Assembly (NCBI GenBank): GCA_012728375.1
Contig: JAAYFF010000061.1
Location: 1-33,645, forward strand
DNA length: 33,645 nucleotides
From: Bacillota bacterium
Lineage (GTDB): Bacteria > Bacillota > Dethiobacteria > DTU022 > UBA8154
Direction: 5' to 3'
The notes under the pieces were generated by a model, which was not told where the DNA came from, searched no databases, and saw nothing but the letters and a program-made list of their open reading frames with translations. The translations under genes were made by a program, and so were the position numbers. This document shows, in pieces, positions 1-33,645 of the stretch (positions are counted from its first letter, which is position 1; each line of letters begins with the position of its first letter).

Positions 1-1280
1 AGCAGAGTATGCATCCGCACCAATTCCTGCTCCGAAAAGTTCTCTAATAGTTTCTCTGATTCGAGGGCTTCGCGGATCAGGCGGCCGATAACCGCGTGGG
101 CTTCCCGGAAGGGAATGCCCTTGCGGGCCAAAAAATCAGCTAATTCAGTAGCTACGGAAAAATCGTTTTTAATGCTTTCCTCGATATTCTCCTTGCGCAG
201 CTTCATGCTCCGGAGCAGATCGTTATAGAGCAAAAGTATATTTTTAATGGTATCTACCGTATCAAAGAGGGGTTCCTTATCCTCTTGCATATCCTTGTTA
301 TAGGCCAGCGGAAGACCCTTAAAAACTACCAGCAAGGCCATTAGGTTTCCGTAAACCCTGCCGGTTTTTCCCCTGACCAGCTCGGGGATATCAGGATTTT
401 TTTTCTGGGGCATCATGCTGCTTCCCGTTGTAAACGCGTCCCCCAGTTCAATAAAGGAAAATTCCCGGGAGGACCAGAGCACCAGCTCTTCGCTTAAACG
501 GCTGAGATGCATCATCAGCAGGGAGGAACTGTATAAAAAATCAAGAACAAAATCCCGATCGCTAACCGCGTCCAGGCTGTTTTCGTAAAGGCTGCCAAAG
601 CCCAGCAGGCCGGCTACCTCCTCCCGGTCAATGGGAAAGCTTGTTCCGCTCAGGGCTCCGGCTCCCAGAGGCATCATATCGGCATGCCGGAAGGTTTCCA
701 TGAACCGCTCCCGGTCTCTCTGAAGCATCCAAAAGTAAGCCATCAGATGGTGGGAAAAGAGGACGGGCTGAGCCCTCTGCAGATGGGTATAACCCGGGAA
801 AATAACATCGAGATACTTTTTTGCCAGTTCCAGTAGGGTCTTCTGCAAAAGAAGGATGGAATTTCCCACATCCAAAGCCTCTTTTTTCACATAAAGATGC
901 ATATCCAGGGCAACCTGATCATTGCGGCTGCGCGCGGTATGCAGTTTTCCGCCCAAAGGCCCGATTTTCTCCGTTAACTTTCTCTCAATATTCATATGAA
1001 TATCTTCCAGGGAAGGATCAAAAGAAAACCTACCCGCAATAATCTCTGCTTCAATTTCCCGCAGGCCTTCAATAATCTTTTCCCCTTCCGAGGAAGTAAT
1101 AATGCCGGTTTTTACCAGCATGGCACAATGGGCAATGCTTCCCTGTATATCCTCCTTCGCCAGGCGCCTGTCGAAGTTTATGGAAGCGGTAAAAGCCTCG
1201 GCTTTTTTATCCAGAGGTTCCCTGAACCGGCCTCCCCATGGTTTTTCCTGCTTGCCGCCGGTTAATCCGTTTCCCTTCAT
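1..1280 (-). CDS. argH: argininosuccinate lyase (C-terminus beyond the left edge)
   Basis: Last enzyme of arginine synthesis; it splits argininosuccinate into arginine and fumarate in the cytoplasm. The reverse-strand frame is open from an ATG at 1280 to the window edge (426 codons), so roughly the last 30-40 residues of a usual 460-residue protein are missing. The fumarase/aspartase-superfamily signature GSSMMPQKKNPD is present, as are the earlier conserved stretches HTARSRNDQ and GYTHLQRAQP. The start is supported by a GAAAGGT ribosome-binding site and by a gap of only 2 nt to the argG stop codon, so the two are almost certainly co-translated. It is the last visible gene of the arg operon; what follows is not in the window. 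Confidence 0.96.
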   Translation of the reverse strand, partial: MKGNGLTGGKQEKPWGGRFREPLDKKAEAFTASINFDRRLAKEDIQGSIAHCAMLVKTGIITSSEGEKIIEGLREIEAEIIAGRFSFDPSLEDIHMNIERKLTEKIGPLGGKLHTARSRNDQVALDMHLYVKKEALDVGNSILLLQKTLLELAKKYLDVIFPGYTHLQRAQPVLFSHHLMAYFWMLQRDRERFMETFRHADMMPLGAGALSGTSFPIDREEVAGLLGFGSLYENSLDAVSDRDFVLDFLYSSSLLMMHLSRLSEELVLWSSREFSFIELGDAFTTGSSMMPQKKNPDIPELVRGKTGRVYGNLMALLVVFKGLPLAYNKDMQEDKEPLFDTVDTIKNILLLYNDLLRSMKLRKENIEESIKNDFSVATELADFLARKGIPFREAHAVIGRLIREALESEKLLENFSEQELVRMHTL

Positions 1281-1282
1281 GT

Positions 1283-2506
1283 TTACTTACCTTTCTTTAA
1301 TTCATCTTTCCAGGTCTGGCGCAACATCCCCTCAACCTTTAACGGCAAGCCGAAAAGGTTAATAAAACCTTCGGCGTCTTTTTGGTTATATAGATCATCC
1401 TCATCAAAAGTTGCCAGTTCAGGATGATAAAGAGTAAACGGCGAGCTTTTGCTTACCACGGTCATATTGCCTTTGTACAGTTTCACCTCCACATCTCCGC
1501 TCACCGTCTCCTGGGTGCTCTTGATAAAGGCATCAAGGGCCCGGCGCAGCGGGGTGTACCAGAGGCCGTAATAGACCACCTCCGCATATTTTGCGGCCAC
1601 AATTTCTTTAAAATGCATCGTCTCACGGTCAATGGTGAGCTGTTCAAGCTCTTTGTGGGCAAAATAAAGCAGCGTCCCGCCGGGAGTTTCATAAACACCC
1701 CTGGATTTCATCCCCACCAGACGGTTTTCCACCAGGTCCGCCCGGCCGATGGCATTTTCTCCGGCAATTTTGTTAAGAGCTTCCATAAGCTCAACGCTGC
1801 CCATGGATTGGCCGTTCAGGGCAACGGGAACGCCCTTTTCAAAGGAAATTTTTATATAAGACGGCTTGTCGGGTGCTTCTTCCGGAGAACGAGTCAGCAA
1901 AAACATATCTTTGGGGGGTTCATTGGTCGGATCTTCCAGAATACCTCCCTCGTAGCTGATATGCCAGAGATTGCGATCCATACTGTAAGGTTTCTCCACA
2001 GTTACAGGGATAGGTATGCCGGCTTTTTCTGCATAAGCAATGGCATCTTTTCTTGAACGGATATTCCAGATACGCCAGGGGGCAATAATTTTTAAATGGG
2101 GCGCCAGGGCCTTCACCGTCAGCTCAAAACGCACCTGGTCGTTTCCTTTTCCGGTTGCTCCGTGGGCAACGGCCTCAGCACCTTCCTGCAGGGCAATCTG
2201 CACCATCGCCCGGGCGATAATGGGCCTGGCAATCGCGGTTCCATTGTAATATCTGCCCTCGTAAAGGGCCCCTGATTGGAGCATGGGAAAGGCAAATTGT
2301 TCCAAAAATTCTTTCCTCAAATCTTCAATATATATTTTACTGGCCCCGGTGGCCAGGGCTTTTTCCTCCAAGCCGTCCAGCTCGCCGCTTCCCTGCCCTA
2401 CGTCCGCAGCAAAAGCGATAACTTCGTAGCCGTACTCCTCCTTAAGCCACTTGACGATAATGGAGGTATCCACCCCTCCCGAATAAGCCAAGACTACTTT
2501 AGCCAT
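1283..2506 (-). CDS. argG: argininosuccinate synthase
   Basis: Joins citrulline and aspartate, using ATP, to give argininosuccinate. The 407-residue protein has normal family length. The N-terminal nucleotide-binding loop AYSGGVDTS (residues 7-15) is the N-type ATP-pyrophosphatase P-loop. Further conserved blocks are [10 protein letters not shown] and the region around [14 protein letters not shown]. It lies 39 nt downstream of argF and 2 nt upstream of argH, in the same direction, so argG and argH form the end of the arginine operon. There is no promoter-like sequence in the short gap, so expression should depend on the T-box promoter upstream of argC. Confidence 0.97.
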
Positions 2507-2545
2507 CCAGATCTCACCCTTTCCAAATTTTCTTGCCGGCCGCGG

Positions 2546-3511
2546 CTACTTGCCCATAAGTAGCGCCATTAAACCTTTTTGAGCGTGAAGACGATTCTCT
2601 GCCTGATCCAGAACGATGGAACGCTCACCGTCTATGACCTCAGCAGCAATCTCTTCGCCACGATAAGCGGGAAGGCAGTGCATAACTACCGCACCGGGAG
2701 CTGCCGCTTCCACGAGATTGCTATTTACCTGGTAGGGACTGAAAAGCTTTTTGCGCTCTTGCTTTTCTTTCTCCTGACCCATGCTGGCCCAGACATCTGT
2801 ATAGATCACTTGGGCATTTTTCACCGCCTCTACGGGATCAGCGGTTATGACAATGCGGCTTCCTGATTTCAAAGCATTGGCACGGGCTTTCTCTTCAATC
2901 TGTGCGTTTGGCCGGTACTTTTCCGGGGTCGCGACGGCAATGTCAAGACCCATTTTGGAGCAGCCGATCAGCAAAGAATGAGCCACATTATTACCATCCC
3001 CCAGATAAGCTACCTTTACTCCTTTCAGCCCCCCGAACTTTTCTTCGATGGTCATCAGGTCGGCCAGCACCTGGCAGGGATGTAAAAGATCCGTCAGACC
3101 GTTAATGACCGGTACAGATGCAAAAGCAGCCAGCTCCTCCACTTCTTTGTGATCAAATGTGCGAATCATAATCCCGTCAACATAACGGGAAAGGACGGCA
3201 GCAGTATCCTTGATCGGTTCACCCCTTCCCATTTGCAGCTCCTGGCTGCTGAGAAAAAGGGCAAAGCCTCCCAGTTGCCACATCCCCACTTCAAAGGATA
3301 CCCTTGTCCTGGTAGAAGGCTTCTGAAAAATCATGGCCAGGGTTTTACCCGCGAGCAACGGGTGGGCTTCACCTTTTTTTTGTTTCTCTTTCAGTCTCGC
3401 TGCCAAATCCAGTATAGCCTTGATCTCCTCAGCTGTAAAATCCTGCAGAGTTAAACAGTGGCGCCCGTACAAGCTAGTCAACACGATCCCCCCATTCAAA
3501 AAAAGATCCAT
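2546..3511 (-). CDS. argF: ornithine carbamoyltransferase
   Basis: Transfers the carbamoyl group from carbamoyl phosphate to ornithine, giving citrulline. Carbamoyl-phosphate binding motif STRTR is at residues 66-70, HPCQ at 144-147 and the ornithine-site HCLP at 278-281, all intact. The ATG at 3511 overlaps the argD stop codon by one base (TAATG), which suggests translational coupling. An alternative GTG start at 3484 sits just after a G-rich stretch and would remove nine residues that are not typical of the family, so the true start is uncertain between these two. No carbamoyl-phosphate synthetase gene is in the window. Confidence 0.96.
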   Translation of the reverse strand: MDLFLNGGIVLTSLYGRHCLTLQDFTAEEIKAILDLAARLKEKQKKGEAHPLLAGKTLAMIFQKPSTRTRVSFEVGMWQLGGFALFLSSQELQMGRGEPIKDTAAVLSRYVDGIMIRTFDHKEVEELAAFASVPVINGLTDLLHPCQVLADLMTIEEKFGGLKGVKVAYLGDGNNVAHSLLIGCSKMGLDIAVATPEKYRPNAQIEEKARANALKSGSRIVITADPVEAVKNAQVIYTDVWASMGQEKEKQERKKLFSPYQVNSNLVEAAAPGAVVMHCLPAYRGEEIAAEVIDGERSIVLDQAENRLHAQKGLMALLMGK

Positions 3512-4710
3512 TACTCGTCTTTTTCATCTTTCAGGACATCCTCCAGAATCTCCACGGCGGCTTGCAGCTCCTTTTCTGCCACGTTGAGAGGAGGCAGAAG
3601 GCGCAGGACCGCCTCCCCGATGCAATTAACGAGCAGGCCCCGCTCCTGGCAAAGCCGCTGCAACTGTCTGGCTTTGCTGCCTACTTCAATTCCAATGATA
3701 AGGCCCATGCCGCGGATCTCCTTAATTAGACGGGGAAAGAGCTTTTGCAGCCGCTTAAGTTCGTTTATTAAAAAGGTACCTTTTTGCTGCACCAGGTCTA
3801 AAAATCCGTCTTGCAAAAGAGTTTTTACAACAGCGGCAGCAGCAGCGCAGGCCACCGGATTGCCGCCAAAAGTCGAGGCATGATCGCCCGGGGAAAAACC
3901 TTTTGATACTTCCTCGGAACAAAGCATGGCTCCAATGGGCAGCCCTCCACCCAGGGCCTTGGCCAGGGTAAAAATATCGGGAACAACATCATAATGCTCA
4001 AAAGCAAATAATTTACCGGTCCGCCCCATTCCGCACTGAACTTCATCAAAAATCAGCAAAAGTTTATTTTCATCGCAGAGACGGCGGAGCCCCCGCAGGA
4101 AATCCTCCGTAGCAACATGAATTCCTCCTTCACCCTGGACAGGTTCGACCATCACGGCACAGGTATAAGGGCTGACTTGGGAACGGAAAGAATCCACATC
4201 ATTAAAGCGGGCATACCTGAAACCAGGAACAAGAGGCTCAAAGCCGCGGTGAAATTTTTCCTGCCCCGTTGCGGTAACTGTAGCCAGAGTGCGGCCGTGG
4301 AAAGAATTCAGCGCGGTAATGATTTCAAATCGCTCCTCACCAACGTACAGCTTGCTATATTTGCGCGCCAGCTTGATGGCTGCTTCATTGGCTTCCGCAC
4401 CGCTGTTGGCAAAAAAAACTTTTCCGGCAGGGGAATTGTTTACCAGCAACCGGGCCAGTTCAATCTGGGGTTCAGTGTAGTATAAATTGGAAGTATGGAT
4501 AATTGTTTCCAACTGGCGGCGGGCAGCCTCTATCACTGGCGGGTAGCAGTGCCCCAAGGCGTTAACCGCCAGCCCGCCGACAAAATCCAGATATTCCCTG
4601 CCTTTTTCATCCCAAGCGCGGGTTCCTTTCCCCCTAACGAGCAAGGGGGTTGCCTCCCGCTGCCGGTTATAAGTATTGATGATATATTTGCGTTCTTCCT
4701 CCTGCAGCAT
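3511..4710 (-). CDS. argD: acetylornithine aminotransferase
   Basis: Class III, PLP-dependent aminotransferase that makes N-acetylornithine from N-acetylglutamate semialdehyde. From the chosen ATG the protein has 399 residues. The PLP lysine is K251 in TLAKALGGG, and the conserved aspartate lies in FDEVQCGMGRTG (D222). The frame stays open to an upstream ATG at 4818, but that start would add 36 atypical residues inside the end of argB. The ATG at 4710 has an excellent GGAGGGGG site just upstream and begins with a family-like sequence. The gene is 13 nt downstream of argB and overlaps argF by one base. It could also serve as succinyldiaminopimelate aminotransferase, as some ArgD proteins do. 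Confidence 0.95.
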   Translation of the reverse strand: MLQEEERKYIINTYNRQREATPLLVRGKGTRAWDEKGREYLDFVGGLAVNALGHCYPPVIEAARRQLETIIHTSNLYYTEPQIELARLLVNNSPAGKVFFANSGAEANEAAIKLARKYSKLYVGEERFEIITALNSFHGRTLATVTATGQEKFHRGFEPLVPGFRYARFNDVDSFRSQVSPYTCAVMVEPVQGEGGIHVATEDFLRGLRRLCDENKLLLIFDEVQCGMGRTGKLFAFEHYDVVPDIFTLAKALGGGLPIGAMLCSEEVSKGFSPGDHASTFGGNPVACAAAAAVVKTLLQDGFLDLVQQKGTFLINELKRLQKLFPRLIKEIRGMGLIIGIEVGSKARQLQRLCQERGLLVNCIGEAVLRLLPPLNVAEKELQAAVEILEDVLKDEKDE

Positions 4711-4723
4711 CTTCCCCCTCCAA

Positions 4724-5623
4724 TTATAAAACCATTGTGCCGATCCCTTCATCCGTAAAAATCTCCAGAAGAAGGGAATGGCTGACACGGCCGTCGATAA
4801 TATGCGTCCGGCGGACATTGTTATTCAGTGCCTTGATACAGGCCTCCACTTTGGGGATCATTCCGGAGGAAATTTCTCCGGAAATAATCATTTCACGGGC
4901 TTTCTGGCGGTGAAGAGAAGAAATCAGGACGGTTTTATCCCCCTGCCGCGCGGAAATACCCTCCACATCGGTTAGGATGATTAACTTTTCTGCCCGGAGA
5001 GCAGCAGCAAGTTCGCCGGCGACATGGTCTGCATTGATATTTAACCCCTCCCCATCCGGACTTACTCCGATGGAGGAGATAATGGGGATATAATCATGCT
5101 GGCTCAAAGTATGGATAACTTCCGGGTTTACCCTGATAAGATCTCCCACATAACCCAGATCGACAAACCTTTCCTCCCCATCCTGGAAAACCCTGGCCGG
5201 CGGCATCTTCTGGGCAACCAGCAAATTGCTGTCTTTACCGTTTAACCCTACACCTTTGCCCCCGTGCCGGTTCACCAGTTTTACCAATTCCGTATTTACT
5301 TTGCCTATCAGGACCATCTCTGCGAGTTCCATTGTCTCCTTATCGGTAACCCGCAATCCCCCGACAAAATTGGCTTTTTTCCCGAAGCGTTCCCCCATTT
5401 CCGTAATCTCTTTACCCCCGCCGTGGACAACGATGGGATTTATGCCGATAAATTTTAGCAGGACAATATCCTGGGCAACGGAATTTTTTAAACTGTCGCT
5501 GACCATTGCCTGCCCGCCATATTTAATAACAAAGGTTTTACCGGCAAAATTCCGGATATAAGGAAGCGCTTCAATCAGGATGTCCGCTTTGGCTATAAGT
5601 TCACCCATACCTTTTTTTAACAT
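4724..5623 (-). CDS. argB: acetylglutamate kinase
   Basis: Amino-acid-kinase-fold enzyme that phosphorylates N-acetylglutamate. The 299-residue form starts at the ATG at 5623, which has an AGAGGTGG site; an in-frame ATG at 5671 would overlap argJ and lacks such a site. Visible motifs are FVIKYGGQAM and HGGGKEITEM for substrate and phosphate binding, and the C-terminal nucleotide region ILTDVEGI. The extra N-terminal helix (about residues 5-20) before the kinase core is the element that in other bacteria accompanies arginine feedback inhibition. Together with ArgJ recycling, this suggests that this step is the regulated one (inference). Confidence 0.96.
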   Translation of the reverse strand: MLKKGMGELIAKADILIEALPYIRNFAGKTFVIKYGGQAMVSDSLKNSVAQDIVLLKFIGINPIVVHGGGKEITEMGERFGKKANFVGGLRVTDKETMELAEMVLIGKVNTELVKLVNRHGGKGVGLNGKDSNLLVAQKMPPARVFQDGEERFVDLGYVGDLIRVNPEVIHTLSQHDYIPIISSIGVSPDGEGLNINADHVAGELAAALRAEKLIILTDVEGISARQGDKTVLISSLHRQKAREMIISGEISSGMIPKVEACIKALNNNVRRTHIIDGRVSHSLLLEIFTDEGIGTMVL

Positions 5624-5633
5624 TTTACCACCT

Positions 5634-6851
5634 CTAGCTCCTGTAAGAGCTGTTAATCTTAATATAATCATAGCTCAGGTCGCATCCCCAGGCAACGAGT
5701 TCCTCCCCGCCCATGTGCAGGTGAATCAAAACCGGGATCTCCTGCTCCTGTAAAATCTTCGCGGCCTTAACCTCGTCAAAGGGAAGCCCCCGGCCTGCTG
5801 CTGCAACCTGGAGATCGCCAAGAAATATATCCACCAGATGGGGCTCAAAATCAACCCCGGAATATCCCATTGCCGTAATAATGCGCCCCCAGTTGGCATC
5901 TTCGCCGAAAAAGGCCGTTTTAACGAGGGCAGAATTTAAAACGGCCCGGGCAAGTTTCCTGGCAGAATCATAATCAAGCGCTCCCCGCACTGTTAAACGG
6001 ATCACTTTACTGGCCCCTTCGCCATCCTTAACCAACTGGACGGCAAGATCGCGGCAGAGATGGTGAAGTCCCCGGCAGAATGCTTCTTTGGAAGCAGTGT
6101 CTTCTTCAGGCAACGGTTTCTTGCCGGCACAAGAAAAAAGGAGGGCCATGTCATTGGTAGAAGTGTCGCCGTCAACGGTGATTACGTTAAACGAGCGCTT
6201 AACGGCTTCCCGGAGGGCCCCTTGCAGGAAGCCTTGTTCCAGCTCAAGGTCGGTAAAAAGAAAGACCAGCATGGTGGCCATATCAGGGCAGATCATCCCC
6301 GCTCCCTTGGCCATTCCGGCAATCTTGAAAGAAAGCTGCTCTTTTCCCTCGACAACGACCCTATAGGCACTTTCTTTGGGAAAAGTGTCCGTTGTCATAA
6401 TCGCACGGGCTGCGTCCCCGCCGCCTGAGGGAGACAAAAGGGAGGCAGCCTTTTTTATCCCCGCGGCAATCTTTTCCATGGGGAGATACTGGCCAATCAC
6501 TCCCGTTGATGAGACCAAAACCTCCTCCGCCTTCACGCCCAGACAATCTGCAGCGATTTGTGCCGTCGCCAAGGCGTCCTGCAAACCCTGTTCACCTGTA
6601 CAGGCATTTGCATTTCCACTGTTGACAACCAAAGCTCTGACCGGGTTCTTGAGATGTTTTTCCGTAATCAGCAGCGGGGCTGCTTTAAATTTATTAGTAG
6701 TAAAAACTCCGGCGCAGACAGCAGGGCGGGTAAAATAAATAAGCGCCAGATCGTCCAAATTGTTTTTTTTAATTCCACAGCTTACTCCCGCGGCATGTAT
6801 GCCCGGGACAGAGGTAATATTGCCCTCAATTTTTTCCAGATTTATTTTCAT
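5634..6851 (-). CDS. argJ: bifunctional glutamate N-acetyltransferase / N-acetylglutamate synthase
   Basis: Moves the acetyl group from N-acetylornithine back to glutamate, so the pathway recycles acetyl groups. Some members also use acetyl-CoA for the first step. The 405-residue precursor carries the self-cleavage motif MATML at residues 191-195, with T193 as the expected new N-terminal nucleophile of the beta chain. The family is made as one chain and cut between A192 and T193. The gene sits 29 nt after argC and 10 nt before argB. With no argA or argE in the window, ArgJ is the expected source of both activities, although mono- versus bifunctionality cannot be read from sequence alone. Confidence 0.95.
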   Translation of the reverse strand: MKINLEKIEGNITSVPGIHAAGVSCGIKKNNLDDLALIYFTRPAVCAGVFTTNKFKAAPLLITEKHLKNPVRALVVNSGNANACTGEQGLQDALATAQIAADCLGVKAEEVLVSSTGVIGQYLPMEKIAAGIKKAASLLSPSGGGDAARAIMTTDTFPKESAYRVVVEGKEQLSFKIAGMAKGAGMICPDMATMLVFLFTDLELEQGFLQGALREAVKRSFNVITVDGDTSTNDMALLFSCAGKKPLPEEDTASKEAFCRGLHHLCRDLAVQLVKDGEGASKVIRLTVRGALDYDSARKLARAVLNSALVKTAFFGEDANWGRIITAMGYSGVDFEPHLVDIFLGDLQVAAAGRGLPFDEVKAAKILQEQEIPVLIHLHMGGEELVAWGCDLSYDYIKINSSYRS

Positions 6852-6880
6852 CGCCTTCGCGCCACCTTTTTGCTCTCAAC

Positions 6881-7918
6881 TTAAGGTCTTAGGGGAACCG
6901 CTTCCAAACCCGCTTCCTCGGGGAGCCCAAGCATTAAATTCATATTCTGGATTGCCTGTCCGGCAGCCCCTTTAACAAGATTGTCAATAGCTGAAAGAAC
7001 GATAAGCCTGCCGGTTCTTTGATCCCACTGCAAAGCCACATCACAATAATTGCTGCCATAAACGTTCCTGGTCTCCGGGAACATGGAAGGGGGCAACAGC
7101 CGAACGAATTTTTCCCCATCGTAAAATTCCCTGTAAAGGTTCACTATTTCTTCGTACGACAAATTGTCTTTTATTTTCAGATACATGGTGCTGAGAATTC
7201 CCCTGATCATCGGAACGAGGTGGGGGACAAAGGTAAAGTTAAATTCTTGCCCAAACAATTTCCCCAGTTCCTGTTCCATTTCCGGGGTATGCTGGTGGCG
7301 AGCCACTTTATAAGCGCGAAAGTTCTCCGCACATTCAGGAAAATGCAACCCCTGATTGGGGACCTTTCCTGCTCCCGATGTGCCGGACTTGGAGTCCACC
7401 ACAAGGGTTCCGGGTTCCAGAAGTTTTCGTGCAGCAAGGGGAGCCAGCCCCAGAATCACCGACGTGGGATAGCACCCGGGATTGGCCACCAAGACAGCCT
7501 CTTTAATCTCTTTCCTGTAAAGCTCCGGAAGGCCGTAAACGGCTTTTTCCAAGAGATGGGAGGCCGTGTGCTCCCTGCCATACCATTCCCGGTAGAGGTT
7601 TTCTTCAGTTAAACGAAAGTCTGCGCTCAGGTCAACAACCTTAAGGCCTGCGGTGTAGAGCTGGGAAACAATATCCATTGACTGGCCATGCGGAAGCGCG
7701 GAAAAAAACAAATCCGCTTTTTCAGCCGCTTCGTCAAGGGAAAATGAACTTAATTTCAAATCCGTGATCCCTCGGAAGTGGGGATGGACTTGGTCAAGGG
7801 ACTGGCCTGCAAAAGAATGGGAAGTAACGTACGTAACCTTGACTTCGGGATGGGCCAAAAGCAACCGTAAAAGTTCATTTCCTGTGTAGCCTGTAACGCC
7901 GATAATCCCCACGCGCAT
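6881..7918 (-). CDS. argC: N-acetyl-gamma-glutamyl-phosphate reductase
   Basis: NADPH-dependent reduction of N-acetylglutamyl phosphate to the semialdehyde. The 345-residue protein has the N-terminal dinucleotide-binding loop GVTGYTGNE (residues 7-15) and the catalytic cysteine C149 in NPGCYPTS. It is the first gene of the arg operon. The ATG at 7918 is preceded by AGGGGGG at good spacing, directly after the T-box leader, so argC is the gene immediately controlled by that riboswitch. Confidence 0.96.
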   Translation of the reverse strand: MRVGIIGVTGYTGNELLRLLLAHPEVKVTYVTSHSFAGQSLDQVHPHFRGITDLKLSSFSLDEAAEKADLFFSALPHGQSMDIVSQLYTAGLKVVDLSADFRLTEENLYREWYGREHTASHLLEKAVYGLPELYRKEIKEAVLVANPGCYPTSVILGLAPLAARKLLEPGTLVVDSKSGTSGAGKVPNQGLHFPECAENFRAYKVARHQHTPEMEQELGKLFGQEFNFTFVPHLVPMIRGILSTMYLKIKDNLSYEEIVNLYREFYDGEKFVRLLPPSMFPETRNVYGSNYCDVALQWDQRTGRLIVLSAIDNLVKGAAGQAIQNMNLMLGLPEEAGLEAVPLRP

Positions 7919-7929
7919 TTTAAATCCCC

Positions 7930-8288
7930 CCTAAAATCAAGAGAGCCCCTCTTCCCCAAAAGGACGAGAGGCTTATCTCGCGGTACCACCTTTTTTGGCC
8001 TCAGCAGAGGCCCTCCTCATGCCTTTGCACCGGGACGGATTAACCGAATCCCGGTATAAAAAGGACAGGAACCCAGTAACGCGGGTTAAACGGAGAGTCT
8101 ACACGTAGAAAGAAGCCTACCCCATTTTTTCCTTTTTTCGGAGAAAACAGGGCTACATTTTCTTTGCTATTTCAACTCACACCTCCGGGGTGCGCTTCAA
8201 AACGGTTCAGGTACCGGGCTTCCACCCTCCCCGGCTCTCTTTGCACCGTTCCCGCTTCTACTCTCCCCTTCAACGGCCGGGTTTATTT
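7930..8288 (-). ncRNA. T-box leader, arginine-specific, upstream of the arg operon
   Basis: Reading the minus strand, the leader holds a stem I with a GGGG/CCCC base, an AGAGTAG loop-E-like 5' side and, opposite it, the arginine codon CGC followed by A (8194-8191) as specifier. Further on come an ACCGGGA/TCCCGGT stem III (8029-8055), a small perfect hairpin GGCCTC/GAGGCC (7997-8012), and the T-box itself, AAAAAAGGTGGTACCGCG (7996-7979). A terminator-like stem, CCTCTCGTCC paired with GGGGAAGAGG, follows. The bulge sequence TGGT can pair with an ACCA tRNA end, which both tRNA-Arg genes in this window have. Uncharged tRNA-Arg should therefore stabilise the antiterminator and switch on argCJBDFGH. 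Confidence 0.92.
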
Positions 8289-8294
8289 TTTTCT

Positions 8295-8323
8295 ATATTA
8301 ACACCGGTAAAACGAAAAGTCAA
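8295..8323 (-). promoter_or_regulatory. sigma-A promoter of the arg operon
   Basis: On the minus strand a -35 box TTGACT (8323-8318) and a -10 box TAATAT (8300-8295) are separated by exactly 17 nt. Transcription should start near 8288, just before the T-box leader. The promoter begins 41 nt after the end of the upstream carboxyltransferase gene, so arg transcription is independent of it, although I see no terminator between them and read-through is possible. Confidence 0.85.
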
Positions 8324-8363
8324 TAATTTTGCCGTAGAATACTGCTACAAAAAATTGCGGAAA

Positions 8364-9905
8364 CTAAACCGGGAAGTTTCCATGTTTTTTCCGGGGGCGA
8401 TCCTCAACTTTGCCTTTCAGCGAATCAAGGGCCCTAATCAGATGGGCACGGGTATCTCTGGGATCGATCACTTCATCAACCCAGCCCCTTGCTGCCGCAA
8501 TATACGGGTTGGCAAAACGCCGACGGTATTCCTCCACCTTTTTCTTTCTCTCCTCTTCGGGATTCTTGGCATTCTCAATTTCCCGGCGGTTAATAATGTT
8601 TATTGCTCCCTCGGGTCCCATAACGGCAATTTCTGCTGTCGGCCAGGCAAAAGCATAATCTGCACCCAGAGCGCGGCAATTCATGGCAATGTAAGCTCCT
8701 CCGTAGGCTTTGCGCAAAATGATACTGATCTGGGGAACAGTGGCTTCCGAATAGGCATAGAGGATCTTGGCCCCGTGGCGGATAATGCCCCCATATTCCT
8801 GGTGAACACCGGGAAGATAGCCCGGGACATCCACAAAAGTAATCAAGGGAATATTAAAACAGTCGCAAAACCGCACAAAGCGGGCAATTTTATCGGAGCT
8901 GTTAATATCGAGGCAACCGGCGAGGAATTTTGCCTGATTGGCGATAATTCCTACAGACTGTCCGTTAATGCGGGCAAACCCCACAACAGCATTCTTGGCA
9001 TAATGTTCGTGAACCTGGAAAAAGTCGCTGTTATCCACAATTCTATTAATGACTTCCACAACATCATACGGCTTATTGGGATCGTCAGGAACCAGCGAAG
9101 CAAGATCTTCTTCCGGAAGGACCGGCTCGGCAGGAGGTGCCGCAGGAGGATCATCGAAGTTATTTGACGGAAGATAACTTAAAAGTTTCCTCAGCTTAGC
9201 AAAGCACTCTTCTTCAGTGGCCGCCCGGAAATGAGCAACGCCGCTGACTTCGTTGTGAGTGGCCGCCCCGCCCAGCTTGCCCGGGGTGACGTCCTCCCCT
9301 GTAACAGCTTTAATAACCTGGGGTCCGGTAATAAACATGTAACTGGTGTTGTCTACCATAAAAATAAAATCTGTCAACGCGGGGGAATAAACTGCTCCAC
9401 CTGCGCTGGGGCCCATAATCACGGATATCTGAGGAATGACGCCTGAATTAATCGTGTTGCGGTAAAAGATATTGCCGTACCCGTCCAGGGAGGCGACCCC
9501 TTCCTGGATACGGGCTCCGCCTGAGTCGTTAATCCCGATAATTGGTGCTCCGTTCTGGGCAGCCAGATCCATTACCCGGCATATTTTCTTGGCATGGTAT
9601 TCGCCCAGAGAACCTCCTGATACGGTAAAATCCTGTGCAAAGACATAGACCAGGCGTCCGTCAACTGTTCCATAGCCGGTAACAACACCTTCGCCGGGAA
9701 GAGGGATATCAAGGGTGCTGGCGTCTTCCAGGCCGCCCTGAACAAAGGTCCCGACTTCTACAAAGCTACCCGGATCTAAAAATTGTTCCAGTCTCTCGCG
9801 GGCTGTTTGTTTTCCTTTTTTATGTTGGTCTTCGATCCGCTTTTTTCCGCCACCCTGGAGAATAATCTCCCGTCTCTGCTCTAAGAATTTTAGCTTGTCA
9901 TCCAC
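8364..9905 (-). CDS. acyl-CoA carboxylase carboxyltransferase subunit (PccB/MmdA type)
   Basis: Carboxyltransferase subunit of a biotin-dependent acyl-CoA carboxylase or decarboxylase, most like propionyl-CoA carboxylase beta and methylmalonyl-CoA decarboxylase alpha. From the GTG at 9905 it has 513 residues, the usual family length. Both crotonase-like halves show their glycine-rich oxyanion motifs: NDSGGARIQEGV in the N-terminal half and KAYGGAYIAMNC in the C-terminal half. The start is not certain: AGGAGG lies 12 nt upstream of the GTG, and an out-of-frame ATG lies between them. No biotin carboxylase, biotin carrier or membrane decarboxylase subunit is adjacent, so partners must be encoded elsewhere and the substrate cannot be fixed from context. 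Confidence 0.9.
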   Translation of the reverse strand: MDDKLKFLEQRREIILQGGGKKRIEDQHKKGKQTARERLEQFLDPGSFVEVGTFVQGGLEDASTLDIPLPGEGVVTGYGTVDGRLVYVFAQDFTVSGGSLGEYHAKKICRVMDLAAQNGAPIIGINDSGGARIQEGVASLDGYGNIFYRNTINSGVIPQISVIMGPSAGGAVYSPALTDFIFMVDNTSYMFITGPQVIKAVTGEDVTPGKLGGAATHNEVSGVAHFRAATEEECFAKLRKLLSYLPSNNFDDPPAAPPAEPVLPEEDLASLVPDDPNKPYDVVEVINRIVDNSDFFQVHEHYAKNAVVGFARINGQSVGIIANQAKFLAGCLDINSSDKIARFVRFCDCFNIPLITFVDVPGYLPGVHQEYGGIIRHGAKILYAYSEATVPQISIILRKAYGGAYIAMNCRALGADYAFAWPTAEIAVMGPEGAINIINRREIENAKNPEEERKKKVEEYRRRFANPYIAAARGWVDEVIDPRDTRAHLIRALDSLKGKVEDRPRKKHGNFPV

Positions 9906-9981
9906 CGTTCCATGATACCTCCTACCCAAAATTTTTCTTTTTTTAATTATTGATGCGCGGCATGATACACGGCGATAATTC

Positions 9982-9995
9982 CGCAAGCGCTTACA
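9982..9995 (-). promoter_or_regulatory. cre-like / LacI-family operator site
   Basis: The sequence TGTAAGCGCTTGCG contains the palindromic core AAGCGCTT typical of CcpA and LacI-family operators. It starts on the last base of the -10 box of the carboxyltransferase promoter and covers the likely start site, where binding would repress. It matches the cre consensus at most positions but differs at the 3' end. Carbon-catabolite control is an inference. Confidence 0.5.
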
Positions 9996-10023
9996 GTATA
10001 TCAATACGGAAAACCTTTTTCAA
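9995..10023 (-). promoter_or_regulatory. sigma-A promoter of the carboxyltransferase gene
   Basis: Minus-strand -35 box TTGAAA (10023-10018) and -10 box TATACT (10000-9995) with a 17-nt spacer. The likely start site is about 80 nt upstream of the GTG start codon. Confidence 0.75.
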
Positions 10024-10223
10024 CCATTTTCTGCAACAGCACCGCTCCTTTCCTGCAACCCTGCTTTTTATCCTGCACGAGCAAAAGATAAAAACCTGTA
10101 AGGAAAACCCCTCGTCCTTTCCAGGAAACACTCTTCATTTTCAAACGCGGTTACATATTTTAATTCGGAAATGATTGCTCAAAGTCCTTCTTTAGGCAGT
10201 CTTTTCCTCACTTTTTCTCCATA

Positions 10224-10252
10224 TCGACTTTTTTAAGGATTTATGCTATACT
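10224..10252 (+). promoter_or_regulatory. sigma-A promoter of the P-loop/Asp23-like gene
   Basis: Plus-strand -35-like TCGACT (10224-10229) and -10 box TATACT (10247-10252), spacer 17 nt, ending 26 nt before the ATG. The stretch between it and the divergent carboxyltransferase promoter (10024-10223) shows no gene that I can support. Confidence 0.65.
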
Positions 10253-10278
10253 GAGAAAAATTTCCCGGAGGGGACTTT

Positions 10279-11127
10279 ATGGAAGTCTATGCCTTGATCG
10301 GCCCCAGCGGAACGGGAAAAAGCCATCACTGCTGCTCACTCGCCTATCAGGAAGGAATCGAATATATAATTGACGACGGTTTGCTGATAAAAGGCAATCA
10401 GATACTGGCGGGCCGTTCTGCCAAACGTGAAAATACCAAAATGGCCGCGACAAAAAGAGCCATCTTCCTTGATCCTGAACATGCCCTGCAGGTAAAGGGA
10501 AAAATACGGGAAGCCTGTCCCAAAAGCATCCTCGTTTTGGGAACATCGGAACGGATGATTAAAAGAATAACAGAACGTTTGGAAATTCCTTATCCCAAAA
10601 AAATATTTAATATTTATGACATCGCTTCGGAAAAAGAGATTGCCAAAGCATTGGAGAGTAGAGAAAAAGAAAATCGCCATGCCATCCCCATCCCCACATT
10701 TGCCATAGAAAAAGATTTTCCAGGCTTTTTTCTGGATTCGATCAGGGCATTTTTTAAAGGCAAAGATAGGGGGGAGGCTCGGCCGCACAACCTGGAACAC
10801 TCCATTGTCCGGCCTATTTACAGCAGCCTGGGTAATTATTATTTGCATGAAAACGCCATTGAACAGATTATAGTTTATCTCGCCGGTAAAAGGGAGGGTA
10901 TCACCAAAGCCCGGACAACAGCCCTGCTCTCCACCAGGAACGGAATGATAATAAATGTGCAGGTTGATATTCAGTATGGTTCGTTTTTTTTCCCCCGACT
11001 TCTCAAGGAAGTCCAGGAGGACATTAAAACCGGCTTGGAGTACCTGACCGGCCTGCAAATTGCCCAGGTAAATATTACAGCCAGGCGGCTTATTGTCCCG
11101 GGGAAAAAAAAGATAAAAAAAAATTAG
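10279..11127 (+). CDS. P-loop NTPase domain fused to an Asp23/YloU-like domain
   Basis: The 282-residue protein has a Walker A motif GPSGTGKS at residues 8-15 and a nucleotide-kinase-like N-terminal part (to about residue 165). It includes an IDDG stretch (31-34) that could act as the acidic metal-binding site, and a basic GRSAKRE segment. Residues 174-272 resemble Asp23/Gls24/YloU-family proteins: a predicted strand ending in VDIQYGS, then a helix with FPRLLKEVQEDIKTGLEYLTGL, shown here as two overlapping parts FPRLLKEVQEDIKTG and KTGLEYLTGL, then VNITARRL. The C-terminus is lysine-rich. The ATG has a GGAGGGGAC site. Its function is unknown; the Asp23-like part suggests binding to an envelope or fatty-acid-linked partner, while the P-loop suggests ATP-dependent switching. 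Both are inferences. Confidence 0.8.
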   Translation: MEVYALIGPSGTGKSHHCCSLAYQEGIEYIIDDGLLIKGNQILAGRSAKRENTKMAATKRAIFLDPEHALQVKGKIREACPKSILVLGTSERMIKRITERLEIPYPKKIFNIYDIASEKEIAKALESREKENRHAIPIPTFAIEKDFPGFFLDSIRAFFKGKDRGEARPHNLEHSIVRPIYSSLGNYYLHENAIEQIIVYLAGKREGITKARTTALLSTRNGMIINVQVDIQYGSFFFPRLLKEVQEDIKTGLEYLTGLQIAQVNITARRLIVPGKKKIKKN

Positions 11128-11160
11128 CTCCCGTCTTTAAGAAGCAGCGGGAGCTAATTT
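11121..11160 (-). terminator. intrinsic terminator of the radical SAM gene
   Basis: A perfect 13-bp inverted repeat (11121-11133 with 11148-11160) and a 14-nt loop. On the minus strand it is followed by a long T-rich run (11120 downward), as expected for an intrinsic terminator of the leftward gene. On the plus strand there is no T-run. The stop codon of the plus-strand P-loop gene (11125-11127) lies inside the left arm. Confidence 0.85.
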
Positions 11161-11174
11161 ACAGGGCTCTACTA

Positions 11175-12548
11175 TCACACTTTTTCCACTTGCAACTCCT
11201 TTTCGCCTGCTGATTGTTGTTGTTTCTTATATTCATCCGCCTTCTCCAACCATTTTTTTGATAGGTTTTCCAAATAACCCGCAAGTTCATCCTGCAGAAT
11301 TTGCTCAGCTCCGGTATGGGTTGGATGCGCCTTGCTTTCCCGGACCATCTCCCTTAGTGCTGCCGGCGCATCAATAATCGGGCAGGGAGCAAGATGATTC
11401 TCATTAAAGGGTTGTCTTTTTTGATATGCTTTGAACAATGGATTTTGCAGAACCTCTTTTAAGCTTTTACCGCGGATGTTATCGACTGCAAAATGGACAA
11501 AAGCACAAGGCTCCACTTCACCGGCAGCATTGATGTGAAAATAATGCTTGCCTCCGGCAATACAACCTTTGGTATGCTCTCCATCGTTCCAGAAATCCGC
11601 GATAAGAACGGGCTTACTATTGCGCAGTTGTCTGACTCTGTCCACCATCCATAAACGCTGCTCAGGAGTCAGCATTAAATCAACATTTGGATGGCGCCCA
11701 ACAGGGATATAATGGAAAGACCAGATATAAGTTACCCCTTTATCTATCAAAAAATCAATAAATTCATCGCTGAAAAGCGTTTCGATATTGTAACGCATGG
11801 AGGTAACCGAGGCCCCCATAAAAACGCCTCTCTCCCGGAGGAGGTCCATGGCACGGGTGACTTTGTCAAAAGTGCCGGCCCCCCGGCGGGCATCTGTCTG
11901 CTCCCTCCAGCCTTCCAAGCTGAAAGCCGGAGAAAGATTGGCCAGATCAGCCAGACGGTCTGCAACCTTTTCATCAATAAGCGTCCCGTTAGTATAAGCC
12001 ATAAAAACAGAGTCGGGATGCTCTGCCACCACATCCAGCAGATAAGGATAACAGAACGGCTCTCCTCCTGACAATACAATCCAGTAGATACCCAGCTGTT
12101 TTGCTTCCTCAATAATCCGGCTAAAAAGTTCCGGTTCCAGGTGATCGCTTTTGCTGTATTCGCCTGCCCAGCACCCTTCGCAACGCAAATTGCAGGCGGC
12201 AGTCGGATCAATCAAGATCAGGGAAGGAACTGAAACCCCAATTTCTGCAGCAATTTTTTCCCGTTTCGGTCTTCCGAGGAGAATTCCATCAACAACCCAG
12301 GAATCGAAGAGCTTGTATAATACTTTTGGGTTCTTGCAAAGCCTGCGGGTTTGTTCCATAATAAGAGGATTGTTGCGAAAATGGTTTTTTAATTTCTTAA
12401 TTGATTCCTTATGATCCGGAACCACTGCCGCTTTTTCTAAAAAATCCATTAGCAGCAACAAATTTTTTTCGGGATCTTTGGTGATATACTTAATTGCTTT
12501 ATCCAGAGCAAATTCGGCGGCCAGCCTTTTAACAGACTCAAAAGGCAT
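11175..12548 (-). CDS. radical SAM protein with SPASM-like C-terminal cysteines
   Basis: The 457-residue protein has the radical SAM cluster motif CNLRCEGC (C119, C123, C126) and GGEP at 161-164 for SAM binding. Later cysteines C329, C348 and C389 lie in a SPASM/twitch-like region (GCIAGGKHYFHINAAGEVEPC spans about 328-348; key residues C329 and C348), suggesting an auxiliary iron-sulfur cluster. About 100 residues of helical sequence precede the radical SAM core, and the C-terminus is charged. The ATG has an AAGGAGGTG site. It is transcribed alone, with its own promoter and terminator. The family is widespread in anaerobes without an assigned reaction. No peptide-substrate gene is evident next to it, so a maturase role is only one possibility. 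Confidence 0.88.
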   Translation of the reverse strand: MPFESVKRLAAEFALDKAIKYITKDPEKNLLLLMDFLEKAAVVPDHKESIKKLKNHFRNNPLIMEQTRRLCKNPKVLYKLFDSWVVDGILLGRPKREKIAAEIGVSVPSLILIDPTAACNLRCEGCWAGEYSKSDHLEPELFSRIIEEAKQLGIYWIVLSGGEPFCYPYLLDVVAEHPDSVFMAYTNGTLIDEKVADRLADLANLSPAFSLEGWREQTDARRGAGTFDKVTRAMDLLRERGVFMGASVTSMRYNIETLFSDEFIDFLIDKGVTYIWSFHYIPVGRHPNVDLMLTPEQRLWMVDRVRQLRNSKPVLIADFWNDGEHTKGCIAGGKHYFHINAAGEVEPCAFVHFAVDNIRGKSLKEVLQNPLFKAYQKRQPFNENHLAPCPIIDAPAALREMVRESKAHPTHTGAEQILQDELAGYLENLSKKWLEKADEYKKQQQSAGEKELQVEKV

Positions 12549-12620
12549 GTTTACACCTCCTTAAAAAGTATTTGACCTGATTGGTGACATAACTTCATCA
12601 GAGGTTAACCTTTTTAGGCT

Positions 12621-12648
12621 ATTATATCATATATTTCCATTTTTGCAA
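12621..12648 (-). promoter_or_regulatory. promoter of the radical SAM gene
   Basis: Minus-strand -10 box TATAAT (12626-12621) and -35 box TTGCAA (12648-12643), spacer 16 nt. The -10 box is perfect; the -35 is weaker. The transcript would carry a leader of about 65 nt. Confidence 0.6.
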
Positions 12649-12798
12649 ATTGGCTGCAAAGTTCATCATTCAACTAAAGACAAAAAAGAATAATAAAAAG
12701 AAATTTACTGTTTCATATTATAGTATGCTCGCTAATTATTAAATTTACTTTAATTATCTACATGTTTCCTATTTTTAACATGATCATGATAACTATTC

Positions 12799-12846
12799 CA
12801 GGCGATACGGGGGTAAGGTCTACATCCCCCGCAGGCCTGTATTTTT
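12799..12846 (+). terminator. stable two-part hairpin followed by a T-run (plus strand)
   Basis: The stem pairs CAGGC with GCCTG (12799-12803 with 12835-12839) and CGGGGG with CCCCCG (12808-12813 with 12826-12831), with a small internal loop. On the plus strand TATTTTT follows, so it looks like a rightward intrinsic terminator, yet no rightward gene precedes it. It could instead stop leftward transcription after proS or belong to a small RNA. The rest of 12549-12883 is AT-rich and holds the radical SAM promoter and no supported gene. Confidence 0.45.
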
Positions 12847-12883
12847 CAATTATCCCCCTCCAATGCAATAAATATACATCTAA

Positions 12884-14341
12884 TTAGTAAGCCCGGGCGA
12901 AATAAACGAGCTGCCCTTCCTTTTGGCAGTACAGGCAAGGCCCCTTGTCCTCGGGATCCCGGTCAAAAGGAATGCACCTGATCGTTGCTTTGGTTTCAGC
13001 TTTGATCTCCTCTTCACAACGTGAATTACCACACCAGTGAGCGAGCAAAAAGCCCCTGTCTTCTTCAAGAATTCTCTTAAATTCATTATAATCAACGGGG
13101 CGGAAGGTTTTCCGCTTCCTGAATTCCAGAGCCTGCCTAAAAAGGGTATCCTGAATCTCCTGCAGTAAAAGGGGAACCTGTGACGGAATGCTCTCACTCG
13201 GAAGAAAACTTTTTTCTCCCGTATCCCTACGCACAGCGGTAACCCCGCCGCTTTCCAAGTCCCGCGGCCCGATCTCCAGGCGGAGAGGAACGCCTTTCAT
13301 CTCCCACTGGTTAAATTTCCAGCCAGGGGAGTATTCCTCCCGGTCATCCAATTCAATACGCAGACCAATACCGCGCAGTTCCTCGGCAATTTCCTTTGAC
13401 CGGAGAAGCACTTCATCCCTTTTCTTTTTAGTGATTATGGGAACAATAACCACCTGGACAGGAGCGACGCGGGGGGGCAGCTTCAGGCCCCGGTCATCCC
13501 CGTGAACCATAATAAGAGCACCGATCAGCCTGGTTGAGACTCCCCACGATGTGGTCCAGGCATATTTAAGCTCATCATCCTTGTCCTGGAACTTAATTTC
13601 AAACACTTTTGCAAAATGCTGTCCCAGATTGTGCGAGGTTCCGGCCTGCAACGCCTTCCCGTCGGCCATTAAAGCTTCGATAGTATAAGTCTTGAGAGCC
13701 CCGGCAAACTTTTCCTTTTCCGTTTTCTGGCCTGGTATAACCGGGATGGCCAATTCATTTTCCAGAAATTCTTGATAAACGCCCAGCATCTTTAGGGTTT
13801 CCTCCTGCGCCTCTTCTTCGGTGCTGTGCACCGTGTGGCCTTCCTGCCAGAGAAACTCCGAAGTCCGCAGGAAAGGACGCGTATTTTTCTCCCACCTGAC
13901 GACATTGCACCACTGATTAATAAGCAGGGGGAGATCTCTCCATGATTGAACCCACCGGGCATACATCTCGCAAATAATTGCTTCCGAAGTAGGTCGCACC
14001 ACAAGTTTTTCGGACAGCTTCTCGTTTCCTCCCTGCGTTACAAGGGCAACCTCGGGCGCAAATCCTTCCACGTGCTCCGCTTCTTTTTGCAGTAGCGATT
14101 CGGGGATAAAAAGCGGGAAATAAGCATTTTTATGACCCGTCTCCTTGATTCTCCGGTCCAGGAGATGCTGAATGTTTTCCCAAATGGCATATCCGTAAGG
14201 GCGAATGGCCATGCATCCCTTTATCGGCGCATAATCCATCATTTCCGTTTTCAGCACGATATCCAGATACCACTGGGAAAAGTCCTCCGCTTGAGGAGTC
14301 ACTTCCTTGACAAAATCCTTTTCGTTATTAGACACAAGCAA
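12884..14341 (-). CDS. proS: prolyl-tRNA synthetase, archaeal/eukaryal-like short type
   Basis: Charges tRNA-Pro with proline. The 485-residue protein is of the compact type without the editing insertion found in the longer bacterial form. Class II motifs are visible: the motif 2 region VRWEKNTRPFLRTSEF, then WQEGHTVH. The C-terminal domain has a cysteine cluster (HWCGNSRCEEE ... CLYC) that could bind zinc, and it ends in ARAY, as usual for this type. The start is probably TTG at 14341 or GTG at 14335, both after an AGAAAGG site. It follows ymfH in the same direction with a 107-nt gap. No T-box is visible upstream. Confidence 0.95.
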   Translation of the reverse strand: MLVSNNEKDFVKEVTPQAEDFSQWYLDIVLKTEMMDYAPIKGCMAIRPYGYAIWENIQHLLDRRIKETGHKNAYFPLFIPESLLQKEAEHVEGFAPEVALVTQGGNEKLSEKLVVRPTSEAIICEMYARWVQSWRDLPLLINQWCNVVRWEKNTRPFLRTSEFLWQEGHTVHSTEEEAQEETLKMLGVYQEFLENELAIPVIPGQKTEKEKFAGALKTYTIEALMADGKALQAGTSHNLGQHFAKVFEIKFQDKDDELKYAWTTSWGVSTRLIGALIMVHGDDRGLKLPPRVAPVQVVIVPIITKKKRDEVLLRSKEIAEELRGIGLRIELDDREEYSPGWKFNQWEMKGVPLRLEIGPRDLESGGVTAVRRDTGEKSFLPSESIPSQVPLLLQEIQDTLFRQALEFRKRKTFRPVDYNEFKRILEEDRGFLLAHWCGNSRCEEEIKAETKATIRCIPFDRDPEDKGPCLYCQKEGQLVYFARAY

Positions 14342-14448
14342 CCAGCCTTTCTCTTATTTCATTTCTTTAACATAGGTGAAAACCCCTGAAGATAAAGCTC
14401 CGAACAATTGAACTACATTTGTCTTTTTGCATTGTTTCCATCCTACCG

Positions 14449-15750
14449 TCACTCTTGAAAGGGAGTAATAATGGAAACGGCATGAAATTCCTCTTTTAAA
14501 TGCTCGTGTAAAATTTTTTCCAGATCCGTAAGGGTGATCTCTTCCAGGACGTCCAGCACATCGAAGAAATCAATATCCCGGAAACGGTAAGCAAGATAAT
14601 TATTGGCAATAAATTCCAAGGAGTTAAAGCTGCGCAGAAAGTCTCCCCTCATTGTTCGCTTATGCCTGATAAAGCTTTCTTGCTTAAGTCCCTCTTTTTT
14701 TACCCTTTCAATCCCTTCCCAGATCTTTTCTACCAGCCTTTCAGGATCTTTTGTCCGCCCGCCAAGAAGCGTATATCCGTAAGTTGTTTCGGCTGTAAAG
14801 CCTGTAGAAAAATGCTCATCTAAAAGCCCGTCTTCATAAAGCTGTGTATACAGCTCTTCACTGCGTCCGAAAATCATCTCCAGGAGGAGCTCGGAGGCCA
14901 ATTCTTTAAAAAGCAATGCCTTGCCGTTAAGAGACGAATAAGTATCCTTAAAGCCCATATTAAAAATAGGTTGTGAGACAGATAGTTCCTGGACAATTTT
15001 TTTCTGTTTCACCGCCCTGTCTTCCTCAGGGTAGATGCGCCTAATATCAGGAGCAGGCGGTATGTGACGTTTGGCGATGTTTTCGTTGACCTGCTCGAAA
15101 ATTTCTTCCGGCAAAACATCGCCCGTTACAAAAATTGCCATATTTGACGGATGATAAAAAGTATGATAACATTTGTAAAGAATTTTTTCGGTTATCTTGC
15201 CGATGCTTTCAACGGAGCCGGCAATATCATTTTTCACAGGATGAGCCTGGTAAAGGGCACCTAAAAGATTAAAAAAAACTCGCCATTCGGGGTTGTCTTC
15301 GTACATCCTGATCTCCTGCTGAATGATTCCCTGTTCTTTGTCCACGCTCTCCTTGGTGAAAAACGGGCTTTGCACGAAATTCAAGAGAAGTTCAAAGTTT
15401 TCCCGGAAAAAATCCGTGCAGGAAAAAAGATACGTCGTATTGGTAAAGCTTGTAAAGGCATTGGACGAAGCACCGTATTGCGCGAACCTGTCGAAAACAT
15501 TACCATCTTCATCATCAAACAGCTTGTGTTCCAAGAAATGGGCAACGCCGTCCGGGACCTCGATTTCCTCCACACTGCCGTTCTTCGTCACGCAAAAATG
15601 ATTATCAATAGAGCCGAACCGGGTGGAAAAAATGGCATACTTTTTATTGTACCCCCGGCGGGGAAGAACAAAAAGCGCGGGACCGGGCTCCAAAGACGCA
15701 CAATAGACTTTTTCTCCCAGAGTTGTATCAGTTTTTATCTCCCAATCCAT
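14449..15750 (-). CDS. ymfH: M16-family zinc peptidase, YmfH type
   Basis: Pitrilysin/insulinase-like protein of 433 residues. It keeps the inverted zinc motif HFLEH (H71, E74, H75) and the downstream glutamate region EQGIIQQEI that supplies the third ligand. Two M16 domains are expected; only the N-terminal one carries the motif. In Bacillus, YmfF and YmfH belong to the set linked with 5-aminopentanol modification of elongation factor P. Here it lies 5 nt downstream of the ymfF-like gene in the same direction, consistent with a two-subunit enzyme. The EF-P role is transferred from family knowledge and not visible in the sequence. Confidence 0.87.
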   Translation of the reverse strand: MDWEIKTDTTLGEKVYCASLEPGPALFVLPRRGYNKKYAIFSTRFGSIDNHFCVTKNGSVEEIEVPDGVAHFLEHKLFDDEDGNVFDRFAQYGASSNAFTSFTNTTYLFSCTDFFRENFELLLNFVQSPFFTKESVDKEQGIIQQEIRMYEDNPEWRVFFNLLGALYQAHPVKNDIAGSVESIGKITEKILYKCYHTFYHPSNMAIFVTGDVLPEEIFEQVNENIAKRHIPPAPDIRRIYPEEDRAVKQKKIVQELSVSQPIFNMGFKDTYSSLNGKALLFKELASELLLEMIFGRSEELYTQLYEDGLLDEHFSTGFTAETTYGYTLLGGRTKDPERLVEKIWEGIERVKKEGLKQESFIRHKRTMRGDFLRSFNSLEFIANNYLAYRFRDIDFFDVLDVLEEITLTDLEKILHEHLKEEFHAVSIITPFQE

Positions 15751-15755
15751 AAATA

Positions 15756-17042
15756 CTATTCGCTCCCTTCATCGTCTACAGAGCGTAGAAAGTAAACGCT
15801 GTCCAAAACAACTTTTTGTGCTACTTCTACAACCTCATCCATCTCAATATTTTCAATTCTCTCCATTAAGCATTCCACCCTTTCATCCCTGTTTCCCACT
15901 ATTCCGTCCAAAAAGAAACCCAATAGGCTGGAAGGGCTGTCTCCAATAATTTTAAACTGGTTGAGCAAGGCTCTTTTTGTATTCTCCATCTCTTCTGAAG
16001 TGATCTTGCCCGCTTTAATATTTTCTACCTGTTCCTCGATAATCTCCCTTGCCTGCACGTAGTTCTTCGTATCGATACCCGATCCGATCAGTTGTATTCC
16101 TTTGTGCTTTTCTAACCTTGAAAAGGCGTAATAAGCCAGGCTGGCCTTTTCTCTCACGTTTTGGAAAAGCTTTGAGTGGGGGAAACCGCCCAAAATACCG
16201 TTATATAACAGCAAAGCCGGGTAATCCTCATCCCGGTAGACCGTATTGGTGCGGTATCCCAGGGTTAATTTGCCCTGATTCACAGGAAGCCTCTCTTCAA
16301 AGAAACGGGGTTTTCCCGGATTTTTCCGGACTTCAACTATCGGAAGGTCCAAAGGTATCCCCTTGCGCAAAAAAGAAAACGCTTCTTCAATAAGGGGGAA
16401 AGTTTCCCCGGGCTCGATTTCTCCCACGACAAATACATCGAGGGGATTCTCCTGCAAAAGTCTTTGATAATACCGATAAAGCCCGTCAGGGGTGATTCCG
16501 GCAAGATCCTCAATATTCCCGTATTTGTAAACCCCAAAACGTTCATTTGCACACATGTTTTGTATGCAGCGTTCCAGGGCATAATTTACTTTATCGTTTA
16601 CCAGCCCGCGGATCTCTTTTTCCAATTGTTCTTTTTCCTGAAGAACATATTCCTTTTTAAACGCACCGTTCTCACGGAAAGGGTCGGTTATAACGCTTTT
16701 TAAAACGGAAAGTCCCTGGCGCAACAGATCCTCTCCCGGTGCAAATTTATCGTGTATTATTTCCAGAGAAAAAGCAAGAATCTGCCTCTCGCCCAATTTG
16801 AGCACATCTGAACTAAGTTCCGCCCCGTAAAGCTCCTCCAAGCGAATTCTAATATCCCGGTATGTCGGATATTGTCCGGTTCCCCTCTCCAGGACAGCCG
16901 GCAAAAGGGCCGTCTGCGCCGCAGTCTCTTTTTCCAGCGATTGCTGCAAAAAAACAGCGATCAAAACCGTTTTAAATTTTTTAACCGGAACGAGGTGAAG
17001 ATTAATATTTGCAGGTAATGTCTTGCTTTCCAGGGCTAACAA
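15756..17042 (-). CDS. ymfF: M16-family protein, YmfF type (no zinc motif)
   Basis: 428 residues with M16 fold features, but the position expected to hold HxxEH instead reads LPAVLERGT, so this subunit should be catalytically silent. The C-terminal M16 stretch LAYYAFSRLEKHKGIQL matches the family. The start is TTG at 17042, with GAGAGG about 11 nt upstream; no better start is in frame. With YmfH it should make an active/inactive heterodimer, as known for other M16 pairs. A 90-nt gap to the gene upstream shows no clear promoter. Confidence 0.85.
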   Translation of the reverse strand: MLALESKTLPANINLHLVPVKKFKTVLIAVFLQQSLEKETAAQTALLPAVLERGTGQYPTYRDIRIRLEELYGAELSSDVLKLGERQILAFSLEIIHDKFAPGEDLLRQGLSVLKSVITDPFRENGAFKKEYVLQEKEQLEKEIRGLVNDKVNYALERCIQNMCANERFGVYKYGNIEDLAGITPDGLYRYYQRLLQENPLDVFVVGEIEPGETFPLIEEAFSFLRKGIPLDLPIVEVRKNPGKPRFFEERLPVNQGKLTLGYRTNTVYRDEDYPALLLYNGILGGFPHSKLFQNVREKASLAYYAFSRLEKHKGIQLIGSGIDTKNYVQAREIIEEQVENIKAGKITSEEMENTKRALLNQFKIIGDSPSSLLGFFLDGIVGNRDERVECLMERIENIEMDEVVEVAQKVVLDSVYFLRSVDDEGSE

Positions 17043-17132
17043 GAGTATCTATTCCTCTCTTTCCAATCATTTTTTAATTTGTTTATGATTGTCTATATTT
17101 CCATCTTCTCAGGGAAATTTCCTGCCGCTTAC

Positions 17133-19508
17133 TTATATTTTGCAAAAATTACTCCCCAGAGCCAGAATGAGCAGGGGCAACCCTCCGTAAAGCATCGATG
17201 TTGCTGCTGCAACTACGCCGGAATCGTTAACAAGGAACGCTGTCACACTTGCCGCGATAATCCCTCCCATGGCCACCCGGAATCCCGGCTCCCCGGCAAA
17301 TATTTTTTTTATCATACCAAAGGGGTAATAGTACAGTATTGCGATTAAGGCAATCATTACCAACAGTGCCCGTGTCCAAAGGGAATAACGAACCAGCTTG
17401 TAGTTCATCTCCAATTTCCTGACGACTATGTTCAGCAGCTCCCCAAATCCCTCTTTTTGAATCAGTTCCAGGGTTCTCCCCAGGTGGGATACATTGGCGT
17501 CAGGACGGGGCAGGTTTAAGAAATAAAGCAGCAAACCCGCCAGCAAAAAAAATAGCAGCGGTATGAAGATAAGGGCAAGCACAGGCAGCCTCTTTTTTTT
17601 CTTGCTAAGTAAATAACTAAGCCGGGCAAGCGGTTTTCCCCCGTAAAGAAGGGCTACAAAGCCCCCAAGTGTGAGCGAAAGGGAAAGAGCTGCCGTCACA
17701 GCCCCTCCAAAATTAGCGCCAAAATCCGGGGAAGCCATCAGAAAAAGAATCATCACCGATAAAACGGCAAAAAGCAAGACCAAGATCCTGATCTCCGGGA
17801 AATTTCCCAAATGCTTCCTTTCTTCCCCTCCTCCCCTTCCTTTTAAACGGAGTGAGATAAGCGAGCCAAAACCCAGGATAAAGGAACCGATCATTACCCC
17901 CATATATTCATTGCCGATACCGTAAAACCGGGCTCCGCCGACGGGATCATAGCCCAAAAACGAACGGCTTTGCAGGTGCGCCCCCCCGAGGAGATCAGCT
18001 GCTAAAAAGCCAAAAACCAGCAAGCCTGCAACGGCAAAAATTGCCATGGGGTTTCGCCAAAAAAGTCCGGTTAAAACGACAAAAACCGCGGTCAAGACGG
18101 TAAGAAAACAAAAATTGACCAGATAAGATTCAGCCGGGAAAAAGTTAAAAGCCGGCGCAAGAAGAAAGGACAGGGGAAAATACAGCAGCCCATAAAAAGC
18201 CGGTTGCAATGAACGAACCGGATGAAAACGGGTTACAACACCTACCAGCCCGGCCACGACTAAAATAATCAACAAAAGCAGGTAACCCTTTATAATCGAA
18301 GAACGCTGCAGATACGTCCTGGACGTCCGCTCTGCAATAGCCGACACTTTTTGCAGGTGCCCTGCTGCCGGTTTTGTTTCCAAAGGCGCACCGCTAAAAT
18401 AAACAGAGGGAGCAAGGCTAAAATATTCCGCCACCGAAGGGGCAATATCAATATTAGCGACGATACCCGGCACCCTGGTTGTCTTGGATATCAGCATCCC
18501 CCCCTGCGGGTCTTCAGGGTTATAGTAAACAACCGGGGTAAGGCGATAGCCCCCCGCAACTGATGCCTGCGGCGGGGAGGGAACGGCAATTAACAGACGG
18601 CCTTTTAAGCCCGGTTCAGCAAGAAGCCCTTCCAGAAAAAGATCCAGCTCTTGAAAAGAACTCTCAAGAAGTTCCCCTCTCCTTTCTGCGGCAAGATGGC
18701 CCAGATAGGAATTTATCCTGCCGGTGTCTCCCCATTCCACAACAATAAAAGATGCCTTTTCCCTGCATGCCTTATAAGCATCCAGGTAAGCCCGGGCATT
18801 ACAGCGATGGCCAAAGGGAAAAAGCTGATCTTCTTTCAAGAGTGCGGCAGACACGTCCCCGTAAGCAACAGCGCCATCATTATTCATGGCAATTGTTACC
18901 GCCTGACGGCCTTCCTGATCAGTATCGGCATTACCCAAAACTGCTGCAGAAAGCCCTTTTCCCCCCAGCGCCTCCCCCAGGGCACCCAACAAAACCGGGT
19001 AAGGCCTGCTGCTGTTAAGAAGTTCGAGGGCCCCTGTATATGGATGCAAAACCTTTCCCGGTGGAACCTGATCTTTGCCGGAGTGACGCCGGTATAATAC
19101 TTCCACGGAAAGACTTTTTTCCTCCCGGTTATAGGCTTTGCGCGCGGTCCAGTTCCCCAGCAGACGGGCACCGGAGCCAATAGTCAGATACCCGCTTTCC
19201 GTTCCCAAAGAACCGGCTGTGTTTACGTTCATTAAACCAAGAGAACTCTCCCGCAGGAGCGAACTCAAAAGGGGACCGGAATATTGAAGAAGATCTTTAA
19301 ATGTTATTTTATCCAGGGTCAGCAAAATAAAGCTACAGGAAAGGGACTCCTTTTCCTGGTATGAATCCCCGGATACAGCAGTATTAACATTATGATTGCT
19401 TTCTGCGAAACAACGGACATTCTGCCAAAATGCCACTGAAACAAAAAGGGCCAACAAAAAAAGGAAAATAATTGCCTGGGAACGCCCTTTAATACACCGG
19501 TTGTTCAT
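17133..19508 (-). CDS. alkaline-phosphatase-like domain fused to polytopic membrane domain
   Basis: About 791 residues (numbering below from an in-frame ATG at 19520, which adds four). An N-terminal signal anchor (about 16-33) is followed by an extracytoplasmic domain (58-385) with traits of the alkaline phosphatase superfamily: a TLDK start strand, the stretch GTESGYLTIGSGAR and the late motif DIAPSVAEYF. From about residue 411 there are ten or eleven hydrophobic segments. Conserved-looking blocks are YGIGNEY (533-539) and NDSGV (765-769), near membrane ends. The ATG at 19508 has GAGGTG close upstream and overlaps the glycosyltransferase gene by 20 nt. Function unknown; transfer or trimming of a phosphorylated envelope glycan is a guess. 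Confidence 0.8.
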   Translation of the reverse strand: MNNRCIKGRSQAIIFLFLLALFVSVAFWQNVRCFAESNHNVNTAVSGDSYQEKESLSCSFILLTLDKITFKDLLQYSGPLLSSLLRESSLGLMNVNTAGSLGTESGYLTIGSGARLLGNWTARKAYNREEKSLSVEVLYRRHSGKDQVPPGKVLHPYTGALELLNSSRPYPVLLGALGEALGGKGLSAAVLGNADTDQEGRQAVTIAMNNDGAVAYGDVSAALLKEDQLFPFGHRCNARAYLDAYKACREKASFIVVEWGDTGRINSYLGHLAAERRGELLESSFQELDLFLEGLLAEPGLKGRLLIAVPSPPQASVAGGYRLTPVVYYNPEDPQGGMLISKTTRVPGIVANIDIAPSVAEYFSLAPSVYFSGAPLETKPAAGHLQKVSAIAERTSRTYLQRSSIIKGYLLLLIILVVAGLVGVVTRFHPVRSLQPAFYGLLYFPLSFLLAPAFNFFPAESYLVNFCFLTVLTAVFVVLTGLFWRNPMAIFAVAGLLVFGFLAADLLGGAHLQSRSFLGYDPVGGARFYGIGNEYMGVMIGSFILGFGSLISLRLKGRGGGEERKHLGNFPEIRILVLLFAVLSVMILFLMASPDFGANFGGAVTAALSLSLTLGGFVALLYGGKPLARLSYLLSKKKKRLPVLALIFIPLLFFLLAGLLLYFLNLPRPDANVSHLGRTLELIQKEGFGELLNIVVRKLEMNYKLVRYSLWTRALLVMIALIAILYYYPFGMIKKIFAGEPGFRVAMGGIIAASVTAFLVNDSGVVAAATSMLYGGLPLLILALGSNFCKI

Positions 19509-20670
19509 TGCGCACCTCATTGTACCTCTGCAAGATTATGCTTTCATAAACCTTCTCCGTTGCCTGCAACATACTCTTTTCTGTAAAATTTTCAGTGATC
19601 TCTGCAGAAGCTGCCTTCCCCATTTTTACCCTCTCCAGCGGCCGCAAGGCAAGCCATTCCATGTTACGGGCCAGAGCGCCAACATCTTCCGGCGGAAACA
19701 GGAGTCCTGTTTTCATGTGGCTAATAATTTCAGGAATTCCGCCTGTTGCAGAAGCGATACGCGCCACTCCTGCTGCCCCGGCTTCCAGCAAGGAAATGGA
19801 AAGCCCTTCACTGCGGGAGGCCAGAACAAAAATATCCAGAGAAGAATAAAAGTCCGGCATAGCTTTAACTTCTCCCAGGAAAAAAATTCGTTTCTCCATC
19901 CCCATGAAAAGGCTCAGCCGTTCAAGCTGTTCCCTTGCGGGTCCCTCACCGGCAATGAAAAAACCGGCTCCCGGGACATTTTTTGCCACCCGGGCAGCCG
20001 CCCGTATAAAGAGATCAAACCCTTTCTGGGAAACAAGCCGCCCTGCAGTCCCCACCTTAATCCCCCTCCACTTACAAAGGGAGGTTAAAGCTTTGTCCTT
20101 GCAAATCTCGGACTCCCCCGGGGTACAACGCGGTTTAACAGCAAACAAACAGGGATCAATCCCGTTGTAGATTTGCAGGATTTTAGACGGAGGAATACCG
20201 AAACCGGCCAGTTCATTGCGCAAAGCCCCGGATACAGCAATATAATATGTTGCCGCGGGATCCAAAAATTTTACAGCCCAACGGAACAAGCGCTCCGCAA
20301 TAAAGCTTTCCGCAGGATAAGCCAAAGAATTATGAACAGTTACCAGCGCCGGGCAATGTAAAAGCCGGGCTGCAGGGAGCCCCACCATAGCTGCCCTGTA
20401 CCCGTGAATGTGCATCAAGTCGGGAAGAACTTCCCGGCAGATATGCAACATGCGCATTAAAATAGGGAGATCCCGCCGCGGAGCAAAGCCGTCTTCCAGG
20501 GAAAGGGGAAAATAATGAACGTTTCCCCGAAATTCCGGCGGAAAAGGAAAAGTAGGCGCTGCCAGGAAGACATCCCAGCGATCAGGAAAATAATTCAACA
20601 GCGAACGCAGATGAGTCAGCATCCCCCCTGCCAGCGGTCTCGTTACATAGAGTATTTTTTTCCTCCTCAT
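19489..20670 (-). CDS. family-4 glycosyltransferase
   Basis: 393-residue GT-B fold enzyme, cytoplasmic or membrane-peripheral, that would transfer a sugar from a nucleotide donor. The C-terminal donor domain starts around residue 203 (GIKVGTAGRLVSQKG) and has the EX7E motif (E288 in SRSEGL, E296 in LLEAG). The N-terminal half has the glycine-rich loop RPLAGGM and HIHGYRA. It overlaps the membrane-protein gene downstream by 20-32 nt, so the two are probably co-translated and act in one envelope-glycan pathway. The ATG at 20670 carries an AGGAGG just inside the coding sequence; GGAAAG, nine nt upstream, may serve as its site. Donor and acceptor cannot be named. Confidence 0.9.
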   Translation of the reverse strand: MRRKKILYVTRPLAGGMLTHLRSLLNYFPDRWDVFLAAPTFPFPPEFRGNVHYFPLSLEDGFAPRRDLPILMRMLHICREVLPDLMHIHGYRAAMVGLPAARLLHCPALVTVHNSLAYPAESFIAERLFRWAVKFLDPAATYYIAVSGALRNELAGFGIPPSKILQIYNGIDPCLFAVKPRCTPGESEICKDKALTSLCKWRGIKVGTAGRLVSQKGFDLFIRAAARVAKNVPGAGFFIAGEGPAREQLERLSLFMGMEKRIFFLGEVKAMPDFYSSLDIFVLASRSEGLSISLLEAGAAGVARIASATGGIPEIISHMKTGLLFPPEDVGALARNMEWLALRPLERVKMGKAASAEITENFTEKSMLQATEKVYESIILQRYNEVRNEQPVY

Positions 20671-20766
20671 ACCACTATGCTTTCCACTAACAGGTTATTT
20701 TATAAGGGATAGCGCCTTTTTTTGCATCCTGTACCACAGAATGAACGCAAACGCCTGACGATTCCA

Positions 20767-20795
20767 TTGACTTTTTAAGGTGAAAATGTTATCAT
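20767..20795 (+). promoter_or_regulatory. promoter of the tRNA-Arg pair
   Basis: TTGACT (20767-20772) and TATCAT (20790-20795) with a 17-nt spacer, ending 20 nt before the first tRNA gene. Confidence 0.75.
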
Positions 20796-20815
20796 GATTC
20801 CAGCATAAACAGCGT

Positions 20816-20890
20816 GCGCCCGTGGTGAAAGGGATATCACGCAGGCCTCCGGAGCCTGAAGTCGGGGTTCGAATCCCTGCGGGCGTACCA
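20816..20890 (+). tRNA. tRNA-Arg (anticodon CCG)
   Basis: 75-nt tRNA with acceptor stem GCGCCCG/CGGGCGT (one G-U pair), anticodon stem CAGGC/GCCTG (20842-20846 and 20854-20858) and loop CTCCGGA giving anticodon CCG at 20849-20851. The T-arm has GGTTCGAATCC and the 3' CCA is encoded. The discriminator base is A, which fits the TGGT of the arg T-box. It reads codon CGG. Confidence 0.97.
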
Positions 20891-20912
20891 TTTCTCAATA
20901 TTTTTAATGCAT

Positions 20913-20988
20913 GCACCTGTAGCTCAGGGGACAGAGCACCGGATTCCTAATCCGGGTGCCGCAGGTTCGAATCCTGCCAGGTGCACCA
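20913..20988 (+). tRNA. tRNA-Arg (anticodon CCU)
   Basis: 76-nt tRNA with acceptor stem GCACCTG/CAGGTGC, D-arm AGCTCAGGGGACAGAGC, anticodon stem CCGGA/TCCGG and loop TTCCTAA with anticodon CCT at 20946-20948, T-arm GGTTCGAATCC and an encoded CCA. It reads codon AGG. It follows the first tRNA-Arg after 22 nt, so the two are one transcript. The AT-rich accessory stretch begins right after it, but I found no second copy of its 3' end that would mark an integrated element. Confidence 0.97.
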
Positions 20989-20996
20989 GATAAACG

Positions 20997-21023
20997 CCGC
21001 AAGCATCAACGCTTGCGGTTTTT
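20997..21023 (+). terminator. intrinsic terminator after the tRNA pair
   Basis: Perfect 8-bp stem CCGCAAGC/GCTTGCGG with a 6-nt loop, followed by TTTTT. It ends the tRNA-Arg transcript. Confidence 0.9.
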
Positions 21024-21341
21024 ATAAATTATGGAAGTTGCATAATTAAACCTAAGATTAAAAAATTAGTTATTTCCTTAAGAACGGGATTATCCGATCT
21101 TTTGTGTTTTCTTTAAGTTTTTGGATACATTACTTTTCTTCCTCTAATGTTGTTTTTTACATAAGCTAAATATCTGCTAATAATTTTGCTTAATTGGAAG
21201 GATTTAGTGGTAATATGGGAGAATTTTAGAGTTTATGAATAATAATAAAGTTTTAAGATTTTATTGCCAATTAGACAATAGCCTCCGATCTAATCAAAAT
21301 ATTTTTTGTACCTTTGCTCAAAAATGAAAGGAGAGCAGAAA

Positions 21342-21815
21342 ATGAATAAAGAGCTTAGCTACCTTTATAATGACGATATCAAAGCTGCACTAAATGCATT
21401 GTCCGAGTTTATTGAAGGATTAATAATTCCTTCAAAGTTTGAGCCATCTACTATTCAGGCTCTTACCCATGTTCATTTGGTTCTCCAAAGAATGCCTTAT
21501 TCTACAACTGGAGTTTTCGGGCATATAAGTATTCATTTGAGGATAAATGAGGAACTAAAATATTATGACATAAATGTTTCCGAAGAAGAAATTGTGCTAT
21601 TTAACGGTGGCTCTGTTTATACTCAGGGGGTAGGTAGTGATTCAAATTCAAATAAATGTTTTTATATGCAAACTGGTGGTTTTATAGAAGGTTCAGATTT
21701 AGATATTTATGATTGGATTAATGGGGCCTCTGAATTACTGAATATGGGTGCATCTATCTCTGCAGATTCGTTCGATGATACAGATGAAATTGGTTGGGAT
21801 GAAAAACCTGAATAA
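21342..21815 (+). CDS. hypothetical acidic protein, 157 residues
   Basis: The ATG at 21342 has a clear AAAGGAGAG site; an in-frame ATG at 21306 lacks one. The product is acidic, especially at its C-terminus (DDTDEIGWDEKPE), with no signal peptide or membrane segment. The middle part reads like alternating beta strands (TTGVFGHISIHLRI, KYYDINVSEEEIVLFNGG). I do not recognise the family. Codon use is AT-richer than in the tRNA-upstream region, which fits a recently gained or weakly expressed gene. The 318 nt before it (21024-21341) are AT-rich, with no gene that I can support. Confidence 0.65.
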   Translation: MNKELSYLYNDDIKAALNALSEFIEGLIIPSKFEPSTIQALTHVHLVLQRMPYSTTGVFGHISIHLRINEELKYYDINVSEEEIVLFNGGSVYTQGVGSDSNSNKCFYMQTGGFIEGSDLDIYDWINGASELLNMGASISADSFDDTDEIGWDEKPE

Positions 21816-21943
21816 AGAATAGAAAATGGGGTAAAAAGCTCGTTGCTTAAAACAGCCGTTTATCAAAGACCCTCGATATGGGGAAGGTGTCCAAGTTAGC
21901 CTGCCTTCGGCAATGGGCCACAAGGCGTTAACTGCAGCTGCCC

Positions 21944-22138
21944 ATGGTTGGCCTTACGAAACATGGACACCAGGGGCACTATCGCTTCCACAATGATGGG
22001 GAAAAAGGGAAACTTTTTTATTTTTCTTCCCATGTTAAAGCGGTTAGCCTGCCTCAATGGTTAGCTGTTATGGCTGAAGAAGCCGGAATAAGTTTTTCTC
22101 AAGTTTTAGCTTTAAAGCGTGAACTTGGTTTAGAATAA
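21944..22138 (+). pseudogene. HicB-antitoxin-like C-terminal remnant
   Basis: A 64-residue frame whose end (VSLPQWLAVMAEEAGISFSQVL) reads here as SLPQWLAVMAEEAGIS followed by FSQVLALKRELGLE, and resembles the DNA-binding tail of HicB-type antitoxins. The part before it (GHYRFHNDGEKGKLFYFS) does not look like an intact HicB domain, there is no convincing ribosome-binding site, and no HicA toxin is adjacent. It is best read as a fragment. The flanks 21816-21943 and 22139-22322 contain nothing I can support as a gene. Confidence 0.3.
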
Positions 22139-22322
22139 TCAAAAACCCACCTGCCGGGCGGCTCCTGTTGGTACAGTTTATTCCCTCTATCTTTATAAGG
22201 ATGGTTAGAGCATAATATGTAAATGGATACCCGCTCATAAAGGTGCCGTGTTCTCGCACGCATGGAGGAAAGTCAACCTGCTGTACCTGGTCAATTCTTG
22301 ACCCTGCAAAGCTCTGTAAACA

Positions 22323-22766
22323 TCAGTCCAGGGTATCGCAACTAAGCAATTTCCGATAATAATCCTCAGAAAGCATATCTCTGGCTGCCAGCAGGTGGGC
22401 AAGGTATTCTCTGGTCGGTTTTAATCCTTCCCGAATTTTGTCCGGGCAGGCAATATAAGCAGTGGCTTCTTCCTGGCCTGCAGCTGTTAGCACTTTCACT
22501 TTTTGACGATCATAATTATCAGGATAACCTTCATATTTGTCCAGCTTTTTAATATCAGCTTCTTGAATTTCATATAATACGCCTTCTACAACACCTTTTG
22601 CCTCGGGAACTATGTTTGCGTAACCTTCAAATGGGTTCCGGGAGGCCACCTTATTAAACTTTAAAGAATAATCTGGAAGTGATGCGTGTATCCTTGATGT
22701 ATAGTGTATTTTTCTCTCCCTCATCCTTTGAGGGTTCATATTAGAACCATAAGCAAAATATTTCAT
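22323..22766 (-). CDS. gamma-glutamylcyclotransferase-like protein
   Basis: 147-residue member of the GGCT/AIG2-like fold. The N-terminal substrate-binding loop YGSNM is at residues 6-10 and the probable catalytic glutamate is E79 in DKYEGYP. Family members release 5-oxoproline from gamma-glutamyl amines or dipeptides, but many bacterial ones are uncharacterised and the true substrate is unknown. The ATG is preceded by AAGGGG. It is a single gene, separated by about 250 nt from dinB, and not evidently in an operon. Confidence 0.85.
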   Translation of the reverse strand: MKYFAYGSNMNPQRMRERKIHYTSRIHASLPDYSLKFNKVASRNPFEGYANIVPEAKGVVEGVLYEIQEADIKKLDKYEGYPDNYDRQKVKVLTAAGQEEATAYIACPDKIREGLKPTREYLAHLLAARDMLSEDYYRKLLSCDTLD

Positions 22767-23012
22767 CTTTAATGCCCCTTGCTTTAGTGTAGTCTCTTTA
22801 AAAACCGAAATTAAACCAGGATATAAAATGTACGCAAAGGTATCCCAGGCAATTTTATGTAACTAGAAAGATTCTCCACCTCTCCGATATTCGTGTTTAT
22901 CCCCCTGCCTCTGTTCCAGGTATCATAATTGGTCCGAGTACTGTTCCATCAGGTAGAGACCATGCAGCAGCACTCCGGTTTTTCCGGTATATTTGTCCTT
23001 TATGCAGCCCCC

Positions 23013-24173
23013 TTACTCTTTGGGCTTTAAAAGCCTTTTTGCACTAACAAGGACTTCTTTCCCGTATTTATCCCTCAATCTATCTTTAACCACCATGATT
23101 TTGTTTTCATTTTCGGCTGCAGAGGAAAGGAGAGATAATTGTTGGTTCTTTTCGAGTCCCGATACCCTTACACCAACCAGACGCCACGGGGGCTTGTTAC
23201 AGTGACGAAGAAACAGTCTTTCAACCAGATGATAAATTTGCAGGTCTTTATCTGTAGGCTCTTGGAGGGTAATATCTCTCGAGATTGTAGTGAAGTCGGC
23301 AAAGCGAAGCTTTAAAGATATAGTTTTGGCCCGTAACCTCTTGGAGCGCAGGCGATAGCCTACTTCTTCAGATAGAGCTAAAAGAGTAGTTAATACTTGC
23401 TCGCGGTCAAAAACATCCTGTGGAAACGTCGTTTCTTCCGAAATGGACTTGGTTTTATGTATTAGTTCAAGTTCCCGGTTATCGTAACCGTTAGCATAGT
23501 TTTTAAAAATTACTCCGTTTTTACCAAAGGCTGAAATAAGCGCTTTATCGGGGAATTTTGCCAGATCCCCCACGGTTTTAATACCGTAAAGGTAACATTT
23601 CTTCTCTGTTGACGATCCTATCCCAGGAATTATTTTTACCGGAAGAGGCCAGATTATGTCCGGCACATCTTCAGGCCAAATTGCCTTTATATTATCAGGT
23701 TTTGCAAGATTACTAGCTATTTTCGCCAGGAGTTTATTAACGGATATTCCTACACTAATGGGCAATTTAAGCTCTTTCTTTACTGCAGCACGAATTTGTT
23801 GGGCTGTTTCTACTCCAGTCCCTTTTTTTACCCCCAAATATGCCTCGTCAATGGAAACGGGTTCAATATCAGGCGTAAACCGTTCAAATATCGTCATGAC
23901 CTGCTTTGATACTTCTTTATACCTCCGCATATTAACCGGCAGTAGAATTGCTTCAGGACATAGTTCCAGGGCTTTCTTCATCGGCATGGCTGATCTGACA
24001 CCGTATTCTCTCGCTTCGTAAGAACAGGTGGAAACTACTCCGCGGGCTTTTGGATTACCGCCGACAATTACAGGCTTACCCTGGAGTTCAGGATGATCAA
24101 GCTGTTCGACCGAGGCGAAAAAGGCATCGAGGTCGCAAAGGAGAATGTCCTGCTTCATTTGAAAAGTTTTCAC
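23013..24173 (-). CDS. dinB: DNA polymerase IV (Y family)
   Basis: Error-prone translesion polymerase of 386 residues. Catalytic acidic residues are in LLCDLDAFFASVEQ (D14, D16) and SIDEAYLG (D109, E110), and the little-finger domain follows. QQLSLL near the C-terminus may be the beta-clamp binding peptide. The GTG at 24173 overlaps the TGA of a short upstream frame (GTGA), a typical coupling arrangement; the ATG at 24158 is the alternative and gives the more usual N-terminus. I found no recognisable Gram-positive LexA box upstream, so SOS control is not shown by the sequence. Confidence 0.93.
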   Translation of the reverse strand: MKTFQMKQDILLCDLDAFFASVEQLDHPELQGKPVIVGGNPKARGVVSTCSYEAREYGVRSAMPMKKALELCPEAILLPVNMRRYKEVSKQVMTIFERFTPDIEPVSIDEAYLGVKKGTGVETAQQIRAAVKKELKLPISVGISVNKLLAKIASNLAKPDNIKAIWPEDVPDIIWPLPVKIIPGIGSSTEKKCYLYGIKTVGDLAKFPDKALISAFGKNGVIFKNYANGYDNRELELIHKTKSISEETTFPQDVFDREQVLTTLLALSEEVGYRLRSKRLRAKTISLKLRFADFTTISRDITLQEPTDKDLQIYHLVERLFLRHCNKPPWRLVGVRVSGLEKNQQLSLLSSAAENENKIMVVKDRLRDKYGKEVLVSAKRLLKPKE

Positions 24174-24259
24174 TCCCCCGATAATATAACCTGCATCTTG
24201 TCCTTCACTGCTGGATTAAAGGCTTCCGCATTAGAGTATAAAGCCAGTTGAAAACAATT
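24170..24259 (-). pseudogene. startless gene fragment coupled to dinB
   Basis: A frame without an upstream start reads LALYSNAEAFNPAVKDKM then QVILSGE and ends in a TGA overlapping the dinB GTG. The residue pattern looks protein-like and the overlap looks like operon coupling, so I take it as the end of a truncated gene that once preceded dinB. The family is not recognised. Confidence 0.3.
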
Positions 24260-24624
24260 TTAAAACTTTCCCGGCATAATGGGAAGCTCGAATTGCCCGG
24301 TACAGAGCCAGTGGCCAGAGTGCTAGGAAATGGTGTGCAGCCAATAACAAACCTGAACGATTATGGTACCTTTGAGAGAATAAAGGATAAAAGGCGCCTT
24401 AACCCGGCAGAGCTGCTTCTGGAAGAAAACGGCCAAAAAAAACGTGCTCCCCTTTCTCAATGAAAAGGCCCTTTTGCAGCTTAAATAAGGTACAAGCTAC
24501 CGTGCCGTCAAAAGGGAGCTGGAGAGCTGCCGGTTTGAACAGCTGAAAAACGCAAATCCGGAAGCTACTATGGAAGATCTCCGGTACCTGGTGAACCATT
24601 GTCCGGAGGCTCAGCAAAGCCTAT
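24248..24624 (+). pseudogene. broken plus-strand gene of unknown family
   Basis: One frame is open from 24248 to 24463 (RVLGNGVQPITNLNDYGTF, RRLNPAELLLEENGQ). A shifted frame continues with VLPFLNEKALLQLK, a stop, then SYRAVKRELESCRFEQLKN and MEDLRYLVNHCPEAQQSLF up to about 24624. A frameshift in an A-rich run (around 24433-24441) plus a stop codon would join them. No ribosome-binding site is visible. It could be the relic of a mobile-element gene, but I do not recognise it. Confidence 0.3.
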
Positions 24625-24825
24625 TCAAAGAATTAATGATTCTTGGATCGCACGATTTAACTTATCATAGGAGTTCCATGCCTCTTGGGGCGTATTTACG
24701 CTAAGAGAATAAAATTCCTTCAGCATCTTTAATATCGCTGCCGAATCAAACCCGGTTTTATTTTTTAGCCAACTTTCGGAAAAGGTCTTGCTAAAATTAC
24801 AGAACAGTATTTTTCCTGCCATAAT
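24625..24825 (-). CDS. possible small protein downstream of the ADP-ribosylglycohydrolase
   Basis: A 66-residue frame starting at an ATG at 24825 inside the last codons of the glycohydrolase gene (29-nt overlap). The sequence has plausible amphipathic helices (SAAILKMLKEFYSLSV, EAWNSYDKLNRAIQESL). There is no clear ribosome-binding site, so it would depend on coupling. It abuts the end of the broken plus-strand gene. It may equally be a non-coding frame. Confidence 0.3.
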   Translation of the reverse strand: MMAGKILFCNFSKTFSESWLKNKTGFDSAAILKMLKEFYSLSVNTPQEAWNSYDKLNRAIQESLIL

Positions 24826-25909
24826 CATGATAAATGTATTTATGCGCCCAGACATCATCCCGGTAGGAGCCATATTCTGTTAATTTACAATCGTTATACA
24901 AATCATCTGCTATTTCAATGATAAAGTCTTTAAGCTCCAGATGTTCAAGATACTTTTCAGGTATGCCCCGCAAGCCAAGATAGGCTCCCATTATGTTACC
25001 GGTAACCGCACCGGTTGAGTCGCTGTCTCCGCCGTGGTTAACCGCGGCGATGACGGCTTTATCAAAGCTGCTTTCGTATTTCAAAGAACAATAGATTGCT
25101 ATTGCCAATGTTTCTTCTGCCACCCATCCTTTCCCCAGTTCCTTAATTGCCTCAAAATCGTTCATGTTTTTCGATGACAGGTCAATAGCCTTTTGCATCA
25201 GAGTTAACAGCTCACGAAGATGCCTGGCTTTCGGAAACAGTTTTTCCATCGCTTCCATAGAGTCTTGTACTGCAGCAAGCAGGGTAATATTGGAATTATG
25301 TGCCACCATGTGAATGATGTGTACCAGCGCAGCTGCCGGAATATACCCAAGTTCATGACCGTGTGTAATGGCAGCAGCCTCAGCTCCAATCATATCAATC
25401 CTTTCTTGTGTGTAGCGCTTCCCTTCAAAATATAAACCAATGGGAGCGACGCGCATAATTCCTCCGCAGCCTTTGCTCTGATTGATTGGTTTTTCTATTG
25501 TGCCGTTTGCTCCTTGCTCTATGGCTGAAAGGCAAGTATTTCCCGGCGCCCGTGAGGCGTGAAGTTCCGGAATATTGACTAACCATGAGTAACCGCCTTT
25601 TGCGATGCCTTTAAATTGGGTGCTATACCAGTCTTTATAGCATAAAGCAATGTAATATGAATATTCCCCCATAATACCTCTTGTCATTCCCCTTGTTGTT
25701 CCCAAGAGAAGGCCATTAGCTGTAAACAGAGTCATCTGCGTGTCATCAGAAATCTCAGCCACACCATTTACCAAAGAATATTCAGTGATTCCGTTTTCCC
25801 CATACTTTTGAAAAATGCTCTTGGCATCTAAAAACTCCACCGGATATCCCAGGGCATCGCCTGCAGCTCCTCCGATGAGACACCCTCTGAATTTATCAAT
25901 ATCTTTCAT
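24797..25909 (-). CDS. ADP-ribosylglycohydrolase (DraG family)
   Basis: 370 residues from the ATG at 25909, which has GGGGG nine nt upstream; ATG 25918 is in frame but too close to that site. The dinuclear-metal ligands of the family are visible: SDDT (57-60, numbered from 25918) and DSDST (298-302) in NHGGDSDSTGAVTGNIMGA. GDALG near the N-terminus also fits. Family members remove ADP-ribose from proteins (e.g. arginine in DraG) or from nucleic acids or small molecules. No ADP-ribosyltransferase or macrodomain gene is nearby, so the target is unknown. Confidence 0.9.
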   Translation of the reverse strand: MKDIDKFRGCLIGGAAGDALGYPVEFLDAKSIFQKYGENGITEYSLVNGVAEISDDTQMTLFTANGLLLGTTRGMTRGIMGEYSYYIALCYKDWYSTQFKGIAKGGYSWLVNIPELHASRAPGNTCLSAIEQGANGTIEKPINQSKGCGGIMRVAPIGLYFEGKRYTQERIDMIGAEAAAITHGHELGYIPAAALVHIIHMVAHNSNITLLAAVQDSMEAMEKLFPKARHLRELLTLMQKAIDLSSKNMNDFEAIKELGKGWVAEETLAIAIYCSLKYESSFDKAVIAAVNHGGDSDSTGAVTGNIMGAYLGLRGIPEKYLEHLELKDFIIEIADDLYNDCKLTEYGSYRDDVWAHKYIYHDYGRKNTVL

Positions 25910-26101
25910 CACAATCATCCCCCAGACAAAAAAAGCCTCTTTTTAAATTTTTAACAGCCTTAAAAAAGCATGAAAACTACTCAGATGAGTAGCTTATTGT
26001 TAGAACTTAAATGGAGCCTTTAAAAAAAATATTTATTTTTTTATTTTGCCGAACAACCAACAATGAACAGGGATTTTTTTCGTCCAAGTAAAAAAGCTTT
26101 A

Positions 26102-26139
26102 TTCTTCGCATAGCAGGATAAACCCTGCTATGCGAAGAA
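26102..26139 (-). terminator. perfect 16-bp hairpin, probable terminator of the zinc-ribbon gene
   Basis: Arms 26102-26117 and 26124-26139 are perfectly complementary with a 6-nt loop. On the minus strand the stem is followed by TAAAGCTTTTTTAC. It lies 76 nt after the zinc-ribbon gene, so it may end that transcript, although the T-run is a few bases away. A second small stem, CTACTCA/TGAGTAG (25977-25992), followed by TTTT on the minus strand, is further on. No gene is supported in 25919-26214. Confidence 0.5.
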
Positions 26140-26214
26140 CTTGCGGCTGCATGTTCGTTCTGAAGGCTATTGGCCAAAATTACCGGAGACATGCAAATTT
26201 CCGTTTATCTATCG

Positions 26215-26427
26215 CTAAATTAAAAGAACAACAATGATTATAGCTAAAACAAAGCCCATGATTATATTTATAAAAACAAAAGAAAATAATAAGTAATCAA
26301 ATTTTTTACGATTATTTTCCAGCAACGATTGGACATTTTTTTTATTGTAATTTTGTAATTTTTCTCCGCATGATAGGCAAAATCTACTATCCCCTGGTAT
26401 TTCTGCTTCGCATTTAAAGCATTTCAA
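26215..26427 (-). CDS. zinc-ribbon membrane protein, 70 residues
   Basis: Two CxxC pairs (C3/C6 and C17/C20) form a zinc-ribbon of the small zinc-ribbon-domain class. A lysine- and asparagine-rich linker and one hydrophobic helix (about residues 45-70) follow, so the ribbon should face the cytoplasm next to the membrane. The start is TTG at 26427 with a GGAGG site 7 nt upstream, which makes the call firmer than size alone would. Function unknown. Confidence 0.75.
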   Translation of the reverse strand: MKCFKCEAEIPGDSRFCLSCGEKLQNYNKKNVQSLLENNRKKFDYLLFSFVFINIIMGFVLAIIIVVLLI

Positions 26428-26630
26428 GACAATACCTCCAGTCCTAAGAGATAGTTTAGCCAGTACTCAATTATTAATTAATTTAAACTTCCTCTGCATA
26501 TTATACCAATTGTTTTTATTAACTACAATATGAATTTTCACAATTATACGACAAAGAACAATGCATAATTTACTTCTAATCGTAACCGGGATTGGCGCCA
26601 AAATTCCTTTAAGTTCGTTAATAGTCCGTT

Positions 26631-26882
26631 TCAATCTTGCTCCGGGCAATTTTTTATACATTTAATGAGGAGTTTGGCAATTATTTTTTGCTCATCACGG
26701 GAAGCAACATTCCAAAGCTGCTCAGGACTTTTGGGGTCTACGTAAGAATTTAAAAATTCTCCAAGCCTACAAGCAAAAGCAACTAGGGTTTCCTCAGAAA
26801 TTCCAATAATATTCCCTGCTTGTAAAACCGGAAAAAGAATACTTTTCCATTTTGCCCAGGAAGTTTTTCTGTCTTCCTTCAC
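26631..26882 (-). CDS. DUF3243 protein (YmfJ-like)
   Basis: 83 residues starting with GTG at 26882, with GGAG eight nt upstream. The pattern SWAKWKSIL, then GISEETLVAFACRLGEFL, then LWNVASRDEQKIIAKLL matches DUF3243, a small helical family represented by B. subtilis YmfJ. In Bacillus that gene lies in the ymf cluster with ymfF and ymfH; here it is about 9.6 kb away and adjacent to the germination operon, pointing the opposite way. Function unknown. The interval 26428-26630 is AT-rich, with no other gene that I trust. Confidence 0.75.
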   Translation of the reverse strand: MKEDRKTSWAKWKSILFPVLQAGNIIGISEETLVAFACRLGEFLNSYVDPKSPEQLWNVASRDEQKIIAKLLIKCIKNCPEQD

Positions 26883-27092
26883 TTCTCACACTCCGCTTCA
26901 CGATAGGGTGAAAAATTATCAATCGGTGCCCTTAGATTGCCCCTATGCTAACTTTTCCGAAAGATTAGCTTTGTATACGCAAAAATAAACAGGAAAGTTA
27001 CTGTCTGCATGGCATCAAAGAACAAATTTTCTTTCCAAGAAAATTTGTTGTGCGGATGGTATCCTTTTTTTATTCCTGGAAATACTGGAATT

Positions 27093-28760
27093 ATGAAACT
27101 CAAATTTGATATTCTTAACAGAATGCGTTTATTATTTCCCGGCAAGAAAAAAAAGAGACAGCCGGAACACAAAAGAATGCATACTGATAACCGTGATGTC
27201 AGCCAGCGCGAAGCAGATGTAAAAAGAACGCCTTTGGTTGCAGATCTTGAGGAAAACCTGCAGCGCATTGCAAGTATTTGCGGCAACAGTTACGACTTAA
27301 ATATTATGCGTTTCCTGGCAGGACCCCATGAGGTAAATGCAGCTCTTGTGTTCCTTGACGGCATGGTTAATAAAGATGCAATCAACAACTTAATGCGGAT
27401 CGTAAAAATAGATACCTTCAAAACAGGTATCAAGGGTGTTCACAAGGAGGAACTTTACCAAACTCTCCAAAAAAGACTGCTGACCGATGAAAACAGGGAA
27501 GCTGAAAATATGGAAGATCTTTACGAGGGAGTCTCACTGGGCGAAGCAGCCTTGCTTATTGACGGAACTGCCAGGGCTATACTCTACGAAAGCAAGGGGT
27601 GGAAAAGCCGCGCCCTTACGGAACCGGAATCCGAAAGTATCATCAGAGGCCCACGGGAAGGTTTTACGGAAAACATCAGGGACAATACTTCCCTGATCAG
27701 GCGCCGGATTCGCAGTCCAAACCTGTGGATGGAAAGCATGAGGGTGGGAAGCCTGACGAAAACGGAAGTTGTTGTTGCTTACATCAAAGGCCTTGCTGGA
27801 GAGGAAATCCTGGGAGAGCTGCGCTCCCGTCTGGAACGCATCGATATTGACGGGGTTTTGGAAAGCGGAGTTATTGAAGAATTTATCGACGATGCCCCTT
27901 ACTCCCTCTTTCCGATGATTTTTCGCACCGAAAGGCCGGATCGCGTGGCTGCCAATCTTTTAGAGGGACGGGTGGCCGTATTTACCAACGGAACGCCTTT
28001 TGTCCTGGTCTTGCCGGCTGATTTTTTCATGTTTCTCCAGGCTCCGGACGACTACAATGAAGTCTGGCCGATCGGATCGTTTATTCGCTTTCTGCGCATA
28101 ATTTCCTATATAATTTCTATCTTTCTACCGGGTATATACGTTTCCGTACTAAACTTCCATCCCGAGCTTTTGCCGACCTCCCTGCTGCTGACCATACAGC
28201 AAACAAGAGAGGGGGTCCCCTTTCCCGTTGTTGCAGAGATAATTCTTATGGAGGCAGCTTTTGAGATCCTCAGGGAGGCGGGGATACGCCTTCCCAGAGT
28301 AATCGGCCCGGCTATCAGCATTGTAGGCGCGTTGATCCTGGGCGAAGCGGCCATCCGTGCGGGAATTGTGTCTCCCGGTGTGGTCATTATCGTGGCCTTT
28401 ACCGCCATTGCTTCCTTTTCCACTCCTACTTTTAGCCAGGCAATAGCAGCCCGCATCCTGCGTTTCGGTGTTATTTTTCTAGGAGCGCTTATAGGACTTC
28501 TGGGAATTCAGTTTGCCTTCCTCGTTTTAATTATTCACCTGGTTTCTTTGCGCTCCTTCGGCTATCCTTTCATGGCCCCCCTGGGGCCGCTCATCTGGCG
28601 GGATCTAAAAGATGCCCTTTTCAGGTCTTTTTGGTGGAAACAGGTTTACCGGCCCACGCTTCTGGGCTTTCGCGAGCCTAAGCGCCAGCCGGCAGGACAG
28701 GGACCGCATACGCCTGCAGAAAAGAAACAAAGCATGCAAAACCGCGGAAAGGGGAAATAG
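27093..28760 (+). CDS. gerA: spore germination receptor subunit A
   Basis: GerA-family protein of the germinant receptor in the spore inner membrane, 555 residues from the ATG at 27093. A hydrophilic N-terminal region (with ADLEENLQRIASICGNSYDL) is followed by the conserved LLEGRVAVFTNGTPFVLVLP and about five membrane segments in the last 260 residues, then a basic tail. An in-frame ATG at 27009 would add 28 residues across a 13-bp hairpin and has no ribosome-binding site; the ATG at 27093 has only a weak GGAA. The gene heads gerA-gerB-gerC-small protein. Sigma-G control is usual for this class, but I cannot identify a convincing site. Confidence 0.92.
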   Translation: MKLKFDILNRMRLLFPGKKKKRQPEHKRMHTDNRDVSQREADVKRTPLVADLEENLQRIASICGNSYDLNIMRFLAGPHEVNAALVFLDGMVNKDAINNLMRIVKIDTFKTGIKGVHKEELYQTLQKRLLTDENREAENMEDLYEGVSLGEAALLIDGTARAILYESKGWKSRALTEPESESIIRGPREGFTENIRDNTSLIRRRIRSPNLWMESMRVGSLTKTEVVVAYIKGLAGEEILGELRSRLERIDIDGVLESGVIEEFIDDAPYSLFPMIFRTERPDRVAANLLEGRVAVFTNGTPFVLVLPADFFMFLQAPDDYNEVWPIGSFIRFLRIISYIISIFLPGIYVSVLNFHPELLPTSLLLTIQQTREGVPFPVVAEIILMEAAFEILREAGIRLPRVIGPAISIVGALILGEAAIRAGIVSPGVVIIVAFTAIASFSTPTFSQAIAARILRFGVIFLGALIGLLGIQFAFLVLIIHLVSLRSFGYPFMAPLGPLIWRDLKDALFRSFWWKQVYRPTLLGFREPKRQPAGQGPHTPAEKKQSMQNRGKGK

Positions 28761-28762
28761 CT

Positions 28763-29881
28763 CTGTTTACAGAAAAAATTGTCGGCCGGCAAATCCTTTT
28801 TATTTTTTTTATCGTACGTTCCACGATCCTGTTTTCATTGCTGCCGGGCACACCGGAAGTCTCTCAGGACGCGTGGGTGTCGGCGATTATTTCTTTTTTC
28901 TCCAGCGCAGCCCTTGTGTTTATTATTGTCAGGCTGACGCTGGCATTTCCCGGGAAAAGCCTGGTGCAGTACAGCCAGGAACTTCTGGGAGGTTTTATGG
29001 GAAAGCTGCTTTCTTCTTTTTATCTATTACTTTTCCTCTTTATGGCGGGAACGGACCTGCGCATTTACGGGGAGGTAATTAAGACCAGCTTCCTCCCGGA
29101 GACCCCTCTGGTTGTTACCATGGCTATCATGGTCTTGATTTCAGTAATGGTCGTCTTCAGCGGCCTGGAGCCCCTTGGAAGATGTGCGGATATTATTTTC
29201 CCCCTGTTTCTGCTTACGATCCTGGCCAGTCTGTTTTTCCCCCTTTTATATGCCGATTTTGGCAATCTGCAGCCTGTTTTGGCCCGCGGCTGGTCACCGG
29301 TGCTGCTCGCCTCTGTGACACCCACTACTATTACAGCCCAGTACACCAACCTGACCATGCTCGCCCCCTCAGTACAGGAACCCCGGAAATCCCTCATGAA
29401 GGCAGCTATGTGGTCACTGCTGGGCTCTTCTGCTGTCCTCCTTTTTTTTATCATAGCAGTAATTGCCGTTCTGGGTCCGAGCGAGGGCTTTCGGGCGACT
29501 TTTCCCGTCTTTAAAATGATCCGGTCCATTAGCATCAGCGCATTCCTGGAAAGAATAGAAGCCCTTACTATCTTCCCCTGGGGCATGGGGCTGTTTGTTA
29601 ATCTTTCCCTTAACCTGTACTCCGGGTCAAAAGGGTTATCCCAGGTTTTCGGCCTTACGGACAACCGCTCCCTTATTTTGCCTATGGCGGTAATCTGGGT
29701 GGCTTTCAGCTTCCAGGGATACAAAGATTCTTTTGAAGTCCTTCAGTTCTTTAACCCCCTTTTCCACTTTGCGGGGTTTTATTTCTTCCTGACCGTCCCC
29801 CTGATTGTATTGTGGACGGCTTACCTGCTGAAAAAGCCCCGGCAAAAACAGCCCCAGGATAAAACAAAGGAAAAGAGATAA
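28763..29881 (+). CDS. gerB: spore germination permease subunit B, likely CTG start
   Basis: GerB-family protein of the APC-type transporter fold with about ten membrane helices, 372 residues if started at CTG 28763. The N-terminal family sequence TEKIVGRQILFIFFIVRS is open in frame directly after the gerA stop, and no ATG, GTG or TTG occurs before TTG 28838, which would delete the first helix. AAGGGG lies at good distance before CTG 28763. It overlaps no gene but follows gerA by 2 nt. The germinant-binding pocket is expected here; the ligand is unknown. Confidence 0.88.
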   Translation: MFTEKIVGRQILFIFFIVRSTILFSLLPGTPEVSQDAWVSAIISFFSSAALVFIIVRLTLAFPGKSLVQYSQELLGGFMGKLLSSFYLLLFLFMAGTDLRIYGEVIKTSFLPETPLVVTMAIMVLISVMVVFSGLEPLGRCADIIFPLFLLTILASLFFPLLYADFGNLQPVLARGWSPVLLASVTPTTITAQYTNLTMLAPSVQEPRKSLMKAAMWSLLGSSAVLLFFIIAVIAVLGPSEGFRATFPVFKMIRSISISAFLERIEALTIFPWGMGLFVNLSLNLYSGSKGLSQVFGLTDNRSLILPMAVIWVAFSFQGYKDSFEVLQFFNPLFHFAGFYFFLTVPLIVLWTAYLLKKPRQKQPQDKTKEKR

Positions 29882-29900
29882 CACAGGAGGCAAAGATTAT

Positions 29901-31115
29901 TTGCGTGAGAAAAGGTTCACTGTTTTTTTAACATCATTTATTTTGCTTTGCTTAGCCTTTTTCCCGGCCGGATGCTGGGACCGCAGGGAGCCGGACCTGC
30001 TGGGGATCGTCACTATCGCTGCCTTTGACATTGATGAACAGTCCGGCCTTTTCAGGGTATATGCCCAGGTGAACAATCCTGTAGGAGGCGGGCAGCAGCA
30101 AAGCAGCGGGGGTGACGGCAGTCAGGGAAGTTCCTCCGCCTGGGTTGTAGAAACCACGGGGCACACTATTTACGAAGCTGTTATAAATATCGAGCTGATT
30201 TCCTCAAGGCGCCTCTTCTGGTCTCATGTTAAAGCAGTTCTTTTTTCGGAAAAACTTGCCCGGGAAGGGATCAGGCCGATACTTGATTTCCTCGACAGAG
30301 AGCGCCAGGTCCGCTTGATTGCCCAGCCCTTCGTTGTGCAAGGGGATTTACGCCGGCTGCTGGAAGCGAATTTTCCTATGGAAGTGGAGGGCGGAGAAGC
30401 AATGAGCAAGCAGTCCTTCAGTATCATGCAGGAATCATCCTTTTTATCCGAAGTGGAATCGCTGCTCATACTTTTCCGCAACATCTCCATTCCCGGGATA
30501 GAAATAAATATGCCCAGGTTGACTGTCCTGGCAAATGAAGGAGAAAACGAAGAAAAACCGTCCGGGAAGCCCAACCCTGTAAAAATTTCCGGTATCGGTA
30601 TTTTCCGCGGGGATAAGCTTGTTGGTTTTTTCGATGAAAAAGAAACGGCAGGATATAACTGGCTGACGGGAAATATACAACGTCACAACCTGATCTTGCA
30701 ATGTCCGGGCAGTGAAGATGACTATATGACAGTACAAGTATTTGATTCTTCGGTAAAGCTTACACCTGAGATCAAAGATGATGAAGTGCGCTTTAAAGCC
30801 TCCGTTAGCGCGGAAGGCCGCCTTCAGGACTTTACCTGCCCGCAATTTCCTTTAGAGCGGGAATTTATTGATTCGCTCAACAGGCGCATGGCCACGGCCA
30901 TCCGCAATGAAATAACGAGCAGCCTGGAAAAAGCCAGAGAACTGGAATCCGACATCTTCGGCCTGGGGAATATCATTTACCGGACCAGGAATGAAGATTG
31001 GAAGCGTCTGGGGGACAATTGGCGGGAAATTTTTCCCGGCATTATGGTGGATATTGAGGTCGAAGCTAAAATTTTGCGTCACGGATTGATTTTAGAGCCG
31101 CTACAAATCCAATAA
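29901..31115 (+). CDS. gerC: spore germination lipoprotein, Ger(x)C family
   Basis: 404-residue lipoprotein subunit of the germinant receptor. The signal peptide ends in the lipobox FPAGC with C25 as the lipidation site, followed by WDRREPDLLGIVTIAAFDID, the typical start of this family. The rest is an extracytoplasmic soluble domain. The start is TTG at 29901, with GGAGG about 10 nt upstream. It follows gerB by 19 nt. It should sit on the outer face of the spore inner membrane, next to GerA and GerB. Confidence 0.93.
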   Translation: MREKRFTVFLTSFILLCLAFFPAGCWDRREPDLLGIVTIAAFDIDEQSGLFRVYAQVNNPVGGGQQQSSGGDGSQGSSSAWVVETTGHTIYEAVINIELISSRRLFWSHVKAVLFSEKLAREGIRPILDFLDRERQVRLIAQPFVVQGDLRRLLEANFPMEVEGGEAMSKQSFSIMQESSFLSEVESLLILFRNISIPGIEINMPRLTVLANEGENEEKPSGKPNPVKISGIGIFRGDKLVGFFDEKETAGYNWLTGNIQRHNLILQCPGSEDDYMTVQVFDSSVKLTPEIKDDEVRFKASVSAEGRLQDFTCPQFPLEREFIDSLNRRMATAIRNEITSSLEKARELESDIFGLGNIIYRTRNEDWKRLGDNWREIFPGIMVDIEVEAKILRHGLILEPLQIQ

Positions 31116-31144
31116 TCCAAAGGTATCTCTTGGAGTGATAAAAA

Positions 31145-31369
31145 TTGTTGTGGGTAGTACTGATCATGATCTCCATCGCAATTTACCAGGTCCCCGATCT
31201 GTTGCGACAAAAAAAGTGGCGGGAACTGGCGGCTTTCGCACTGCTCTGGCTTACTGCGGGAATTTATGCCTTTTTGGCGGTGATAAGATACCCGCTACCG
31301 TCAGTAATTGAAGCGCTAGTCTTTGTAAATAAAATCTTATCACTCCCCTTTTTAAAAACCGGGTCCTGA
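31145..31369 (+). CDS. small two-helix membrane protein of the ger operon (D-subunit-like)
   Basis: 74 residues with two hydrophobic helices (about 2-16 and 28-46) joined by a basic loop (LLRQKKWREL). It is 29 nt downstream of gerC in the same direction. Small two-helix proteins in ger operons are known as D subunits that modulate receptor activity, and size, position and topology fit. The start is TTG at 31145 with GGAG ten nt upstream, or the next TTG. No clear terminator follows. Confidence 0.7.
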   Translation: MLWVVLIMISIAIYQVPDLLRQKKWRELAAFALLWLTAGIYAFLAVIRYPLPSVIEALVFVNKILSLPFLKTGS

Positions 31370-31396
31370 GAAAACACGGCTAAAAAGTTTTTGCCT

Positions 31397-31543
31397 TTAC
31401 CCTGCAAGGCAACCAAGGCGTTCCGGATGGGTAAAAACCTTCAGGCTGTTGCCTCGAGCTTCGCCGACCAGTGAAATACCCATCTCCCGGGCAAGCAAAA
31501 CGGCACTTTCCGTGGGCGAATGGTGTTTCTTGAACTGTCGCAT
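31397..31543 (-). pseudogene. fdhD: truncated fdhD C-terminus with its own ribosome-binding site
   Basis: A 48-codon frame whose product (SPTESAVLLAREMGISLVGE, then ARGNSLKVFTHPERL) matches the extreme C-terminus of FdhD, the sulfurtransferase that supplies sulfur to the molybdenum/tungsten cofactor of formate dehydrogenase. Full-length FdhD has about 260 residues, so most of the protein, including the CxxC active-site loop, is missing. The ATG at 31543 has AGGAGG 11 nt upstream. It is either a decaying fragment or a re-used small protein. The remaining sequence between it and the ger operon (31370-31396) is short and empty. Confidence 0.6.
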
Positions 31544-31566
31544 ATTTTTATACGCCTCCTATTTTA

Positions 31567-31624
31567 TTTTTACCCGAGTTTGGCGAAACCTCCTCGCTTA
31601 AAGGTCACCAAACCCGGGTAAAAA
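31567..31624 (-). ncRNA. structured 5' leader of the fdhD fragment
   Basis: Arms 31567-31583 and 31608-31624 form a 17-bp stem. The single non-Watson-Crick pair is a G-U in minus-strand RNA and an A-C mismatch in plus-strand RNA, so the minus strand is the better folded one. The 24-nt loop contains a further ACCT/AGGT pairing and an AGGAGG. It ends 17 nt before the start of AGGAGG of the fdhD fragment. It has no T-run and so does not look like a terminator. TTGACA at 31658-31653 may be a -35 box, but no good -10 follows. Confidence 0.45.
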
Positions 31625-31680
31625 CATCATTACTCGAAACGATAAAAACATTTGTCAAACCATTAATAAGCCAAAAGTTT

Positions 31681-33246
31681 TTACGAATTGGCCATCTGTC
31701 TCAGCTTAAAACGCTGGATTTTGCCGGTCGCAGTCTTTGGAAGTTCATTAATCGGTTCAATCCACCGCGGGAACTTGTAAGGAGCAATTGTTTTCTTAAC
31801 AAAAAGCTTTATTTCTTCCAGAAGCTCATCATTTACTTCAATACCCTCTTTAAAAACAACATACGCTTTGGGCTTGATCAACCCGTCGTCATCGGGAGCT
31901 CCGACAACACCGCATTCCAGCACTGCGGGATGTTGCATCAGCGTGTTTTCCACTTCCACAGGAGAGACCCAGATTCCGCCGGCTTTAATCATATCATCGC
32001 CACGGCCGATGTAAGTAAAGTACCCTTCTTCATCCATAACGTACTGGTCTCCGGTATAAAACCACTCACCCTGGAAAGCTTTTTTAGTCTTTTCGTGCTT
32101 ATTCCAGTAGCATGCTGCAGTACTGTCTCCCTTAATCATCAAAATGCCGGGCTCCCCGGGAGGCAAGGCATTGCCGTCAGGATCCACTATCTTGGCTTCA
32201 TAACCAGGCACTATTTTACCGGTGCAGTCGGGTTTGGACTCGCCAATCCTGTTACTGATATAGATGTGTAGAATTTCTGTGGAACCAATCCCGTCAAGGA
32301 TTTCAATGCCCCATCTTTCTTTCCACTGTTTCCATACAGTGCCAGGAAGCGCTTCTCCGGCTGAAATGCCCAACCTCACCGAACTCAAATCATATTTCTT
32401 TTCCGCATCTTTAACCTGTAGCATGGCATTGTATGATGTGGGCACTCCGAAGAAAAGCGTGGGCTTGTATTTGGTTATAATACTGTACACATGTTCAGGC
32501 TGCGGACGCCCCGGATCCAAGATAATCGACCCGCCCACATAAAAGGCAAAATAAAGGCCGTTACCCAGTCCGTAAGCGAAAAACAACCTCGCAACGGAGT
32601 AAGTGCGGTCATTTTCATTAATCTTCAGTATACCCTTGGCATAGTACTCGCAGCAATAGGACATGTCATGGTGCAGATGGACGGTACCTTTCGGAAAACC
32701 GGTGGTTCCTGAGCTGTACAGCCAGAAAGCCGCATCATCCGGTGAAGTGGGAGCTGTTTCGCACTCAGCCGAAAAACCGCTGATCAATTCGGCGAAATTA
32801 AGAGTACCCTCAACCGCCTTGCCGACCACAATTATATTTTCCAAGAACATTAGGTCATCTTTGACCTTAAGAATGCCGGGCAGCAGTTCTTCGCTGACGA
32901 CAACAGCTTTAGCCCTGCTGTCATTCAAAAGGTAAAGATAATCATCCGGTATTAACATGGTGTTTGTCGGAATGGGCACAGCGCCGATCTTCATGGCACC
33001 AAAAAAGGCATAAACAAATTCCGGGCAGTCAAAAGTTAGGAGCAACACTCTGTCTTCCAAATCGATTCCCAAGGATTTTAGTGCATTACCGGTGCGATTG
33101 ACATTCTCCAATACCTGCCTGTAGGTAATTTCTTCATCCTTGTAGTAAATCGCTACTTTTTCGCCTCGCCCTTGCTGAACGTTCCAATCGACAAAACGTT
33201 CCGCGGCATTAAACTTTTCCGGAAAACTAAGCTGCGATAAGTTCAT
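31681..33246 (-). CDS. benzoate-CoA ligase family protein
   Basis: 521-residue acyl-adenylate-forming enzyme that would activate an aromatic carboxylate with ATP and CoA. AMP-binding motif YSSGTTGFPKG is at residues 177-187, GSTEILHIY follows, then the hinge region YTGDQYVMDEEGYFTYIGR and the catalytic lysine K509 in ATGKIQR. The overall sequence (start MNLSQLSFPEKFNAAE; PIPTNTMLIPDDY) fits the benzoate/4-hydroxybenzoate-CoA ligase group better than acetyl-CoA synthetases. The ATG has GGAGGTATTCAT before it. The substrate is not proven. A sigma-54 promoter and possible activator site lie upstream, fitting substrate-induced expression in an aromatic-degrading anaerobe. Confidence 0.88.
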   Translation of the reverse strand: MNLSQLSFPEKFNAAERFVDWNVQQGRGEKVAIYYKDEEITYRQVLENVNRTGNALKSLGIDLEDRVLLLTFDCPEFVYAFFGAMKIGAVPIPTNTMLIPDDYLYLLNDSRAKAVVVSEELLPGILKVKDDLMFLENIIVVGKAVEGTLNFAELISGFSAECETAPTSPDDAAFWLYSSGTTGFPKGTVHLHHDMSYCCEYYAKGILKINENDRTYSVARLFFAYGLGNGLYFAFYVGGSIILDPGRPQPEHVYSIITKYKPTLFFGVPTSYNAMLQVKDAEKKYDLSSVRLGISAGEALPGTVWKQWKERWGIEILDGIGSTEILHIYISNRIGESKPDCTGKIVPGYEAKIVDPDGNALPPGEPGILMIKGDSTAACYWNKHEKTKKAFQGEWFYTGDQYVMDEEGYFTYIGRGDDMIKAGGIWVSPVEVENTLMQHPAVLECGVVGAPDDDGLIKPKAYVVFKEGIEVNDELLEEIKLFVKKTIAPYKFPRWIEPINELPKTATGKIQRFKLRQMANS

Positions 33247-33466
33247 ATGAATACCTCCTTAACGCTGATATTTACAACATCCCGCCCCGCGTGTACCGTC
33301 TCATCCGGCTGCAACTCCGTTTCCAGTCTCCATTTGTTTTCAATAAATGTTGTTTATCCTTGCAGCTTTTTCTATCCACCCCTTTGCTACATTTTTATTA
33401 ACAGCAAACCCCTTGCTCGAAATCTGTTTAACAACGTCTTTTTATGTCAATTTTCTAGTTTTAAAA

Positions 33467-33483
33467 TGCAATATATATGCCAA
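33467..33483 (-). promoter_or_regulatory. sigma-54 (-24/-12) promoter of the aromatic CoA ligase gene
   Basis: The minus strand reads TTGGCATATATATTGCA. GG (33481-33480) and GC (33469-33468) are exactly 12 nt apart, and the match to TGGCAC-N5-TTGCA differs only at one base. The leader to the ATG would be about 210 nt. It implies a sigma-54 activator, probably outside the window. Confidence 0.65.
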
Positions 33484-33558
33484 TGTTTCGCTACATTTTT
33501 AAATCTCATTTTCCGCACCCTTTGGCATAAAAAATCATAATTTCTGTTTACCAGCATA

Positions 33559-33573
33559 TGGCAATAGGTGCCA
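33559..33573. promoter_or_regulatory. palindromic candidate activator site
   Basis: TGGCA-N5-TGCCA, a perfect short inverted repeat centred about 85 bp upstream of the -24 element, where enhancer-binding proteins normally bind. The motif is short, so chance occurrence is possible. Confidence 0.35.
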
Positions 33574-33575
33574 TT

Positions 33576-33645
33576 TTAAGGAGCTCTTGGCTTTGTGAAA
33601 ATATCCATCTCAAAACCGATCATCCTTAGTGCTCTGCCGAGTTCC
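33576..33645 (-). CDS. 3' end of an unidentified gene
   Basis: A minus-strand frame open from the right edge ends with TAA at 33576-33578 after ELGRALRMIGFEMDIFTKP and RAP. The codon pattern looks coding, but the 22 residues are too few to name a family. A plus-strand reading (GTG at 33594 after AAGGAG) is the alternative and cannot be excluded. The interval 33247-33575 otherwise holds the regulatory sites described above. Confidence 0.4.
   Translation of the reverse strand, partial: ELGRALRMIGFEMDIFTKPRAP

Follow-up and report, generated by a model that had tools for sequence, protein, structure and literature searches.

The window, by which we mean the whole stretch of 33,645 nucleotides that was analysed, carries two overlapping genes on the minus strand. 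One encodes a GT4-type glycosyltransferase and the other a large membrane protein, which we refer to as MEM. The features of the pair are listed below.

19489..20670, minus strand: GT4-type cytosolic glycosyltransferase gene, 393 aa (PF13439, E 1.7e-25; PF00534, E 2.6e-36)
17133..19520, minus strand: MEM gene (ORF), polytopic GT-C-like membrane protein with an AlkP-fold domain
19489..19508, minus strand: GT4/MEM overlap, 20 nt with ATG 19508 (32 nt with ATG 19520)
19413..19481, minus strand: MEM N-terminal membrane anchor, residues 14-36, a helix in the model (best 19-residue hydropathy 2.27)
18369..19346, minus strand: MEM AlkP-fold domain on the extracytoplasmic side, residues 59-384, by prediction no canonical two-metal enzyme (VIA-align, hhalign, no conserved His)
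17145..18359, minus strand: MEM membrane domain, residues 388-792, with 11 predicted TM helices and a SEDS/WaaL-like architecture (model, VIA-align, hhalign to Wzy_C, topology)
17898..17930, minus strand: RFYGIGNEYMG, residues 531-541, in an outer loop, aligning with the R...GNPN..yl stretch of Wzy_C proteins
17475..17489, minus strand: SHLGR, residues 678-682, with H679 (80/80) as candidate acceptor-activating base
17376..17420, minus strand: RKLEMNYKLVRYSLW, residues 701-715, amphipathic, candidate pyrophosphate-binding helix
17217..17228, minus strand: NDSG, residues 765-768, between the final two helices, predicted to lie on the outer face

Both GT4 domain matches were above the cut-offs of the profile search. 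MEM ends with the stop at 17133 and has 795 aa if translated from ATG 19520 or 791 aa from ATG 19508, and a purine-rich stretch lies directly upstream of both candidate starts. An earlier note, made from the sequence, had described a GT4 gene overlapping a membrane-protein gene by 20 nt; both ORFs were confirmed, and the 20 nt correspond to the start at 19508. Structure prediction for the whole of MEM gave a pLDDT of 90.1 and a pTM of 0.88. The N-terminal anchor and the 11 predicted membrane helices that follow the AlkP domain agree with the ten or more helices counted in that note.

MEM matched no Pfam or NCBIfam family (Pfam at E 0.1). When 19 members were searched at E 1, neither Wzy_C nor FTSW_RODA_SPOVE was among the nine Pfam families listed, and the HMM matches seen for individual members, such as DAP10 and Zip, were at chance level. 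A sequence search of the PDB with MEM returned 0 matches at E 10; the same search with alignment A1 gave two matches, both at chance level, and with alignment A2 the best E was only 0.051. Alignment A2 comprised 79 of the 80 loci and the window, the incomplete L088 being left out, and alignment A3 comprised 78 of the 80 loci and the window, without L054 and L088. A genome scan identified at least 533 relatives, mostly from Bacillota (533 of the 597 pattern-matched stretches listed) and widespread among clostridia, and MEM relatives were encoded in 26 of 60 relative genomes. The proposed check of neighbouring genes showed that a GT4 gene of the same profile was located within 600 nt of MEM on the same strand in 57 of 80 loci, while GT4 was not adjacent in 20. 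The GT4-MEM pair is real and not due to chance: MEM relatives recur in these genomes and stretches, and GT4 is retained in most loci.

The extracytoplasmic domain had been assigned to the phosphatase superfamily, and this was confirmed by an AlkP fold over residues 59-384. VIA-align gave Z 21.8 to both 3q3q (265 aligned, 3.8 A) and 5vpu (252 aligned, 3.1 A), and hhalign against ten iPGM-like sequences (phosphoglycerate mutases) gave E 2.1e-8 with a probability of 95. The catalytic residues were not conserved. No column of the domain contained His in 40 or more of the 80 sequences, and the Asp-His pair of iPGM aligned to a P-x-P stretch. Helix 107-116 is the first long helix of the model, where the Ser/Thr nucleophile is expected; position 107, the nucleophile position as judged from secondary structure, was variable (S17 T14 P12 E8 A7 Q5 V4 among 80 sequences). 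Loss of metal-site residues across the family, which the earlier note had named as evidence against catalysis, was thus what the alignment displayed for the His ligands, the Asp-His pair and the nucleophile. The domain is therefore predicted from the alignments not to be a catalytic superfamily member of the canonical two-metal kind. The idea that a phosphoryl group is removed or transferred outside the cell fails because the catalytic histidines and the nucleophile are not conserved, and the reading of MEM as an active phosphatase or phosphotransferase was rejected on the same residues. D70 (60/80), D265 (79/80), R268 (80/80) and D358 (80/80) are kept; therefore, the AlkP pocket appears to be under selection.

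The membrane domain modelled alone reached a pLDDT of 92.2 and a pTM of 0.92. In VIA-align, the top six rows were all SEDS or O-antigen ligase chains, with Z 8.0-9.5, which is below the caution level of about 13 given by the tool for helical bundles. They were RodA (6bar, Z 9.5, 216 aligned, 4.7 A; 6bas, 9.4; 6pl6, 8.3), FtsW (8p1u, Z 9.2; 8bh1, 8.8) and WaaL (7tpg, Z 8.0, 246 aligned, 6.0 A). Below WaaL there were designed proteins, AftA (GT-C) with Z 6.4 and GPCRs with Z below 6. Foldseek returned no match for the domain (best E 0.32), and a family missing from such fold lists is not thereby excluded. The profile of the domain aligned with Wzy_C at a global E of 1.3e-4 over 360 columns, with an HHalign probability of only 26.8. 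The polytopic, reversed and shuffled controls gave E 0.025 or worse, and the SEDS-Wzy positive control gave 2.3e-5; the controls overlap in part: the UbiA control and cluster 7 represent one family, and the PGT control includes cluster 19. Compared directly with SEDS, the profile gave no match (global E 0.57). The SEDS set consisted of 26 of the 27 loci L229-L255 and for the Wzy set 21 of the 30 loci L259-L288 were selected according to frame length. A GT-C type is a strong lead for the membrane domain, with fold and profile scores that remain below firm levels.

The motifs YGIGNEY and NDSGV pointed out in the earlier note were found at residues 533-539 and 765-769 and were highly conserved among the 80 sequences. 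R531, Y533, G536, N537 and E538 were each present in 80/80, and the suggested comparison with polymer ligases placed RFYGIGNEYMG on the Wzy_C stretch listed above. R701, K702 and W715 were also each found in 80/80, and N765, D766 and G768 in 76/80, with 3-4 gaps. Helix 692-712 is weakly hydrophobic, with a family-mean hydropathy of 0.44. Loops assigned to the inside by topology prediction were generally richer in Lys/Arg, and the invariant R531, H679, R701 and K702 were all assigned to the outer face. Excerpts from two papers describe the undecaprenyl pyrophosphate (Und-PP) site as one or two conserved Arg together with His/Asp (PMC10920833, PMC10449877). The conserved Arg and His residues predicted on the outer face of MEM fit this pattern, and the putative position of R701 in an amphipathic helix is as would be expected of a GT-C Und-PP site. 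These results suggest that MEM is probably a glycosyltransferase of GT-C type, akin to SEDS, O-antigen ligase or Wzy enzymes, which would act on the outer face and polymerise an undecaprenyl pyrophosphate-linked glycan or transfer it to an acceptor.

MEM shares features with several known systems. Like the SEDS polymerases (RodA, FtsW; CAZy GT119), which gave the best structural rows (Z 8.3-9.5), it is a multi-helix membrane protein in which an Arg and an acidic or His residue are conserved on the outer face, which for MEM is predicted. However, it has no Pfam SEDS or profile match, carries an N-terminal AlkP-fold domain and has other genomic partners; ordinary SEDS genes were also present in 16/16 of the relatives. 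The resemblance to WaaL (GT121), Wzy_C and BP-Pol rests on the WaaL row and the Wzy_C alignment, but the similarity is weak and MEM carries a fused AlkP domain. BP-Pols are described as maximally diverse in sequence in part of PMC10920833, whereas long invariant motifs of MEM are kept across genera. In layout, MEM also resembles the GPI ethanolamine-phosphate transferases PIG-N, PIG-O and PIG-G, which have an N-terminal anchor, an AlkP domain outside and many C-terminal membrane helices. Their AlkP domains are catalytic, whereas MEM does not conserve the metal and nucleophile residues; there is no Pfam link. YejM/PbgA likewise has an AlkP fold outside the membrane and is an AlkP-like protein used for regulation; its membrane helices precede the AlkP fold, while MEM has an 11-helix domain after it. 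Taken as a whole, MEM looks like an undescribed glycan-building enzyme with a worn-out phosphatase domain.

A second, spo0A-linked operon elsewhere in the genome encodes SteA, MctB, a GT2, a phosphoglycosyltransferase (PF00953) and DUF3866. DUF3866 served as the marker of this operon. Within one clostridial order, 97 of 198 genomes had both MEM and DUF3866, and neither was found in the other 101; the association also held in 16/16 MEM genomes. These co-occurrence counts are not corrected for phylogeny. The presence of MEM and SteA agreed in 57 of 62 genomes. MEM was counted in 41 genomes of the 62-genome sample, that is, the tally of 45 minus G029, G038, G054 and G071, whose sole match had 17-20 bits. 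In Tepidanaerobacter-type loci, divergent SteA-MctB-GT2-PF00953 genes are located beside MEM. From these patterns, we infer that MEM belongs with the SteA operon in one pathway. The earlier proposal of a two-gene envelope pathway is accordingly kept in part: an envelope glycan pathway in which sugars are transferred in the cytosol and a further step takes place outside is supported by the SEDS/WaaL rows and the Wzy_C alignment, but the pathway is not limited to two genes, since MEM goes with the SteA operon.

In genome G186, six protein sizes and the synteny with alaS matched genes of Clostridioides difficile. The probable ortholog of MEM is therefore CDR20291_1124, and this gene together with CDR20291_1053-1057 almost certainly represents MEM and the SteA-operon genes. 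According to excerpts of a 2025 essential-gene study, the six C. difficile genes CDR20291_1124 and 1053-1057 are listed as essential without a physiological pathway, and their knockdown led to chaining and phase-bright cells, as with the PS-II glycopolymer genes (PMC12548448). The excerpts warn that the phenotype of CDR20291_1124 may reflect polarity on alaS, and they state no link between this gene and 1053-1057. Among open-access full texts, the C. difficile tags and DUF3866 were found only in that paper.

Other readings of MEM were weighed against these data. The membrane domain could be a flippase that moves the lipid-linked glycan outward for another protein to polymerise or ligate; MEM is polytopic and paired with a cytosolic GT4, and no flippase gene was identified among the SteA-operon genes examined (SteA, MctB, GT2, PF00953, DUF3866, SpoIIM). 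However, the conserved motifs lie on one face, by prediction the outer one, as in GT-C transferases, and the top fold rows were SEDS and WaaL while WzxE was only a chance-level Foldseek row (E 2.4), so a flippase is unlikely. Catalysis by the AlkP domain itself, as a phospho- or phosphoglycerol/phosphoethanolamine transferase of the PIG-N or LtaS type with the membrane domain only anchoring or gating, draws on the clear fold and the four retained residues. It is highly unlikely given the catalytic positions described above, and the stretches of MEM with the highest invariance are situated in the membrane domain. In an improbable further reading, MEM has no chemistry of its own and instead senses or scaffolds envelope synthesis, comparable to YejM/PbgA, with both the AlkP and GT-C domains degenerate. 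The periplasmic domains of YejM (6vc7, 6vat) were among the AlkP fold matches, and the partner SteAB is regulatory in mycobacteria according to part of PMC12977500, but the invariant His, Arg and Lys of the membrane domain, kept in 80 diverse sequences, resemble a retained active site.

MEM might also be a sporulation gene, the link with the SteA operon merely reflecting the retention of both by spore formers. SpoIVA tracked MEM almost as well as SteA did in the class sample (36/41 genomes with MEM, 3/21 without), and the SteA operon follows spo0A. Against this, vegetative C. difficile cells depend on the probable ortholog for growth (PMC12548448), and the MEM genomes G042, G070, G074, G077 and G084, all draft assemblies, had no SpoIVA match. 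We consider a sporulation role quite unlikely.

For the preferred glycosyltransferase reading, we infer the substrate of MEM, the catalytic roles, the flipping, the sequence of events and what the AlkP domain does as follows. A WecA/MraY-like phosphoglycosyltransferase (PF00953) would load the first sugar on undecaprenyl phosphate, GT2 and the MEM-adjoining GT4 would add further sugars in the cytoplasm, and some flippase would turn the lipid-linked glycan outward. MEM would then transfer the glycan, with R531 and R701/K702 possibly holding the pyrophosphate and H679 possibly activating the acceptor. The AlkP-fold domain may be a retired enzyme that binds the growing chain, a lipid or a partner protein, and SteA with the MctB-like protein (SteB in mycobacteria) may tie the pathway to cell separation. 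Tentatively, and at somewhat less than even chances, the two clostridial loci (SteA-MctB-GT2-phosphoglycosyltransferase-DUF3866 and GT4-MEM) would make an undescribed essential envelope glycan, with the final step catalysed by a GT-C polymerase or ligase that carries a pseudo-AlkP domain. SteAB would couple this synthesis to the separation of daughter cells, that is, the SteAB of mycobacteria and corynebacteria would control a glycopolymer machine in clostridia.

So far, no Pfam or NCBIfam model matches this family, although it numbers more than 500 proteins. If the proposal is true, the six essential C. difficile genes would gain a function class and a pathway, the GT-C enzymes would gain a polymerase/ligase type in which a phosphatase domain has been put to a new use, and the presence of SteAB in clostridia would be explained. 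It would also offer a target on the outer face; of the 198 genomes of the order, the 101 in which neither MEM nor DUF3866 was found lack this target.

The GT4 glycosyltransferase gene and the gene of the polytopic membrane protein encoded 3' of it (MEM) were flanked upstream by two tRNA-Arg genes on the opposite strand and downstream by yfmF, yfmH and proS.

19489-20670, minus strand: GT4 glycosyltransferase, 393 aa (ORF and Pfam GT4 domains)
stop at 17133, minus strand: MEM ORF, 795 aa, 3' of the GT4 gene and overlapping it
14449-17042: yfmF and yfmH, encoding EF-P modification-associated M16 proteins, after MEM

A purine-rich stretch precedes both candidate starts of MEM. The 20-nt overlap described in an earlier note holds if ATG 19508 is used, while ATG 19520 would give 32 nt. 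The pair itself proved real and widespread, as judged by the ORFs, the GT4 Pfam domains and relatives across genomes. Searches of Pfam (E 0.1) and NCBIfam (E 0.01) assigned MEM to no family. Its genome carries one copy, and 26 of 60 relative genomes also encode it. A scan of 84,980 genomes yielded at least 533 relatives, encoded at 533 of the 597 pattern matches listed. The best 80 of these 533 were kept for analysis; nearly all were from Bacillota, with one bin labelled Armatimonadetes. At 57 of the 80 loci a GT4 gene lay no more than 600 nt from MEM in the same orientation (46 upstream, 11 downstream); it was absent nearby at 20, three contigs being too short, indicating that GT4 is the commonest partner and not an obligate neighbour. 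Other neighbours depended on lineage and included YfmF/YfmH (YfmF clusters at 21/80 loci), menaquinone genes, trigger factor/ClpP, LepA, an IreB-sized ORF with RuvX, or a divergent SteA operon. In several Clostridioides-like genomes an additional 732-aa paralog lay at a distance from the first MEM gene (e.g. G186:C1:54557-56707), and two of the loci (L067 and L105) were copies within one Thermoanaerobacterium strain.

The full structure model of MEM had a mean pLDDT of 90.1 and a pTM of 0.88. Residues 59-384 matched AlkP-superfamily structures (Z about 20-22), and the profile of this domain matched ten phosphoglycerate-mutase-like sequences at E 2.1e-8. Across the 80 MEM sequences no His of the domain was conserved and the residue at the nucleophile position varied; the Asp-His pair of iPGM fell on a P-x-P stretch. 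Usual AlkP-type catalysis is therefore unlikely from the aligned residues, and the phosphoryl chemistry proposed earlier for the outer face was rejected. D70 was kept in 60/80 sequences, D265 in 79/80, and R268, S345, T348 and D358 in all 80; conservation of the latter five residues shows that selection continues to act on a pocket or interface of some kind.

The membrane domain, modelled alone, reached a pLDDT of 92.2 and a pTM of 0.92. Eleven membrane helices after the AlkP domain fitted helix hydropathy and loop charges. Lys and Arg were generally commoner in loops assigned inside, and basic residues also occurred in outer loop 512-536 and outer amphipathic helix 692-712, including the invariant R531, R701 and K702; H679 was likewise invariant (80 sequences). 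The predicted topology places all strongly conserved motifs outside, namely YDP..GARFYGIGNEYMG, SP..GAN.GG, SH.GR, RK..MN..L.RYS.W and NDSG.

Foldseek with this domain gave nothing better than E 0.32. When VIA-align was run over Foldseek's 1000 best chains, the top six rows were RodA, FtsW and WaaL (Z 9.5 to 8.0), followed by designed helical proteins, AftA (Z 6.4) and many GPCRs below Z 6. The top six rows are notable for belonging to a single enzyme group; their Z is under the tool's trust level for helical proteins, so the SEDS/WaaL likeness is only a lead. As a separate test, a full-length global profile alignment with Wzy_C proteins (E 1.3e-4) appears to support this lead. Controls (UbiA, PF00953 enzymes, three other polytopic clusters, reversed alignments and 20 shuffles) gave E 0.025 to 0.97, the non-shuffled ones, in global mode, aligning at nothing but the ends, and the positive SEDS-Wzy comparison gave E 2.3e-5. 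The MEM-SEDS comparison gave E 0.57, which argues against a close SEDS relation. The R531-YGI-GN-EYMG stretch of MEM aligned onto the R...GNPN..yl stretch of Wzy proteins. Published work on GT-C enzymes of the SEDS/WaaL/Wzy kind assigns Und-PP binding to one or two Arg on the outer face and activation of the acceptor to a His or Asp (PMC10920833, PMC10449877). By analogy, R531, R701, K702 and H679 may be counterparts in role to the Und-PP Arg and the acceptor-activating His.

The envelope pathway suggested earlier was upheld. In our best reading, MEM would be an outer-face GT-C enzyme, either a polymerase or a ligase, that carries a pseudo-AlkP domain and works alongside the SteA operon. On another contig of the same genome, this operon adjoins spo0A and comprises SteA, MctB-like, GT2, PF00953 phosphoglycosyltransferase, DUF3866 (on which there is almost no literature, a search of open-access full texts giving one paper) and SpoIIM.

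4551-6409 of locus L112 (G000:C73): DUF3866 and SpoIIM within the SteA operon

In the class sample (62 genomes, 90% complete or more, weak MEM rows dropped), which is also the scope of the SpoIVA comparison, presence agreed with MEM in 57 genomes for SteA, 56 for DUF3866 and 54 for SpoIVA. MEM and DUF3866 were identical in distribution in the order of Alkaliphilus (97/198 genomes), and DUF3866 occurred in 16/16 genomes reached via MEM loci; all these counts are raw and uncorrected for ancestry. One genome (G071) had SpoIVA and no real match to MEM, SteA or DUF3866, and two (G033, G081) had SpoIVA, SteA and DUF3866 and no MEM match; these are natural exceptions or assembly gaps.

In the available text of a 2025 CRISPRi/Tn-seq study of C. 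difficile (PMC12548448), CDR20291_1053-1057 and 1124 are essential and left unassigned. They are given there as 1053 (373 aa), 1054 (291 aa), 1055 (GT2, 230 aa), 1056 (glycosyl transferase, 274 aa), 1057 (DUF3866, 355 aa) and 1124 (membrane protein, 723 aa, downstream of alaS). In genome G186, which has a 4.11-Mb contig, spo0A was followed by ORFs of 373, 291, 230, 274 and 355 aa; AlaRS and IreB preceded a 723-aa MEM ORF, and RuvX came after it; sizes of 373, 230, 274, 355 and 723 were common to 6 of 20 fetched genomes. Because all six sizes and the synteny match, CDR20291_1124 is with high probability the MEM ortholog. When 1053-1056 were knocked down (1057 was not among the targets), cells are described as chaining, short, swollen and phase-bright; those with 1124 knocked down were chaining, curved and phase-bright, and the authors caution about polarity on alaS. 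For PS-II glycopolymer genes the same study describes short, swollen cells in chains that were sometimes phase-bright (PMC12548448). A PS-II-like phenotype would be expected if another undecaprenyl-linked glycopolymer pathway were affected, or if the carrier were trapped in blocked intermediates. For the three wall polymers known from C. difficile, a single locus is reported to contain the biosynthesis genes (PMC10100865), and locus tags suggest that MEM and the SteA operon lie outside it.

Elsewhere, the window encodes an arginine biosynthesis operon argC-J-B-D-argF-argG (1283-7918), DNA polymerase IV (23013-24173) and an ADP-ribosylglycohydrolase-family protein (24797-25918). A putative plus-strand ORF (10279-11127), weakly similar to AmaP/Asp23 and with scattered matches to P-loop proteins, is overlapped by a 240-aa minus-strand ORF. 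Spore germination genes of GerXA and GerXC type (27009-31115) make it probable that the host forms spores.
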